The notes under the pieces were generated by a model. That model saw nothing but the letters and a program-made list of their open reading frames with translations. It made no database searches and was not told the origin of the DNA. The position numbers and the translations under genes were made by a program. From Erysipelotrichaceae bacterium (GTDB lineage Bacteria; Bacillota_I; Bacilli_A; Erysipelotrichales; Erysipelotrichaceae), in the NCBI GenBank assembly GCA_017512285.1, contig JAFWGU010000009.1, positions 1-64,000 of the forward strand: a stretch of 64,000 nucleotides of DNA, given 5' to 3'. Below are positions 1 to 64,000 of this stretch, piece after piece (position 1 is the first letter of the stretch; every line of letters begins with the position of its first letter).

Positions 1-654
1 TCAACTGGATTTTGATTGTACTACCTGCAAACCGAAGGCCTTTTCTACCATTTCCAGTGTTTGCTCAATGCTTCGGTTTTCATTCCTGATTATCACATGA
101 AATCCAGAATGTAAATAGCGGTCATAGTTTTCCTGCGAATTGATCAGCATGAGCCCTTTCCGATAATTTTCCATCGCCTTCTCTGGATCAGGTTCATCCA
201 TTATCAGCCGATATAAGAACTGTTTATCCCGATCTGGCCTTTCAAAAAAACGCCGCACAGATATTTGAGGATCCGCCAGCATGACCAGCACATGATCTTC
301 TGGAGTAATACTTTTCAGTGTCTCTATCGAAATATTAGTATCAACAAATACTGGTCTGCCCTGGTCTTTAAGGCCATCCAGAAGCCTGAGTTCCAGTATC
401 TCACACTCGCGAGACACGCCGTCAATCCATGCCTTGTATTCCTCTGGGGTCCTTCTAATGAAGTCATGCCAGTCCTCCAGATCACGGGTATAAGTCAGAA
501 AAGGAAACTCTGTACTGTCAAGCCCTGGCAACAGCTGGTCATGATAGTTCTCTTCACACAGGATACCGTTATATTTCTCTGCAAGCAGTTTTACCATGGT
601 TGATTTGCCTGCATAGGCCGTACCAGTAATAAAATACGCGTTGTCAAATCTCAT
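1..654 (-). CDS. P-loop NTPase / small kinase-like protein
   Basis: A 217-residue protein that opens with a Walker A loop, GTAYAGKST, at residues 10-18, the layout of small P-loop kinases and AAA-like nucleotide-binding proteins. No substrate-specific motif is recognisable, so the substrate is unknown. The gene is complete: the stop is at the very edge of the window, and a Shine-Dalgarno-like GGAG stands just before the ATG. It sits at the outer end of the accessory strip next to a scar motif (713-735) and has no operon partner inside the window. It is probably a passenger gene of a former mobile element; that origin is inferred from context only. Confidence 0.7.
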   Translation of the reverse strand: MRFDNAYFITGTAYAGKSTMVKLLAEKYNGILCEENYHDQLLPGLDSTEFPFLTYTRDLEDWHDFIRRTPEEYKAWIDGVSRECEILELRLLDGLKDQGRPVFVDTNISIETLKSITPEDHVLVMLADPQISVRRFFERPDRDKQFLYRLIMDEPDPEKAMENYRKGLMLINSQENYDRYLHSGFHVIIRNENRSIEQTLEMVEKAFGLQVVQSKSS

Positions 655-657
655 GTC

Positions 658-750
658 TTACTCCACATTCTTCGGCTCATACGGCACGGAAATAAAGTCT
701 TTCTTTTGGTGGTACAAGCAGCATACCGTCTCAATAATGATCGTATCTGC
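658..750 (-). pseudogene. Tail fragment with an rlmD-end motif (IETVCCL)
   Basis: An open frame of about 30 codons with no start codon, running from just after the stop of the broken AraC gene. It begins IIETVCCLYHQKKD and ends PKNVE before the ribosome-binding site of the neighbouring P-loop gene. The ETV segment (bases 713-735) aligns with the last codons of rlmD (VETVVLMSRK) and with other copies in this strip. I read it as a residual gene tail left by integration at an rlmD-like site. No function is claimed. Confidence 0.35.
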
Positions 751-1643
751 TTATTCTTTTCTTTTCACCGGTACCCAGATCGCGCTATGGTAATCTGGAT
801 CAGTCTTTTCGCCATTCACACAATCATACCACTCAACATTGGCATTGCCGCATAGCTCATACTCCGGATTGCCCGGCAGCCATTCCTTAAAGATTCGCGT
901 ATTAACGCTCTGCAAAGCCTCCGGAATCGGTCCGATGCAGATAAAAATTGCCCACTCGCCTCTCGGGAATTCATAAACGACATGCCCTCCGGCACTTCTC
1001 CGCCGGTGTATTTTCCGGCAATAAGATAGCGGAACTTTCCATCGCCAATATCATCTATACAGATTCCGTATTCCCCTATACAGTTATCCACCAGAGCCTG
1101 CTCGTAAGGATTGGCCGGAGCATTACCGGCATACACGTTGTAAGCATACTTTTCACATATCTCATCCCAGTACTTGGGAATCTCTGCATATGCAGTCTCA
1201 TTATCAAACACTTTCTGAAAGCCGATGACCTTAAACGGGAACATCGGTGTGATCTTGTAGTCCATCTGATTACCTCCCTGTATTGATAGTTTAATGGTCA
1301 AAGGAAGGAAGGTTCTTATTACCGCTCCGGCGCGAACCTGTGATGGTGTTACACCATGGAAACGGGAGAAGGCTTTGGTAAAACTCTCCGGTGTTTCATA
1401 TCCGTACCGAAGCGCTATGTCGATCACTTTATTATCCGTCTGCTTCAGATCCAGAGCTGCCAGATACAGTCTGCGGTTTCTGATGTATTCTCCAATACCG
1501 TAGCCTGTCATCAGGGAAAAGCCCTTCTGAAGAAAGAACAGTGAAAGAAACACATGATCCGCCACATCCTGCGCACTGATGTCGTCGGTCAGATGCTTTT
1601 CCATATAATCGATTGCTGTACGAATACTGGTAAGCCACTCCAT
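751..1643 (-). pseudogene. AraC-family regulator with GyrI-like effector domain, frameshifted
   Basis: Residues 1-105 are an AraC-type double helix-turn-helix (IGEYIRNRRLYLAALDL, then GYETPESFTKAFSRFHGVTP). From MDYKITPM onward it becomes a GyrI-like small-molecule-binding domain. The frame breaks near base 981: after PEGM the original frame turns into arginine-rich nonsense, while the next frame continues as VVYEFPRGEWAIFICIGP and ends IWVPVKRKE at 751. One missing base (ATGTCGTT instead of ATGGTCGTT) explains it. The unbroken gene would be about 298 residues, a normal length for AraC-GyrI fusions. It may be a true pseudogene or a one-base sequencing error in a G pair. Confidence 0.8.
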
Positions 1644-1730
1644 CGGCCGACCCTCCCTTCTCTGATAAGATCATTGTATCTTCTGAAATGGAAATAATCC
1701 TGTCATTTCCTGCCCGGATCTGTCCTGCCA

Positions 1731-2065
1731 TTATCCCTTTCGGGTCGGGTGCCGAATCACAGTTTTCAGCTTTTCCGGCGCCACTTTTCTTGCATCGCTC
1801 AGATAAATCTCATGGTGCATTCTCTGACTTGTTATGTCCAGAACATATCCCTGGGTCTCCATGTACTCATGCATCCGGGCAACCGTTGCGGATTCGTCGT
1901 CAAAGGAACCTACATGCATGCATTGAACGCACAGACCTCGTCATAGGTCAGGAACTCTGCCTTCGAGAAGTCCGTCTTCTTTTTCCGAGCGGCTTCTTCC
2001 ACAGCCCAGTCGAAGTCCGCCTTCGTCACAAAATCCGGCAGGCGGATGACGGAGATCTTCCCTGA
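1731..2065 (-). pseudogene. GyrI-like domain protein, C-terminal remnant with frameshift
   Basis: The frame reads ISVIRLPDFVTKADFDWAVEEA and continues, after one frame change near 1935, with CMHVGSFDDE to KTVIRHPTRKG. This is the C-terminal half of a stand-alone GyrI-like effector-binding protein (usual length about 200 residues); roughly the first 110 residues are absent. The frame change is again explained by one missing G (GAGGTCTG for GAGGGTCTG). Upstream the sequence passes directly into the start of an unrelated kinase-like gene at about 2052-2062. No intact product is expected. Confidence 0.75.
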
Positions 2066-2249
2066 CAATAGGCCATAAGTACTCCGTAAGTTTGTCATCA
2101 TCTTTCGGCGTGAGTTTGGTATTTCCACTTCGAATCAAACCCATTTTCAAATGATCTACAGATAAATATGGGTATTGGTATTTTTCCAGCATACGTTGTG
2201 CTAAAACAGTCTTCCCCGTATGGGAGGCTCCGGTTATCAGAATAACCAT
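2056..2249 (-). pseudogene. P-loop kinase-like protein, N-terminal remnant
   Basis: Starts MVILITGASHTGKTVLAQRM with a clear Walker A loop (GASHTGKT, residues 7-14) and reads well to EYLWPIVRE (about residue 64). Then the sequence switches, without a stop, to the C-terminal part of a GyrI-like protein in another frame. A GGAAAGGAT ribosome-binding site precedes the ATG. The expected protein is about 170 residues, so more than half is missing. The junction at about 2052-2062 marks a deletion or recombination that fused two passenger genes. Confidence 0.7.
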
Positions 2250-2304
2250 TTTCGTATCCTTTCCGAGTTTTTATCTGCAAGATACTTAAGAATAGAACAT
2301 CTCT

Positions 2305-2634
2305 TCATACTGGAATTTGTTGATCTATAACTTCTCCATGAATGCAAACTCTACCCTCATCTGGACATTTAGCATCAAATACTTTTGCACGTCCTTCTCC
2401 ATAATCAAGTGAAGCTCCATTCTGTAGCGCATAGACCGAAGGATATATGTTATTCCATAGTTCATGGCATAAAGGTGGGCACAAATCTTCAACTATGAAT
2501 TCCTGTCCTTTTTTGAAATACCCACATCTACATTTACTCTCTGTAATTGTAAGCTTAACTTTTGTCACTGATCTTCCCCCTACAAATTCTGATTTATACA
2601 TTTCTCCTCCAACAAATTCGAACTTGTCGCTCAT
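2305..2634 (-). CDS. TIGR04076 family protein
   Basis: The body from VKLTITESKCRCGYFKKG through VEDLCPPLCHELW to CPDEGRVCIHGEV matches the small cysteine-containing TIGR04076 family, whose function is unknown. The start is uncertain. The longest frame begins at 2634, but an ATG at 2601 behind GGAGGAG and a GTG at 2568 behind AGGGGGAAG both have better ribosome-binding sites. The family normally starts close to VKLTITESK, which favours 2568 or 2601. The extra N-terminus contains a doubled EFVGG, suggesting a small local duplication around the translation start. The upstream end touches the stop of a phosphatase remnant. Confidence 0.75.
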   Translation of the reverse strand: MSDKFEFVGGEMYKSEFVGGRSVTKVKLTITESKCRCGYFKKGQEFIVEDLCPPLCHELWNNIYPSVYALQNGASLDYGEGRAKVFDAKCPDEGRVCIHGEVIDQQIPV

Positions 2635-2876
2635 ATTCCTCTTATGTGGTCATCCATATTTGCTTTTATCACATAGCTTCCGCGCTCCGTAATCTCCCAG
2701 ATGTGGATCCCTGTGTCGGCTGTGCGGAAAAAGCGGTTTTCTCCGATCGGCATGTGAAGCAGAGCGCCATACAACTGGTTCACCATGCCCCCATGCGTCA
2801 CGATCGCTATGACGGACTCTGAACCGTTTTCCGAAAGCACTCTCTGCAGTGCGTTCTCGGCTCTGCTGCGGAATTC
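2631..2876 (-). pseudogene. Histidine-phosphatase (phosphoglycerate-mutase-like) C-terminal remnant
   Basis: The frame RSRAENALQRVLSENG, SVIAIVTHGGMVNQLYGALL to DDHIRGI is the C-terminal part of a histidine phosphatase; THGG holds the second conserved histidine. The N-terminal part with the RHG motif is missing. Upstream, in the same frame, it is joined at bases 2871-2888 to NVRVEF, which belongs to an integrase/rlmD-type tail (HVETVVQLSKGN). The product would be a nonfunctional chimera without its catalytic N-terminus. Confidence 0.65.
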
Positions 2877-2910
2877 AACTCTGACATTCTGACTCGATAT
2901 GTTTCCCTTG

Positions 2911-3036
2911 GAAAGTTGGACAACCGTCTCAACATGCCTCGGAACTCTCGTATCCGTGTCCGATATGCGCTGACCGTTCGAGGAAACAAGTCAGACAACC
3001 GTGGGCGTTCAAGGAAACATGTCTGCGAACCGCTCC
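2911..3036 (-). repeat. Dispersed repeat R1, copy 1
   Basis: Starts with an rlmD-end motif (2911-2936), followed by a 41-base block (2933-2973) that matches 5497-5537 with two differences. Then come two degenerate tandem units of 31 bases (2975-3005 and 3006-3036) built on CGTTCGAGGAAACAAGTC. On the minus strand the block reads into HVETVVQLSKGNISSQNVRVEF. It lies between the phosphatase remnant and the GNAT-YoaP gene, in sequence with no other visible gene. Confidence 0.8.
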
Positions 3037-3077
3037 CCGCCACCGATGATGGAAGTGTGGGAGCCGTGATGTATCTG

Positions 3078-3824
3078 TTATTTTGATACCAGTTTCAAAA
3101 ACTTAGTGTCATTCATCTGCTCATTGGTAATATATTCTCCATCACAGAACAAAGCATATGTCGTAATCGGTGTCGGAGCATTTTGTGCCTGTTCCTTGCT
3201 CTCAATATGTATTGCCTTAAACGGTATGTCGTTTTCTTTTGCTGTTTGCTCTACAATCGGAACATACTTTGCATTGAACGGACACTGGCTGGTATAGTAC
3301 AGAACATAGCCTGCTTCATCAACATGATGGTGTTTAGCGCAGTCCTTGAACTTAGGCTGGCGAGCGTCAGCAGAGAAAGGCAAGTACCACAATTGAATAC
3401 CATTATCAGCCTCGTCACATACGGTAAAGCCCTTGTGTTTCAGAAACTTAGGATCGGCAAGGAAAGGCTTTTTCTTAGCTGATGAAAGAATGCAAAGGCC
3501 CTGTTTTCCTTTGCTCTTGCTGTCCTCAATGCAAGCACTCAGCAGATCATTGGAGTATCCGTGCCCCTTGAACGAACCGGAGACCCACAGACAGTCGATA
3601 TAAATATACTCGTCTGCATCTATCGGATTCCATGCTTTTTCAGCAGGGATATACTCAATGAAACACTTACCCCGTTCCACGCTTTTCAGAAACACCAGTC
3701 CCTCATCGAACCGATCCAAAAGCCATGCCTTTTTGGAAGAAACCTGTACGTCCTTGTTATTTGAGATGGCACAGCAAATATGCTCCTTTTCCAGATTTTC
3801 TTTTGTTACTCTGATGTATTCCAT
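3078..3824 (-). CDS. GNAT acetyltransferase with YoaP-like C-terminal domain
   Basis: Residues 1-150 look like a GNAT acetyltransferase (SGSFKGHGYSNDLLSACIEDSKSKG is the acetyl-CoA-binding region). Residues 165-248 look like the YoaP-like domain, with a thioredoxin-type stretch YYTSQCPFNAKYVP that has a single cysteine. The overall plan is that of Bacillus subtilis YoaP. The acetyl acceptor is unknown. A GGAGGT ribosome-binding site stands seven bases before the ATG. The gene is intact, unlike most of its neighbours, and is flanked by repeats R1 and R2, as expected for a passenger gene. Confidence 0.8.
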   Translation of the reverse strand: MEYIRVTKENLEKEHICCAISNNKDVQVSSKKAWLLDRFDEGLVFLKSVERGKCFIEYIPAEKAWNPIDADEYIYIDCLWVSGSFKGHGYSNDLLSACIEDSKSKGKQGLCILSSAKKKPFLADPKFLKHKGFTVCDEADNGIQLWYLPFSADARQPKFKDCAKHHHVDEAGYVLYYTSQCPFNAKYVPIVEQTAKENDIPFKAIHIESKEQAQNAPTPITTYALFCDGEYITNEQMNDTKFLKLVSK

Positions 3825-3879
3825 AGGTTAATACCTCCATTTTTCTTCGGACATCGAAACTACCGTTACAGTCCCATTT

Positions 3880-4126
3880 GACAACAGACCGAGAGTCTCA
3901 ACCTCTTAAAAAGCCTCAAATGACAACAATCCGATAGTCTCAATATCACATTTTTGCCCATGATAGCGAAACAAGAGTTACAGCAGCGGATTTTCTCAAT
4001 TTGCCCTCTCGCTCTGTAGAAACTTATCCACACTCTCGCTGACGGTTAAATTTCGCAAATGCCTTTATTTCAAGCCATTTTCAGTGCCACGACCTCTTTT
4101 CTCGACAGCAGAACGACGGTCTCGAT
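3880..4126. repeat. Dispersed repeat R2, copy 1 (array of rlmD-end motifs)
   Basis: About 247 bases that recur, clearly diverged, at 6664-6914 in the same orientation. Each copy contains three or four versions of a 23-base motif: 3880-3902, 3922-3944, a weaker one at 3975-4000, and 4104-4126. The first two are 42 bases apart, as in copy 2. On the minus strand the motif reads GAGACTNTCGG-TTGTTGTC, giving ET-GLLS, and resembles the end of rlmD (ETVVLMS). The right part overlaps the end of the recombinase fragment. Confidence 0.8.
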
Positions 4127-4300
4127 TTGCGAACCATTGTCCAAACTAACTCTCATATCTTTTGAAATAATTGGAAGCTTGAATTCAATGGACTTAAGCC
4201 ACTGTCCGTTTGCCTGCTCTTCTTCATAAATCTCAACCTTTTCAATGAATTGTGTCAGGAACTCTCTACGTTCCGCCTCATTCATCGGCTCATCCATCAT
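4070..4300 (-). pseudogene. Serine recombinase, C-terminal fragment
   Basis: Seventy-six residues: AERREFLTQFIEKVEIYEEEQ, SIEFKLPI, then GSQIETVVLLSRKEVVALKMA. This is the C-terminal end of large serine recombinases of the DUF4368-like group found on integrative elements, which have an IEKVEIYEE-type stretch and close on ETVVLLS. The resolvase catalytic domain and zinc-ribbon region are absent. Its first codons overlap the stop of the ATP-grasp gene, so it is probably a leftover 3' end placed there by recombination. Its ETVVLLSRK end coincides with the rlmD-end motif at 4104-4126. Confidence 0.65.
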
Positions 4301-5109
4301 AGCATTTCTAACGTTTCCATCATGTCATTAAGAAATTTATGTCTTATTCTTTCATTCACATCCAAAATTGAAAGATATGGGTTCAGATCCTCTAATTCGA
4401 CCAGTAATAACTCTCCGTCATTCGTTCTGCATGCATCTACTCTCTGAATACCATGCGTTACTGTATTCCATTCAATAAATCTTCTGGCAAATGCTATATC
4501 TTCATCGGTGCAATTATATTCTTTTAATATCCATCGTTTCGATTTATCAGGAGCATATAAAGCATATTCAAACTTGTCATCAATAAAATAAAATGAAACT
4601 TCATACTGAAAATCAATTGCCGGCTGTATTAACATGGTTCCGGGACAAATGTTACGCCCAATAATTTCTTCAAGTGTAACAAAGTCTAATCCAATGGAAT
4701 CTGCTCCATCTTTCGGCTTTATCACAAATAAATCCGATTTTGGTAAAATATTTATATCATCCACCAAATCAATTGTAGGAATAACCGGATATTTTTCAGC
4801 TGTGAGCTCCAATAAGTATTGTTTGCCCTTCATATCCGCTTTTCCATCAAATGAATTGAATGTTTTTAGCTTCTTTTCAGATACACGTTTAAGAAAATCA
4901 AAATAAATATCTTTATATCCAATTACACTTCCGGTATTTCTAAAGACAACAATATCCGCATAATCCTCATAACTCACCGCACATTTTGGATGACACAATA
5001 CAACATCATATTTATTCTTAAGCTTGTCAGTTATATAAATATCCTCTTCAGAATAATTTCTTCCTTTTGCTTTGTAAGACAAATCTGTCAAATATAAAAT
5101 CTTTTTCAT
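4297..5109 (-). CDS. ATP-grasp domain protein
   Basis: A protein of about 270 residues with an ATP-grasp layout: LFVIKPKDGADSIGLDFV (nucleotide-binding loop region), TMLIQPAI, and RVDACRTNDGELLLVELEDLNPY (metal-binding acidic residues near the end). It resembles RimK/glutathione-synthetase-like ligases of unknown substrate. The ATG at 5109 is chosen because AAAGGA stands 10 bases before it; a longer frame from a TTG at 5139 is less likely. The C-terminus (METLEML) overlaps the recombinase remnant. It is strikingly AT-rich compared with rlmD and later genes, which suggests horizontal origin. Confidence 0.65.
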   Translation of the reverse strand: MKKILYLTDLSYKAKGRNYSEEDIYITDKLKNKYDVVLCHPKCAVSYEDYADIVVFRNTGSVIGYKDIYFDFLKRVSEKKLKTFNSFDGKADMKGKQYLLELTAEKYPVIPTIDLVDDINILPKSDLFVIKPKDGADSIGLDFVTLEEIIGRNICPGTMLIQPAIDFQYEVSFYFIDDKFEYALYAPDKSKRWILKEYNCTDEDIAFARRFIEWNTVTHGIQRVDACRTNDGELLLVELEDLNPYLSILDVNERIRHKFLNDMMETLEML

Positions 5110-5185
5110 AATTATATATCCTTTCGTTCTTTCACTCAAAAAAACTCATCTCATTAGTCGATTCTACTGGAAGATAAATTAGCTA

Positions 5186-5541
5186 CTATATCATCTGAAA
5201 ATGCCTCAAAGCATCCTCTATAGCTTTTACTTTTTCCTCCGGACATCCCGGTTGTCTGCTGTTCTCTGATTTAGGCTTATTATAGTTTTCACGCTCTATG
5301 ATTCCATGTTTCTGCTTCACCTGTGCTATATTGAGGTTTGTCACATGAAATCCATACTTTTCTTGCACCCACTCCTCAATCTCTTTGTATGTTGCCTTAG
5401 CCTCTGAACTTGTAAGATCAAGCTCGTCCATATCTACCTTTACGTTGATATGATGCTTTGCTTCATGAAGTTTGGACAATAAACATACAGTTTCCACATG
5501 CCTCGGAAATCTCGTATCCGTGTCCGATATGCGGTGAATGT
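5186..5541 (-). pseudogene. Integrase/RlmD-type C-terminal tail fragment
   Basis: The frame reads RFPRHVETVCLLSKLHEAK, then VDMDELDLTSSEAKATYKEI, HVTNLNIAQVKQKHGIIER and DALRHFQMI. Tails of this kind are found at the C-termini of element-borne serine recombinases and of RlmD proteins annotated with an extension. There is no methyltransferase or recombinase domain upstream. The only start option is a GTG at 5497 in the middle of the motif. I treat it as an orphan gene tail left by integration at an rlmD site, not as a working methyltransferase. Confidence 0.55.
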
Positions 5542-5622
5542 TCGTGGGAACAAGTCAAGAGCCTATGGTCGTTTGCGGAAACATATCTACGAACCGTGAA
5601 CGTTCGTGGAAACTAGTCAATG
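5475..5622 (-). repeat. Dispersed repeat R1, copy 2
   Basis: Contains the rlmD-end motif (5475-5500), the 41-base block shared with copy 1 (5497-5537), and tandem degenerate 31-base units at 5539-5569 and 5570-5600, with a partial third at 5601-5622. Unit spacing is exactly 31 bases in both copies. Both copies have the same orientation relative to the tail fragment that follows. Confidence 0.8.
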
Positions 5623-5626
5623 CTTT

Positions 5627-5746
5627 TTAAGGGGTTTCTCCAAACTCAAATCTCGCTTTGCTGGCTGCTATTGCAGCAATTGCAACATCTTCTTCTGTAG
5701 CATCTGGGACAACCCACAGACCATTAAGAAATCTTGAATAGTATTG
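5627..5746 (-). other. Possible gene-tail fragment
   Basis: An open frame, without a start, reading QYYSRFLNGLWVVPDATEED and ending EFGETP. It follows the stop of the lipoprotein gene directly and in the same frame. Its protein-like composition suggests the tail of some gene rather than random sequence, but I do not recognise the family. The stretch 5498-5746 holds nothing else apart from repeat R1. Confidence 0.3.
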
Positions 5747-6625
5747 TCAATTCATTTTTTCCTGTATGCTTTTACTGTTAACAACTATTGATTCGTTCCA
5801 ATCTTCAAGCCCGGTATCCTTCAAATAACCCTGAATTGTCTGCAAGGCGAAACTGCGATCGCCGTATAACTCAATAAAACCGCAAATCTGCTGAAGAAGG
5901 ATCGCTCTCGAAGAGGCAGAGTCTTCCTTAATGCTCTCAAAGGGCATAACAATATAACGCTCATAAGACTCCATACGTCTTTCAGAGCGCTGATAGAAAA
6001 CGGATTCCTCATCTATGAAGCCGATAACTGTGAAAGTTCTTCGCTCTCCGATATAATATGCTTCAAACGTGTCGCCCAGATGAAAAGACTCATGATAGGC
6101 CGTTCCCATAATTGCAGGAATAGGTTCTGAATAATGACAATCAAAATCTGTTGGCTGAAAACACCTTCCTTCCGTTATTTCTATAGGAAACAGCGTAAAG
6201 AAGTTTTCCGATACCTGAATCGCTTCAGTTGCCGTTATGTTTTCCCCATTAATGATATATTTTGATTCCGCCTCAAATTCTGTATCGTTGTTTACAATAC
6301 ATGTCTCAGGTATCTCACTGTTTATGACTTCCACAAAGTTGTTGCAATAGGCATATAATTTAAACTCAGAACTTTCGACCAACCTTTTCCTGAACTCAAG
6401 AAGACTATTAAATAGACTTCCATCATCATTCATATATTCATCATACTGCTCTTCAGTAAGGAATTCTGAAAGCTCGTAGATATCATTATATACACTCTTG
6501 TTTGTATCAACGGTACTATTCTCCGCTTTATCTATTCCTGATCTTACACATCCCCCAAATAGGCTCATCATTGCCATAATAGAAAGCAGAAGAATGAATG
6601 CCGTTAGACGTTTTGCCTTTATCAT
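5747..6625 (-). CDS. Putative lipoprotein with MacB-like extracellular domain
   Basis: From MIKAKRLTAFILLLSIM the protein has a hydrophobic signal and a lipobox ending FGGC, so the mature form would be a lipoprotein with a cysteine anchor. The body (GENITATEAIQVSENFF, FPIEITEGRCFQ, GDTFEAYYIGERRTFTVIGF) resembles the MacB-type periplasmic core domain of ABC permeases, but no transmembrane segments follow. It is either a free-standing lipoprotein or a truncated permease. An upstream extension to 6730 is open but runs through repeat R2 and lacks a start signal. The alternative ATG is at 6631. Function unknown. Confidence 0.5.
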   Translation of the reverse strand: MIKAKRLTAFILLLSIMAMMSLFGGCVRSGIDKAENSTVDTNKSVYNDIYELSEFLTEEQYDEYMNDDGSLFNSLLEFRKRLVESSEFKLYAYCNNFVEVINSEIPETCIVNNDTEFEAESKYIINGENITATEAIQVSENFFTLFPIEITEGRCFQPTDFDCHYSEPIPAIMGTAYHESFHLGDTFEAYYIGERRTFTVIGFIDEESVFYQRSERRMESYERYIVMPFESIKEDSASSRAILLQQICGFIELYGDRSFALQTIQGYLKDTGLEDWNESIVVNSKSIQEKMN

Positions 6626-6663
6626 ATCCATATTCTTACAAATCCCTATTTCTTCTTCATTTG

Positions 6664-6914
6664 GACAGCAATCCGACAGTCTCAACCTCTCAAAAAGGCC
6701 CAAATGACAGTAAACCGATAGTCTCAACAACCGATTTTTGCCCTTGACATAGAAACGAGAGTTACAGCAGCGAATTCTCTCATTTTTCCCTTTCAGTCAA
6801 TGGAAACTTATCCACGCTCCCGCTGACAGTCAAAACCCGCAAATGCCCTTATTTCAAGCCATTTTCAGCACTTTACTCTCATTTCCTTGACATCAATACA
6901 ACCGTCTCCACATG
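6664..6914. repeat. Dispersed repeat R2, copy 2, ending in the rlmD 3' end
   Basis: Second copy of the R2 array. Motifs lie at 6664-6686, 6706-6728, weakly at 6755-6785, and at 6889-6914, which is the true end of rlmD (HVETVVLMSRK). The first two are 42 bases apart, exactly as in copy 1. A block shared by both copies contains GAAACTTATCCAC and ATTTCAAGCCATTTTCAG. The copy fills the space between the lipoprotein and rlmD, and no terminator for rlmD is visible in it. Confidence 0.8.
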
Positions 6915-8210
6915 ATACGTATGCGGGAACTGATCTACCGGCTGGATTTCCCTGATCTCATAGCCGTTATTCTTCAGATAGTAAAGATCTCTGGCCAGAG
7001 TTGACGGGTTACATGAAACGTATATCAGTCTTTCCGGCTTCATTGTCACTATGCTTTCAAGTGTCTCTTCACTGCAGCCCTTTCTTGGAGGGTCAACGAA
7101 GATCACGTCTGGTCTTATCTCTTCCCTGGCAAAGTCAGCAGCTATTTTCTGTGAGTCTCCACAGATGAAGTTAACATTAGTAATGCCGTTGATCTCGGCA
7201 TTTCTCTTGGCATCCTTGATGGCCTCTTCAACTATCTCAACACCAATGACCCTGCCGGCCTTCTTACTGGCAATGAGTCCGATCGTTCCAACGCCGCAAT
7301 ACAGATCCAGCACCAGATCAGTATTCTTCAGCTGAGCCAGTTCAATGGCCTTACCATATAATACTTCGGTCTGCACAGTGTTGATCTGATAGAAGGAATA
7401 ATCGGATATTTCAAACTTTAGGCCACACAGTTCATCGGTCAGATGCCATGAACCATACAAAAGCCTGTGGCTCTTGCCAAGCACCACATTGGTCTTCTTA
7501 TCTTCATTTATATTCTGGATCACACTCTTTATGTATTCATTTCCCTTAACGAGATCCTCGGTGAATCTGTCAATTCCCCTGACATTCCTTCTGTCAGTTA
7601 CCAGAACGACCATGATCTCACCGGTTTCAGGCAGATCTCTCAACATGACATATCTGACATGTTCATGAATGTCGTGCCTGTACATTAGCAGTCTGATCTT
7701 TCTGACCAGTTCGTTTGCCTGTTCACTCTGCAGATAACACTCATCCACCGGTATTACCTCGTGCGAGTTATAGCGGTAGAATCCCGTAACCGGCAGCCCA
7801 TCCTTATTTACCGTCAGCGGCAGAATTACCTTGTTACGGTAGCGGTAAGGCTCATTCATCATGATGATCGGCTTTATTTCCTCAGTTACCTTGCCGATGT
7901 TTCTTAACGTATGTTCAACATGCCTCTGCTTGAATTCAGCCTGCCCCTTCTGGGACATGTGCTGCAGCTGACAGCCGCCGCACTGCCTGGATATCGGACA
8001 GCGGGCCTCAACTCTTTCAGGACTTGGTTCGATCAACTTCAGCAGTCTGCCGTAACCGTAATCCTTTCTTGCGGCCGTTATGACGATCTCACCGGTCTCA
8101 CCGATGATCATATCCTTGACAAATACGCAAAAGGTGTCATATTTAACGACACCTAATCCATTGTAAGTATAGTCGGTACACGTACCTGTAAACAATTGAT
8201 TCTTCTGCAT
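6879..8210 (-). CDS. rlmD: 23S rRNA (uracil-C5)-methyltransferase, RlmD/RlmCD type
   Basis: A 443-residue TrmA-family enzyme that methylates uracil C5 in 23S rRNA using SAM. An N-terminal TRAM-like domain is followed by the Fe-S cysteines CPISRQCGGCQ (about residues 71-81), the SAM loop DLYCGVGTIGL and the catalytic cysteine in YVSCNPSTLARDL. The protein ends HVETVVLMSRK. Its start overlaps the stop of the upstream membrane-protein gene (TAATG), so translation is probably coupled. The last codons coincide with the motif repeated across 700-6900, marking this gene as the likely integration target of the accessory strip. Confidence 0.93.
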   Translation of the reverse strand: MQKNQLFTGTCTDYTYNGLGVVKYDTFCVFVKDMIIGETGEIVITAARKDYGYGRLLKLIEPSPERVEARCPISRQCGGCQLQHMSQKGQAEFKQRHVEHTLRNIGKVTEEIKPIIMMNEPYRYRNKVILPLTVNKDGLPVTGFYRYNSHEVIPVDECYLQSEQANELVRKIRLLMYRHDIHEHVRYVMLRDLPETGEIMVVLVTDRRNVRGIDRFTEDLVKGNEYIKSVIQNINEDKKTNVVLGKSHRLLYGSWHLTDELCGLKFEISDYSFYQINTVQTEVLYGKAIELAQLKNTDLVLDLYCGVGTIGLIASKKAGRVIGVEIVEEAIKDAKRNAEINGITNVNFICGDSQKIAADFAREEIRPDVIFVDPPRKGCSEETLESIVTMKPERLIYVSCNPSTLARDLYYLKNNGYEIREIQPVDQFPHTYHVETVVLMSRK

Positions 8211-9589
8211 TACTCTGTTGTATCATCAGCGGCGTGATTGTATTCATTCGGTTCAGTGGCTTCTTCGCCTTCAGTCTGTCCCTCTGTCTCGCCTTCTGTT
8301 TCTTCGCCTTCAGCGTTTTCGCCTTCAGCCTTTGCTCTTTCTTCCTCTTCTCTTTCGATGATCTGCTGCTCACGGAGTTCCTTCAGTTCAGCAGCTATTT
8401 CCGCATTCTTCGGATCAGACAGTGTCTGAACGAGATAGGTATCCATCTTGGAGTTCTTATTGATCAGAATGAGTCTGAATTCATCAAGCTTCATGTCGTC
8501 GTAAGCGTAGATCTCCAGATCGTACTGCTTGTAGTCTTCCTGCTGAGTAAAGTATGTCTCAACCGGAAGGATCTCATTTACTGCTTCATAAGCCTTTAAT
8601 ACGAGGTCATTCATTTCCTCGGATGTCATGTCATCTCTGACATCCAGTTCTATTCTCATTGTTTCAACGATCAGGTTGACGGCACAGCCTTCAACACCGT
8701 CGAGCTGTTTCAGCCTTGATTCTACCGCAGACTTCTGGTCTTCGTCGATCATGTGAATGATTTCGGTATTGATTCTCTCACCAACGATAGGTGTATGAGT
8801 TTCCTGAGCTGCTGAATAAAGCAGATACAGGAAGAAGCATACAGGAACCATCAGTACGATGAAACTGAGCCAGAAGAACCAGTTGAATCCCAGTCTGTCT
8901 TTCTTAACCTTGACTTTCTTAGCTTTCTTTTCTTTCTTGCCCTTTGCCATTGAATCACTCTTTTCCACGCTGTCGCCGTCGAAAGTTGATACTTCCCTAG
9001 TTTCACCCGGATCAGCTATAGTCAGTGAACCGGCGCCATCGTATACGATGGTTTCGTCAGTATATTCCTCAGAAGTTTCTGCAGTCTGTTCCGCAGGTTC
9101 CGCTGTCTCGCCAGCGGTTTCTTCCTGAACTTCCTCAGTAGCCGCATTCTCAGTCTCTTCACTGATTTCCTCAACCGGTGCAACCACCGGGATCTCTGCG
9201 GTCTCTTCCCTGAAGCTTTCCTCTTCAGCAGGTTCCAGGCTGACTTCATTGCTGATATGTTCAGCGGTATCTTCAACAGTCTCCCTGACTTCTTCAAATG
9301 CCGTTTCCGCATTATCCGCAGCCTCGGTGACTGTCTCCCTGACTTCCTCAACAACAGGCTCAGCATTCTCAGCGACAGTTTCAGCTGCTTCTTCGGCAGC
9401 CTCAAAACTCTGCTCTGCAGATTCCTTTAATATGTCGCTTACGATTGACTGATTAAGCTTAAGCTCTTCGGTCTCCGTCATTCTCGGCTCTTCCCTTAAT
9501 GTTTCCTCAACATCAGGAATGACTCTTGCCTCGACATCGATGACCTCAGGCTTAGCGTTGTTTTGCTTTTTTCTCTTTTTCCAAGCCAT
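8210..9589 (-). CDS. Acidic single-pass membrane protein of unknown function
   Basis: 459 residues. A basic start (MAWKKRKKQ) leads into about 190 residues of very acidic, repetitive sequence (EEVRETVTEAADNAE, then FEEVRETVEDTAEH). A basic patch, one transmembrane helix near residues 240-262 (FWLSFIVLMVPVCFFLYLLY), an extracytoplasmic alpha/beta-looking domain of about 150 residues and an acidic Glu/Gly-rich tail follow. The repetitive part is probably cytoplasmic. No family recognised. It sits between ligA and rlmD, where other Bacillota often keep camS, but shows no lipobox and no CamS similarity. Confidence 0.85.
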   Translation of the reverse strand: MAWKKRKKQNNAKPEVIDVEARVIPDVEETLREEPRMTETEELKLNQSIVSDILKESAEQSFEAAEEAAETVAENAEPVVEEVRETVTEAADNAETAFEEVRETVEDTAEHISNEVSLEPAEEESFREETAEIPVVAPVEEISEETENAATEEVQEETAGETAEPAEQTAETSEEYTDETIVYDGAGSLTIADPGETREVSTFDGDSVEKSDSMAKGKKEKKAKKVKVKKDRLGFNWFFWLSFIVLMVPVCFFLYLLYSAAQETHTPIVGERINTEIIHMIDEDQKSAVESRLKQLDGVEGCAVNLIVETMRIELDVRDDMTSEEMNDLVLKAYEAVNEILPVETYFTQQEDYKQYDLEIYAYDDMKLDEFRLILINKNSKMDTYLVQTLSDPKNAEIAAELKELREQQIIEREEEERAKAEGENAEGEETEGETEGQTEGEEATEPNEYNHAADDTTE

Positions 9590-9645
9590 GTTATCACATC
9601 CTGTACACCTTATAATACATTATAAAATGATATATTTCCACTTTT

Positions 9646-13798
<4,153 letters not shown>

Positions 13799-13815
13799 TA
13801 AAAACCACCTATATA

Positions 13816-13844
13816 ATTATACCATCACCGGCCACCCAAGTTAA
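13816..13844 (-). promoter_or_regulatory. Probable pcrA promoter
   Basis: On the minus strand a perfect TATAAT lies at 13816-13821, with a weak -35 candidate (TAACTT) 17 bases upstream. AGGTGG before the pcrA start serves as ribosome-binding site. Assigned from sequence only. Confidence 0.45.
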
Positions 13845-13867
13845 TGATGAAAGCATCATTCAAATCA

Positions 13868-13890
13868 TGATATAATTTGTTAAAGGTGAT
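13868..13890 (+). promoter_or_regulatory. Extended -10 promoter for the methyltransferase gene
   Basis: TGATATAAT (TATAAT at 13871-13876 with an extended TG) lies 20 bases before the start at 13896. AAAGGTGAT at 13882-13890 serves as ribosome-binding site, so the leader is very short. The -35 region is poor. Confidence 0.45.
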
Positions 13891-13895
13891 TTTTT

Positions 13896-14768
13896 ATGAT
13901 AGGACTGGCAGAGAACTGGACGGATTATGAACTGATAGATGCAGGCGAAAAAGACAAGCTGGAACGCTGGGGCAGCGTCGTTTTGGTACGCCCTGATCCC
14001 CAGGCAATATGGCATAAGTCAGACGATGCCAGATGGAATAAGTATGACGCCATCTATCACCGCTCCTCCAAGGGCGGCGGCAGCTGGGACTTCCGTAAGA
14101 AGCTGCCGGAAGAATGGACGATAAGCTACCGTGATCTGACCTTCAAGGTTGCTCCAACCAATTTCAAGCATACCGGACTGTTCCCCGAACAGGCCGTAAA
14201 CTGGGACTGGCTGGCTGACATCATCAGGAACAACAGCGACCGTGACATAAGGGTTCTCAATCTGTTTGCCTATACCGGCGGAGCCACCATGGCCTGCAGC
14301 AAGGCCGGTGCCAGGGAAGTTGTTCACGTCGATGCCGCCAAGGGCATGGTAAGCTGGGCCAAGGAAAACATGGTCCTCAATCACCTGGAAGACCACACGA
14401 TAAGATTCATCGTTGACGATGCGCTGAAGTTCGTTCAGAGAGAACAGCGCCGCGGCAACCGCTACGACATCATAATCATGGATCCGCCAAGCTATGGCCG
14501 TGGACCGAACAATGAATTATGGAAACTGGAAGAGCAGCTGGAAAACCTGATCGCCGAGACCTCAAAACTGTTATCTGACAGACCTCTGGCTTATCTGGTA
14601 AACGGCTATACGACCGGTTTCTCACCGATAGTATTAAGTAACATCATGTCGCAGTATCTTCTCAAGAAGTATCCTGACGGCAAGGTATACACCGTGGAAC
14701 TGGCCATCCCGACCAGTGACCGCAACATACTGTTACCGTGCGGCATCTCAGGAAGGTTTGAACTGTGA
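13896..14768 (+). CDS. Class I SAM-dependent methyltransferase (RlmI/RlmK-like)
   Basis: 290 residues. The SAM-binding region LNLFAYTGGATMACSKAGA (about residue 110), the acidic VHVDAAKGMVSWAKEN and the catalytic-type motif IIMDPPSYGRG place it with RlmI/RlmK-like rRNA methyltransferases; the DPPSY motif fits transfer to a base. It lacks an obvious N-terminal PUA domain. It overlaps the following pseudouridine synthase by four bases, so the two probably form an RNA-modification operon. The exact target base cannot be told from sequence. Confidence 0.8.
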   Translation: MIGLAENWTDYELIDAGEKDKLERWGSVVLVRPDPQAIWHKSDDARWNKYDAIYHRSSKGGGSWDFRKKLPEEWTISYRDLTFKVAPTNFKHTGLFPEQAVNWDWLADIIRNNSDRDIRVLNLFAYTGGATMACSKAGAREVVHVDAAKGMVSWAKENMVLNHLEDHTIRFIVDDALKFVQREQRRGNRYDIIIMDPPSYGRGPNNELWKLEEQLENLIAETSKLLSDRPLAYLVNGYTTGFSPIVLSNIMSQYLLKKYPDGKVYTVELAIPTSDRNILLPCGISGRFEL

Positions 14769-15433
14769 TCAACGTAATATACGAAGACAATCACCTGCTG
14801 GTAGTTGAAAAGCCGGTAAACATCCCGGTTCAGGGCGACAGCAGTAATGATGAAGACCTTCTGACAATGCTGAAGCAGTATCTCAAGGAGAAGTATGCTA
14901 AGCCGGGAGAAGTATATCTGGGACTGGTTCATAGACTTGACAGGCCGGTTGGCGGGATCATGGTATTTGCCCGCACCAGCAAGGCAGCCAGCAGACTGTC
15001 AAAGATCATAGCTGAACGCACCTTCGCCAAGACCTACCTGGCCATCGTTGAAGGACATGGTATCAGAAAGAGCGATACTCTCACCGATTATCTGATCAAG
15101 GACAGCAAGACCAATACTGTATCAGTTACGGATGAAGCCCATGGCAGGAAGGCCGTGCTTGACTATGAACTGCTCAACAGCAGGAATGATCTTAACCTTG
15201 TAAAGGTCAATCTGCATACCGGCAGAAGTCATCAGATCAGAGTCCAGTTCGCCTCCAGAAACATGCCGCTGTGGGGAGATCAGCGATATAACCCGAAAGC
15301 CGTGAAGCATCAGCAGATAGCCTTATGGTCATATGAGATATCCTTCCCCCATCCAACCACAAAGGAGGTCCTCACCTTCCGATGCGAACCTCCCGGAAAA
15401 TATCCTTGGAATGAATTAATGCCTGAAAGCTGA
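14765..15433 (+). CDS. RluA-family pseudouridine synthase
   Basis: 222 residues. It has the RluA catalytic motif LVHRLDRPVGGIMVFART (aspartate about residue 60), followed by AERTFAKTYLAIVEG and HTGRSHQIRVQFA. The protein is short, with no S4 domain at the N-terminus, as in the RluA/TruC-like branch. It converts uridine to pseudouridine in rRNA or tRNA; the site is undetermined. It is translationally coupled to the methyltransferase upstream and its 3' end carries the terminator at 15421-15452. Confidence 0.88.
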   Translation: MINVIYEDNHLLVVEKPVNIPVQGDSSNDEDLLTMLKQYLKEKYAKPGEVYLGLVHRLDRPVGGIMVFARTSKAASRLSKIIAERTFAKTYLAIVEGHGIRKSDTLTDYLIKDSKTNTVSVTDEAHGRKAVLDYELLNSRNDLNLVKVNLHTGRSHQIRVQFASRNMPLWGDQRYNPKAVKHQQIALWSYEISFPHPTTKEVLTFRCEPPGKYPWNELMPES

Positions 15434-15452
15434 GCTTCCAGGCATTTTATTT
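15421..15452. terminator. Bidirectional terminator between convergent genes
   Basis: GCCTGAAAGC and GCTTCCAGGC form a ten-base stem with one mismatch, followed by ATTTTATTT on the plus strand. It overlaps the last codons of the pseudouridine synthase and ends at the stop of the ABC exporter gene, so it can serve both strands. Confidence 0.7.
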
Positions 15453-17328
15453 AGTCTAATTCAGCAGCGCCGGTATACAGCTTGTAGTAACGGCCCTTCT
15501 GTCTTAACAGGTCATCGTGGTCACCGCGTTCAACGATCTGACCGTGTTCAAGAACCATGATGGCATTGCTGTTGCGGACTGTTGACAGTCTGTGGGCAAT
15601 GACAAATACCGTTCTGCCCTGCATCAGCTTGTCCATGCCCTTCTCAATTACTCTTTCGGTATGAGTATCGATTGAGGAAGTGGCTTCATCAAGGATCAGT
15701 ACCGGCGGGTTGGAAACTGCCGCTCTGGCAATGTTCAGCAACTGCCTCTGACCCTGTGACAGGTTGGCTCCGTTTGCCGTCAGCATCGTATCGTAGCCGT
15801 CCGGCAGTCTGTTGATGAAGCTGTCGGCATTGGCCAGTTTGGCAGCGGCTATGCACTCTTCATCAGTCGCTTCCAGATTACCGTAGCGGATGTTATCCAT
15901 GACGGTGCCTGAGAACAGGTTGGTATCCTGCAATACCATGCCCAGAGACTTTCTTAATGAACTCTTCTTGATGTTGTTTACAGGAATGCCGTCATAGGTA
16001 ATGACGCCTTCCTGAACATCATAGAATCTGTTGATCAGGTTGGTAATGGTCGTCTTGCCGGCTCCGGTTGAACCTACGAAGGCGATCTTCTGACCCGGCT
16101 TGGCATACAGTGATACGTCCCTCAGTACGACTTTGTCAGGAACATATGAGAAGGTTACGTCATTCAGTCTGATGTCTCCCTTCAGTTCCGTCAGATCTCC
16201 GGTTGCCGGATCCTTCCAGGCAAACGTTCCGGTTCTCTGTGAACACTCAACCAGTATGCCTTCCTCATTCATGGCATTGACCAGTTCGATCTTTCCCTCA
16301 TCAACTTCAGTCGGGGTATCCATTACCTCAAACATTCTTTCTGCTCCGGCAATGGACATCATGACACCGTTGAACTGCTGAGACAGGCCGCTTACCGGTC
16401 CGGCTATCTGCCTGGTATAGAGCAGGAAACTGGCTAAGGCACCTAATTCAAGCGAACCTTCAATGCAGGCCTTGGCGCCTAATACGGCGACGACGGCATA
16501 ACTGATGTATGACAGGTTGACGTTGATCGGCATTAATGACTGAGCAAACATGTTGCTCTTGATGCTGGCTTCCATCGTTTCATCATTAAACTTGGAGAAA
16601 GCCTTTACTGATTCCTTCTCATGGGAGAAGACCTTGACTTCCTTCTGTCCCAATAACATTTCCTCAACGTAACCGTTGATGTCACTGACGGTCCTCATGA
16701 CCTTGACGAAGTACTTTCTTGATCTCTTGCCGACGAATACGCTGACTGATGTAACAAGTACCAGTAACGTCATCGTGATCAGGGTCAGTCTTGGTGACAG
16801 AATGATCATCATCGTCATTGAGCCTACCAGGGAGATTATCGTATTAATCATCTGCGGTAATGTATCACCGATCAGAGGTCTGATGGCATCAATGTCATTG
16901 GTATAGAAGTTCATGAGTTCGCCATGGGTATGGGTATCATAGAACTGTACAGGCATGTCCTGCATGTGGCTGAACAGGTCCAGACGCATGTTATGCAGCG
17001 TACCCGTGGTAACGATGCTCATGATCCGGCGGTAAATGTAGGCAGCGGTAATGCCGCACATGTAGATGCAGCCCATCTTTACCAGCTGACCGATGAATCC
17101 GCTTAAGTCCGGATCCTTCTGCCCGGCCAGCGGCAATATGTAATCGTTGATCAGCGGTGTAAAGAAATATGATGATGCAACGTTTGTCAGTGCCTCGATG
17201 ATGATGCAGAAGAAGACGATCACCAGCAGCCACCTGTACTGAGCCAGGTATCTGAATATCCTCTTCACGGTTGCCGGAATGTCGTTGGCACGTGACCTTC
17301 TTATTTCACGGTAGTTTGATTCACTCAT
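15451..17328 (-). CDS. ABC exporter, membrane plus ATPase half-transporter (catalytic subunit)
   Basis: 625 residues: six transmembrane segments in about 30-320, then an ATPase domain. Walker A GSTGAGKTT, signature LSQGQRQLL, Walker B LILDEATSSID with the catalytic glutamate, and H-loop IAHRLST are intact. About 30 extra residues, including CSQRTGTFAWKDPATGD, sit between the membrane domain and the ATPase core. Together with the gene upstream it forms a heterodimeric multidrug/lipid-type exporter. The start overlaps the partner's stop (TAATG). The substrate is unknown. Confidence 0.92.
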   Translation of the reverse strand: MSESNYREIRRSRANDIPATVKRIFRYLAQYRWLLVIVFFCIIIEALTNVASSYFFTPLINDYILPLAGQKDPDLSGFIGQLVKMGCIYMCGITAAYIYRRIMSIVTTGTLHNMRLDLFSHMQDMPVQFYDTHTHGELMNFYTNDIDAIRPLIGDTLPQMINTIISLVGSMTMMIILSPRLTLITMTLLVLVTSVSVFVGKRSRKYFVKVMRTVSDINGYVEEMLLGQKEVKVFSHEKESVKAFSKFNDETMEASIKSNMFAQSLMPINVNLSYISYAVVAVLGAKACIEGSLELGALASFLLYTRQIAGPVSGLSQQFNGVMMSIAGAERMFEVMDTPTEVDEGKIELVNAMNEEGILVECSQRTGTFAWKDPATGDLTELKGDIRLNDVTFSYVPDKVVLRDVSLYAKPGQKIAFVGSTGAGKTTITNLINRFYDVQEGVITYDGIPVNNIKKSSLRKSLGMVLQDTNLFSGTVMDNIRYGNLEATDEECIAAAKLANADSFINRLPDGYDTMLTANGANLSQGQRQLLNIARAAVSNPPVLILDEATSSIDTHTERVIEKGMDKLMQGRTVFVIAHRLSTVRNSNAIMVLEHGQIVERGDHDDLLRQKGRYYKLYTGAAELD

Positions 17329-19067
17329 TACTGACTCACCCCCTTAAGCTGGGTTTCATACAGATCATGGTAAACCATGTTGCGTCCCATTAATTCGTCA
17401 TGGGTACCGATGTCTTCGATTTTGCCTTCATTCATGACGACGATCTTGTCGGCGTCCATGATCGAGGAGATACGCTGGGCGATGATTATCGTAGTCATAC
17501 CAGCCAGTCTTTCTCTTAAAGCCGTTCTGATCTTCTTATCGGTTTCGGTATCTACGGCAGAAGTACTGTCATCCATGATGATGATGTCAGGCTTCTTCAG
17601 CAGAGCTCTGGCAATACAGAGTCTCTGTTTCTGACCGCCGGATACGTTTACGCCACCCTGCCCCAGATCGGTTTCATAACCCTTCGGGAAGGAAGTGATG
17701 AAATCATGAGCCTGAGCACATCTGGCAGCTTCCACAACTTCTTCGTGAGTAGCGTTCTGATCGCCCCACTTCAGGTTTTCCTCAATGGTACCGGAGAACA
17801 GAACGTTCTTCTGCAGTACCATGGAAACGGACTTGCGCAGGTTGTCCAGTCTGTACTCCCTGACGTCGTGCCCGCCAACCAGTACTTCACCTTCCGTGAC
17901 GTCATATAAGCGCGGCAACAGCTGAACCAGTGTGGTCTTGCTGGAACCGGTTGAACCGATGATGCCAACCATCTCCCCGGACTTAATGGTCAGGTTGATG
18001 TTTTCCAGGGCATATTTATGAGCATCGGCAGTATACTTGAAGGAAACGTTTCTGAATTCAACTGAACCGTCTTCAGGAACAAGTTCAGGATCGGTTCCCT
18101 TATCTTCAATGTCAATCTTCTCATTCAGAACTTCATTTGCGCGGTCAACTGAGGCCTGGGCAAAGATGATCTGCATCAGAGCAAAGGATACCATCATTAA
18201 TCCGAACAGGATGCTTCTGAGATATGAAAGATAACTCATGAATTCACCCATGGTCATGTTACCGGCAATGATGAAGTTGCCGCCAAACCATGATACGGCG
18301 ATCATGCAGGCATAGGTAACGAAACTGAAGAACGGGTTGTTCAGAATTACCAGACTCTCAGCCATGCGCTGCTGCTTACGGACTGACAGAGATGAATCTT
18401 CAAACTTCTTCTTTTCAAAGTTCTCCCTTACGAAGGTCTTAACTACTCTGATGCCTACGAAGTTTTCTTCCAGAGAGGCATTCATGCGGTCAAACTTTCT
18501 CATTAATACTCTGAACATCGGATGAGCAAAGTGGGAAATGAGATACAGACCGATGGCAAGTACCGGAATGGCTACCAGGAAGATCTTTCCCAGCTGAGCA
18601 TTCAGGGTGAATACCATGATGGTTGACGTTATTAACTGGAACGGGGCTCTTATCAGCATTCTGATGATTGCCAGATAGGCCATTCTTAATTCACGCATGT
18701 CCTTGGTCATTCTGGTAACCAGCGAAGGAACCTCAAACTTGTCCATGTTGGCAAAGCTGAAATTCTGGATCTTCTCATACAGGGCCAGGCGCAGGTTTCT
18801 GATGAAACCACTGGATGCCATGGCGGCTAAGATGCCTGAAGCAGCGCCCAGCAACATTGCCGCAAATGAGTACATGACCATCTTCCATCCTGCCTGATAA
18901 ATGATGTCCATGTTGACCCCACCGGCACCGTTTATGCCCTCGTCAATGATGACAGTCATGGTACGGGGTATGGATACCTCAAACAGTACCTCCAGAGCGA
19001 CAAGAACAGGTGCGATGATGGCTGCCCACTTGAACTGTTTCGTGTATTTCAAGACGAGCTTAAACAA
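17328..19067 (-). CDS. ABC exporter, half-transporter with degenerate ATPase site
   Basis: 579 residues with six transmembrane segments followed by an ATPase domain. Walker A GSTGSSKTT and signature VSGGQKQRL are good. The Walker B end is IIMDDSTSAVD (Asp instead of the catalytic Glu) and the H-loop histidine is Gln (IIAQRISS), as in the non-catalytic half of TM287/288-type heterodimers. The start codon is TTG at 19067, seven bases after a strong GGAGGGG. First gene of the two-gene operon. Confidence 0.92.
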   Translation of the reverse strand: MFKLVLKYTKQFKWAAIIAPVLVALEVLFEVSIPRTMTVIIDEGINGAGGVNMDIIYQAGWKMVMYSFAAMLLGAASGILAAMASSGFIRNLRLALYEKIQNFSFANMDKFEVPSLVTRMTKDMRELRMAYLAIIRMLIRAPFQLITSTIMVFTLNAQLGKIFLVAIPVLAIGLYLISHFAHPMFRVLMRKFDRMNASLEENFVGIRVVKTFVRENFEKKKFEDSSLSVRKQQRMAESLVILNNPFFSFVTYACMIAVSWFGGNFIIAGNMTMGEFMSYLSYLRSILFGLMMVSFALMQIIFAQASVDRANEVLNEKIDIEDKGTDPELVPEDGSVEFRNVSFKYTADAHKYALENINLTIKSGEMVGIIGSTGSSKTTLVQLLPRLYDVTEGEVLVGGHDVREYRLDNLRKSVSMVLQKNVLFSGTIEENLKWGDQNATHEEVVEAARCAQAHDFITSFPKGYETDLGQGGVNVSGGQKQRLCIARALLKKPDIIIMDDSTSAVDTETDKKIRTALRERLAGMTTIIIAQRISSIMDADKIVVMNEGKIEDIGTHDELMGRNMVYHDLYETQLKGVSQ

Positions 19068-19123
19068 CGCTTATCCCCTCCTTTTCTGCGAAAAAAAATA
19101 AAAAAGTCCTGACTTCTTAATGT

Positions 19124-19152
19124 ATTCTATATTATGGACCAGGGTATTTCAA
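19124..19152 (-). promoter_or_regulatory. Promoter of the ABC exporter operon
   Basis: On the minus strand TTGAAA (19147-19152) and TAGAAT (19124-19129) are separated by exactly 17 bases, close to the sigma-A consensus, about 60 bases before the TTG start. Confidence 0.65.
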
Positions 19153-19189
19153 GTCAGTTGAACGAATGTTTTACACATGGTTATTCAAG

Positions 19190-19231
19190 ACAAAAACAAA
19201 GAGAAGCGACCGGTCAAGATCACTTCTCTTT
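19190..19231 (-). terminator. Terminator of the uronate operon
   Basis: On the minus strand AGAGAAGTG and CGCTTCTCT pair (one mismatch) around a loop, followed by TTTGTTTTTG. It lies just after the kduD stop and before the exporter promoter, closing the long transcript that begins near 34,560. Confidence 0.7.
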
Positions 19232-19252
19232 TTCATGTTTTCTATGCAGTTT

Positions 19253-20059
19253 TTAAGGCTGTTTGCCGATATAGGCAAGGATGCCGCCATCAACGTACAG
19301 GATGTGTCCGTTGACGAAGTTTGAAGCATCAGATGCCAGGAATACTGCCGGTCCCATTAAGTCCTCAACATCGCCCCAGCGTTCTGCCGGTGTCTTGGCA
19401 ATGATGAACTGGTCGAACGGATGTCTTGATCCATCCGGCTGCGGTTCTCTTAACGGAGCTGTCTGCTTGGTGGCAATGTAACCAGGTCCGATGCCGTTGC
19501 ACTGAATGTTGGCATGACCGTATTCAGAGCAGATGTTTCTTGTCAGCATCTTCAGGCCGCCCTTGGCAGCTGCGTAGGCAGATACTGTTTCTCTGCCTAA
19601 TTCAGACATCATTGAACAGATGTTGATGATCTTGCCATGTCCCTTGGCGATCATGCCCGGGATAACAGCCTTTGAACAGATGAATGCGGAATTCAGGTCA
19701 GTATCAATGATCTTTCTGAAATCCTCTACGCTCATCTCGATCATCGGAATGCGCTTGATGATGGCTGCGTTATTGACCAGAATGTCAATTACGCCAACTT
19801 CCTCATTGATCTTCTTAACGAATTCAATTACCTGATTCTCATCAGTAACATCGCATACATATCCAATGGCATCTACACCGTTTGCCTTATATCTGGCCTT
19901 GGCTGCGTCGATCTTTTCCTGGCTTCTGCCATTGAAGACGATCTTGGCACCGGCATAAGCCATGCCGCAGGCGATACCGAAGCCGATACCGTCCGTAGCA
20001 CCTGTAACCAGAGCAACCTTTCCGTCAAGGCGGAAGCTGTCCATTGTGAATTCTGCCAT
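19253..20059 (-). CDS. kduD: SDR dehydrogenase, 2-dehydro-3-deoxy-D-gluconate 5-dehydrogenase (KduD-like)
   Basis: Short-chain dehydrogenase with the NAD-binding loop TGATDGIGFGIA, the NNAA motif, a serine in NICSMMSELG and the catalytic YAAAKGG. In this setting it should reduce 2,5-diketo-3-deoxygluconate (DKII) to KDG, after KduI encoded at 39647. Databases often call this branch gluconate 5-dehydrogenase; the KDG-kinase and KduI context favours the KduD role. The ATG at 20059 behind TAGGTGAG is preferred over a GTG three codons earlier. Last gene of the importer operon. Confidence 0.85.
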   Translation of the reverse strand: MAEFTMDSFRLDGKVALVTGATDGIGFGIACGMAYAGAKIVFNGRSQEKIDAAKARYKANGVDAIGYVCDVTDENQVIEFVKKINEEVGVIDILVNNAAIIKRIPMIEMSVEDFRKIIDTDLNSAFICSKAVIPGMIAKGHGKIINICSMMSELGRETVSAYAAAKGGLKMLTRNICSEYGHANIQCNGIGPGYIATKQTAPLREPQPDGSRHPFDQFIIAKTPAERWGDVEDLMGPAVFLASDASNFVNGHILYVDGGILAYIGKQP

Positions 20060-20068
20060 TATGCTCAC

Positions 20069-21088
20069 CTATCTCTGAACTCTGCCTGATGCATCGCCGC
20101 CGGCCAGAGCCTTGACTTCTGCTTCAGATACGAGGTTGAAGTCTGTTGGAATGGTGTGCTTCAGAGCGCTGGCTGCTACTGCGAATTCCAGAGCTTCGCC
20201 CTGTGTCTTCATTGTTAACAAGCCATGAATGACGCCGCCGGAGAATGAGTCACCGCCGCCAACTCTGTCAATGATCGGGAAGATGTCATAACGCTTTGAT
20301 TCATAGAATTCCTTGCCGTTATAGATCAGAGCCTTCCAGCCGTTATGAGTTGCGGAGAATGATTCTCTTAATGTTGAAATGACATACTTGAAGCCGAATT
20401 CCTCAGCCATCTGCCTGAAGATCTCCTTGTAGCCTTCAGCGTCTGTCTTACCTGCAGAAACATCTGATTTTGGCTTGAAACCCAGGCATAATTCGGCATC
20501 TTCCTCATTGCCGATGCAGACGTCAACGTACTTCATCAGAGGTCTCATGATTGAGATGGCCTTTTCTGATGTCCACAGTTTCTTACGGAAGTTCAGGTCT
20601 ACTGATACGGTAGCGCCGGCCTTCTTGGCTGCGATCAGTGCCAGTTCCAGGTTCTTGGCAGAAGCGTCTGAAATGGCTGGTGTAATGCCTGACCAGTGGA
20701 ACCAGTCAGCACCCTCGAAGATCTTGTCGAAATCGAAGTCTTCCGGTGTTGCCTCAGCGATGGCTGCGTGTGCTCTGTCGTAAATGACCTTTGAAGGTCT
20801 CATAGAAGCTCCTGTTTCCAGATAGTAGATACCTAATCTGTCGCCGCCTCTGGCAACGTACTCGGTATGAACGCCATATCTTCTCAGAGCGTTAACGGCA
20901 CACTGGCCGATTTCATGAGCAGGAACCTTTGAAACAAAGTATGCCTCATGGCCATAGTTTGCCAGTGATACTGCAACGTTGGCTTCGCCGCCGCCATAGC
21001 AGGCATCGAATGTATCAGTCTGTACAAAGCGTGAGTTACCCGGTGTGGATAATCTCAGCATGATTTCACCCATTGTTACTACTTTCAT
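20069..21088 (-). CDS. kdgK: 2-keto-3-deoxygluconate kinase (PfkB family), paralogue 1
   Basis: 339 residues of ribokinase/PfkB fold: N-terminal GEIMLRLSTPG, the substrate-side CYGGGEANVAVSLANYG, and the C-terminal anion hole DRVGGGDSFSGGVIHG with the catalytic aspartate. It phosphorylates KDG to KDPG. The good ribosome-binding site is GGAGGAG. It lies nine bases upstream of kduD. A second kinase of the same length and same closing residues (VQR) is encoded at 24379-25398; which of the two uses KDG cannot be decided from sequence. Confidence 0.85.
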   Translation of the reverse strand: MKVVTMGEIMLRLSTPGNSRFVQTDTFDACYGGGEANVAVSLANYGHEAYFVSKVPAHEIGQCAVNALRRYGVHTEYVARGGDRLGIYYLETGASMRPSKVIYDRAHAAIAEATPEDFDFDKIFEGADWFHWSGITPAISDASAKNLELALIAAKKAGATVSVDLNFRKKLWTSEKAISIMRPLMKYVDVCIGNEEDAELCLGFKPKSDVSAGKTDAEGYKEIFRQMAEEFGFKYVISTLRESFSATHNGWKALIYNGKEFYESKRYDIFPIIDRVGGGDSFSGGVIHGLLTMKTQGEALEFAVAASALKHTIPTDFNLVSEAEVKALAGGDASGRVQR

Positions 21089-21119
21089 AATTTACTGTTC
21101 TCCTCCATTTACCTATAAA

Positions 21120-22973
21120 TTACAGAACCAGATGGATTGCGAATCCACCGATCTCATCCTTGAAGTAGATGAACTTCATGTTGCCCTTTTCATCGAATGT
21201 TGCTGAATCTTCATCAAATTCATAGCCCTGAGCTTCGAAATATCTCTTGGCTCTGTCAACGTTGTTGACACCTACTGCGATGTGGCCGTGAGTTCCCTTC
21301 TTCTTGCCTTCGTTCATTACTTCAACCAATTCTGAACCAAACCAGCCCTTGGAGGTTTCTCTTACCTTACCGCCGAAGAATCTGGCAAACTGCTTGGCCA
21401 GTTCCAGACCGTTGCCGTTTTCTTCATTAATGCCGATGTGCTTGATCTTGATGCCCAGCATGGTATTTACGGCATCTCTGGTCAGTTCTTCGATTCTGTC
21501 GAAGTTCTTTTCAGCGATGGCCTTCTTATCGATCATCCATGTACCGCCGCAGGCTAAGATTACAGGGTCATTCAGGTAGGAATTTACATTACCTTCATTA
21601 ACGCCGCCTGTAGGCATGAATTTCATTGTATTATATGGAGCTGCCAGAGCCTTGATCATCTTCAGACCGCCTAAAGGTTCGGCCGGGAAGAACTTGACAA
21701 CCTTGAGTCCAAATGACATTGCCGTTTCAATGTCAGCACCGTTGGCTGTACCTGGGAAAATAGGAATTCCCTTCTCCTGACAGTATTTGATCGTTACAGG
21801 ATTTGTACCTGGAGAAACGATGAATTCTGCACCTGCATCGATTGCTGAATCAACCTGTTCCTTTGTCAGGACAGTACCTGCACCAATGATCATTTCAGGG
21901 CATGCCTTCCTCATTTCAATCATTGCATCGTGTGCTGCAGCTGTTCTGTAGGTAACCTCAGCTACCGGTAAGCCTCCGTTGCACAGAGCTCTTGCCAGCG
22001 GTGCGGCATCTTCTACGTTTTCAAGAGCGATTACTGGAACTATTCCAATGTCATGAATCTTCTTATTGATATCGTTCATTTTCTCCTCCTTATTTAATGA
22101 AGATATATACTTTAGATCTTCTTTATTAACATCCCTTAACCAGCTTACCCTTTTCCTCAGGTCAATGCCGGTATTATACTCCTTGAATTCACAGGTCTTC
22201 CGGGCGTGTTCCTTATCCCAGTCACTGTATCCTTCCTGTCTGATATGCTTTCCCAGATGACTGTTGACGATCATGCACTTGCCGTAATCACGCCACGGTC
22301 TGGCCAGATATACGGTATCATCCATGCCTTCTTCAGCAGTGAAATCACAGTGGTCGAATATGAACCCGTAAGTTTCATCAGCCGGAGTGCTTGGTGCACA
22401 TACGTAACCGTTGATCTTCTGCTGAATGTCCAGCGATCTTATTTCACAGTCATGGAAATATCCCTGTCCGCCGCCGAATATGAAGTCGATGGAACCTTCA
22501 ATGAGACATTTCTCAAATGTTGCCCTGCGGAAAACTCTTTCCCGGTTTTCCAGCGGTCCTCTGAAACCGCCCTTTTCATATTCGCTTTCAGGCAGCGGCC
22601 CCAGAAACAGGGTGTCCTGATACGAGGAGAACAGGCAGTTAACAGCTCTGAAGTCATTGCCGTCGATCATCAGGGCGATTGCCTGACCTTCATCATGACC
22701 GTTACTGTTGATGACTCTGACGTTTTCAAACGTCACATTGTCCGCATCAACGAATACGGTATAGGTCCGGAAGGTCCCTCTCTTGATCCCGTCATCCAGT
22801 ATTTCATAAGCCCCCAGATCATACTCGATCGTACCGCCTCTGACGGTTATGTTGGGCTTATCGATGACGACCTGTTCATGGACGCATCCATCAATTTCTA
22901 TGATCTGACTGTCCTGAACATCGGCCAGAGCCTGTTTCAGACTGCTGTACTCTTTCCCCTCTATCCTAATCAT
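21120..22973 (-). CDS. Pectinesterase fused in frame to KDPG aldolase (Eda) with VOC-like tail
   Basis: One 617-residue frame. Residues 1-298 are a CE8 pectin methylesterase: GQAIALMIDG, the active-site stretches YQDTLF and EGSIDFIFGGG, and LARPWRDYGK. It has no signal peptide, so it would act in the cytosol on imported methylated oligogalacturonides. Residues 299-617 are KDPG aldolase (PVIALENVEDA, EVTYRT, Schiff-base lysine in KVVKFFPAEP, PTGG), which splits KDPG to pyruvate and glyceraldehyde-3-phosphate. Its last 110 residues are VOC/glyoxalase-like (KHIGINEENG, GGFAIHLVL). An internal start with a perfect ribosome-binding site stands at 22079. The first ATG overlaps the uxaC stop by eight bases. 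Confidence 0.85.
   Translation of the reverse strand: MIRIEGKEYSSLKQALADVQDSQIIEIDGCVHEQVVIDKPNITVRGGTIEYDLGAYEILDDGIKRGTFRTYTVFVDADNVTFENVRVINSNGHDEGQAIALMIDGNDFRAVNCLFSSYQDTLFLGPLPESEYEKGGFRGPLENRERVFRRATFEKCLIEGSIDFIFGGGQGYFHDCEIRSLDIQQKINGYVCAPSTPADETYGFIFDHCDFTAEEGMDDTVYLARPWRDYGKCMIVNSHLGKHIRQEGYSDWDKEHARKTCEFKEYNTGIDLRKRVSWLRDVNKEDLKYISSLNKEEKMNDINKKIHDIGIVPVIALENVEDAAPLARALCNGGLPVAEVTYRTAAAHDAMIEMRKACPEMIIGAGTVLTKEQVDSAIDAGAEFIVSPGTNPVTIKYCQEKGIPIFPGTANGADIETAMSFGLKVVKFFPAEPLGGLKMIKALAAPYNTMKFMPTGGVNEGNVNSYLNDPVILACGGTWMIDKKAIAEKNFDRIEELTRDAVNTMLGIKIKHIGINEENGNGLELAKQFARFFGGKVRETSKGWFGSELVEVMNEGKKKGTHGHIAVGVNNVDRAKRYFEAQGYEFDEDSATFDEKGNMKFIYFKDEIGGFAIHLVL
22077..22091 (-). promoter_or_regulatory. 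eda: Internal ribosome-binding site and start codon of eda
   Basis: AAGGAGGAGAAAATG on the minus strand gives a near-perfect Shine-Dalgarno with ideal spacing to an ATG at 22079. Translation from here yields a 319-residue aldolase (21120-22079), the normal length for Eda with a VOC-like extension. The same bases are read by the upstream frame as NKEEKM, so the aldolase can probably be made both alone and as a fusion. Confidence 0.75.
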
Positions 22974-24366
22974 TGAAGCCCAGATAATTTACAGCGTTGT
23001 TGTATGAAATGTCTTCAACCATTTCCTTCAGAAGCTTTTCATCTGCCGGATATTCACCATTTTCAACTAATGTACCGATGAAGTCACACAGAATTCTTCT
23101 GAAGTATTCATGTCTGGTGTATGACAGGAAGCTTCTGGAGTCTGTCAGCATGCCTACGAAGTTGGCGAGCATGCCGTCATTAGCCAATGTCTGCATCTGT
23201 TCCTGCATGCCGATCTTATGGTCATTGAACCACCAGGCACTGCCATGCTGCATCTTGCCTCTGATGCCGTCACCCTGGAAGCAGTTCATTGTCGAAACGA
23301 TGGCTGCGTTGTCTGCAGGGTTCAGTGAGTAGATGATCGTCTTTGGCAGGTTGCCTTCACGGTTCAGGCTGTCCAGGAAGTCAGCCATTTCAGCAGAAGG
23401 AGCATAGTTGTTGATGGTATCATAACCTGTATCAGGTCCAAGCTTGTTGAACATGTCAGTGTTATTGTCACGCTTGCAGCCATAGTGCAGCTGCATTGCC
23501 CAGCCTAACTTATGATATACGGAAGCCAGGTGGCTCATGAAGGCTGTCTTGAACTTCAGTTCTTCTTCTCTGGTGACCTTCTCACCGGCAAGTCTCCTGG
23601 CAAAGATCCTTTCGATCTCTTCTGCGCTGGCCGGGTTGTACATGATGTATTCCAGAGCATGGTCGCTGGCGCGGCAGCCCATGGAAGCGAAGAATTCGAT
23701 TCTTTCATCGATGGCAGCGCACAGTTCAGCGAATGTATTGATCTTTCTTCCGGTTACGCCTTCAAGTCTGGCGATGTAATCCAGATAGTCTGCCTTTTCA
23801 ATGTTATTAGCCTTATCAGGTCTGAAACAAGGAACTACGACTGTCTTCAGGGTCTTGTCTTCCTTGATCAGCTGATGATAATGCAGATCATCACATGGAT
23901 CGTCTGTGGTACATACGATGTTTACCTTGGAATCTTCCAGGATCTTTCTGACCTTGAGAGTCTTCAGAACTTCATTGCATCTGTTGAAGATGTCTTCAGC
24001 GTTGTCCTCTGTGAGAGGTTCGTAGATATTGAAGTATCTCTGTAATTCCAGATGGGACCAGTGATACAGCGGATTGCCGATCAGATGGGACAGGGTCTTT
24101 GCCCAGGCCTTGAACTTTTCCAGATCACTGGCATCGCCGGTAATGTACTTTTCGTCGATGCCGTTGGCACGCATCTGTCTCCACTTGTAGTGGTCGCCGC
24201 CCAGCCATACTTCAGTAATGGTGTTAAACTGTCTGTTTTCATAGATTTCCTTCTGCGAAATGTGGCAGTGATAGTCAATGATCGGCATCTTGGCTGCGTA
24301 ATCATGATATAAGTGCTTGGCAGTTTCGTTTGATAAAAGGAAATCCTTTCCCATGAATTCTTTCAT
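22966..24366 (-). CDS. uxaC: Glucuronate/galacturonate isomerase
   Basis: 466 residues of the UxaC family (amidohydrolase fold). Seen are PIIDYHCHISQKEIYENR with the metal-binding histidines near the N-terminus, CTTDDPCDDLHYH (mid), and GMLTDSRSFLSYTRHEYFRRIL near the end. It converts D-galacturonate to D-tagaturonate and D-glucuronate to D-fructuronate. No UxuA/UxuB genes are in the window, so the galacturonate route is the one that continues here (UxaB, UxaA). It is preceded by the second kinase gene, 12 bases upstream. Confidence 0.95.
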   Translation of the reverse strand: MKEFMGKDFLLSNETAKHLYHDYAAKMPIIDYHCHISQKEIYENRQFNTITEVWLGGDHYKWRQMRANGIDEKYITGDASDLEKFKAWAKTLSHLIGNPLYHWSHLELQRYFNIYEPLTEDNAEDIFNRCNEVLKTLKVRKILEDSKVNIVCTTDDPCDDLHYHQLIKEDKTLKTVVVPCFRPDKANNIEKADYLDYIARLEGVTGRKINTFAELCAAIDERIEFFASMGCRASDHALEYIMYNPASAEEIERIFARRLAGEKVTREEELKFKTAFMSHLASVYHKLGWAMQLHYGCKRDNNTDMFNKLGPDTGYDTINNYAPSAEMADFLDSLNREGNLPKTIIYSLNPADNAAIVSTMNCFQGDGIRGKMQHGSAWWFNDHKIGMQEQMQTLANDGMLANFVGMLTDSRSFLSYTRHEYFRRILCDFIGTLVENGEYPADEKLLKEMVEDISYNNAVNYLGFND

Positions 24367-24378
24367 ATTTATTATCTC

Positions 24379-25398
24379 CTATCTTTGTACGGCTGCGTTG
24401 CCGTTTGAATTTATGAATTCCGTAACTTCTTCTTCGGATAAGGTGGAAGCATCACCGTATACCGTATGTTTCAGTACTGAGGTTGCCAGACCGAACTTCA
24501 GCGCATATTTCGGATGGTTGAAATCCTTTAACAGACCGTGAATGATGCCGCTTGAGAAGGCATCACCGCCGCCGATCCGGTCATAGATGCTGAATCTGAT
24601 CGGTCCTTCCTTGAAGTAGCTGCCGTTCCTGTTGATGCAGTAGCTGGATAATGAGTTATCCGTTGCGGTATGTACGATGCGGTCGGTGCCGAATACATAC
24701 TGAACATGCGTCCTTTCCATCAGCTTCTTGGCTACGTCAAGTCTCTTCTCTTCCATTGTTTCCAGCATTGGGTCTGCTTCAATTTCCAGCATCGTGTTGA
24801 TGTCGAAGAAGTTGGCAAACAGTACGTCAACATACTGGATGACCTTCTGGAAATGCGGCTTGGCTTCCTCAATGGTCCATAACTTTGAACGGTAGTTGAA
24901 GTCAAAGGATACCTTTACGCCATATTTTGCGCAGGCTTCCAGACATCTGTAGGCAGCAGCCCTGCACTTCTCGTGTATTGCCAGGGTAATGCCGGAAATG
25001 TGGAACCAGTCAGCGTCCCTGAATATTTCATCATAGTCAAGCTCATCAGCGTCTATTCTGGTGATGGCACTGTGTGCTCTGTTATAAAGCACTTTGCTTG
25101 GACGTCCGCCGAATCCTGTCTCAACGAAGTACATTCCCAGGTTGGATGATCCTCTCAGGATGTGTGATGTGCCTACGCTGTGTCTCTTCAGATGCATGAT
25201 GGCAGATTCACCAAGCTGATTGTCCGGTACTCTGGTAATGAAGTCGGTGCCATGTCCCAGGTGTGATAGTGAAACGAGAACGTTAGCCTCAGCTCCACCG
25301 TAGTTGGCTATGAAATTCTTAGCCTCACTGATAGTCGTATAATCAGGAGGAGTCAGTCTCAGCATGATTTCTCCAAATGCCACGATCTTATCCTTCAT
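24379..25398 (-). CDS. PfkB-family sugar kinase, KdgK-like paralogue 2
   Basis: 339 residues, same plan as the kinase at 20069: FGEIMLRLTPPDY, NYGGAEANVLVSLSHLG, DRIGGGDAFSSGIIHGLL. The two share length and motifs but differ over most positions, so this is an old duplication, not a recent one. Likely 2-keto-3-deoxygluconate kinase or a kinase for a related keto-deoxy acid. It overlaps the end of the upstream membrane-protein gene by 11 bases, indicating tight coupling with the importer genes. Confidence 0.8.
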   Translation of the reverse strand: MKDKIVAFGEIMLRLTPPDYTTISEAKNFIANYGGAEANVLVSLSHLGHGTDFITRVPDNQLGESAIMHLKRHSVGTSHILRGSSNLGMYFVETGFGGRPSKVLYNRAHSAITRIDADELDYDEIFRDADWFHISGITLAIHEKCRAAAYRCLEACAKYGVKVSFDFNYRSKLWTIEEAKPHFQKVIQYVDVLFANFFDINTMLEIEADPMLETMEEKRLDVAKKLMERTHVQYVFGTDRIVHTATDNSLSSYCINRNGSYFKEGPIRFSIYDRIGGGDAFSSGIIHGLLKDFNHPKYALKFGLATSVLKHTVYGDASTLSEEEVTEFINSNGNAAVQR

Positions 25399-25966
25399 TT
25401 GCTTTCCTCCCTAATGAATTCATTATTCTGTCTTTCAAAGTTATGAACAGCATGTCTATTACCGTATAAACGATGCCGAACACGATCGGTTCAACACCGA
25501 TTCCGATTATTCTGTATACCTGTATGGTAAGGAACAGGAGCAGAAATGCGTAGGCAATGTTGGCTATGAACGTCCAGTATTTCCCGGAGGGAAACATCAT
25601 GTACGGATAGAACTCCCTGTCCTCACCGCTGAAGAATCTCAATACGTTATTTGTCAGGATGTCAGTCAGTATGCCAAGTCCGACTCCAAGGACCAGCATC
25701 TGGTCAAGCCAGTTGGGTATGTAGGCTGCCAACCCCCAGTAAAAGAAAAAACAAGCAGCACCAGCAAACCAGAATTTTATGAACAGAGCCTTTACCCAAA
25801 CAGGTAATGAACCCAGTTTCGAACTCCTATACTTGTTAATTTCCTCATCAGAGACCTTTCTGGCTGTTCCCTTATGGGCCTTGGCCAGACGATCTGCTGC
25901 ATCAGTATTTAACTTATAGTAATCCTTTTCACTTTGTGTTACTGTCTTGTCTTTTTCTTTTGCCAT
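25388..25966 (-). CDS. Small four-helix membrane protein A of the importer operon
   Basis: 192 residues. About 55 hydrophilic residues (KDKTVTQSEKDYYKLN, then SDEEINKYRSSKLGSLP) precede roughly four transmembrane helices (FIKFWFAGAACFFFYWGLAA, LVLGVGLGILTDIL, IANIAYAFLLLFLTIQ, IVFGIVYTVIDMLFI) and a basic end. No family recognised. No good ribosome-binding site is visible and the gene follows membrane protein B by 14 bases, so translation may depend on coupling. Given its place it is probably an accessory part of the oligosaccharide importer; this is inference. Confidence 0.8.
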   Translation of the reverse strand: MAKEKDKTVTQSEKDYYKLNTDAADRLAKAHKGTARKVSDEEINKYRSSKLGSLPVWVKALFIKFWFAGAACFFFYWGLAAYIPNWLDQMLVLGVGLGILTDILTNNVLRFFSGEDREFYPYMMFPSGKYWTFIANIAYAFLLLFLTIQVYRIIGIGVEPIVFGIVYTVIDMLFITLKDRIMNSLGRKANEG

Positions 25967-25980
25967 GTTGTTATTTTTAA

Positions 25981-26529
25981 TTAACCTTCGTCCGTCAGTT
26001 CGATGCTTACATCCTTATTCTCTGTCAGAGCAACAGATGTATCGATCCTGTTGAGTAACTTGCCGAGAACCGGAATCAGAGCGATCAGAACTACTGTAAT
26101 GATTACCAGTATGATGTGAACAGTCAGCATTGACTGAGCCTTTGGAATGAACATTCTGGCAGATGTGATTTCAATGCTCTTCAGACCTTCCTGAATTCTC
26201 TTCAGATACATGAAGTCAGCTGCGATGATGATCACCTGTAACAGGTACAGCAGAATGACCATCGGCAATATCGGTTTCTGTCTCTTTGGATATGCGTTCA
26301 GGAAACATACAAATGCCAGAATTGAGAACAGCATGATTACGAATTCACACAGTCCCATGTATGGTCTGTTGATTACGGCAGTTGTATTTGAAACCTTGGT
26401 AAGGTTGAATGAGTATACGATGAACGCAATTGCCATCATGCACAACGGAATGTTATGCGGTCTCTTCTTTAGTGAAACAATAAATTTACGCTTGGTTTCG
26501 TTAAAACCCTTATTTCTTTTTTCAGCCAT
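25981..26529 (-). CDS. Small four-helix membrane protein B of the importer operon
   Basis: 182 residues. A basic N-terminus (MAEKRNKGFNETKRKF) precedes four predicted transmembrane helices (IPLCMMAIAFIVYSF, YMGLCEFVIMLFSILAFVCF, MVILLYLLQVIIIAADF, VHIILVIITVVLIALIPVL) and an acidic tail. I do not recognise the family. It sits directly after the first ATPase gene (12-base gap) and before membrane protein A, inside one operon. Confidence 0.8.
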   Translation of the reverse strand: MAEKRNKGFNETKRKFIVSLKKRPHNIPLCMMAIAFIVYSFNLTKVSNTTAVINRPYMGLCEFVIMLFSILAFVCFLNAYPKRQKPILPMVILLYLLQVIIIAADFMYLKRIQEGLKSIEITSARMFIPKAQSMLTVHIILVIITVVLIALIPVLGKLLNRIDTSVALTENKDVSIELTDEG

Positions 26530-26541
26530 GTATTGTTCCTC

Positions 26542-27606
26542 CTATAATATTGCTTCTGTTGTCTCAGCGTCGAACAGATGTACCTTTTCCTCATCAAAGG
26601 AAACCTTGACCTGATCGCCGATGTCGAATCTCTGCCAGTCTCTGAACTTGGCAACAGATGTCTTTCCGAACAGCTTGCCATGTGTCAGTGTGAAGTGACC
26701 GGTATTTTCATTCAGATTTACATCAAGAACGAAGTCGTTGCCCAGTCTGATGTCTTCAGGTCTGATGCCGATGACATATTCCTTCTTGTTGGTTTCCTTA
26801 ATGGCCTTTACGACTCTTTCCGGAAGATGAGTCTCAATGCCTTCAACATAGTACTTGCCATCCTCTGCCTTGAGGCTGAACAGGTTCATTGGAGGTAAAC
26901 CGATGAATGAAGCAACGAACAGATTCTTCGGGTGATCGTACAGCTCAAGAGGAGTACCGATCTGCTGAACATGTCCCATTGACATGCAGACGATTCTGTC
27001 TGCGAGGGTCAGAGCTTCAGTCTGGTCATGAGTTACATAGATCATGGTTGTTCCCAGTCTCTTGTGTAACAGCTTGATCTCTCTTCTGGTTGAACCTCTT
27101 AACTTGGCGTCAAGGTTTGATAACGGTTCATCAAACAGGAAGACCTTTGGATTTCTTACAATGGCACGACCCATCGCAACTCTCTGTCTCTGGCCGCCTG
27201 ATAACTGATTTGGCTTTCTGTTAAGTACCTGGGTAAGCCCGAGGATCTCAGCTGCAGCCATGACCTTTTCATGGATGACATACTTGTCTTCCTTGGCCAG
27301 CATCAGTGAGAATGCCATGTTTTCGTAAATTGTCATGTGACCGTATAACGCATAGTTCTGGAAAACCATTGCGATGTCTCTGTCCTTTGCCGGAAGAGTC
27401 GTGCAGTCCTTGCCGTCGATCAATAGCTTACCGGCAGAAATGTCTTCGAGACCGGCGACCATTCTCAGCGTTGTGGACTTGCCACATCCTGAAGGACCTA
27501 CGAATACGATGAATTCACCATCCTTGATATCAATATTGAAGTCATAGACAGCTTGAACATTATTGTCATAAATCTTATCTATATGCTGTAATGATAGACT
27601 TGCCAT
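26542..27606 (-). CDS. Sugar ABC transporter ATPase, UgpC/MsmK type (copy 1)
   Basis: 354 residues: Walker A GPSGCGKST (about residue 39), signature LSGGQRQRVAMGR, Walker B FLFDEPLSNLD, H-loop THDQTEA, and a C-terminal OB-fold regulatory region (IGIRPEDIRLGND). ATPases of this type energise CUT1 oligosaccharide importers and can serve several of them. The operon carries a second such ATPase at 33426-34505, which is unusual for one importer. Flanked on both sides by small membrane-protein genes. Confidence 0.92.
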   Translation of the reverse strand: MASLSLQHIDKIYDNNVQAVYDFNIDIKDGEFIVFVGPSGCGKSTTLRMVAGLEDISAGKLLIDGKDCTTLPAKDRDIAMVFQNYALYGHMTIYENMAFSLMLAKEDKYVIHEKVMAAAEILGLTQVLNRKPNQLSGGQRQRVAMGRAIVRNPKVFLFDEPLSNLDAKLRGSTRREIKLLHKRLGTTMIYVTHDQTEALTLADRIVCMSMGHVQQIGTPLELYDHPKNLFVASFIGLPPMNLFSLKAEDGKYYVEGIETHLPERVVKAIKETNKKEYVIGIRPEDIRLGNDFVLDVNLNENTGHFTLTHGKLFGKTSVAKFRDWQRFDIGDQVKVSFDEEKVHLFDAETTEAIL

Positions 27607-27621
27607 AATTTTACCTCTCCG

Positions 27622-28095
27622 TTACTTCTCTAATGATGCCAGGTGGTTCTGTAATGTCTTTGAGTTCTTCATGCTCATTAATCCGCCGAATACCATGCAG
27701 GCAGCTGAAACTACCAGATAAACTATGGATGAAATGAACTGAGCATTAGTCATGACCTGTACATTGTTACCGTCAACGACCGTTACTGCTCCATGAGCAC
27801 TCATCGGGTAAACGAATATTCTAATGATCTGAACTATACCAAGAGCAATCATCAGATATCCGAACTTTCCATGATAATTCTTTACTTCAATTGAGCACCA
27901 GAAACCAAACAGCATGAACAGCAGGTTGATTACTACTGAAGCTCCGATTGAATAATTGTAGAAGAATTCATTGTTTATTTTATATATCAAAACAAAGTAT
28001 AAAATGTCAAAAACAACTGCAAGTATTGCAAGATTAGATGGACCAGAGTCTTTAACATAGCGCATTCTGTCCAGCTTGATTCTCTCTTTATCCAT
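27622..28095 (-). CDS. Small four-helix membrane protein C of the importer operon
   Basis: 157 residues with about four transmembrane helices (ILAVVFDILYFVLIYKI, IGASVVINLLFMLFGFWC, YLMIALGIVQIIRIFVYP, ISSIVYLVVSAACMVFGGL) and a short extracytoplasmic loop after helix three (HGAVTVVDGNNVQVMTN). No recognised family. Its start overlaps the stop of membrane protein D by one base, so C and D are probably made as a pair. Confidence 0.8.
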   Translation of the reverse strand: MDKERIKLDRMRYVKDSGPSNLAILAVVFDILYFVLIYKINNEFFYNYSIGASVVINLLFMLFGFWCSIEVKNYHGKFGYLMIALGIVQIIRIFVYPMSAHGAVTVVDGNNVQVMTNAQFISSIVYLVVSAACMVFGGLMSMKNSKTLQNHLASLEK

Positions 28096-28658
28096 TATCT
28101 TACTTCCCCTTTCAATATTGCGTCTTCTTGTTTAACTAGTTTAGTTTTCCAATTTAGGTTGTATACTGCAGCTCCGGCGCCCACCAAAAGCAGTACTGCG
28201 ATCAGTACTCCTACCAGGAAATAACCGGTTGACTCGGTATACATGAAATTCATGGCATCAGCAACGGTCTTGTAGAATTCAAAGTCAACGGTATTGACGA
28301 ACTGAGCTCTGAATTTCAGGGCGTTGACTGCCAGGTACACTGCTGCACCAACAAAGGCACCTGCCTGAATATATGTACTAACTGTATTGCCAATGTAATA
28401 TTTTCTTCTGGTATTTGAAGCAAATATGAATGGCAGGCAGCTGATGATGATAAGTCCTATGGAAATCAGAACCATGTTATGGTTGTATTTCTGCATGTCA
28501 AAGAATATCTGTGAACCCGGTACACCGCCAAGTGCCTGAGTCTGATACAGACCGTAAAGATCTGTCATTATTCCCAGAGAATAAACAAATACTGCTCCTG
28601 ACAATATCATCAGAATGATGAATAAGACTTTCTGAAACTTCATTTGCGGTTTGAACAT
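28095..28658 (-). CDS. Small four-helix membrane protein D of the importer operon
   Basis: 187 residues with about four transmembrane helices (VLFIILMILSGAVFVYSLGI, MVLISIGLIIISCLPFIFA, YIQAGAFVGAAVYLAVNAL, YFLVGVLIAVLLLVGAGAA). It is the first gene after the binding-protein gene, from which a strong stem-loop separates it. The family is not recognised. Position and coupling with protein C suggest a membrane accessory of the importer. Confidence 0.8.
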   Translation of the reverse strand: MFKPQMKFQKVLFIILMILSGAVFVYSLGIMTDLYGLYQTQALGGVPGSQIFFDMQKYNHNMVLISIGLIIISCLPFIFASNTRRKYYIGNTVSTYIQAGAFVGAAVYLAVNALKFRAQFVNTVDFEFYKTVADAMNFMYTESTGYFLVGVLIAVLLLVGAGAAVYNLNWKTKLVKQEDAILKGEVR

Positions 28659-28682
28659 AATATCACCTCTCAGGTAAGTACC

Positions 28683-28708
28683 TCTGGTACCACTGGCGTG
28701 GTACCAGA
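28683..28708 (-). other. Intercistronic stem-loop after the binding-protein gene
   Basis: TCTGGTACCAC and GTGGTACCAGA form a perfect 11-base stem with a four-base loop. There is no T-tract on the minus strand, so it is not a standard terminator. It more likely protects the 3' end of the binding-protein message, keeping that component more abundant than downstream genes. Confidence 0.65.
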
Positions 28709-28729
28709 GATAATTCTTAATTAACTAAA

Positions 28730-30859
28730 TTACTTATTGTTATTGTAGTAGTCGTTTAAGACTTTCCACTGTGCCTGCTTGATCAACAGGTAAGCCTGGC
28801 CTGACCAGTTATTCTTAACGAAGTCAGCATAACCCTGTGCAGTTGGCTCAGCACCGGCAATTGAACCATATCCGTTAACGATGATGTTATAGAATTCTGA
28901 TTCGCCGCCCTTTGATGTTGAGAATCTTGTGCTTAAGTCTGTGTAGCCGTTCAGAGTATTTGTCTGTTCAGCAGTTGTCGGGAATACTGTTGGAACCTGT
29001 GTGTACCACATGTTAGCTGTATTGACTGTCAGTAACGGATGCTTGATAACGCCCTTGGCGATACCAGCTGACAGGATTGCAGCACCCTTCTTACCGATTT
29101 CATGAGTCATCTGATATTCAAATGCCTGTGACTTTGGGAAGCCGTTAAGTGTTGAACCTAAATACTGTCTAGCATAGTTGGTGTAGTTACCACCGGTTAA
29201 CTTCTGGCATTCTGCGAATGTAGCGTCTGCAACTACTGGCATTTCTGTACCGTTGAAGTTGAATGTTTCATACTTCTTTGGAACGTCTGCCCATGTCTTT
29301 ACTTCTACTGAAGCATCCTTGACCTTGATGAATTCATCTGGTCCGTATGACATTGTGATCTGGCCCTGTACTGAGAATGCATAGTCGATTAAGGTCAGTG
29401 CTGCGTTCAGCTTGTTCTTGTCAGCAGCACAGCCGGCAACTGTCAGTGCCCATCCTTCAGTCTTAGCTGATCTCCATGATTCAGTGAATCTCATGAACTT
29501 GGCGCCGTCGCCGTCATCCCACTTGGCTACTGGAACCATGATTACTGTGTATTCTTCGCCAGCAGCGTTGTCCAGCTTGGTGTTGTTCATGATTGTCTGG
29601 GTCTGGTTGTAGTCGTATGACATTAAGCCAGCATCCTTTTCGAGGTAGTTACCAGAGTTAACTTCACCGGTTACGGCAACTAAGCCTTCTCTTACTAACT
29701 GATTCAGTCTTTCAACTGCGAGGTAAGCATCAGCTTCCTGTCTTGCATCATGTAACTGACCAGCCTTGTCGAAGTATAATGATTCCTGTCTTGACTCTAA
29801 GCCTCTTACGCCGAATAAGTGACCAGCAAATCTGATGAGGTCAACTTCTCTCTGCAGGTTAGAAGTTTCACGTGAATATAAGCCAGCGATTGGGTTGCCG
29901 TCATTGTCGTTCAATGAAGCAACAGCACATCTTAATAAGGCTACCATTTCGTCAACATCCCATGCTGCATCGTAACCTAAGAACAGGTCGCTTCTCTTGT
30001 CATAGACACCAGCGTATGTAGCATCGATGTAGTCCTGGAACATCTTTACAGCCTGGTCACCTGTTAATGGCTGAGCATTCATCTGAGCAACGATGTTGTT
30101 AGCGCCGCCAACCTTCTTGGTGATTGTCTGAGTACCAGTGCCGTCAGCTGTTAATGATTCGATTGTGTAATCTTCTGTAACATATGGCTGATATACATAG
30201 TCAGCTAAAGGTCTGTTAGCACCTGTGTATCCGTCTGTATCAAGCAGCTTCCTGACGAAGTCAGCTCTTACTAATGGCATTCTTTCGATATCATCATTAC
30301 CGTCGAAGTATGGTGAGAAGTAGATAGCGCCATTTGATGTGTCACCAGTGATTGATAATCTTGCGATCTGGTTCTGAGCCAGGTAAGCCTTGAAGTTAGG
30401 CATTACATCAAGATATTCTGCTAAGTTAACTAAGGTTCCCTTTGCACCGGCAGCGTTTAATAATGCTGTTGTACCGGTAACGATGTCGACCTGATCCAGC
30501 TGGTTTTCCCAAACTGGGAATTCCTTGGCAGCTTGCTGTCCTGAATACTTATCGATGAAAGTGATTCCTAACTTTTCTGATAAGTGCTGCCAGGTTGGCT
30601 TGAAGTCGCCTGTCTGGTATGTCTTGCCATCGGCAAGAGTGATTCCTGACTTGGTAACGTCAGCGTTGGTATAGCTGATACCTGTCTTGTCACTGTTGTA
30701 ACCAGCAGCTACTCTGAGTTCTGTTCCCTTTTCATAGTCTAATGAAGCAGGAGTGTCTCCACCTGATGGCTGATCACCGCCCTGTCCGCCGCCACCGCAG
30801 CCGACGAGTACGAGCAGTAATGCCATCACCAACGTGATAAATTTTAGTGATTTTTTCAT
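28730..30859 (-). CDS. Extracellular solute-binding lipoprotein for oligosaccharides
   Basis: 709 residues. The signal MKKSLKFITLVMALLLVLVGC ends in a lipobox (LVGC), followed by a Gly-rich spacer (GGGGQGGDQPSGG). The mature protein is a large family-1-type binding protein like LplA/YtcQ, which serve CUT1 importers of pectin-derived oligosaccharides. It is lipid-anchored outside the membrane and delivers ligand to the two permeases encoded just upstream. The exact ligand is unknown; the surrounding enzymes point to (methyl)oligogalacturonides or rhamnogalacturonides. Confidence 0.92.
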   Translation of the reverse strand: MKKSLKFITLVMALLLVLVGCGGGGQGGDQPSGGDTPASLDYEKGTELRVAAGYNSDKTGISYTNADVTKSGITLADGKTYQTGDFKPTWQHLSEKLGITFIDKYSGQQAAKEFPVWENQLDQVDIVTGTTALLNAAGAKGTLVNLAEYLDVMPNFKAYLAQNQIARLSITGDTSNGAIYFSPYFDGNDDIERMPLVRADFVRKLLDTDGYTGANRPLADYVYQPYVTEDYTIESLTADGTGTQTITKKVGGANNIVAQMNAQPLTGDQAVKMFQDYIDATYAGVYDKRSDLFLGYDAAWDVDEMVALLRCAVASLNDNDGNPIAGLYSRETSNLQREVDLIRFAGHLFGVRGLESRQESLYFDKAGQLHDARQEADAYLAVERLNQLVREGLVAVTGEVNSGNYLEKDAGLMSYDYNQTQTIMNNTKLDNAAGEEYTVIMVPVAKWDDGDGAKFMRFTESWRSAKTEGWALTVAGCAADKNKLNAALTLIDYAFSVQGQITMSYGPDEFIKVKDASVEVKTWADVPKKYETFNFNGTEMPVVADATFAECQKLTGGNYTNYARQYLGSTLNGFPKSQAFEYQMTHEIGKKGAAILSAGIAKGVIKHPLLTVNTANMWYTQVPTVFPTTAEQTNTLNGYTDLSTRFSTSKGGESEFYNIIVNGYGSIAGAEPTAQGYADFVKNNWSGQAYLLIKQAQWKVLNDYYNNNK

Positions 30860-30892
30860 GTGCTTTCCTTTCTTAAATAAATTTCATTTTAT

Positions 30893-31792
30893 TTATTCCT
30901 TGACACCGCCCATATTTACACCCTTGGCGAAATACTTCTGGATGAAAGGATAAATAACCAAAATAGGAATGATGGCTACGACGATCAGAGCATAGATAGC
31001 TGAGTTAGGAGAGTATGGAGCTGTCCATGATGCTAATGTCTCCAGATTCGTGTAGTCTTCAAGCAGCAGTCGGATGAATACCTGCAGAGGCTGTTCATTA
31101 GGTGAACCGCTTGCAGCGATCATCTGTCTTGCCCAGAAGTAACCGTTCCATCTTGAGATACCAAAGAACAGGGCTACTGTGGCAATTGTCGACTGTGACA
31201 TCGGAATGTAAACCTTTGTTAAGACCTGGAATTCCGTAGCACCGTCAACGATGGCTGCTTCCTCAATTTCGCTGGATACGCCCTCAAAGGCATTTCTCAG
31301 CAGGATGATGTTCATGGCAGCCATACCCATGGCGATGACGATAAGCCACTTAACGTCGGTTATGCCAACAGCTGCGAATACCTTCTGAGTCTTCAGGTAG
31401 TTCAGATACTGCGGAACGATACCTGCAGAGAACCACATGGTGAATACCAGGAAGAAGTTGAATCCAGACCTGAATAACAGTCTCTTCTTGGACAGTGCAT
31501 AACCGCCGAGGATTGATACACCGATTGCCCAGATGGTACCGTATACTGTTAAGAACAATGTGTTTGTATATGCATTCCAGAACTGGTTGTTTCCGAAGAT
31601 TGACTTGAAGGCATCAAACTGGATGTCCTTCGGGAACAGAATGACTTCGTTGTAGTCAACTGCGTGTGCTCCGGAAATGGAGGAACTTACGGCATATACG
31701 AACGGATATAAGCATGCTAATGAGAAAATTGTCAGGAATGTATAACTTATGATCTTGAATATTAATTCACTTACTTCAAGTTTACGTTTCAT
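30893..31792 (-). CDS. CUT1 ABC permease, LplC/YtcP-like
   Basis: Six transmembrane segments; the ATPase-contact loop is EEAAIVDGATEFQVLTKVYIP. The C-terminus YFAKGVNMGGVKE is typical of LplC/YtcP-type permeases. The ATG at 31792 is chosen because GGAGGAT lies eight bases before it; an ATG two codons earlier is too close. It pairs with the permease encoded at 31808. Confidence 0.92.
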   Translation of the reverse strand: MKRKLEVSELIFKIISYTFLTIFSLACLYPFVYAVSSSISGAHAVDYNEVILFPKDIQFDAFKSIFGNNQFWNAYTNTLFLTVYGTIWAIGVSILGGYALSKKRLLFRSGFNFFLVFTMWFSAGIVPQYLNYLKTQKVFAAVGITDVKWLIVIAMGMAAMNIILLRNAFEGVSSEIEEAAIVDGATEFQVLTKVYIPMSQSTIATVALFFGISRWNGYFWARQMIAASGSPNEQPLQVFIRLLLEDYTNLETLASWTAPYSPNSAIYALIVVAIIPILVIYPFIQKYFAKGVNMGGVKE

Positions 31793-31807
31793 GGTCATAT
31801 CCTCCCA

Positions 31808-32851
31808 TTAGTATAATGATACATCGCTGGCTTTTCTGGCGATGGAGTTAGCTCCGATAACCAGGATCATGCCGGTAATGTTATTGATCATTTCAGCTGC
31901 TGAAGCAATGGCCTGCGAGCCGCCTTCCAGACCCAGTCTGTAGGCGAAGGTTGAAACAACGTCAGCGGTAACGAACGTGTTGGCCTTGTATAACAGCATT
32001 ACCTTTTCGTAGCCTATTGATAACAGTGAACCGATTCTGTTGATCAGCATGATTACGACCGTTGACAGGATGCTTGGAATTACCACGTATCTCATCTGTG
32101 CCATCTTGCCGGCACCGTCGATCTGTGCTGCCTCATAGGAAGTCGGTGAGATCGCTATGATGGCAGCGAAGTAAACGATAGAGTCATAACCAGCGCCCTC
32201 CCAGATACCTGAGATCTGATAAATGGTTCTGAAGAAGTTCGGATTATTCAGCAGACCGGCATTGGCAGCCTCCTGAGTAACGATTCCCAGCTTGGCCAGT
32301 GCACTTGCTACGATACCTGTGCTTGAAACCAGGTCACCCTGCTTCAGTAACATCGTTACCAGAGTCGTCATGACAACGGTTGACATGAATTTTGGCAAGT
32401 ATGTCAGTACCTGGTATACGCTTCTCAGAATGTTGGACTTGATTTCGTTGAAGAACAGGGCCAGTATGATCGGCATTGGGAAGCCGAACAGTAAGCCGTA
32501 GAAACTCAGCAGGAAAGTATTTCTGAATGCTCTCCAGAAAGCGGTTGTCTGCGTTGTCGTACCAAACATCAGAGCCTTGAAGTTAGCGAACCCGCACCAG
32601 TTCATTTCGGCAACCTTCTTGCCTACTTCAGTGATCTTGAAACAGCCCAGTAATTCATACATTGGCAGGTATCTCCATAACAGGAATACCAGAATCATCG
32701 GGACAAGCATCAGGTACAGTCTCCAGTCCTTGACTATCAGCTGCCAGTTCAGCTTCCAGCGGTTCTTTTCGACGTCATCCCTGACCTTCTGTTCAGGATC
32801 GAGTTCATAACATTTCAGCTCTTCGTTATAAACTAGATATTCATCATTCAT
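31808..32851 (-). CDS. CUT1 ABC permease, LplB/YteP-like
   Basis: About 347 residues. A hydrophilic N-terminus of about 45 residues precedes six transmembrane segments; the ATPase-contact loop is YEAAQIDGAGKMAQMRYVVIP. The family resemblance is to LplB/YteP permeases of the Bacillus pectin/rhamnogalacturonan importers. The start at 32851 has GGAGG eight bases before it and overlaps the upstream membrane-protein gene by eight bases. Confidence 0.92.
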   Translation of the reverse strand: MNDEYLVYNEELKCYELDPEQKVRDDVEKNRWKLNWQLIVKDWRLYLMLVPMILVFLLWRYLPMYELLGCFKITEVGKKVAEMNWCGFANFKALMFGTTTQTTAFWRAFRNTFLLSFYGLLFGFPMPIILALFFNEIKSNILRSVYQVLTYLPKFMSTVVMTTLVTMLLKQGDLVSSTGIVASALAKLGIVTQEAANAGLLNNPNFFRTIYQISGIWEGAGYDSIVYFAAIIAISPTSYEAAQIDGAGKMAQMRYVVIPSILSTVVIMLINRIGSLLSIGYEKVMLLYKANTFVTADVVSTFAYRLGLEGGSQAIASAAEMINNITGMILVIGANSIARKASDVSLY

Positions 32852-33422
32852 CTTGCCATCCTCCATCTTGTTTTTCTTGAGAATTAATTTGTATTAGATA
32901 TTGTTTCTGGTCCTGGAACAGGCCATCGGCCTTCCTTACTGCTATTATCACCAGCAGACCAAACACCAGTGACAGCATGTCGGACATCAGAAACTGCAGG
33001 ATAACCCCAGCCCCTGCACCCGTAATGATCATCGAGGCGATTCCTCTGGATAATTCCATGGTCACAAACCCCACGACCAGATACGCGGCGGAATTGAAGA
33101 AGTTACTCCTTATCCTGTCCTTGCCGACCTTATATACATAAATCAGCGTTGCCATGAATCCAAGGTTGCCGATTATGTAGATCAGATACTGATTGATGCT
33201 GCCGCCCTGATACAGTACGAACAGAATCGCATACACTACTGCGTGCAGTAATGCATATCTGTCCCAGCGCATAATGACTATCGCCAATAGCGGTAACATT
33301 ATAGATATTGAATACGGTTCATCAAACCAGACTGTCGCCGCCTTGATGACCAGGTACTCGAACAGGGCATACATGCCCAGAAAGATCATCAGATCAAGCG
33401 TACGGTACTGTTTGAAGCTCAT
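32844..33422 (-). CDS. Small membrane protein E, resembling an ECF S component
   Basis: 192 residues, five to six hydrophobic segments (LMIFLGMYALFEYLVI, ISIMLPLLAIVIMRW, LLHAVVYAILFVLY, YIIGNLGFMATLIYVY, LMSDMLSLVFGLLVIIAV) and a short polar C-terminus. The overall pattern, with RWDRYALLHAVVYA and QYLIYIIGNLG, recalls substrate-binding S components of ECF transporters, but no ECF T component or EcfA pair is in the window. It lies between the second ATPase gene (four-base gap) and the first permease gene (overlap). Role unproven. Confidence 0.75.
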   Translation of the reverse strand: MSFKQYRTLDLMIFLGMYALFEYLVIKAATVWFDEPYSISIMLPLLAIVIMRWDRYALLHAVVYAILFVLYQGGSINQYLIYIIGNLGFMATLIYVYKVGKDRIRSNFFNSAAYLVVGFVTMELSRGIASMIITGAGAGVILQFLMSDMLSLVFGLLVIIAVRKADGLFQDQKQYLIQINSQEKQDGGWQDE

Positions 33423-33425
33423 ATG

Positions 33426-34505
33426 CTATTTCCTGGTAAATACCTTCTCGGTTTCCCTGTCGAACAGATACACCTTGTCATATGGCAGATAGAAGTCAAA
33501 TTCCTCGTCCATTGCCGGTGCATCATGCGGGTCTACCTTCAGGATGACTGTATCGCCGTCCATCTCGATGTAGATGTTGGTTGAGTCACCCAGCATTTCC
33601 GTCAGGGTTGCCAGAGCGTGAATCTTATAAGCGTTTTCAATTGGCTTCATTGAGACGTTCTCAGGTCTGAATCCAAAATAGATCTCGCCGTCTCTCAGCT
33701 GATATCTTGTCTTCGTGCCGTCAAGGACATTGTGGTTATTGTCAAATGAGATCTCCTTGCCGCTTAACTTGCCCGTGATGAAGTTCATTGGCGGTTCACC
33801 GATGAATCCGGCAACGAACAGGTTACATGGATCGAAGTAGAGCTCTTCAGGTGTGCCGATCTGCTGAACATAACCGTCCTTCATGACTACGATACGGTCA
33901 GCCATGGTCATGGCCTCAGTCTGGTCATGGGTTACGTAGATGGTCGTAGCATGAGTTGATCTGTGGATCTGAGTGATCTCAGAACGCATGGTAACTCTCT
34001 GCTTGGCATCCAGGTTGGACAGCGGCTCGTCCATCAGGAATATGTCTACCTGTCTGATGATGGCTCTGCCTACGGCTACTCTCTGTCTCTGACCACCTGA
34101 CAGGGCCTTTGGCTTTCTGTCAAGATAATCGGTCAGGCCAAGAATGGCAGCGATCCTCTGAACCTTTTCCTCAATGACTTCCTCATCGACACCTTCCAGG
34201 GTCAGACCGAAAGCCAGGTTATCGTATACGGTCAGGTGCGGATATAACGCATATGACTGGAATACCATCGCAATTCCTCTTTCAACCGGTGACTTTTCAT
34301 TGGCTCTTTCACCATTGATCAGGAAATCACCCTTTGAAATCTCTTCCAGACCTGCAATCATTCGCAGCGTGGTTGACTTGCCACATCCGGATGGGCCGAC
34401 AAAAACTATAAACTCACCATCCTTGATCTCCAGGTTGAAATTATGAACAGCGTGGTATCCGTTAGGATAGATCTTGTTTATATCTTTCAATACTAAATTT
34501 GACAT
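33426..34505 (-). CDS. Sugar ABC transporter ATPase, UgpC/MsmK type (copy 2)
   Basis: About 359 residues: Walker A GPSGCGKST, signature LSGGQRQRVAVGR, Walker B FLMDEPLSNLD, H-loop THDQTEA, and a C-terminal OB-fold region (FGFRPENVSM). First gene of the importer operon. The ATG at 34505 is preferred: GGAAG stands six bases before it, while a GTG at 34526 has none. Complete, so not a decayed duplicate of the copy at 26542. Confidence 0.92.
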   Translation of the reverse strand: MSNLVLKDINKIYPNGYHAVHNFNLEIKDGEFIVFVGPSGCGKSTTLRMIAGLEEISKGDFLINGERANEKSPVERGIAMVFQSYALYPHLTVYDNLAFGLTLEGVDEEVIEEKVQRIAAILGLTDYLDRKPKALSGGQRQRVAVGRAIIRQVDIFLMDEPLSNLDAKQRVTMRSEITQIHRSTHATTIYVTHDQTEAMTMADRIVVMKDGYVQQIGTPEELYFDPCNLFVAGFIGEPPMNFITGKLSGKEISFDNNHNVLDGTKTRYQLRDGEIYFGFRPENVSMKPIENAYKIHALATLTEMLGDSTNIYIEMDGDTVILKVDPHDAPAMDEEFDFYLPYDKVYLFDRETEKVFTRK

Positions 34506-34535
34506 AGCTCTTCCTTTCCATTTCACTAAGATTAA

Positions 34536-34588
34536 TGAAAACGCTTACTCTGTAATAAGATTATACTCCAATTGCTTGCTATAAGCCA
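34536..34588 (-). promoter_or_regulatory. Promoter and cre-like operator of the importer operon
   Basis: On the minus strand TATAAT (34560-34565) has a weak -35 (TGGCTT, 34583-34588) at 17 bases. Just downstream, 34536-34549 reads TGAAAACGCTTACT on the plus strand, one base from the CcpA-binding consensus. Its position over the transcription start predicts catabolite repression of the whole uronate-import unit. Confidence 0.6.
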
Positions 34589-34617
34589 TCGATATTTCAC
34601 AAATGTAACATGGATTT

Positions 34618-36108
34618 TTAAAAATGTAATTCCTCACCTTCAATGAAAACATTCTCCGCTTCCTTTTCTCTGACGTTGTAGAAATAGAAGCCTCCGTTAT
34701 TGACCTTTTCACACTGATAGATCATTGCGGGCTTTACGAATTCCTTGAAGTCATGATCGAAGGTAACTTCAATGTCCTTCAACGTAATCTTATCGATCGG
34801 GCTTTCCGGCAGACCGTAGAAGTAGCCGGCACAGCCTCTGGTATTAAGACACTTGATGTTCTTGAAGAAGAATTCACCGACATGTGGGGTCATCTCAGTG
34901 ACCTCACGCGGCTCCTTGCTGTCGGCATAGTCATCATAGCCGTCATGATCGAGGTAGTAATACATGTTGATTACGAACCCGGCCAGTACCCCATCCATCA
35001 GGATATTGTCAAAGCTGACATTTTCAATGATGGCCTTGTTGCCTCTGCCACGCTTGGTCTTTATTCTCAGGCCTCTGTCGGTATTCTTGAAGATGCACTT
35101 GCTGACAGTGACGTTCTTGATGCCGCAGCTGGATTCGGAACCGAATACCACGGCGCCATGTCCGTCACCCATGAAGCAGTTGCGGATATCCAGATTCTCC
35201 GTCGGACGGTAGAATCTGTCGGCCATGATTTTCTTGCCCGACTTGATAGCTATGCAGTCATCACCTACGAAGATCTGGGTTCCAAGTAGTTTCATGTCTT
35301 TGCAGCTTTCCGGATCGAATCCATCGGTGTTCGGACTGGTTGGAACTGACCTCAATGTCAGGTTGATGAAATCAAGCTTGTCGGAATAGAACGGATGGAG
35401 GTTCCAGCATGGGGAGTTGATGATGTTCAATCCAACCAATGAAACGTTCTTGCATCTGTTGACGAAGAAGTTGTTAGGCCTCCAGGCCCCTCTTCTGGTC
35501 CGGTGATCAAACCACCAGTCTGCCTTGTCGGCATTGCCGTTGATGGTTCCCTCGCCTACCAGCATGATGTCATGGCTGTCGAAGCTGGAGATCAGTGACA
35601 TGAATGAATCATTTGGCTCACCTTCCCAGCTGGCGTTTACGGCCTTTCCGTCTTCGGTATAGGCTGGAATTATCGGATAGTCCCAGCGGTTATTGCTGCC
35701 GATGATCTCGGCTCCCTTCTTGAGGTAGATGAAGGTATTTGAGCGGATGTTCAGTGGTGCGCAATAGTACTTGCCTTCCGGGAATACTATCAGGTCATGG
35801 TCACTTTCATCCAGAAGCTTCTGGATCTTTTCATTGACCAGGACGCTGCCGTCATTTTCAATGCCATGGTCCAGCACATTTACAATTCTGCTGACCTTCA
35901 GAGTCCTGACTCTGACAGTCTCATTGCCGGCCTTTATCTCATAGACCGTGTACGGCTGAAGATCAAACACCGTGAATACGTTGCGGTCTTCCTTCTTGTA
36001 GAACTGTCCGTTGACAAAGACGTCAAAGGCTTCAGGAGCGTAGAACGGAGAATCATTCTCCAGTTCAAAGCTTACGGATACCGGTGATACATGAATTACG
36101 TTAATCAT
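34618..36108 (-). CDS. GH28 polygalacturonase (cytosolic)
   Basis: 496 residues. An N-terminal beta domain of about 95 residues (fibronectin-III-like) precedes the GH28 right-handed beta-helix. Catalytic motifs are NTDGFD, VGDDCIAIKSG, GDGHGAVVFGSE and RIKTKRG, all intact. There is no signal peptide, so it should cleave galacturonate from oligogalacturonides or rhamnogalacturonides inside the cell. Last gene of the uxaB-led unit; it overlaps the esterase gene by eight bases. Confidence 0.93.
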   Translation of the reverse strand: MINVIHVSPVSVSFELENDSPFYAPEAFDVFVNGQFYKKEDRNVFTVFDLQPYTVYEIKAGNETVRVRTLKVSRIVNVLDHGIENDGSVLVNEKIQKLLDESDHDLIVFPEGKYYCAPLNIRSNTFIYLKKGAEIIGSNNRWDYPIIPAYTEDGKAVNASWEGEPNDSFMSLISSFDSHDIMLVGEGTINGNADKADWWFDHRTRRGAWRPNNFFVNRCKNVSLVGLNIINSPCWNLHPFYSDKLDFINLTLRSVPTSPNTDGFDPESCKDMKLLGTQIFVGDDCIAIKSGKKIMADRFYRPTENLDIRNCFMGDGHGAVVFGSESSCGIKNVTVSKCIFKNTDRGLRIKTKRGRGNKAIIENVSFDNILMDGVLAGFVINMYYYLDHDGYDDYADSKEPREVTEMTPHVGEFFFKNIKCLNTRGCAGYFYGLPESPIDKITLKDIEVTFDHDFKEFVKPAMIYQCEKVNNGGFYFYNVREKEAENVFIEGEELHF

Positions 36109-36778
36109 TTAGCAGTCCCTCAAATCTCTTGTTGTTTCTGATCTGCTTCAGGAAGATGCCGGCGATCTTTTCGGCACCCTTCATTCGCAGATGTGTATTA
36201 TCATTCATTCCCTCAGGATAGTTGGGATATATTCCGGCGTCGAAGTTCATGTAGAGCTCCCTGGCGTTGTCAAATCCCATTTCCTGCAGCATTTCCGCGG
36301 TAAGACCCGTCATGTCAATGACATCGGTGCCGGTATCCTTGCCGACTCTGATCATCGCTTCCCTGTATCCTGCATGGCAGCTCCAGTCGATCGTTCCGTC
36401 ATCATGGAACTTTCTTCTGAAGACAGGTGTCAGTAACATCACATAGGCACCCTTCTTCCGGCAGCTTTCTACCATGTAGATCAGGTTGTCCCGGTATTCA
36501 AATTCCGGACGGGTAAATCTTTCAGGATCGTAATCATGTTCATCGTTATGACCGAATTCCATGATGACGATACTGTTTTCATCAACATGCTTAAGGGCGT
36601 TTTCGAAGTTTCCCAGTTCGATGAATGACTTGGTACTTCTGCCGTTTTTGGCAAAGTTCAGCAGTTCGACGTCATCCCTGAACTTTCCCTTCAGAGCCTG
36701 AGGCCAGCCGACCTGTGGCCAGGTGGTCTCATCGTTGAACTGCATGGTTGAATCGCCCATGAATATGATCTTCATCAA
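36101..36778 (-). CDS. SGNH-family (rhamno)galacturonan acetylesterase, CE12-like
   Basis: 225 residues with the SGNH blocks GDSTMQ (serine), NFAKNGRSTKSF, EFGHNDE and DNTHLRMKG (Asp-x-x-His). This arrangement matches CE12 rhamnogalacturonan acetylesterases such as YesT. It probably removes acetyl groups from imported pectic oligomers so that GH28 and GH105 can act. No signal peptide. Overlaps neighbours on both sides. Confidence 0.85.
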   Translation of the reverse strand: MMKIIFMGDSTMQFNDETTWPQVGWPQALKGKFRDDVELLNFAKNGRSTKSFIELGNFENALKHVDENSIVIMEFGHNDEHDYDPERFTRPEFEYRDNLIYMVESCRKKGAYVMLLTPVFRRKFHDDGTIDWSCHAGYREAMIRVGKDTGTDVIDMTGLTAEMLQEMGFDNARELYMNFDAGIYPNYPEGMNDNTHLRMKGAEKIAGIFLKQIRNNKRFEGLLND

Positions 36779-37809
36779 TATATTTCACTGTAGGCCATGA
36801 TGAATGGCGCTACGCCCTTTACTTCGTTAACTGAGATATTCTCAGACATGTAGTATTCAAAAGAACCGTCTCTCTTGTAGTTGTCCAGACCGCCTACCTG
36901 ACAGATGTTGTACAGGTTGCGTCCGTCAAACTGCTTGGTAATGACAGTATCAAAGATGGTGTGACCCAGACTGTCATCCTCGATCATGCCAAGCTTTTTG
37001 CCCTTGAAGATGGCATAGGCCATCATTACGGAACCTGAGGTTTCCAGATAGTTGTGCTCTCTTCTGATGTCAACCAGCTGGTACAGCATGCCGTCTTCCA
37101 GATATGGCTTCAGGCCTTCAATTTCCTTGACCAGGATGTCCCTGCAGATGTCCAGACCGAGTTCCTCATAGATGTCGACCATCGCCATCATGACCCAGCC
37201 GCAGGCTCTTGCCCAGACGTTTGGAGACTTGCCGGTCTTCTTGTCAGCCCACTGCATGACCTTAGCCTCGTCATAGGCATGTACGAACAGCTTTCTGTCC
37301 TCATCATACAGTCTGGCTACCAGGGTATGAAGCTGCCTGTCTACATCCCTGACGGTTTCCTCAACGCCGAACTGCTTTGCGTACATGGCAACGTAGAGAA
37401 CGCCCATGTAGATGCCGTCCATCCAGACCTGGTTAGGATAGATCTGCTTGTGCCAGAATGATCCTTCCTTCGTACGGGGATGATTCTGCATCTGACCGTA
37501 CATCTCGTCCAGAGCCTTTTTAAATCTTTCCTCCGGCGTGTCACGGTACAGTTTCATCAAGCCAATGCCCGGACAGACGTCGTCAATTGAATACTTGGTC
37601 GGTTCATAGTTCTTAATGACGCCGTCTTCAGAAATCATGCCGTCATAGAACTTATAGACGAAATCGTAGTACTTCTTTTCACCGGTTGCCTTGTACATGT
37701 CATAGATGGCAGTCATCAGGATGCCGTCTTCATAGCACCAGACACCTTTCTTGTAAGGTGTGAAATACTCCATGTATTTATCTATATACTTATTGATCAC
37801 TTCATTCAT
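36775..37809 (-). CDS. GH105 unsaturated rhamnogalacturonyl hydrolase, YteR/YesR-like
   Basis: About 344 residues of an alpha6/alpha6-barrel enzyme. VWMDGIYMGVLYVA holds the catalytic aspartate, and WARACGWVMMAMVDIYE and LETSGSVMMAYAI are family blocks. GH105 enzymes release unsaturated galacturonate from lyase-made oligomers; the released sugar becomes DKI, the substrate of KduI. The ATG at 37809 has AAGGAG eight bases before it; the earlier TTG does not fit. No signal peptide. Confidence 0.92.
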   Translation of the reverse strand: MNEVINKYIDKYMEYFTPYKKGVWCYEDGILMTAIYDMYKATGEKKYYDFVYKFYDGMISEDGVIKNYEPTKYSIDDVCPGIGLMKLYRDTPEERFKKALDEMYGQMQNHPRTKEGSFWHKQIYPNQVWMDGIYMGVLYVAMYAKQFGVEETVRDVDRQLHTLVARLYDEDRKLFVHAYDEAKVMQWADKKTGKSPNVWARACGWVMMAMVDIYEELGLDICRDILVKEIEGLKPYLEDGMLYQLVDIRREHNYLETSGSVMMAYAIFKGKKLGMIEDDSLGHTIFDTVITKQFDGRNLYNICQVGGLDNYKRDGSFEYYMSENISVNEVKGVAPFIMAYSEIY

Positions 37810-38632
37810 TTTCAAAACTCCTTATATACTCAATTGAAGGCTGTATGTCCTCTCCCGTAACTCCTTCCAGAATCAGCACTGCTTCCGGACATTCTCTGAT
37901 GATCCTAGGAATGTACTGCTTCCAGTTCATGATTCCCTTACCTATTCCGCACTGAACCAGTTTTCCGTCAACGACATTGAAGTCCTTGATGTGGAACACC
38001 CTGATCATGTCACCGAACAGTTCCAGACTTCTGTCGAAGATCTCATCAGCCTGCCTGTAGTTATCAATGTTCAGATAATTGAACACGTCAATGGTAACAT
38101 CGGTGATAAACGCCGCGTCGGTCAGTTTTTTCAGCTGATCAGGAGTGTATATGGTGTGGGCATATGCTCCTTCAATTATGGGTCTGGCACCGAATTCCTT
38201 GCCGTATGCCCTTAAGGTTGCCGTCGTGCTTTCAACCCTGTGGAAGGCTTCCTCGGTATGGTTATAGGGATTGTACGTCCACTTGTCGCCATTGGCGCTG
38301 CCAGTTTCCGATCCAACCAATTCACAGTCGAATACCTTGGCAGTTTCCATGCACTGTTCAAAGTAAACCATGCCGTCAAGTCTCTTCCAGTCATCAGGAT
38401 GGATCATGTTGAAGTAGGCTCCGATCATGGCTACCCTGATGTCATTGTTCTTCAGTTCCTCAGCCAGCTTCAGAAGGAAATGCGGTTCCATTTCAAAGTT
38501 TCTGAACGCTTTCTTATATACCAGCTGAAGATAGTCAAGATCGAACTGTTTATACCCCTTTATGAATTCCTCAATGCTTTCAAAAGGTGCACCGGGTATA
38601 TCGTGCCCTCTTATGCCTAATTTGATTCTCAT
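37802..38632 (-). CDS. Sugar phosphate isomerase/epimerase-like TIM barrel
   Basis: About 276 residues of the xylose-isomerase-like TIM-barrel family: LVGSETGS, PIIEGAYAHTIY, TIDVFNYLN, RVFHIKDFNVVDG and LILEGVTGED provide the acidic and histidine metal ligands expected at strand ends. The substrate is unknown. In this operon a hexuronate or keto-uronate epimerisation is plausible, or processing of a pectin side sugar. ATG at 38632 preferred over the GTG two codons earlier. Confidence 0.75.
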   Translation of the reverse strand: MRIKLGIRGHDIPGAPFESIEEFIKGYKQFDLDYLQLVYKKAFRNFEMEPHFLLKLAEELKNNDIRVAMIGAYFNMIHPDDWKRLDGMVYFEQCMETAKVFDCELVGSETGSANGDKWTYNPYNHTEEAFHRVESTTATLRAYGKEFGARPIIEGAYAHTIYTPDQLKKLTDAAFITDVTIDVFNYLNIDNYRQADEIFDRSLELFGDMIRVFHIKDFNVVDGKLVQCGIGKGIMNWKQYIPRIIRECPEAVLILEGVTGEDIQPSIEYIRSFENE

Positions 38633-39621
38633 AAACACCCCGCTGTTCTAAGTGCATAAATTATAATTACCAGACTCAGTATGGAGAACAGTGTCGTATA
38701 GACGACTATCTCATTGGCCAGTTCCCCATCACCCTTCATTTCCCTTGCCATGACTGCACTGCTGACCGCCGTAGGCGAAGCGAAACATGAAACCATTACC
38801 GCAAAGTCAACAGGGCTGAATGACTTCATGAGTGCTGCAGCGAGCAGAATGAGTCCGGGGAATACCAGGTTCTTGGCCAGTACGACCAGACTGAGTTTTC
38901 TGATGTTTGTCAGGCTGTGTGAGAAGTTAAGTCCCGCACCAACCATCAGCAGTGAGAAAGGCGTTGACATCGAGGCCAGGTATCCCAGAACCTTGTAAAC
39001 GAAGCCGAATCTGTCCTTCATCACGAAGCTGACAGACGGTACCGCCATGCGCAGTAACAGAACGGCAATACCCAGACATACGGATATGATGCAGGGATTC
39101 TTTGCCAGATTCTTAAGGGATGCGGCCAGCAGATTCTCATCGGACTGATGGTCATTCATGTATGTCAGGGCTCCGACCGCCAGAACGTTGAATAACGGAA
39201 TCGTAAAGATGGTGATGATGGAGATCTCGTTGCTGGTCTGAGTAACCAGCTGGCTCTCGGTAAACATCATTGTCGATAACGGTATTCCAATGTAGGCAAA
39301 GTTACTGCGGAAAACGCCCTGAACGATTACGCCTTCCTGATTCTTCCTGTCGCTGATGGCCTTGGCCAGAATGATGCCGAGAACGAATTCGGCAATTATG
39401 CTTATCACCACGAAGATGATGAATCTGTACGGTATTTCATTCAGAACGGAATCATACAGATTCTTGAACAGCGAACAGGACAGAAGCACATAAAAGCAGA
39501 GTTTATTCCCTGCTTTTACAAAACCGTCAGTAAATAAACCCTGTTTCTTAAATAGGTATCCCATTGCCATCAGTATGGCAAGCGGCATAACGACATTAAG
39601 TGAAAACAAGAGGTTATTCAT
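38629..39621 (-). CDS. AEC-family transporter
   Basis: 330 residues with about ten transmembrane segments in the auxin-efflux-carrier/bile-acid-permease style (MGYLFKKQGLF, SNFAYIGIPLSTMMF, FASPTAVSSAVMAREM). AEC members carry small organic acids. Within a uronate operon it could move an acidic sugar monomer or an acid end product; the direction is not shown by sequence. It overlaps the epimerase gene by four bases. Confidence 0.85.
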   Translation of the reverse strand: MNNLLFSLNVVMPLAILMAMGYLFKKQGLFTDGFVKAGNKLCFYVLLSCSLFKNLYDSVLNEIPYRFIIFVVISIIAEFVLGIILAKAISDRKNQEGVIVQGVFRSNFAYIGIPLSTMMFTESQLVTQTSNEISIITIFTIPLFNVLAVGALTYMNDHQSDENLLAASLKNLAKNPCIISVCLGIAVLLLRMAVPSVSFVMKDRFGFVYKVLGYLASMSTPFSLLMVGAGLNFSHSLTNIRKLSLVVLAKNLVFPGLILLAAALMKSFSPVDFAVMVSCFASPTAVSSAVMAREMKGDGELANEIVVYTTLFSILSLVIIIYALRTAGCL

Positions 39622-39646
39622 ATTATTGTTGTTTTAATCCAGATCT

Positions 39647-40477
39647 CTATCTGATATCCTTCATGGCTACGCCGTCCATGTCATCAAAGTCCTGATTCTC
39701 ACCGCACATGCCCCAGATGAACGTATAGTTTCTGGTAGCTGAAGCGCAGTGAACTGACCATGACGGTGAAATTACGGCTTCTTCATTTCTCATGACGATG
39801 TGTCTGGTTTCCGTCGGTTCACCCATTACGTGGAATACGACGTCATCCTCACCTAATTCGAAGTACAGATAGACTTCCATTCTTCTGTCATGGGTATGGC
39901 ATGGCATGGTATTCCATACGCTGCCTTCAGCCAGTGTGGTCATGCCCATTACCAGCTGGCAGGATTCAACCTGGCCAGGCAGAATGTACTTTCTGATCGT
40001 TCTGTGGTTGCATGTTGCCAGAGAACCCAGTTCCTGGAATACGCAGTCCTCAGGATGGATCAGAACGGTTGGATATTCCTTATGTGCCGGAACGCTGTTG
40101 AAGTAGAACTTTGCCGGCTTTTCGCAGTCATCGGAAGCCAGAACGATCTTCTTGGAGCCTCTTCCGATGTACAGGCCATCCTTGTAGTTCATCGGATAGA
40201 CCTTGCCGTCAACGGTAACGGTTCCTGCTCCGCCGATGTTGATGATGCCCATTTCCCTTCTTTCCAGGAAGTATTCGGCACGCAGTTCATCTCCGGCCTT
40301 GATCTCAAGCTGTTCCCTGACAGGCTTGGCACCGCCGACGATGATGCGGTCAATGTGAGAATAGATGTATTTGATATCGTCTGCGTTGAACAGATCCTGA
40401 ATCAGGAATTCATCTCTCAGACGGGTCGTATCGTAAGTCTTGACGTCCTTTGGACCACTTGCTGTTCTTAATTCCAT
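39647..40477 (-). CDS. kduI: 4-deoxy-L-threo-5-hexosulose-uronate ketol-isomerase
   Basis: 276 residues, the standard length of KduI. Cupin-type motif blocks are NTMPCHTHDRRMEVYLYF (zinc-binding His and Glu) and SWSVHCASATRNYTFIWGM. It converts DKI, the open form of unsaturated galacturonate, to DKII, which KduD at 19253 reduces to KDG. KduI and KduD lie in different transcription units here. Ten-base gap to uxaA. Confidence 0.95.
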   Translation of the reverse strand: MELRTASGPKDVKTYDTTRLRDEFLIQDLFNADDIKYIYSHIDRIIVGGAKPVREQLEIKAGDELRAEYFLERREMGIINIGGAGTVTVDGKVYPMNYKDGLYIGRGSKKIVLASDDCEKPAKFYFNSVPAHKEYPTVLIHPEDCVFQELGSLATCNHRTIRKYILPGQVESCQLVMGMTTLAEGSVWNTMPCHTHDRRMEVYLYFELGEDDVVFHVMGEPTETRHIVMRNEEAVISPSWSVHCASATRNYTFIWGMCGENQDFDDMDGVAMKDIR

Positions 40478-40486
40478 ATTATCCTC

Positions 40487-41965
40487 CTATAAGGTAACGC
40501 CCTGCTTGAATATTGCCAGATCATGGTAGCCTTCCTGCTCGGCCTTTACCGGCTTGCCTGAAGCTGTTTCCATGACCAGATCATATAACTTCATGCCGAT
40601 CTGCTGTAAGGTCATGTCTTCATCGTCAACCAGTTCACCTGAATTGAAGTCGATCCAGTTGGTCTTCTTCTCATACAGTCTGGTATTTGATGAGATCTTG
40701 ATCGTCGGTACCGGTGAAGCGAACGGTGTGCCTCTGCCGGTCGTAAACAGAATTATCTGAGCGCCTGCTGCAGCTAAGGCCGTAGAAGCTACCAGGTCAT
40801 TGCCCGGGGCGCTTAGCAGATTGAGTCCGGCCTTCTTAACGGTATCACCGTATTCCAGTACGTCAATTACTCTGCTTGAGCCAGACTTCTGCACGCATCC
40901 GTTTGACTTGTCTTCCAGAGTAGAGATGCCGCCCTTCTTGTTGCCGGGGGATGGATTCTCGTAAATGGTCTGATGATTGCTGCGGAAGTAATCCTTGAAG
41001 TTGTTGATCAGTGAAACCGTCTTGTCAAAGATGGCTTCATTGACGCATCTGTTCATTAACAGCTGTTCGGCGCCGAACATTTCCGGAACCTCGGTAAGGA
41101 TCGTCGTTCCGCCTCTGGCGATCAGTATGTCGGAGAATCTGCCGACTGTCGGGTTGGCAGTAATGCCGCTTAAGCCGTCAGAGCCGCCGCACTTCAAGCC
41201 GACTACCAGCTTACTGGTAGATAACTTTTCTCTCTTGAAGGTCTTTACGTATTCACTTAATTCCTCAAGAATGGAAAGACCGTATTCTATTTCGTCTTCA
41301 TGCTCCTGGCAGATCATGAACTTGATGTGCTTCTCGTCATATTCGCCAAGATGCTTCTTGATTTCCTCAATGTTTGAGTTCTCGCAGCCTAATCCTACGA
41401 CCAGAACGCCGCCGGCATTCGGATGCTTGATCAGATCAGCGAGGATCTGTCTGGTATTCTCCTGGTCATCACCCATCTGGCTGCAGCCATACGGATGGTT
41501 GAAGGCGATGATGCCTTCCAGGGAACCGGAGACAAACTTCTGAGCCTCGGCTTCCATCTTCTTGACGACTGAGTTGACGCAGCCGACTGTCGGCATGATC
41601 CAGATTTCATTTCTGACACCGGCTCTGCCGTCTTCTCTTAAGAAGCCCTCAAAGTATTCCTCTTCTACCCTGACGTCCTTGATGTCCATCGGGGCATAGG
41701 TATATTCATTGTTATCGCCAAGAGATGTTCTGATGTTATGAACATGGACGTGATCACCGCGCTTGATGTCCTCTCTGGCAAAGCCGATGAGGTTATCGTA
41801 CTTAATGACCGGTTCACCGGCCTTAATGTCCTTTAAGGCGATCTTATGGCCCAGGTCAATGTCCTCATTCAGGACAGTGCCGTCAGCCAGCACGAATCCC
41901 TTTGGTAAAGGTACCAGAGCAACGGCAACGTTGTCATGCTCGTGGATTACGATGTACTGTTTCAT
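40487..41965 (-). CDS. uxaA: Altronate dehydratase
   Basis: 492 residues, full length: an N-terminal SAF domain (about 1-95) followed by the UxaA dehydratase body (IMPTVGCVNSVVKKM, NHPYGCSQMGDDQENT, VGLKCGGSDGLSG, FTTGRGTPFASPVPTIKIS). An iron-dependent enzyme that turns D-altronate into KDG. The start ATG overlaps the uxaB stop by one base, indicating coupled expression. Confidence 0.96.
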   Translation of the reverse strand: MKQYIVIHEHDNVAVALVPLPKGFVLADGTVLNEDIDLGHKIALKDIKAGEPVIKYDNLIGFAREDIKRGDHVHVHNIRTSLGDNNEYTYAPMDIKDVRVEEEYFEGFLREDGRAGVRNEIWIMPTVGCVNSVVKKMEAEAQKFVSGSLEGIIAFNHPYGCSQMGDDQENTRQILADLIKHPNAGGVLVVGLGCENSNIEEIKKHLGEYDEKHIKFMICQEHEDEIEYGLSILEELSEYVKTFKREKLSTSKLVVGLKCGGSDGLSGITANPTVGRFSDILIARGGTTILTEVPEMFGAEQLLMNRCVNEAIFDKTVSLINNFKDYFRSNHQTIYENPSPGNKKGGISTLEDKSNGCVQKSGSSRVIDVLEYGDTVKKAGLNLLSAPGNDLVASTALAAAGAQIILFTTGRGTPFASPVPTIKISSNTRLYEKKTNWIDFNSGELVDDEDMTLQQIGMKLYDLVMETASGKPVKAEQEGYHDLAIFKQGVTL

Positions 41966-43437
41966 TAAATCATCTCCATTGCCTTGGCAGCGCCGTACTT
42001 TCTGATGTTCTCCAGACCTCTGGTAACTTCAGCAACAAGTCCTTCGACTCTGGTCAGATCCTGACCATGGAGGCCTTCGTTGCTCAGATACTTGGTTACG
42101 AGTTCTTCTGCCGGTAACTCACAGTTCTCCTTGAAGAATTCCAGAACTTCCGGATCATCCATGATCTTGTATTCTTCACCGTTTCTGCTGCCGATCAGGG
42201 CGCCGTTAACGATTTCATGTCCCTTGTAGAAAGCCAGTAATGCCGCAATTGAGAAGCTGAGGTTCTTTGGCAGCTTGCCGAATTTTTCAACATATCCCAG
42301 TAATGAAGGCATGCATCTTGCTCTCCACTTTGAAACGGAGTTCAGAGAAATTGACAGTAAGGCATGCTTGATGAACGGGTTGTTGAATCTGTCAACAACT
42401 GCGTCAGCGAACTGCTTCAGTTCATCAACCGGCAGTGTCAGAGTAGGAATGATCTCCTTCTGAATGGTTTCGTTCATGAAGTCTCTTACCAGAGCATCAT
42501 CCATTGACTCCTTGACGGTATCGTGTCCTGCCAGATAGCTGGCCAGAACGAATGAGGTGTGAGCACCGTTCAGGATTCTTACCTTTCTCTGCTTGTATGG
42601 CTTCTGGTTGTCAGTGAAGATGATATCCATGTTGGTCTTGCCTTCCAGAGGCTTGTCCAGAGGCAGTTCATCTCTGATGTCAACCGGTGATTCAATTACC
42701 CATAAGGCGAATGGCTCTGCGGTATCCAGCAGGTCATCATTGTATCCTAACTGAGCGCAGATCTCTTCCTTCTCATCTCTTGGATAGCCAGGAACGATCC
42801 TGTCGACCAGAGTGCTGGTAAATACGCAGGCTTCTTCAAGCCACTTGCGGAAATCTTCAGGCAGATTCCACATTTCGGCATACTGCAGAACGTATTTCTT
42901 CAGTACGATGCCGTTATCGTCGATCAGTTCAACCGGTAACATGATGAGGCCCTTGTTTCTGTCGCCGTTGAAAGTAACATATCTTTCGTAGAGGAACTGA
43001 GTCAGTTTGCCCGGGAAGGTTACGCCAAACTTGTCTTCAAACTTGTCATTGGCGTTGAATACGATGCCGGCTTCAGTAGTGTTGGAAACGAAGAATCTCA
43101 GTTCTTCTTCTCTTGCCAGGGCAATGTACTCTTCATAATCGAAGTATACGGTTACAGCCTTGGCAATTGAAGTAATGACTCTGGTTTCGACATACTTCTC
43201 ACCATTGATGTTGCCTCTTAACTGCAGTGTATACTGACAATCCTGACCCTTGAATCTGTCAACGTTGCTGTTAGGCAGAGATTCAACAATGGCGATGCTG
43301 CCATTGAAAAGACCCTGTTCATTAGCCAGATCAAAGAAATAGTCAACGAAGGCACGTAAAAAATTACCGCCGCCATACTGCACGACCCTGATAGGCCTGC
43401 TAACAGCTTTTGTCATTTCAGCATTTATAGTTTTCAT
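41965..43437 (-). CDS. uxaB: Tagaturonate reductase (altronate oxidoreductase)
   Basis: 490 residues of the mannitol-dehydrogenase family: an N-terminal Rossmann region (VVQYGGGNFLRAFVDYFFD) and a C-terminal catalytic domain (KVRILNGAHTSFV, with the lysine-containing family block). It reduces D-tagaturonate to D-altronate with NADH. First gene of the unit uxaB-uxaA-kduI-AEC-epimerase-GH105-CE12-GH28. Confidence 0.95.
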   Translation of the reverse strand: MKTINAEMTKAVSRPIRVVQYGGGNFLRAFVDYFFDLANEQGLFNGSIAIVESLPNSNVDRFKGQDCQYTLQLRGNINGEKYVETRVITSIAKAVTVYFDYEEYIALAREEELRFFVSNTTEAGIVFNANDKFEDKFGVTFPGKLTQFLYERYVTFNGDRNKGLIMLPVELIDDNGIVLKKYVLQYAEMWNLPEDFRKWLEEACVFTSTLVDRIVPGYPRDEKEEICAQLGYNDDLLDTAEPFALWVIESPVDIRDELPLDKPLEGKTNMDIIFTDNQKPYKQRKVRILNGAHTSFVLASYLAGHDTVKESMDDALVRDFMNETIQKEIIPTLTLPVDELKQFADAVVDRFNNPFIKHALLSISLNSVSKWRARCMPSLLGYVEKFGKLPKNLSFSIAALLAFYKGHEIVNGALIGSRNGEEYKIMDDPEVLEFFKENCELPAEELVTKYLSNEGLHGQDLTRVEGLVAEVTRGLENIRKYGAAKAMEMI

Positions 43438-43542
43438 ATATTATTCTCCTCGGCTTCATTATACATTATTTTCCCCAAAAAAGTGTTTATATTGTAGAAT
43501 GAAAGAGAGAAGTTACACCAAACTTGTGATAATGAGGCAAAA
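43438..43542. promoter_or_regulatory. Divergent promoter region uxaB / GH4 gene
   Basis: On the minus strand TATAAT lies about 20 bases before the uxaB start, with AGGAGAATA as ribosome-binding site; its -35 is weak. On the plus strand TAGAAT after a T/A-rich spacer is a possible -10 for the GH4 gene. With only 105 bases, one regulator could control both units. No clear palindromic operator was found. Confidence 0.4.
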
Positions 43543-44919
43543 ATGAACAATAATAAAGACATCAACATTACCTACATTGGCGGAGGTTCGCGAGGCTGGG
43601 CATGGACCTTCATGACCGACCTTGCACTGGAACCTGAACTTGGCGGAACCATAAGGCTTTACGACATCGATCACAGGGCTTCAGAGATCAACGAAAAGAT
43701 CGGCAATGATCTTAAGAAGGATCCGGCCTGCAGGTCTGACTTTACCTATGTTTCCGTAAACTCACTGAGTGAAGCACTGAAAGGAACTGACTTCGTAGTC
43801 ATATCAATTCTTCCGGGTACATTCGATGAAATGGAATCCGATGTACATGCCCCGGAAAGATATGGGATCTACCAGTCAGTCGGCGACACGGCCGGTCCCG
43901 GCGGCTACATAAGAGCAATCCGTACCATTCCGATGTTCGTGGAGATTGCGGAAGCCATCAGAGACAATGCACCTGATGCCTGGGTCATCAACTATACCAA
44001 CCCGATGTCACTATGTGTCAAGACTCTTTATGAGACCTTCCCGCAGATCAAGGCCTTCGGGTGCTGCCACGAAGTATTCAACACCCAGGAAGTCCTGGCT
44101 TCCATCTTATCCGGGGAACTGGGCATTCCTGACATAAAGAGAACCGATCTTTATACCAACGTCATCGGCATCAATCACTTTACCTGGTTTACCAGCGCAT
44201 CCTACCGTGACATCGACATCTTTCCGATATACGAAAGATATGTCAATGAGCACTTTGAGGAAGGCTACGAATTCACCAGTGACAACTGGATGAACTCCTA
44301 TTTCTCCTGTGCACACAGAGTAAAGTTTGATCTGTTCAGAAAATACCATAACATCGCTGCGGCAGGTGACAGGCATCTGGCAGAATTCATGCCCGGCGAC
44401 ACTTACCTTCTTGATCCGGAAACGGTTGAGAAGTGGAAGTTCTCACTGACACCGGTATCCTACCGCAAGGAGGACCTGAAGCAGAGGCTGGAAAGAAGCG
44501 GCAGACTGTACCGCGGTGAGGAGCACATTAAACTGAAGTCGACTGGAGAGGAAGGCGTTCAGCTGGTCAAGGCCTTATGCGGTCTTGGCAACAAGGTATC
44601 CAACGTCAACCTGCCTAACTACGCAGGACAGATTCCAAATCTGGACAGCAGTGCCGTGGTTGAAACCAATGCCCTGTTCACCCGTAACAGCGTTGCTCCT
44701 ATCTATGCCGGAAATCTGCCTGATGACATAAGAAAACTGATACTGCCTCATGTTCAGAATCATGAAAGAGTATATCAGGCAGCGGTCAGAAAGGACCGTA
44801 ACCTTCTGTATGAGGCCTTTGAAAATGATCCGCTCATCAATCACCGTCTTACCGCAGATCAGGTTAGAGATCTGGTTGATGAAATGATAAATAACACAAG
44901 TAAATATAATGATTTGTAG
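43543..44919 (+). CDS. GH4 family glycosidase, probable alpha-galacturonidase (LplD-like)
   Basis: 458 residues. An N-terminal NAD-binding loop (ITYIGGGSRGW), the metal-binding FGCCHEVFN and GINHFTWF stretches, and INYTNPMSLC are the GH4 hallmarks. GH4 enzymes need NAD+ and a divalent metal. Similarity in style to LplD/TM0752-type members and the pectin context favour alpha-galacturonidase, acting on short oligomers in the cytosol. It is transcribed away from the uronate cluster and followed after 14 bases by the flavoprotein gene. Confidence 0.87.
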   Translation: MNNNKDINITYIGGGSRGWAWTFMTDLALEPELGGTIRLYDIDHRASEINEKIGNDLKKDPACRSDFTYVSVNSLSEALKGTDFVVISILPGTFDEMESDVHAPERYGIYQSVGDTAGPGGYIRAIRTIPMFVEIAEAIRDNAPDAWVINYTNPMSLCVKTLYETFPQIKAFGCCHEVFNTQEVLASILSGELGIPDIKRTDLYTNVIGINHFTWFTSASYRDIDIFPIYERYVNEHFEEGYEFTSDNWMNSYFSCAHRVKFDLFRKYHNIAAAGDRHLAEFMPGDTYLLDPETVEKWKFSLTPVSYRKEDLKQRLERSGRLYRGEEHIKLKSTGEEGVQLVKALCGLGNKVSNVNLPNYAGQIPNLDSSAVVETNALFTRNSVAPIYAGNLPDDIRKLILPHVQNHERVYQAAVRKDRNLLYEAFENDPLINHRLTADQVRDLVDEMINNTSKYNDL

Positions 44920-44933
44920 GAAGGAGAAACAAA

Positions 44934-46166
44934 ACGGCATTACACGTAATGGATGAGGCCAACAAGTGCCTGCAGTGTAAGGTGCCTCAGTGCCGCAAGG
45001 GCTGTCCGATCAACACAAACATCCCTGAAGCCATCAGACTGCTGAGAGAAAACAAGCTCAACGAAGCCGGCAAGATGCTGTTCTTCAACAATCCGCTAAC
45101 CACCGTCTGTTCACTGGTCTGCAATCACGAAAACCAGTGTGAGGGACACTGCGTATTAGGGCGCAAGGGAAGCCCCGTTCATTTCTCTACGATCGAACAG
45201 TACATCTCCACTACCTATGCCAACCAGATGGTTGAAGGGCCAAAACCTTCCAACGGCATAAAGGTTGCCATCGTCGGATCCGGTCCTGCCGGACTGACCA
45301 TCGCAGTCATATTAGCCAGATACGGCTATGATGTCACGATCTTTGAGATCAAGGAAAAGATCGGCGGCGTATTACGGTACGGCATTCCGGAATTCAGACT
45401 TCCGAAGTCCGTACTTGATGACTTCGAATACCGTCATCTGCGCTTAAAGGGCATCAAGGTACGTCCGAATACCACCATCGGTGCATCAATAACCATTGAT
45501 GACCTGTTCAGGGACGGCTACAAGGCCATCTTCGTCGGAACAGGCACCTGGAGACCGAAGACATTAGGCATCAAGGGTGAGTCACTTGGTCATGTCCATT
45601 TCGCCATCGACTATCTGAATTCACCGGATGTCTACCATCTTGGTGACAGAGTCATCATCATCGGTGTCGGCAATGCTGCCATGGATGTTGCCAGAACGGC
45701 CATCCGTCACGGTTCCCGCCACGTTACCTGCTTTGCCAGAAGAGATACCGTCTCAGCTTCCCAGTATGAATTCTCATACGCCAAGCTGGAAGGCGTGGAA
45801 TTTGAATTCAACAAGTCCCCTGTCGAGATCTGCGATGACGGCGTCATATTCCAGGACACTGCCGTGGACGAAGAAGGAAAGCTGTACGTTGTTGAAGGCA
45901 GTGAAAAGAAGTATCCGTGCGACAGCGTCATCGTCTCCGTTTCTCAGGGAGCCATGAACAGACTAACCTCCACTACCGAAGGTCTTGAGTCTGACAAAAG
46001 AGGCTTACTGATTGCCGATGAACAGGGTCATACGACCAGAGAAGGCGTATTTACCTCCGGAGACGTCGTATCCGGTGCCAAGACAGTCGTTGAAGCCGTG
46101 GCTGCCAGCAAGAAAACTGCCGAAGCAATGCATGAATATCTGCAATCTTTATCCAAAGAAAACTGA
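44934..46166 (+). CDS. GltD-like FAD/Fe-S NAD(P) oxidoreductase, probable ACG start
   Basis: About 411 residues. An N-terminal cysteine-rich Fe-S domain (CLQCKVPQCRKGCPINTNIP, CEGHCVLGRKG), an FAD loop VAIVGSGPAGLTIAVILARYG, and an NAD(P) loop VIIIGVGNAAMDVARTA. The family includes glutamate synthase small subunits and NfnB/SudA. The first ATG (44949) is 22 bases from the Shine-Dalgarno AAGGAG (44921-44926). An in-frame ACG at 44934 has ideal 7-base spacing and gives the N-terminus (M)ALHVMDEANKC, as in relatives starting MALHV. It probably supplies electrons to, or takes them from, the hydrogenase encoded next. Confidence 0.85.
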   Translation, partial: TALHVMDEANKCLQCKVPQCRKGCPINTNIPEAIRLLRENKLNEAGKMLFFNNPLTTVCSLVCNHENQCEGHCVLGRKGSPVHFSTIEQYISTTYANQMVEGPKPSNGIKVAIVGSGPAGLTIAVILARYGYDVTIFEIKEKIGGVLRYGIPEFRLPKSVLDDFEYRHLRLKGIKVRPNTTIGASITIDDLFRDGYKAIFVGTGTWRPKTLGIKGESLGHVHFAIDYLNSPDVYHLGDRVIIIGVGNAAMDVARTAIRHGSRHVTCFARRDTVSASQYEFSYAKLEGVEFEFNKSPVEICDDGVIFQDTAVDEEGKLYVVEGSEKKYPCDSVIVSVSQGAMNRLTSTTEGLESDKRGLLIADEQGHTTREGVFTSGDVVSGAKTVVEAVAASKKTAEAMHEYLQSLSKEN

Positions 46167-46174
46167 TAAGATGT

Positions 46175-46204
46175 TATAATCAAATTAAGAAAAGGATGGA
46201 AAAC
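46175..46204 (+). promoter_or_regulatory. Possible internal promoter before the hydrogenase gene
   Basis: TATAAT at 46175-46180 in the 43-base gap between the two genes, with no clear -35. AAAAGGATGG serves as ribosome-binding site. It could give the hydrogenase gene independent transcription; weak evidence. Confidence 0.3.
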
Positions 46205-46209
46205 ATATA

Positions 46210-47682
46210 ATGATTAGTAGTGATGCTGAGATACTGAAGCTAAAAAACGTCATCAAGGAAGAAGTCTGCAAGCTGGCCTGGGCTGACAATCTGACTCAGG
46301 AAGCCGTTGACGAAATGATCCTGAGGATGTTCCCCGGTCCGAAACCGAACTGGAGATGCTGCGTATATAAGGAAAGAGAAATCGTCAGGGAAAGAGTAAA
46401 ACTTGCCATGGGCAAGAATGTTTCCACCAATCCGAACAGCCGCAACATCGTTCAGATCATTGAACCTGCCTGTGACGAATGTCCGATCGCCAGCTACATG
46501 GTAACCGACATGTGCCGTTTCTGTCTGGGAAAGGCCTGTCTGAACTCCTGCCGTTTCGGCGCCATCTCACCTGGCGACAGCCACATGAAGATCGACCCGA
46601 CCAAGTGTAAGGAATGCGGCATGTGTGCCAATGCCTGCCCATATGGAGCCATCATTCATGTTGAAAGACCATGTAAGAAAGCCTGCCCGATGGATGCCAT
46701 CAGCTACAATGAATTCGGCATCGCTCAGATCGACGAGGAAAAGTGTGTCAACTGCGGACACTGCATTCACAACTGCCCGTTCGGTGCCATCGGTTCAAAG
46801 GTTTATCTTGTCGACATCATCAATGAGATCAAGGCCGGCAAGGAAGTCATCGCCATGGTTGCTCCAAGCATTGAGGGACAGTTTGGTGATGCCAATCTGG
46901 CTTCAATCCGTCAGGCCTTGAAGAAGATGGGCTTTGCCGACATGGTTGAAGTAGGACTTGGCGCTGACCTGACCGCTGCCTATGAGGCAAGGGAATGGAT
47001 CGAAGCCATCAAGGAAGGCAACAAGCTGACCACCTCCTGCTGCCCGGCATTCGTTGAGATGATCAGAAAGAACTATCCTGACATCTATGAAAAGAACAAG
47101 TCAAAGACCGTTTCACCGATGTGCGCCACAAGCCGCTATCTGAAGGTCATCAAGCCATATGCCAAGACAGTCTTCATCGGACCGTGCGTAGCCAAGAAGA
47201 AGGAAGCTCAGAATGAGGACATCCCTGGCAATGCCGATTACGTCATGACGTTCGGCGAACTGCAGATCCTGATGAACTCTGCCGGTGTCACCTTTGAACC
47301 TGCTGACGACTTTGATCAGGAGTCAAGCCTCTTCGGCAAGAAGTTCGCTTCAAGCGGCGGCGTAGCCAATGCCGTTCTGGAAGTAATGAAGGAATTAGGC
47401 GAAGAGACCGAGAACATCAAGCTGCTGCGTGCTTCAGGCGGAGCCGACTGTAAGAAGGCCATCATGTTACTGAAACACGGAAAACTGCCTGAGGACTTTA
47501 TCGAAGGCATGTTCTGTCCGGGCGGATGCGTCGGCGGACCGTCAAAGAGAAAGACCGAAATTGAGATCACCAAGGCCAGAAACAAGCAACTGGCAACAGC
47601 TGATGACCGCAAGGTTCTGGACAACATCAAGGACCTGCCGCTGGACAAGTTCTCAATGTATACCGACGGCCACATGGACTAG
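46210..47682 (+). CDS. [FeFe] hydrogenase, group-B-like
   Basis: 490 residues. The N-terminal half is rich in Fe-S ligands (CDECPIASYM, CRFCLGKACLNSC, CKECGMCANACPYGAI, CVNCGHCIHNCPFGAI). The H-cluster motifs follow: L1 TTSCCPAFV, L2 IGPCVAKKKEA and L3 GMFCPGGCVGGPSK. The L2 form GPC (instead of MPC) and the GGCVGGP ending match group B rather than group A enzymes. It should interconvert protons and H2 in the cytosol. Maturation genes hydEFG are not in this window. Terminator at 47692. Confidence 0.9.
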   Translation: MISSDAEILKLKNVIKEEVCKLAWADNLTQEAVDEMILRMFPGPKPNWRCCVYKEREIVRERVKLAMGKNVSTNPNSRNIVQIIEPACDECPIASYMVTDMCRFCLGKACLNSCRFGAISPGDSHMKIDPTKCKECGMCANACPYGAIIHVERPCKKACPMDAISYNEFGIAQIDEEKCVNCGHCIHNCPFGAIGSKVYLVDIINEIKAGKEVIAMVAPSIEGQFGDANLASIRQALKKMGFADMVEVGLGADLTAAYEAREWIEAIKEGNKLTTSCCPAFVEMIRKNYPDIYEKNKSKTVSPMCATSRYLKVIKPYAKTVFIGPCVAKKKEAQNEDIPGNADYVMTFGELQILMNSAGVTFEPADDFDQESSLFGKKFASSGGVANAVLEVMKELGEETENIKLLRASGGADCKKAIMLLKHGKLPEDFIEGMFCPGGCVGGPSKRKTEIEITKARNKQLATADDRKVLDNIKDLPLDKFSMYTDGHMD

Positions 47683-47691
47683 TAAAAACAC

Positions 47692-47719
47692 AAAGCCATC
47701 TCATCGAGATGGCTTTTTT
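47692..47719. terminator. Terminator after the hydrogenase gene
   Basis: GCCATCTC and GAGATGGC form a perfect eight-base stem with a three-base loop followed by TTTTTT. A classic intrinsic terminator; A-residues on the other side let it work in both directions. Confidence 0.85.
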
Positions 47720-47723
47720 CATG

Positions 47724-47752
47724 CATAAAAAGATGCAGAATGTTCTGCATCT
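47724..47752 (-). terminator. Terminator of the metallopeptidase operon
   Basis: On the minus strand AGATGCAGAA and TTCTGCATCT are perfectly complementary around two bases, followed by TTTTATG. The hairpin overlaps the stop codon of the peptidase gene. Confidence 0.7.
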
Positions 47753-48434
47753 ACTGTATTATGTATGATCTGGAAATCTTCATTCCTGTCCTGTAATCCG
47801 GGTCGAGCTGACTGAGATGGTCGTAGAATTCCTTCTGATGGTTGTTTACCTCCAGATGAGCCAGTTCATGGTAGAAGATGTACTTGATGGCTTCAACCGG
47901 CATGGCAACGCAGTAGTAGTTTATCAGTATTTCCCTTCTCTTCCAGAAGCAGCAGCCCCATCTTGATGAGTAGAAGCGGTATTTCAGGGTATAGTCCCCG
48001 ACGTCGTATCTTAACTGTCTTCTGAACTCATCCAGCAGGACGTCGAGTATTCCTTCGGCATGCTTCCTGTAGGCATTCTGCCAGGACTTTTCCGAAGGCC
48101 CGTAGATGATGCAGTCATCATCCCGTAACTCCAGCTTTCCTCTGGGTGCGTACATTAATCTCAGGGTATATCTTCTGCCCAGAATGTAGACATCCTGCCC
48201 GTTTGCCCATTCAAATGCCACCCTGATCTTGGGATTCTCCAGGTGTTTCATGATCCAGGATTCCTTGCGGTTGAGAAAATCATAGATGGCATCGGTCGGA
48301 TACCTCAGGGAAGTTCTCACCAGGATCCTGTCACCGTCGATCTTGACGGTCAGGCTGTTTCTGCGGGCTGCCGTCCTGGTGACCTGAACCTGTCTGCCCT
48401 TCCAGATGATGATCAGACTCTTATCAGCCGGCAT
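47751..48434 (-). CDS. YgjP-type (M48-like) metallopeptidase
   Basis: About 227 residues. The zinc motif HELAH in YIFYHELAHLEVNNHQKEFY is followed by the downstream ligand region. The N-terminal half is a beta domain (VQVTRTAARRNSLTVKID) usual for the YgjP/DUF45 family, and SRWGCCFWKRREILINYY is a family block. Substrates are unknown. The ATG at 48434 with GGGAG before it overlaps the end of the ABC-F gene by 11 bases, so the two are cotranscribed. Confidence 0.85.
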   Translation of the reverse strand: MPADKSLIIIWKGRQVQVTRTAARRNSLTVKIDGDRILVRTSLRYPTDAIYDFLNRKESWIMKHLENPKIRVAFEWANGQDVYILGRRYTLRLMYAPRGKLELRDDDCIIYGPSEKSWQNAYRKHAEGILDVLLDEFRRQLRYDVGDYTLKYRFYSSRWGCCFWKRREILINYYCVAMPVEAIKYIFYHELAHLEVNNHQKEFYDHLSQLDPDYRTGMKISRSYIIQ

Positions 48435-50280
48435 GTTTCTCCCACTCCTCCAGCAGATGGTTGATCTCGTTGTGCTTTTCATCTATCTGATCATCCAGCT
48501 GAGCCATCTTCTGATAGTCATGATAGTACTCAGGATCAAATCTCAGTTCCCTTAGTCTCTCCAGTTCCTCTTCCGCCCTGGCGATCAGCCTTTCCAGCTG
48601 GACCGTCTTCTTGGCGTTTTCCCTTTGCTGCTTAGCAGTTGAGACCGGTGCGGCAGCTTCTTCCTTCTTTACGGCAGCTACCAGTACAGGAGTCCTGCCG
48701 TTTTTCTTATCAAGGTACTCATTGTAGTTAAGAGCATAGTAAGCCGTGTTCTCCCCTTCAACGTAGAGGATGGAGGTTGCCAGTTTCTGAATGAAGTAAC
48801 GGTCATGGGATACGAATATCACCGTACCCGTGTATTCACTTAAGGCCGCTTCCAGGGCTTCCTTGCCCATGATGTCCAGATGATTGGTAGGTTCGTCCAG
48901 TATCAGCAGGTTGGCCTTTGAAAGCATCATCTTGGCCAACGTCAGTCTGACCTTTTCCCCGCCGCTCAATACCCGGCAGCTCTTGTATACATCGTCAGCC
49001 GTGAACATGAACTGTCCCAGGATCTTTCTAATCTCCGTATGGTCATATTCAGGGTGTTCATCCCACAGTTCATCAAGCAGTGTCTTGTCGGAATTGACTT
49101 CAGCCAGCGTCTGATCAAAGTAGGCCACATCGATCTGATGGCCGTACATGAACTCGCCGGAAAGAGGACTTACCTCCCCTATCAGCGTCTTTAACAGAGT
49201 ACTCTTGCCCAGACCGTTAGGTCCGATGACCGCCAGTTTCTGACCGCTGCGCAGATTGAAGTTGACCGTACATAACGGCTTATCATAGCCGATCGTCAGC
49301 TTATCAACGGTAAGAACGCTTTCCCCTCCTCTTAGTTTCGGATCAAATCTCAGTTTGAAGTTGTGCTTGTCTTCTCTGGGCTTTTCAATTCTTTCCATTC
49401 TCTCCAGATACTTGATCTTGGATTGGGCAAATGCTGCCTTCTCCTTCTTGTATCTGAACTTTTCGATCTGGGCTGTCAGTCTTTCGATCTCAGCCTGCTG
49501 CCGGCGGTAGGCTGACTGCTGTTTCTCAAACTGCACCTTCTTCTGTTCAACGTATGAAGAATAGTTGCCGCTGTAGTGATTCAGTCTGCCGAATTCAAAC
49601 TCGTATACTTCCGATACGATCTTATCCATGAACATGCGGTCGTGGGAAACGATGACGATGGCCTTGGGGTACTTCTGCAAATAACCTTCCAGCCATTCGA
49701 TGGTATTCATGTCCAGGTGGTTGGTAGGTTCATCCAGCAACAGTAAGTCAGGCTGCTGCAGCAACAACTTTACGAAGGCGATCCTGGTCTTCTGGCCGCC
49801 AGAAAAGGTGTTCAGAGGCCTTGAAAGATCATTTACGCTGAACCCGAACTTGGTAAACAGGGTTATCTGTTCCTGATTGTAGTTATAGCCGTTGCCGGCT
49901 TCATATCTGTTCTGCAGATCGGAATATCTCTTTAGTAATTCATCATCATACTCTTTTTCCAGTCTGCCGGACAGTTCGTCCATTTCCTTCTTTATCTGTA
50001 ACAATCCGGCAAAGACCTTGTCGAATTCCTGCTGTACGGTCAGAGTCTCATCCTCAAAGGCCTGCTGGGAAAGATAACCGATGGTGGCATTGCTGTTTTT
50101 GATGAGCTGGCCGCCATCCAACATTAAAAGACCACTTATTATCTTTAATAAAGTAGTCTTTCCGCATCCGTTACGACCGATTATCGCAACTTTCTTTCCT
50201 TCTTTTAATTCTATGTTAATGTCTTCAAACAGCACCTCGCCACCAAAGTCCTTGGTGCCGTTTACGACCTGTAAAAGCAT
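48424..50280 (-). CDS. ABC-F family ATPase
   Basis: 618 residues with two ATPase domains and no membrane part. Walker A loops are GRNGCGKTT and GPNGLGKST; signatures are FSGGQKTR and LSGGEKVR; both Walker B ends read LLDEPTNHLD or LILDEPTNHLD. The linker between domains (about 240-310) is charged and helical, and the C-terminal region (about 540-618) is a coiled coil. ABC-F proteins act on ribosomes. Subfamily (YdiF/Uup-like) is likely but not certain, and no resistance role can be inferred. Confidence 0.92.
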   Translation of the reverse strand: MLLQVVNGTKDFGGEVLFEDINIELKEGKKVAIIGRNGCGKTTLLKIISGLLMLDGGQLIKNSNATIGYLSQQAFEDETLTVQQEFDKVFAGLLQIKKEMDELSGRLEKEYDDELLKRYSDLQNRYEAGNGYNYNQEQITLFTKFGFSVNDLSRPLNTFSGGQKTRIAFVKLLLQQPDLLLLDEPTNHLDMNTIEWLEGYLQKYPKAIVIVSHDRMFMDKIVSEVYEFEFGRLNHYSGNYSSYVEQKKVQFEKQQSAYRRQQAEIERLTAQIEKFRYKKEKAAFAQSKIKYLERMERIEKPREDKHNFKLRFDPKLRGGESVLTVDKLTIGYDKPLCTVNFNLRSGQKLAVIGPNGLGKSTLLKTLIGEVSPLSGEFMYGHQIDVAYFDQTLAEVNSDKTLLDELWDEHPEYDHTEIRKILGQFMFTADDVYKSCRVLSGGEKVRLTLAKMMLSKANLLILDEPTNHLDIMGKEALEAALSEYTGTVIFVSHDRYFIQKLATSILYVEGENTAYYALNYNEYLDKKNGRTPVLVAAVKKEEAAAPVSTAKQQRENAKKTVQLERLIARAEEELERLRELRFDPEYYHDYQKMAQLDDQIDEKHNEINHLLEEWEKHAG

Positions 50281-50301
50281 AAATCCTCCAGATAATTAAG
50301 A

Positions 50302-51636
50302 TTAATTATTCAGATATGCTTCCAATCCCTCAATGATCGCATTTGCGATGGCTTCCTTACGTTCGTTCCATCTGGCAACGCTGTCTGAATCCCAGATGTT
50401 TGTCGTGACGATCTTGACGGTGTTGACACCGTAGATGTTCTTTGAAGCGAATGAAGCATTCATTTCTGATGTTTCTGAATACTGGCCGGCGCCGGTGACG
50501 ATGCCGCCAAGTTCTCTTATTTCATATTCAACGTCGAATTCACCCTTGGCCGGATCGTTTCCTTCCTCACGGACACAAGGATATAATTCAGTGGTTCTGT
50601 TGCCGTCGTACAGGCCGATGGATACCAGCTTGTCATAAACTGAGGTAGCCAGGCTGCCTCCGGCATATCCTGAATACTTGACGCCCATGTCTGCGTCATA
50701 GTTTGTCATGTCAAGATAGATCATGTACTTTGCCTTTGAGTTGTAGGCCTTATGAGCAACGCCGTTGGTGCCATAGTACAGGATGTTCTGGTCATAGGCA
50801 TCCTTCAGCATCTTTACTCTGTAGCCCTTCTCGTTCAGCTGTGAAACGATCTGCTGAGCAACAGCGTACAGTTCCTCAGCCTCAACGATGCCGTTGGCGC
50901 TTTCACCGACAAGTGAAACACCGCTCATGGTCAGAGCCGGAGCCGTGGCAACGCAGATGTCGTAATCAGTTGATGTGGCTTCATTGGCCTTCTCGCTGGT
51001 AACGTTGAGGTACATGTAAGCCTTGTCGAGCTTGGATTCGGTATCCTTCTCGCCGTCAAAGTATGTCTTGTCAGCTACGATCTGAACTCTCAGACGTTCG
51101 CCGTTTCTTAATACTGAGTAGATGATGTTGTTGCTGGTAATGGCATGAGAGGCAAATACTCTGGTATAGGTTTCAGCGCCTTCTTCACCGGCCTGAATGT
51201 ATACCGAATAGAATCCCGGGGTCAGCTTGCCGATGTTGATCTGGCTGTCAACGTCACTGCTGATGTCAAAGGTGATCTTGTTATCGCTGCACATGTCAAT
51301 GAGAGCGAGCTTTTCACCTGACAGGCTGTTTGACTTATAGGTCTGACGGCTGTAGACGTCATAGTAAAGATTCAGTGATTCGCCATAGAAGTTGTAATCC
51401 TTTACTTCAACGACGTTCTCCCTGTTTTCCTTCTCCAGAGCCTTGGTAGTCTGCTTGCTGTTGAGGTTGCAGATGGTCACCTTGCTTGGATCGTTATTCT
51501 TCTTGCCCGGATCAGTGCCTGAACCAGGTCTGAAGATCAATGATACCAGTAATGAAAGTACCAGGTAAATTACCAGTATTCCCAGTACGCTCAACGGAAT
51601 TACTCTCTTCCATGCGATTTTTGCCTTTTTTGCCAT
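50302..51636 (-). CDS. Membrane-anchored amidase_3-like protein lacking zinc histidines
   Basis: About 444 residues. A basic start and one transmembrane helix (VIPLSVLGILVIYLVLSLLVSLIF) lead to an extracytoplasmic part. Residues 230-440 resemble N-acetylmuramoyl-L-alanine amidases (ELYAVAQQIVSQLNEKGYRV, KAYNSKAKYMIYLDMTNYD). At the places of the usual metal histidines one reads VGESANG and YLDMTN. The enzyme may be inactive, using the fold for binding cell wall, or use other ligands. The ATG at 51636 with AGAGGAG upstream is chosen. A minus-strand TATAAT about 35 bases upstream gives it its own promoter. Confidence 0.6.
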   Translation of the reverse strand: MAKKAKIAWKRVIPLSVLGILVIYLVLSLLVSLIFRPGSGTDPGKKNNDPSKVTICNLNSKQTTKALEKENRENVVEVKDYNFYGESLNLYYDVYSRQTYKSNSLSGEKLALIDMCSDNKITFDISSDVDSQINIGKLTPGFYSVYIQAGEEGAETYTRVFASHAITSNNIIYSVLRNGERLRVQIVADKTYFDGEKDTESKLDKAYMYLNVTSEKANEATSTDYDICVATAPALTMSGVSLVGESANGIVEAEELYAVAQQIVSQLNEKGYRVKMLKDAYDQNILYYGTNGVAHKAYNSKAKYMIYLDMTNYDADMGVKYSGYAGGSLATSVYDKLVSIGLYDGNRTTELYPCVREEGNDPAKGEFDVEYEIRELGGIVTGAGQYSETSEMNASFASKNIYGVNTVKIVTTNIWDSDSVARWNERKEAIANAIIEGLEAYLNN

Positions 51637-51730
51637 AATAAACACTCCTCTCAGTATTTACTCATAGTAATTATACTACACTTTATCCGTTGTTAAAATA
51701 TTCCGTTCATTAATTTGTTGGAAATACAAC

Positions 51731-51766
51731 CAAAATAAAACAGTACCTGATCACTAATCAGCTACT
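51731..51766 (-). terminator. Terminator of the cre-controlled ABC operon
   Basis: On the minus strand AGTAGCTGAT and ATCAGGTACT pair with one mismatch around five bases, followed by GTTTTATTTTGG. It overlaps the stop of the DUF624 gene. Confidence 0.6.
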
Positions 51767-52412
51767 GCTTTTTTCTTCTTTCTCTCTGGTATTCGGCGTT
51801 GCCCCGTTTGAACTTGTATTTCTTCAGCATCCGGGGAATTATCTGCCAGCTGGCATAGGCAATTACACCCGGCAGCACCAGTATTAATCCCGGAAATACC
51901 AGGACACAGAGCAGCGGAATGCCGATGTTTATCACCAAGAGTGCCAGTGTTTCCAGAAGGCAGGTAAATGCAATGTCCAGCGCCTTCCTGAAGGCTCCCC
52001 ATGGGCTCTCTGCCATGTTCTGAGAAATGACCACGAATACCATCAGCATTTCAAATACAAGTACGGCCATCAGAACGAATATGCCTGTCTGCCCCAGAAT
52101 GTCTGCGGTGCTGTCCCCGCCCTCATAATACAGGTAATCAAGGATCAGTACGGCAAAGGCCAGGGCATGGACCAGCCACACCACCGTTGAGATCTTAAAG
52201 TATTTTCTGAAGGAATCGAGAAAGACTCTTAACGGCTTTTCCTCCTCATACACCACGTACTGGCTCATCGCATCATGCAGAGCCGTCAGACTTGCCCCGA
52301 TGGTCACTACCGGCACGCAGAACAGCAGGCTGAAAAAACCAAGCAGGACGGTGTTGGTTAACCGTCCTGCCAATCTTTCCAAAAATCCCTCAAACTTATC
52401 CCGGTTATCCAT
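51762..52412 (-). CDS. DUF624/YesL-family membrane protein
   Basis: About 216 residues with five to six hydrophobic segments. LLGFFSLLFCVPVVTIGASLTALHDAM is the DUF624 hallmark. YesL-like proteins accompany carbohydrate ABC importers in Bacillota; their molecular role is not established. The ATG at 52412 fits the family start (MDNRDKFEGF); a TTG at 52430 is the alternative. Last gene of the ABC operon; it overlaps or abuts the end of the ATPase gene. Confidence 0.8.
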   Translation of the reverse strand: MDNRDKFEGFLERLAGRLTNTVLLGFFSLLFCVPVVTIGASLTALHDAMSQYVVYEEEKPLRVFLDSFRKYFKISTVVWLVHALAFAVLILDYLYYEGGDSTADILGQTGIFVLMAVLVFEMLMVFVVISQNMAESPWGAFRKALDIAFTCLLETLALLVINIGIPLLCVLVFPGLILVLPGVIAYASWQIIPRMLKKYKFKRGNAEYQRERRKKQ

Positions 52413-52413
52413 A

Positions 52414-53529
52414 TCATTCAATGATTTCAAGAGAACCTAAGACGATTTTTTCCTCGGTTTCCTTGTCGAATAATACGTAACGGTTTCCTTCAAAGTTGAA
52501 ACGAACGGTTGAATCCATCGCAAAGTCAACACTGCCGAAGGCTACGGCTGAAAGAACGATGTCATCAACGGCCAGAGCCAAAGTCGTTTCCATGCCTGAC
52601 GGTAATGACGATACGACTCTTGCTTCAACGCCTTCATCTGATACATGGATGAATTCAGGTCTGATGCCGAGAATGTACTCATGCTCAGGCTGTAAGTCTA
52701 CCTTCTCATTAGGTGTGAAGATGACCTTGAATTTCTGAGTATTCAGTATCAGATGATCACCTTCGGTATGGCCGTGGCACTTTACGAAGTTCATGCTTGG
52801 GTTGCCCATGAAGTCAGCGCAGAATACATTGTTAGGTTCACCATACAGCTGTAATGGCGGACAGTACTGCTGTAACAGACCTGTCTTGATCAGAGCGACC
52901 TTGGTTGACAGAGTCATGGCCTCTGACTGGTCATGAGTAACATATACGAATGTTGATCCCGTTGTTAAGTGCAGTCTCTTCAGCTCGGCGCGCATGTCGT
53001 TTCTCAACTTGGCGTCAAGGTTGCTTAACGGCTCGTCCATTAACAGTACCTTTGGATTTGGTGCCAGTGTACGGGCGATGGCAACACGCTGCTGCTGGCC
53101 GCCTGACAGTTCTGCAGGATATCTGTTGATGTATTCTTCGATACGCATCGTCTTGCAGATCTCCTTGACTCTGGCATCGATCTTGTCCTTAGGCCACTTC
53201 ATGTTTTCCAGACCGAATGAGATGTTCTTGTATACGGTCATGTGCGGCCATAATGCATAGTTCTGGAACAGGAATCCGATGTTTCTCTTGTCAGGTGAGA
53301 GGTTAATGCCCTTTTCATCTGAGAAGACACATTCGTCATCAAAATATATTTCTCCTTCTGTCGGAGTTTCAAGACCGGCAATCATTCTCAGTGTCGTTGT
53401 CTTGCCGCAGCCTGACGGACCTAACAGTGAAACGAATTCACCGTTCCTGATCTCCATGTTCAGGTTGTCAACAGCCAGTGAGCCCTTGCCGAACTGTTTT
53501 GTTACATTTACTAATCTGATTGTTGGCAT
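52414..53529 (-). CDS. ABC transporter ATPase (FbpC/PotA/UgpC-like)
   Basis: 371 residues: Walker A GPSGCGKTT, signature LSGGQQQRVAIAR, Walker B VLLMDEPLSNLD, H-loop THDQSEA, C-terminal TOBE-like region (LGIRPEFIHVSDE). It powers the permease encoded three bases upstream. The family covers ferric-ion, polyamine and sugar or sugar-phosphate importers, so the sequence alone does not fix the ligand. Confidence 0.92.
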   Translation of the reverse strand: MPTIRLVNVTKQFGKGSLAVDNLNMEIRNGEFVSLLGPSGCGKTTTLRMIAGLETPTEGEIYFDDECVFSDEKGINLSPDKRNIGFLFQNYALWPHMTVYKNISFGLENMKWPKDKIDARVKEICKTMRIEEYINRYPAELSGGQQQRVAIARTLAPNPKVLLMDEPLSNLDAKLRNDMRAELKRLHLTTGSTFVYVTHDQSEAMTLSTKVALIKTGLLQQYCPPLQLYGEPNNVFCADFMGNPSMNFVKCHGHTEGDHLILNTQKFKVIFTPNEKVDLQPEHEYILGIRPEFIHVSDEGVEARVVSSLPSGMETTLALAVDDIVLSAVAFGSVDFAMDSTVRFNFEGNRYVLFDKETEEKIVLGSLEIIE

Positions 53530-53532
53530 TTT

Positions 53533-55329
53533 CTAGTTTCCTCCTACACCCTTTTCAATTGAAGCACCGGTCAGTTTTTCAACAGTGAAGTTGATTACCA
53601 GTACGACAACGATGATCAATAAGTTAACCGCGTTAGAGAACTGGGTGAAGCCCTTCTCATCGTAGAACAGCAGTAATGATGTCAGTACTCTGTTATTGGC
53701 GGTTATCAGAATTACGAACAGACTCAGTTCACGCATGCCGGAAATGAATGGTAACAGATATCCGGATACGATCGTAGCCTTTTCAATAGGAATTATGATC
53801 CTTGTCATTCTCTTGACCCAAGGAACACCCATGATGATTCCGGCTTCCTCAATTTCCGGTGACAGCTGCAGCATGGAGTTGACACCGCTTCTTGAGGCCA
53901 TCGGCAGATACTTGATCGTACCGATCAGGGCCAGGATCGTGAATGTACCGTAAAGTGAAGGAATAATGCCTCTCTTGGTTGAGAACATTGACAGATAGAT
54001 AGCTGCTAAAGCCATTGATGGAATCAGGTAAGGTATGAATGTCAGATCTTCGACTACCTTTGACAGCCAGCTTCCTCTCCTTCTGACAATGCTGTAACCT
54101 GCCAAAAATCCCAACGTACCGGCACCGATTGCACAGGTGAATGACAGCTTCAAGCTGTTAAGCAATGTCCTGTACACTTCCGGGTTAAGCAGGATGCCAG
54201 GCTGGTCCTGAATGGAGTTGTGTCCCTGAGACTGACCGATCCAGAAGCTTAACGTCATGTTAGACAGCTTGTATACGCCCGTCTGCATCATGACGGATTC
54301 CAGAGCGAACGTTACTAACGGTATTACTGACATGCACATTACGACGAATGTGGTAAGCAGTGATATCGGAAGTCTCAGTCCCTTCAGGTGGAATACCGAG
54401 ATGTTGGCGCTCTTACCGGTTACCGTGGCATAGGACTTTCTGGTACCGATCATCTTCTGGTTAACGAACATGATGATGATGCTGAGTACGATCATTACCA
54501 GCGCCAGAATGTAGCCGACACCGGGGTTGGTGCCGTTTATCGCCGCGTACAGTTCAGTGGTCAGTACGAAGTATCGTACCGGTAAGCCAAGGAACTGCGG
54601 GGTTGCGAATGATGCCATTGCACCGGAGAATACCAGAATGATGGTACTCAATACAGCCGGCATTACGATTGGAATCGTGATCCTTAGGAACATTCTCAGT
54701 CTCTTGGTCTTCAGAATGATTGCCGCCTCTTCCAGGTTGGCGTCCATGTTATGCAGAATGCCGCCTATCAGAATGTAGGCAAATGGGGCATAGTGCAGAC
54801 CGGTTACGACGATGATTGGGAATTCGCCATAGCCGAACCAGGTTGGAACCTGCAATCCCGTAAGTGCCGTGAAGATGCCGTTTGATCCGGTTATCTCAAT
54901 ACTCTTGAAGAAGTTCTTCCAGGCCAGTGCCAATGTCCAGCTGGGCATTATGTATGGGAAGATGAACAGTTTGGTTAAAACCTTCTTCCACATCAGGTCA
55001 CTTCTGGAAACCAGCCAGGCGAAGGAACCACCTATCAGAATGGCTACGACGCATGCCCAGACAGAAGTCACGATGCTGTTGCGGATTGGATCCCACAGCA
55101 GGGACTTGCTGAAGTTACTGACGAATGCTCTCATCCAGTGATAGGTAGTAAAGGAGCCTACAGCCTGCTGCACTCTTGATTTCTCAGACGGATGGACGAT
55201 GAACGTGTCCCTTACTATGGAAATCAGCGGAATGACTACCAAGAATGTCAAGATGATCAGGAACAGAACCAGAAGCACATTATATGGCTTGCTGAAAAAT
55301 GTCTTTATCTTATTCCATTTTTTCTTCAT
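53533..55329 (-). CDS. ABC permease with two fused membrane domains (FbpB/AfuB-like)
   Basis: 598 residues, about 12 transmembrane segments in two halves. Each half has an ATPase-contact loop: LEEAAIILKTKRLRMFLRIT and IEEAGIIMGVPWVKRMTRII. Fused permeases of this type occur in FbpABC/AfuABC systems for iron, thiamine, phosphonates or hexose phosphates. Spacing to the ATPase gene is three bases; a hairpin separates it from the binding-protein gene. Confidence 0.92.
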   Translation of the reverse strand: MKKKWNKIKTFFSKPYNVLLVLFLIILTFLVVIPLISIVRDTFIVHPSEKSRVQQAVGSFTTYHWMRAFVSNFSKSLLWDPIRNSIVTSVWACVVAILIGGSFAWLVSRSDLMWKKVLTKLFIFPYIMPSWTLALAWKNFFKSIEITGSNGIFTALTGLQVPTWFGYGEFPIIVVTGLHYAPFAYILIGGILHNMDANLEEAAIILKTKRLRMFLRITIPIVMPAVLSTIILVFSGAMASFATPQFLGLPVRYFVLTTELYAAINGTNPGVGYILALVMIVLSIIIMFVNQKMIGTRKSYATVTGKSANISVFHLKGLRLPISLLTTFVVMCMSVIPLVTFALESVMMQTGVYKLSNMTLSFWIGQSQGHNSIQDQPGILLNPEVYRTLLNSLKLSFTCAIGAGTLGFLAGYSIVRRRGSWLSKVVEDLTFIPYLIPSMALAAIYLSMFSTKRGIIPSLYGTFTILALIGTIKYLPMASRSGVNSMLQLSPEIEEAGIIMGVPWVKRMTRIIIPIEKATIVSGYLLPFISGMRELSLFVILITANNRVLTSLLLFYDEKGFTQFSNAVNLLIIVVVLVINFTVEKLTGASIEKGVGGN

Positions 55330-55359
55330 ATTCTTCTCCCGTCTATTTAATTAAAGAAA

Positions 55360-55392
55360 GGAAGGCTAAGCATAATGTCTCCAGAGCCTTCC
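55360..55392 (-). other. Intercistronic stem-loop after the binding-protein gene
   Basis: On the minus strand GGAAGGCT and AGCCTTCC form a perfect eight-base stem with a 17-base loop followed by TTTCTTT. It may be an attenuating terminator or mRNA stabiliser, favouring the binding protein over the permease. The uronate importer has a comparable structure at 28683. Confidence 0.6.
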
Positions 55393-55418
55393 TTTTATTT
55401 GATTATACTTAAGATTAA

Positions 55419-56648
55419 TTACTTGATTGTTAAGATGAAGTCTTCTACGTTAGCTCTTTCAGCAGCTGCCTGCTTGGCATCTTCCTGAATTAAGATCTTC
55501 TTCCATTCCTTAACTGGTAAGTCACCATCAACAACTGGATTTGCCTGGTTGCCGCTGTAGTCACCGAATCTGCCGGACATGCCCTTGTATACTGAACCGT
55601 CCTTGATTGTCAGAGTGCCATTGCCCTTCCAGCCTTCTTCTGAATATAACCAGATTAAGAATGCCTTAGCTAATTCTGGGTTGTCAGCGTTCTTTACCTG
55701 TAATCCATAGATTGGGTAAATGAAGCCTGCAACTGGGTTGACTTCCTGTGCGAATGACATGTTGTCTGAACCGTCGTCACGCTTGCCGAGACTCTTCTTA
55801 TACTTGTTCAGAGTGATCAGAGCGCTCATCTTCTTGTCAGCAGCAGCTGTATCCTTGGCGATTGTGCCATCTGATGAACCTAATACGACGCCGTTCTTGT
55901 ACATCATCTTGATGAACTGATAGCCAGCATTCGGGCAGTCAGCATCCAGTACGATGTCCTTGCCATAGTAAGCCTTGTAAGCTTCTGCCATCTTGGCTGC
56001 GTTTTCTTCTGATGTCAGGTTGACTAAGAAGTTCATGTTAACGCCTTCGCTTGAAGGATCCTTCATGCATAATGCGCCAGCATACTGTGGGTCTGTGCAG
56101 TACCAGATGTTATTGATTTCGCCATCAGCGAATGACTTGTCTCCTGCGTTAACGTTGTAGATGAATACCTTGTTGCAGTAGTCCCAAACTAACAGAGGTT
56201 CGCAGTCTTCACCGACTAAAGCTTCGATTTCCTTGTTGTACCAGTTGTAAACATAGCCTTCTTCAACGAGGTCTGTCAGAACACGTCCGCCATCCTGAAT
56301 GAAGATGATGTCAGCGCCGTCAACACCCTGAGCAACTTCTGTAGCTACCTGAGTGATCTGGTTTGTGTCACCGATCTGGGTTGAGCTGTACTCGATCTTG
56401 CCATCTAATTCATACTTGATCATGAATGCTTCAATAGCATCATTGATAACTGAGTGTGTAGTATAGATTGTCAATGGCTTGCCGTTGGTCTTGCCGGCTT
56501 CTAATAATTCTTCAAAAGTAGCTGTGTCAGCACCTGACTTAGGTGTGTCTTCACCGCCGCCTTCCTTTCCGCCTTCACCGCTGCCTGAGCAACCGAACAT
56601 TGTCAGACACATGAGGACTGAAAGGAGAACTGTCAATAATTTTTTCAT
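55419..56648 (-). CDS. Extracellular binding lipoprotein of an AfuA/FbpA-like ABC importer
   Basis: About 409 residues. The signal MKKLLTVLLSVLMCLTMFGC ends in a lipobox, followed by a Gly/Glu-rich linker. The mature part (LTIYTTHSVINDAIEAFMIKYE, GADIIFIQDGGRVLTDL, AFLIWLYSEEGWKGNG) is a periplasmic-binding-protein fold of the iron/spermidine/phosphosugar group. A frame starting 15 codons earlier includes a GTAACG-rich leader and the cre site, so the ATG at 56648 is the likely start. The DUF624 partner and cre operator suggest an organic, carbon-source ligand. Confidence 0.88.
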   Translation of the reverse strand: MKKLLTVLLSVLMCLTMFGCSGSGEGGKEGGGEDTPKSGADTATFEELLEAGKTNGKPLTIYTTHSVINDAIEAFMIKYELDGKIEYSSTQIGDTNQITQVATEVAQGVDGADIIFIQDGGRVLTDLVEEGYVYNWYNKEIEALVGEDCEPLLVWDYCNKVFIYNVNAGDKSFADGEINNIWYCTDPQYAGALCMKDPSSEGVNMNFLVNLTSEENAAKMAEAYKAYYGKDIVLDADCPNAGYQFIKMMYKNGVVLGSSDGTIAKDTAAADKKMSALITLNKYKKSLGKRDDGSDNMSFAQEVNPVAGFIYPIYGLQVKNADNPELAKAFLIWLYSEEGWKGNGTLTIKDGSVYKGMSGRFGDYSGNQANPVVDGDLPVKEWKKILIQEDAKQAAAERANVEDFILTIK

Positions 56649-56678
56649 AGTTTCATTTCCCTTCTTCTCTCCGTTACT

Positions 56679-56692
56679 TGCAAACGCTTTCA
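56679..56692 (-). promoter_or_regulatory. cre-like operator of the AfuABC-type operon
   Basis: TGCAAACGCTTTCA on the plus strand matches the CcpA-binding consensus at almost every position. It stands 31 bases before the binding-protein start codon, where CcpA binding would block early transcription. Confidence 0.6.
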
Positions 56693-56756
56693 CTAGACTT
56701 ATTTTATTACATCAGGTAACTTTATTCAAGTTAATGACCTCACATGTTCAGCCATA

Positions 56757-56783
56757 AGAAAAAAAGAGCATCTTTCGATGCTC
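56757..56783 (-). terminator. Terminator after asnS
   Basis: On the minus strand GAGCATC-GAAA-GATGCTC is a perfect seven-base stem with a GNRA tetraloop, followed by TTTTTTT. Strong intrinsic terminator. Confidence 0.85.
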
Positions 56784-56795
56784 CTGTTTCCTGCT

Positions 56796-58178
56796 TTAGA
56801 AGTTCAGGTTCTTCGGTGTTCTTGGATATGACAGAACGTCTCTGATGTTCTCAATGCCGGTAATGTACATTAACAGTCTTTCAAAGCCGACACCGAAACC
56901 GGCATGCTTGCAGCAGCCGTACTTTCTGAGATCAAGGTACCACTGCAGTGATTCCCTGTTGACACCCTTCTCATCCATTCTCTGAGCCAGGACGTCGTAT
57001 CTTTCCTCTCTCTGAGAACCGCCGCATAATTCGCCGACCACCGGCATTAACAGGTCAGTTGCGGCAACGGTTCTATTGTCATCATTGAGTCTCATGTAGA
57101 AGGACTTTGATTCCTTCGGATAGTTCATTACGAATACAGGTCCCTTGCAGATGACATCGCAGAGATACTTCTCGTGTTCGGTCTGGATGTCCATGCCCCA
57201 GAATACCTTGTTTTCAAATCTGTCTTCAACTTTCTTGAGTTCCTCAAGAACGTCAGCGTATTCCATTCTGGCAAACGGCTTCTCAACGACGGCCTTGAGT
57301 CTGTCGATGATGCCCTTGTCGATCATGGTATTGAAGAAATTCATTTCCTCAGGGCAGTTGTCAAATACCTCGTTGATGCAGAACTTGACCATGTCTTCCA
57401 TCAGGTTCATGTCGTCTTCCAGATCGGCGAAGGCAATCTCCGGTTCGCACATCCAGAATTCGTTGGCATGCTTCTTGGTGTTTGAATTCTCGGCTCTGAA
57501 GGTCGGCCCGAATGTATATACGTCTCTGAATGCCAGGGCATAGGCCTCGACATGCAGCTGACCGGAAACGGTCAGGGATGCTTTCTTGCCGAAGAAGTCC
57601 TCGTCATACTTGTCATCCTGTCTGGTGGTTACCGTGAATACCTCGCCGGCACCCTCGGCATCGTTACCGGTGATGATCGGCGTATGAACGTAGACAAAGC
57701 CCTGATTCTGGAAGAATTCATGAATGGCCATAGCCAGCACGCTTCTTACTCTGAAGACTGCTGAGAAGGTATTCGTACGCGGTCTCAAGTGGGCAATCTC
57801 TCTTAGGTACTCAAATGAGTGACGCTTCTTCTGTAACGGATAGTCAGCCGTGCACTCGCCCTCTACTGCTGCCTCTGTCAGGTGCAGTTCAAAAGGCTGC
57901 TTCATTTCCGGTGTCAGAACGAACTTGCCGGTTACGGTAAGTGCCGTACCAGTCAGACACTTGCTGAGCTCATCAAAGTTTGCCAGTTCCGGTGTATAAA
58001 CCAGCTGACAGTTCCTGAAATATGTGCCGTCATTCAGTTCAATGAAGGCTACCTGCCCATTGCTCCTGTTGGTTCTGATCCAGCCCTGCAGCTGAACGTA
58101 CTCGATGCCATCCATTCTCATTGGATCGCCGGCTCTGACCATTTCAAATAACTCTCTGATCGTCATGAATTCAAACAT
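56796..58178 (-). CDS. asnS: Asparaginyl-tRNA synthetase
   Basis: About 460 residues of class IIb aminoacyl-tRNA synthetase. An N-terminal OB-fold binds the anticodon ([21 protein letters not shown]). Motif 2 is in [21 protein letters not shown], where the Asn-type sequence distinguishes it from AspS, and motif 3 is [13 protein letters not shown]. It charges tRNA-Asn. The ATG at 58178 with GGGGAGGAA upstream is chosen; longer frames run into the T-box terminator. Confidence 0.95.
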
Positions 58179-58198
58179 GTAAATTCCTCCCCTTAAAC

Positions 58199-58405
58199 AA
58201 ATAAAACGCCCCTGCAAAAGGAGCGTCATTAACGCGGTACCATCCTTAATTTGGTCTCTTTTCAGTTAACGCCTTGATTACGTAGCTGTCTACTGTTACT
58301 TCTCCAGCTCGGCTTGCGGACTGTTACACCATTCCAAAGACCTGAAGCACTTGCACCTTCTCGCTTCTCTCTGTAAGGTCCCTGACTGAAAAATGCTTTC
58401 CGTTC
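58199..58405 (-). promoter_or_regulatory. T-box riboswitch leader of asnS
   Basis: On the minus strand the leader contains ACAGAGAG near the 5' end, a stem of GAAGC and GCTTC, and the conserved T-box GGATGGTACCGCG (58233-58246). An intrinsic terminator follows (GACGCTCC pairing with GGGGCG, then TTTTATTT, 58201-58229). Uncharged tRNA should stabilise the antiterminator and switch on asnS. A specifier codon could not be placed with certainty; AAC in GTGTAACAG is a candidate. The T-box bulge is TGGT. Confidence 0.85.
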
Positions 58406-58410
58406 AACGC

Positions 58411-59046
58411 CTATTTGAATTTCTTAAGTGTATTTGTTTCAAATACAAGTTCCTGAATGTTGGCAACTATGTCGATCTCCTTCAGTATCATTCCCTTGGG
58501 AACGCTGATGTGCTGATGGGTAAAATCGATGAGTCCCAGTACTCCACACTTGTATAATCTGTCTACGACATTCTGAATGTCGGTAGATGCCGTCAGAATC
58601 GCAATACGGCAGTTCTTCGGGATCTTTTCTTCCAGCTGGTCAATGTGATAGACCGGAATGCCCTTTACCGTACCGATCAGCTTCTCGTCGATCTCAAATG
58701 CCATGACGATCTCGCCGACCACGTAATTCCAACGATTATAGTTTAACAAAGCGTGGCCTAAATTGCCAACCCCAATTAATATAATCTTTTCATCGAAACC
58801 GGTACCCAGCTTCTCATTGAAGACCTGGATCAGTTTCTCAACGTCATAACCATACCCCTGCTTGCCAAGACAGCCGATGAACGACAGATCCCTGCGGATC
58901 GTGGTGGCAGCTATATTGACAAGTTCACTCAACTCAGACGACAAAACCCTATTAACATTCTGCGAATGTAGCTTACGCAAGGCTTTCAGATAGATAGGGT
59001 AACGCTGCATTGTTGCCTTTGGCACAATACTGTACTGTTGTTGCAT
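58411..59046 (-). CDS. rex: Redox-sensing transcriptional repressor Rex
   Basis: 211 residues. An N-terminal winged helix (VNRVLSSELSELVNIAATTIRRDLS) is followed by a Rossmann domain with IGVGNLGHALLNY and AFEIDEKLIGTVKGIPVY. Rex senses the NADH/NAD+ ratio and represses fermentation, hydrogenase and respiratory genes in Bacillota. It lies 66 bases after tsaD and directly before the asnS T-box. No clear Rex operator was found in front of the hydrogenase pair in this window. Confidence 0.95.
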   Translation of the reverse strand: MQQQYSIVPKATMQRYPIYLKALRKLHSQNVNRVLSSELSELVNIAATTIRRDLSFIGCLGKQGYGYDVEKLIQVFNEKLGTGFDEKIILIGVGNLGHALLNYNRWNYVVGEIVMAFEIDEKLIGTVKGIPVYHIDQLEEKIPKNCRIAILTASTDIQNVVDRLYKCGVLGLIDFTHQHISVPKGMILKEIDIVANIQELVFETNTLKKFK

Positions 59047-59112
59047 GATTATTCACCGCCTATACATTAGTATTTTAGCATATATGTGCCTGAATTGATA
59101 CAACATTCGTAT

Positions 59113-60120
59113 TTACTGCATTTCCAGTGACGGATCTGCCTCGATGTCGAGATCTGCGAATATTCCCTTCTTATATGCTATGTATCCGCTTGCCCCAATC
59201 ATGGCCGCATTGTCCGTGCAATAGGCCAGCGGAGGTATGATGTAGCTGATTCCCGGATGCTTCTTCATCCTTTCGACACAAATCTCTCTTAACCGGCTGT
59301 TGGCGGCTACGCCCCCGGCCAGTATGACCTGTCTGACCTCGTATTCATCCAGTACCGTTTCCACTCTGCTCCACAGATGGGACAGGGCTGCTTCCTGGAA
59401 GCTTGCGCACATGTCCGGAACACTTAGTTCCTCATTGTTTCTTTCCAGCCTCTTGAGGCTCTGCATTACCGCTGACTTCAATCCTGAGAACGAGAAGTTC
59501 AGAGGGTCATCGGTATGGACCTTAGGAAGCTGATATCTCGGTTGGCCTTCCTTAGCCAGCTTGTCGATCTTGGGGCCGCCCGGGTAAGGAAGATTCAGTA
59601 CTCTTCCAACCTTGTCATAGGCTTCTCCCACGGCATCGTCCTGCGTGGTGCCCAGCACTTCAAAGTCATAGTCTTCCTTCATCAGGACAAGTTCCGTATG
59701 ACCGCCGGATACTACCAGCGCCAGTAACGGGAACTTCAGTTCATCAACGAAGGCATTGGCATAGATGTGTCCGGTCAGATGCTGTACCGGAATCAACGGC
59801 TTGTGGTATGCCCAGGCCAGCGTCTTGGCTGCCAGTACGCCAATGTGCAGAGAACCGATCAGTCCCGGTCCGACCGTAACGGCGATCCCGTCGATGTCAT
59901 CCCAGCTGACCTTGGCCTCTTCAAGAGCTTCCTTGATGATGATGCTGATGTTTTCAATGTGAATGCGGCTGGCTACCTCAGGTACGACCCCGCCGTATTT
60001 GGTATGAACATCTATCTGGCTGGCAACCTTGCTTGAAAGGATCTCCCTGCCGTTTCTTACCAGCGCGCAGGCAGTCTCATCACAGCTTGATTCAAGTGCC
60101 AATATAATAACGTCCTTCAT
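59113..60120 (-). CDS. tsaD: tRNA N6-adenosine threonylcarbamoyltransferase TsaD
   Basis: 335 residues of the Kae1/Gcp family: LALESSCDETACALVRNG at the start, metal-binding HLTGHIYAN, and VSGGHTELVL. It transfers the threonylcarbamoyl group onto A37 of tRNAs reading ANN codons, working with TsaB and TsaE encoded in the same operon. One base separates it from rimI. Confidence 0.97.
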   Translation of the reverse strand: MKDVIILALESSCDETACALVRNGREILSSKVASQIDVHTKYGGVVPEVASRIHIENISIIIKEALEEAKVSWDDIDGIAVTVGPGLIGSLHIGVLAAKTLAWAYHKPLIPVQHLTGHIYANAFVDELKFPLLALVVSGGHTELVLMKEDYDFEVLGTTQDDAVGEAYDKVGRVLNLPYPGGPKIDKLAKEGQPRYQLPKVHTDDPLNFSFSGLKSAVMQSLKRLERNNEELSVPDMCASFQEAALSHLWSRVETVLDEYEVRQVILAGGVAANSRLREICVERMKKHPGISYIIPPLAYCTDNAAMIGASGYIAYKKGIFADLDIEADPSLEMQ

Positions 60121-60121
60121 C

Positions 60122-60562
60122 CTAGATTCCTTTCATCATCCGGTAGGCATCCTCATACTTGCCGGCATGTCTGTAATAACCGGGCTTGGTATTGATTACC
60201 GAAAAGCCCTGATTCTCATAAAGTCTGATGGCCTGGACATTTGATACTCTTACTTCCAGACCGATGGTCTCGCAGCCGTTCTCCATCGCCTTCATTTCAA
60301 GGTGTTTCATCAGCTGCTGACCTAATCCCCTGTGCTGACAATCAGGCAGTACGGCTATGTTGGCTATCTCTGCCTGTTCAAAGGTTATCCAGAGGTCATA
60401 GTAACCTACGATCCTGTCATCCTCTACCATTACCCACAGCTGGGCATAGGGGTTGTCATATAATTCATATTCGTAATCTTTTTTGCTCCAGGCATCGTCA
60501 AAGCACAGCCTTTCGATTTCCAGGATCTCGTTAAGATCACTTTTCTTCATCTTTCTGATCAC
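60122..60562 (-). CDS. rimI: Ribosomal-protein alanine N-acetyltransferase RimI
   Basis: 146 residues of GNAT fold: IANIAVLPDCQHRGLGQQLMKHLE is the acetyl-CoA loop, and VSNVQAIRLYENQGF is the family C-terminal block. In model bacteria RimI acetylates the N-terminus of ribosomal protein S18. It sits between tsaB and tsaD, overlapping tsaB by four bases, the usual arrangement in Bacillota. Confidence 0.9.
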   Translation of the reverse strand: MIRKMKKSDLNEILEIERLCFDDAWSKKDYEYELYDNPYAQLWVMVEDDRIVGYYDLWITFEQAEIANIAVLPDCQHRGLGQQLMKHLEMKAMENGCETIGLEVRVSNVQAIRLYENQGFSVINTKPGYYRHAGKYEDAYRMMKGI

Positions 60563-61152
60563 TTGAGGTACTCCTCACTGCTCTTGAGATAGGTTGGAGT
60601 CAGTAAGTCAACGTTATCGACCTTCTGCCAGAATTCTCTCAGATCGGCAAAGTGTTGAGCCAGATCACCATATTTGTCTTCCTGGCCAAACAGGTGCAGG
60701 TCACCGATGACGTTTGCGCCGCTGTCGATGATCTCCTTCATCCTGTCGTTGGTATAAATGGTATCTTCCATCAGAGGCTTTCCATCCTTATATCTTCCGA
60801 CATATACTCTCTTGGCCCTGGCATCCATGATGACGTAGCAGTCCTCAAGTCCGGCATATAGCTGTAAGGTGCTCAGCGTATAGACGTCCCTGTTCATTAA
60901 TGAGCCAAGAACCTTGGCCATGGTCATGCCGATCCTGACCCCGGTATAGCTGCCCGGTCCCTGGGCAACGACGAAGCTGTCAATGTCGCTGGCCTCAAGA
61001 CCGTGTCTCTCCAGAAGTTTGCTGATCTCGGGGATCAGATATTCGGACTGATGCTTGAAGCAGTCCAGCTGAACGCCTTCTACCAGTCTGTCATCCTTTA
61101 ACAGAGCCAGAAGCAGGAACTGGTGAGATGTATCTACTCCTACTGTGTACAT
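60559..61152 (-). CDS. tsaB: tRNA threonylcarbamoyladenosine biosynthesis protein TsaB
   Basis: 197 residues of ASKHA fold: VGVDTSHQFLLLALL at the start and VAQGPGSYTGVRIGMTMAKVL, the family signature. TsaB dimerises with TsaD as a scaffold for t6A synthesis. It lacks metal ligands, as expected. Overlaps tsaE by 13 bases. Confidence 0.93.
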   Translation of the reverse strand: MYTVGVDTSHQFLLLALLKDDRLVEGVQLDCFKHQSEYLIPEISKLLERHGLEASDIDSFVVAQGPGSYTGVRIGMTMAKVLGSLMNRDVYTLSTLQLYAGLEDCYVIMDARAKRVYVGRYKDGKPLMEDTIYTNDRMKEIIDSGANVIGDLHLFGQEDKYGDLAQHFADLREFWQKVDNVDLLTPTYLKSSEEYLK

Positions 61153-61598
61153 AGTCTTTCAAGCACCTCCTCATAATTGTCTCCACATGCTGAGAATACC
61201 AGCATTCTGGAATCGTCATCGCCTATTGTCAGATTGATGCTCAGCCTTTCTTCCGGCAGAACATCCTCAATGAAATTCGACCATTCAATCACGCAGACCC
61301 CATCGCCATCCACATATTCTTCAAAGCCCAGATCCTGGTCAATGTCCTCCAGTCTGTAGGCATCGATGTGATACAGCGGCAGTCTGCCCTTATAGCTCTT
61401 CATCAGCGTAAATGTCGGTGAAGTTACGTTCCTTGTGATCTCCAGCCCCCTGGCCAGTCCCTGGGTAAAGGTCGTCTTGCCGGCGCCCAGTTCCCCGGAT
61501 AAGGTAATGAGAAAACTGCCGTCGATGAGACTGCCCAGTTTCTTTCCCAATTCCCTGGTCTGATCAGGTGCGTATGTTACTACCTTTAATTCCTTCAT
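61140..61598 (-). CDS. tsaE: tRNA threonylcarbamoyladenosine biosynthesis ATPase TsaE
   Basis: About 152 residues. Walker A GELGAGKTTFTQGLARGL, then SPTFTLMKSYKGRLPLYHIDAYRL and VCVIEWSNFIEDVLPEE. It supplies ATP hydrolysis to the TsaBD complex. The ATG at 61598 has GGTGAT before it and is preferred to a GTG five codons upstream. Confidence 0.94.
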   Translation of the reverse strand: MKELKVVTYAPDQTRELGKKLGSLIDGSFLITLSGELGAGKTTFTQGLARGLEITRNVTSPTFTLMKSYKGRLPLYHIDAYRLEDIDQDLGFEEYVDGDGVCVIEWSNFIEDVLPEERLSINLTIGDDDSRMLVFSACGDNYEEVLERLCTQ

Positions 61599-61639
61599 AA
61601 AATCACCACACACTATTATAATCTTTTAAAACAAATAAT

Positions 61640-62101
61640 CTACCAGATTTCCCTTCCGCTCTCCATGTTGAGAAGGTATTTCTTTATTTCCAGGTGCCCG
61701 CCATAGCCGCCGATGGACCCGTCACTGTTGATGACGCGGTGACAGGGCACCACTATCATCAGTTTATTGTGATGCATGGCCTGTCCGGTAGCCTGAAAGC
61801 CACGCCTGTTGCCGGCCATGTAGGTCAGGTCACGGTAGCTTACCGTCGAACCGTACGGCACGGTCCTTAACGCATCGTATATTTTCTTTCTGAAAGGAGT
61901 CGTCTCATAGCGTAAGGGCAGATCAAAGTCTCTCCTTTTGCCCGCAAAATACTCCTTCAGCTGTCTTCTGGCTTCTGAAGTAATGTCATTGTTTCTTTCA
62001 CTTACGGCGCTTTCAATGATCTCCACTGCCAGTAAGCTTTCCTCATCGGCTTCGATCTTCAGATAGCCGAACGGAGTCTTCAGACATCCCGTGAATATCA
62101 T
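61640..62101 (-). CDS. ogt: Methylated-DNA--protein-cysteine methyltransferase
   Basis: 153 residues. The active-site motif IVVPCHRVINSDGSIGGYGG contains the acceptor cysteine; the DNA-binding helix (VSYRDLTYMAGNRRGFQATGQAM) precedes it. It removes methyl groups from O6-methylguanine in a suicidal reaction. The stop is near the tsaE gene and its start touches the stop of the upstream epimerase gene, so it belongs to the same operon. Confidence 0.93.
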   Translation of the reverse strand: MIFTGCLKTPFGYLKIEADEESLLAVEIIESAVSERNNDITSEARRQLKEYFAGKRRDFDLPLRYETTPFRKKIYDALRTVPYGSTVSYRDLTYMAGNRRGFQATGQAMHHNKLMIVVPCHRVINSDGSIGGYGGHLEIKKYLLNMESGREIW

Positions 62102-62886
62102 TAAGCCTCCTCAAACATCTGGGCAAGCTTCATGCCGATGTCATGGCCCTTTCTGTAGAATTCTTCAACCGTCATCATTTCCGGATACTGACCGTGATAG
62201 ATGATCTCCATCGTCAGTTCTCTGTTGAAGCCGGCCTTCTTGAGACTGCTCATGGCCCATTTCCAGTCGATGGTGCCGTCAAACGGCAGAAGGTGCTCAT
62301 CTCTGGCTCCGAAGTTATCGTGAATGTGCACTGAGGTTATCCTGTTGCGGAAGAAGTCAAAGTCAAATTCATCCTTGAAGTGGGCATGGCAGTGACCGAA
62401 GTCCAGACAGATGCCGGCCTTGCCCTTCAGATTGCTCAGCAGGTATCTCTGATATCCCGGCAGCTTGGTGTTCTCAAAACCGATCTCAATGCCCTGCTGG
62501 TTGGCGTAATCCACTATTGCCTCAAATCTTCTCAGGCCGATCTCATTTGGATAAGGTGCCTCCGTCTTGGAAACGGCATGCATCATTACCATCGGAATGC
62601 CGTTGGCCCTGGCTTCATCGATGTTTCTCTTGTATCTTTCAATCAGAGCTTCTCCCTCTTCCTTGTCCAGCCAGATGTCATTGATGTTCTGATAGCCCAG
62701 ATGAGCGAAGACGATCTCCAGCCCGGCCTTCTTTACGTAGTCGACCTGATCCTGCTGGGAGATCTCCCAGTCCTTGTCATACCACTGAATGAAGACCTTC
62801 TTAAAGCCAGCTGCCTTGATGGCATCAATGGTCTCATAAATGTTACTCTTGCCGTCATAGCTGACGCATACTGCCAAATCCAACAT
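62101..62886 (-). CDS. Sugar phosphate isomerase/epimerase-like TIM barrel
   Basis: About 261 residues of the xylose-isomerase-like family: IEIGFENTKLPGY, GICLDFGHCHAHF, SVHIHDNFGARDEHL and LTMEIIYHGQYPEM provide the Glu/Asp/His metal site. The ATG at 62886 (MLDLAVCVSYDG) with AAGGTG upstream is chosen; 28 further codons upstream are open but not family-like. Substrate unknown. Likely first gene of the ogt-tsa operon; diverges from the PAP2 gene. Confidence 0.78.
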   Translation of the reverse strand: MLDLAVCVSYDGKSNIYETIDAIKAAGFKKVFIQWYDKDWEISQQDQVDYVKKAGLEIVFAHLGYQNINDIWLDKEEGEALIERYKRNIDEARANGIPMVMMHAVSKTEAPYPNEIGLRRFEAIVDYANQQGIEIGFENTKLPGYQRYLLSNLKGKAGICLDFGHCHAHFKDEFDFDFFRNRITSVHIHDNFGARDEHLLPFDGTIDWKWAMSSLKKAGFNRELTMEIIYHGQYPEMMTVEEFYRKGHDIGMKLAQMFEEA

Positions 62887-62976
62887 GTTAACACCTTCTT
62901 TTTCACTACAATTATATTTACTTTGTAAAGCATTTTCCACTAAATGCGGGAATTGCTGGGAGGAATGCACGGGAAG

Positions 62977-62985
62977 TGCTATAAT
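62977..62985 (+). promoter_or_regulatory. Extended -10 promoter of the PAP2 gene
   Basis: TGCTATAAT (TATAAT at 62980-62985 with an extended TG) lies about 30 bases before the start codon. No convincing -35. Confidence 0.45.
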
Positions 62986-63014
62986 GAGTAAGTTAATATA
63001 AAGGAATGAAACAT

Positions 63015-63677
63015 ATGAAAAAACAGAGATTCATTGATTTTGCCGTAATACTGGCAGTAACCGTACTGTTCAGCATTCTCGTCTGCTTCGTTGACGTGGC
63101 AGCCATCGGCCCTGCCGGCACCAAGGTAGGCTTCTCACACATCAACGGTTTCTTCAGGGACATGATCCCTCTCAACATGGTACTTTACAGAGTGACCAAC
63201 CTGCTTGGCTATCTGGCACTACTGGTCTGCTGCGGATTCGCCTTCATGGGCGGCATGCAGCTGTTGCAGGGCAAGAGCCTTAAGAAGGTTGACCGCAACA
63301 TCATTGCCGTCGGCGTTCTCTACGTCATCGTCATCGCCCTGTACCTTCTGTTTGAAAAGGTAGCCATCAATTACAGACCGGTCATCATGCCGAATGAAAC
63401 TGCACCTGAAGCAAGCTTCCCTTCAACTCATGCCATGCTGGCAACTACCGTATTCGGCAGTGCTCCATGGGTAATGAACAGATATCTGAAGGACGCAAAG
63501 ATCAGAAAGATCTTCACGGCAGTCTGCTGGGTACTTGGCCTGGCAACCGTCGTTCTGAGATTCTTCTCAGGCGTTCACTGGTTCACGGACATAGTTGCCG
63601 GTTTCCTGATCAGTGTCACCCTGCTGTCAGGATTCAAGATCGTTCTGGGAATGATCAGGCCGAAGAAAAAGGCATAG
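63015..63677 (+). CDS. PAP2-family membrane phosphatase
   Basis: About 220 residues with five to six transmembrane segments. The phosphatase signature is present in modified form: KVAINYRP, PSTHAML (usually PSGH) and FSGVHWFTDIVAG with the catalytic histidine. Such enzymes dephosphorylate lipid carriers such as undecaprenyl diphosphate or phosphatidic acid. The second ATG (63015) has AAGGA nine bases upstream; the first (63006) is too close to it. Single-gene unit with its own terminator. Confidence 0.85.
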   Translation: MKKQRFIDFAVILAVTVLFSILVCFVDVAAIGPAGTKVGFSHINGFFRDMIPLNMVLYRVTNLLGYLALLVCCGFAFMGGMQLLQGKSLKKVDRNIIAVGVLYVIVIALYLLFEKVAINYRPVIMPNETAPEASFPSTHAMLATTVFGSAPWVMNRYLKDAKIRKIFTAVCWVLGLATVVLRFFSGVHWFTDIVAGFLISVTLLSGFKIVLGMIRPKKKA

Positions 63678-63683
63678 TAACAG

Positions 63684-63709
63684 GGAGGAACGACCGTTCC
63701 TCCTTTTTT
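63684..63709 (+). terminator. Terminator of the PAP2 gene
   Basis: GGAGGAAC and GTTCCTCC form a perfect eight-base stem with a four-base loop, followed by TTTTTT. Confidence 0.85.
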
Positions 63710-63753
63710 CTTCTTCTACGTTGTATTTACTAATAATATAATATCCATTTTTA

Positions 63754-63782
63754 TTGCACAGCAACTGCAGTTATGATATCAT
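63754..63782 (+). promoter_or_regulatory. Promoter of the riboswitch-controlled gene
   Basis: TTGCAC (63754-63759) and TATCAT (63777-63782) are separated by 17 bases. Transcription would begin about 63789, at the 5' edge of the riboswitch. Confidence 0.5.
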
Positions 63783-63786
63783 TTTA

Positions 63787-63885
63787 GCGACTGAGGGAGT
63801 AGTTAGCTCTGACAGGAGTGATTATGTCAACAACACTGGCCGAAAGGCCCTGGCATATCTTAATCAACGAGACTCATGTACAGCG
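63787..63885 (+). promoter_or_regulatory. Probable yybP-ykoY (manganese) riboswitch aptamer
   Basis: CTGAGGGAGTAG at the 5' side and CAACGAGACTCA at the 3' side are complementary at TGAG/CTCA and carry the GGGAGTAG and GAGAC elements of the yybP-ykoY aptamer. A GC-rich hairpin (GGCCGAAAGGCC) lies between. Such RNAs bind Mn2+ and usually turn on exporters. Identification is from memory of the motif and is not a covariance-model result. Confidence 0.6.
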
Positions 63886-63912
63886 CATTTCACTGTGCAT
63901 GGGGTATCAGAT

Positions 63913-63939
63913 CCAAGCACGGTGATGTTTGGTTTTTTT
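63913..63939 (+). terminator. Riboswitch expression-platform terminator
   Basis: CCAAGCA and TGTTTGG pair over seven bases (one G-T) around CGGTGA, followed by seven T. It lies between the aptamer and the start codon, as expected for transcriptional control. Confidence 0.65.
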
Positions 63940-63961
63940 ATTATATCGGGAGGATATGAAA

Positions 63962-64000
63962 ATGAATGATTATTTAAAGACTTCTGAACAAGTGCTGCAG
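63962..64000 (+). CDS. Start of a gene cut by the window edge, possibly a P-type cation ATPase
   Basis: MNDYLKTSEQVLQ is all that is visible, after GGGAGG at eight-base spacing. An N-terminus of this type is found in calcium/manganese P-type ATPases, where TSEQVLQ-like residues precede the actuator domain. The upstream manganese riboswitch makes a cation exporter plausible, but 13 residues cannot prove it. Confidence 0.4.
   Translation, partial: MNDYLKTSEQVLQ

Follow-up and report, generated by a model that had tools for sequence, protein, structure and literature searches.

S components are the vitamin-capturing parts of ECF transporters. Many CUT1 importers are accompanied by a small membrane protein of a different kind, DUF624/YesL (PF04854). 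Docking of the S component ThiT depends on an AxxxA motif that binds EcfT, and mutation of either alanine leaves ThiT unable to bind the ECF module, as described in passages of PMC11109136; in FolT, the same motif lies on the surface that meets EcfT (a passage of PMC4820897). The S-component fold has otherwise been reported in MreD and in 5TMR sensor kinases, where it serves as scaffold or receptor instead of in transport and carries mostly bulky hydrophobic residues in place of AxxxA (excerpted text of PMC11109136). Among CUT1 systems, the Bacillus subtilis importer YtcQ-YtcP-YteP with MsmX (polygalacturonan/rhamnogalacturonan) comprises an ATPase, two permeases and a binding protein only, as far as its row in PMC11466899 goes. 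None of the titles and abstracts listed in a literature search describes a CUT1 importer that contains an S-component homologue, a result that holds for these listings alone.

Here we analysed a 64,000-nt stretch of an Erysipelotrichaceae genome (hereafter the window), in which a sequence-only reading had pointed to an S-component-like protein, E, inside a CUT1 operon. Like the B. subtilis system in PMC11466899, the cassette containing E has two permeases, an MsmX-type ATPase and a pectin context, but it adds five small membrane proteins as regular neighbours to the components given in that row. Our results make it rather probable that E is a ThiT-type S-component homologue that was recruited as a subunit of a CUT1 importer for pectin-derived oligouronides.

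Gene E and the importer cassette

The ORF for protein E was confirmed at 32844-33422 on the minus strand, with an ATG start and 192 codons for a ThiT-related S-component homologue that probably has six helices, both termini inside and a cytoplasmic C-terminal helix. Homologues at the same position in several genera and families indicate that E is a real gene rather than a chance ORF. On the same strand it is followed by two CUT1 permease genes, P1 (31808-32866, UgpA/MalF-like) and P2 (30893-31798, MalG/UgpE-like), whose products match BPD_transp_1 of Pfam at 35.3 and 48.8 bits, respectively (cut-off 26.4). Then come, again all on the minus strand, SBP709 (28730-30859), a presumed solute-binding lipoprotein of 709 aa with a lipobox-like N terminus (LVGCGGG); two small membrane proteins of families without assignment, M187 (28095-28658) and M157 (27622-28095); the UgpC/MalK-type ATPase2 (26542-27606); and the small membrane proteins M182 (25981-26529), which diverges fast, and M192 (25388-25966), which closes the cassette. 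ATPase2 reached 455.6 bits against NF008653 (cut-off 432), and its C-terminal domains TOBE_2 and OB_MalK were also above cut-off (30.7 bits each). A second UgpC-type ATPase gene, ATPase1 (33426-34526, minus strand; 444.9 bits, cut-off 432), lies directly upstream of E, which starts 3 nt past its end. The overlap of the E ORF with that of P1 measures 23 nt; with Met6 as the P1 start, in front of which GGAGG stands at a distance of 8 nt, it shrinks to 8 nt.

E is present in 19 of the 272 genomes of the window's own family, the window's genome included, and an order-level search added none (19 of 315). Wider searches gave a match in 18 of 395 genomes with a first profile, one of them spurious, and in 30 of 392 with a second profile, four of them not cassette members; one of these four is a ThiT and the other three are unrelated. 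The surroundings of all E matches except those last three were examined, and the cassette was found in eight families of the class. Counts for the E family refer to 59 of 61 loci, since two, a ThiT outside any cassette (L185) and the locus L089, were left out.

Both permeases were recognised at all loci but two, which are contig ends (57 of 59). SBP709 itself has no Pfam match, though its relatives, usually directly after P2, were recognised by profile at 54 of the 59 loci, as were those of M187 at 52, M157 at 50, M192 at 46 and M182 at 22. With M182 left aside, the eight remaining cassette genes stand in order at 40 of 59 loci; most of the other 19 are truncated, either where the contig stops or where the examined stretch does. 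At three of these 19, a single ORF encodes both M187 and M157 (L168, L174 and L177). The SBP gene follows M192 in L170 and L172 and was not seen in L088, and M192 was not recognised in L180. E borders on P1 or overlaps it at 57 of 58 measurable loci, and the two ORFs overlap at 48 of the 58 when the longest ORFs are taken. At the single exception, L178, an extra large SBP gene stands between E and P1 and makes the sole long gap (3,030 nt). An ATPase gene immediately precedes E, on its strand and at no more than 400 nt, at only 11 of the 59 loci, so ATPase1 is no constant part of the cassette. The arrangement seen earlier, E between an ATPase and a permease gene, thus exists in the window and is general on its permease side, whereas on the ATPase side it is not, and the supposed conserved pairing of E with UgpC does not extend beyond this minority of loci. 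The constant partners of E are P1 and the rest of the nine-gene cassette rather than the upstream UgpC.

The reverse search, with M157 as query, covered 346 genomes and gave 48 matches, spread over 37 of them. Of these places, 37 were already known from E; six of the 11 new ones contain E, and the remaining five lie on contigs that end before the permease genes. E is thus present at 43 of the 48, the five exceptions being contig ends, in a search that is only partly independent, since E loci supplied the sequences for its profile and most of the places were already known. Profile matches confirmed that M187 and M157 form a single polypeptide at four loci (L168, L174, L177 and L223) and that M157 is fused to an ATPase at L228; these fusions suggest that the proteins belong to one complex, of which synteny as such is no proof. 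The L228 product (10067-12004) is a 645-aa protein with M157 at residues 6-123, a UgpC-type ATPase at 163-517 and a second, weaker match to the ATPase C-terminal region at 528-636. By eye, M157 of three further loci (L082, L163 and L164; 374-452 aa in total) carries a long charged N-terminal extension that is probably a coiled coil, and a different N-terminal extension is present in L175, L176 and L179.

Relationship of E to ThiT

When the 59 cassette E proteins were compared with 24 ThiT proteins (PF09515) by hhalign, the two profiles matched at 96.2% (score 64) over 163 columns, nearly the full length of both. Local shuffling of the columns gave at most 43.0% in 100 trials (the next values were 29.3% and 7.4%), reversed profiles at most 1.9% in three comparisons, and six decoy families, namely P1, P2 and those of the four other small membrane proteins of the cassette, at most 13.7%. 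Ten random-half subsets of the sequences gave 90.4-96.2%, two of them over only ~100 columns. With the profile restricted to the window's own family (19 sequences), the match fell to 43.8%, no better than the best shuffle. The ThiT set was drawn from 30 loci, approximately the best-scoring third of the PF09515 matches listed; seven were dropped because no ORF below 300 aa covered the match, and the ThiT of L185 was added. Against 35 PF12822 S components, for which two of 37 loci were dropped for the same reason and which include the genome's own ThiT and are thus not ThiT-free, E gave 23.7%.

Single sequences carried less signal. No single E protein reached an S-component model of Pfam or NCBIfam, with only scattered weak matches, and none of the 28 members of one E set (A3) matched PF09515 or PF12822 at E 0.1. 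PDB sequence searches with E returned nothing or chance-level names (Ananain, an adenylate cyclase, EMC4), and a scan of viral contigs revealed no relatives. When the E profile was used to rank 2,004 ORFs from the examined loci, 18 matches were listed besides the cassette E proteins, with L185, L129 and L089 left out. Of these, 14 came from PF09515 loci, one was a PF12822 protein, and three were false positives that the search of 392 genomes had also returned. Because ThiT loci had been taken on purpose, this ranking demonstrates specificity among these ORFs and not in a random sample. In the search of 392 genomes, the ThiT outside any cassette (L185; Thia_YuaJ, 120 bits) was found at E 3.1e-7 per genome, with unrelated proteins not far behind (MFS at 2.9e-6 and 6.0e-4, cation efflux at 2.8e-4). 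Four candidate relatives, the 424-aa protein of L089, the MFS proteins of L130 and L132 and the cation efflux protein of L131, were rejected as chance-level membrane matches. E was likewise rejected as a DUF624 protein, which it resembles in being a small membrane protein of a CUT1 operon: it has no PF04854 match, and its profile gave 4.3% over 7 columns against 28 DUF624 proteins (28 of 30 loci used). The comparison with MreD (PF04093, 5 sequences from five of five loci) gave 0.7% and has little power, as ThiT (10.9%) and PF12822 (0.2%), reported to share the fold of MreD, also went undetected by it.

The predicted structure agrees with the profiles at a lower level of support. The AlphaFold2 model of E, made from two sequences, has a pLDDT of 65.0 and a pTM of 0.59, the other four models scoring 50-60, and the six helices were read from this model and from the charge pattern. 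With VIA-align, the first seven rows were seven different S-component entries spanning approximately residues 1-170 of E: 9kym_D (Z 9.1, rmsd 4.8, 161 aligned), 4huq_S (8.9), the ThiT chain 4tkr_A (8.9), 5edl (8.5), 3p5n (8.3), 4dve (8.3) and 5x3x_M (7.6). We take the aligned chains of 9kym and 4huq to be the S subunits. Designed proteins followed at Z 7.3 and 7.1, and then a value of 5.7. Helical bundles are safe only from approximately Z 13, so this result by itself is suggestive. Foldseek with the E model gave no match at E ≤0.001; its first PDB row was BioY (4dve; E 0.71, probability 0.72, TM 0.40), with TM values of 0.46-0.47 for ThiT and 0.30-0.32 for CbiM, and a viral fold library gave no significant match. 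For a size-matched control we used M187, whose poorer model (pLDDT 56.8), too poor to name its own fold, aligned 17 chains with 12 entries listed, none of them an S component. As to the other small membrane proteins, PDB profile searches returned nothing for M157 and M192, and the matches of M187 were limited to a designed protein (3.8e-6) and a flagellar ring protein, with weaker rows below them. In Pfam, the families of M157 and M192 had only scattered weak matches, and M187 and M182 were scanned against Pfam and NCBIfam as single window proteins. Taken together, the profiles and, more weakly, the model support the S-component-like fold that had been guessed for E, with moderate certainty; the comparison with S components did not turn up a fold unlike theirs.

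Residues kept and lost in E

Alignment of the two families revealed a common framework. The acid at the start of TM1 is D10 in all E proteins and E11 in 83% of ThiT, and a second acid within TM1 is E22 in E (E 74%, D 20%) and D23 in ThiT (D 50%, E 37%). The arginine after TM2 is R52 in 100% of E and R53 in 91% of ThiT. Glycines of the following turn are weaker in E than in ThiT (57% versus 100% at position 54 and 72% versus 95% at position 57), and the E protein of the window carries D54 and A57 at these places. The serine of an SIS stretch is common to both families, and W53 is present in 100% of E.

Other features that S components use are lost in E. Alanine at both positions of AxxxA occurs in 2 of 59 E proteins versus 14 of 24 ThiT, and alanine, glycine or serine at both in 3 of 59 versus 23 of 24; these values came out unchanged in a realignment, which does not count as independent confirmation. 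Position 16 of E instead carries bulky hydrophobics (I 35%, V 25%, F 11%), which recalls the MreD and 5TMR proteins of PMC11109136 in the excerpted text, whereas E is distinct from these in standing in an ABC importer cassette and in having no kinase domain or output domain after TM6. Four residues that are invariant in ThiT, D86, G135, Y156 and N157 (100% each), are not conserved in E, and H131 (83% in ThiT) is replaced, by arginine in 40%. Tyrosine at Y87 is kept in 54% of E and serine at S153 in 28%, so that among these seven positions E shares the commonest residue with ThiT only at Y87 and, weakly, at S153. These ThiT residues presumably form the thiamine-binding pocket.

E also has a longer cytoplasmic tail, with a median of 27 aa after TM6 (range 18-87) versus 9 aa in ThiT, and the tail contains recurrent residues (D171 in 40, Y175 in 38 and L176 in 46 of 59). 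The mean number of lysines and arginines is 2.1 at the N terminus, 1.5 in L2, 4.0 in L4 and 3.2 at the C terminus, versus 0.2, 0.7 and 0.4 in the loops L1, L3 and L5. This distribution fits an N-in/C-in topology, although acids are also found at the C terminus (2.6 on average). The cytoplasmic half of E is the more conserved one (0.427 inside versus 0.346 outside, p 1.4e-4) and holds 20 of the top 25 positions. In ThiT the pattern is reversed (0.474 versus 0.566, p 1.8e-4), with 6 of the top 25 on the inside. Because the two halves were assigned manually, not much weight should be put on these p values. The pattern in E suits a protein that holds partners at its cytoplasmic face better than one that takes up a solute from the outside.

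Possible roles of E

The reading of E as a recruited importer subunit is supported by its homology to ThiT, the loss of AxxxA and of most ThiT-invariant residues, the shift of conservation to the cytoplasmic half and the constant cassette; all but the first of these, and the longer tail, also set it apart from ThiT. From these observations we infer a physical complex, a place of E beside P1, a structural or gating role and an oligouronide substrate. In such a complex, E would sit in the membrane next to P1 and contact its partners through the cytoplasmic face, where the conserved residues lie: at the beginning of TM1, in the R-W turn that links TM2 to TM3, and in the C-terminal helix. Together with the four other small membrane proteins of the cassette, it would stabilise or gate the importer, and it would neither dock on EcfT nor bind thiamine. 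The most likely role of E is thus that of an importer subunit with a repurposed S-component fold, in a putative complex.

A bolder extension, which we regard as tentative, is that the cassette represents a new class of ABC importer, a CUT1 system with two permeases, an S-component homologue and four small membrane subunits. It would be a natural hybrid of type I and ECF (type III) importers, in which E could even topple to load or gate the permease, with the MalK-type ATPase instead of an ECF module supplying the energy. Fixation of a family in a sugar-importer cassette would add to the uses of the S-component fold and would link two importer types that are held to be mechanistically separate. 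The cassette also singles out five uncharacterised membrane proteins as a set that can be tested as importer subunits in pectin-using bacteria.

It was proposed earlier that E, if it binds a ligand, could hand it to the CUT1 machinery or sense it. A small ligand bound on the outside, such as a uronate monomer, an oligouronide end or a cofactor, would be in keeping with the homology of E to S components and with the receptor role reported for this fold in 5TMR sensor kinases (passages of PMC11109136), and the 19 close relatives keep W32, F33 and S40 on the outer side invariant. However, most of the ThiT-invariant residues are not conserved across the 59 sequences, the outer half is the less conserved one, and at 192 aa E has no output domain, so we now consider ligand binding unlikely.

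We give a lower probability, a slim one, to E being an assembly chaperone, coupled to P1 by translation, that assists insertion or folding of the permease and is not a permanent subunit. The frequent overlap of the two ORFs would suit such a role, as would the fast divergence of E (mean distance 0.76 versus 0.48 for P1), whereas conservation at the cytoplasmic face fits a permanent subunit just as well. Slightly less credit goes to the view that E is an unrelated six-helix accessory membrane protein whose match to ThiT is an accident of hydrophobic patterns. The low model confidence, the lack of a significant Foldseek E-value or of a single-sequence family match, the 43.8% of the window-family profile and the weak spurious matches to MFS and cation efflux proteins are what this view would predict. 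Against it stand the collinear profile match, far above every shuffle, the TM1 acids, turn arginine and glycines and SIS serine shared with ThiT, and the seven S components that head the structural matches, of which the control, with its poorer model, lists none.

ECF modules can be shared, and E might in principle be served by one encoded elsewhere. The window's contig has no EcfT in a search of the genome, as had been noted for the surroundings of E, and three EcfT matches lie on three other contigs. Ten PF12822 matches were found in the genome at E ≤1, six of them over cut-off, and a separate ThiT is encoded on yet another contig; these genes, E being none of them, suggest that ordinary ECF transport takes place elsewhere. 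EcfT is thus encoded in the genome, but E is without the motif for docking on it. That E is an ordinary S component, placed in the operon for regulatory convenience, is highly improbable despite these EcfT and PF12822 genes, because AxxxA is all but absent from a family in which E adjoins the permease at nearly every measurable locus (two non-cassette matches dropped), the loss of either alanine stops ThiT from binding the module (a passage of PMC11109136), and the genome has a ThiT of its own.

The substrate of the importer is most likely a pectin-derived oligouronide, as inferred from the pectin and uronate genes around the cassette. These genes, all on the minus strand, encode a GH28 family enzyme (34618-36108), a Glyco_hydro_88 enzyme of the GH88/GH105 type (36775-37815), a KduI/IolB family isomerase (39647-40477) and the uronate isomerase UxaC (22966-24366), the last two acting in uronate catabolism. 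GDSL, altronate-dehydratase-type, PfkB and KDPG-aldolase/pectinesterase genes are also present. The latter is an unusual fusion, a 617-aa ORF (21120-22973, minus strand) that consists of a pectinesterase-like part, a KDPG aldolase and approximately 120 further residues. The window also contains a second CUT1-like cluster (53533-55329, minus strand) with a 598-aa permease that has two BPD_transp_1 stretches and possibly represents two fused permeases, and a DUF624 gene (51762-52430, minus strand) lies beside the ATPase of this cluster.
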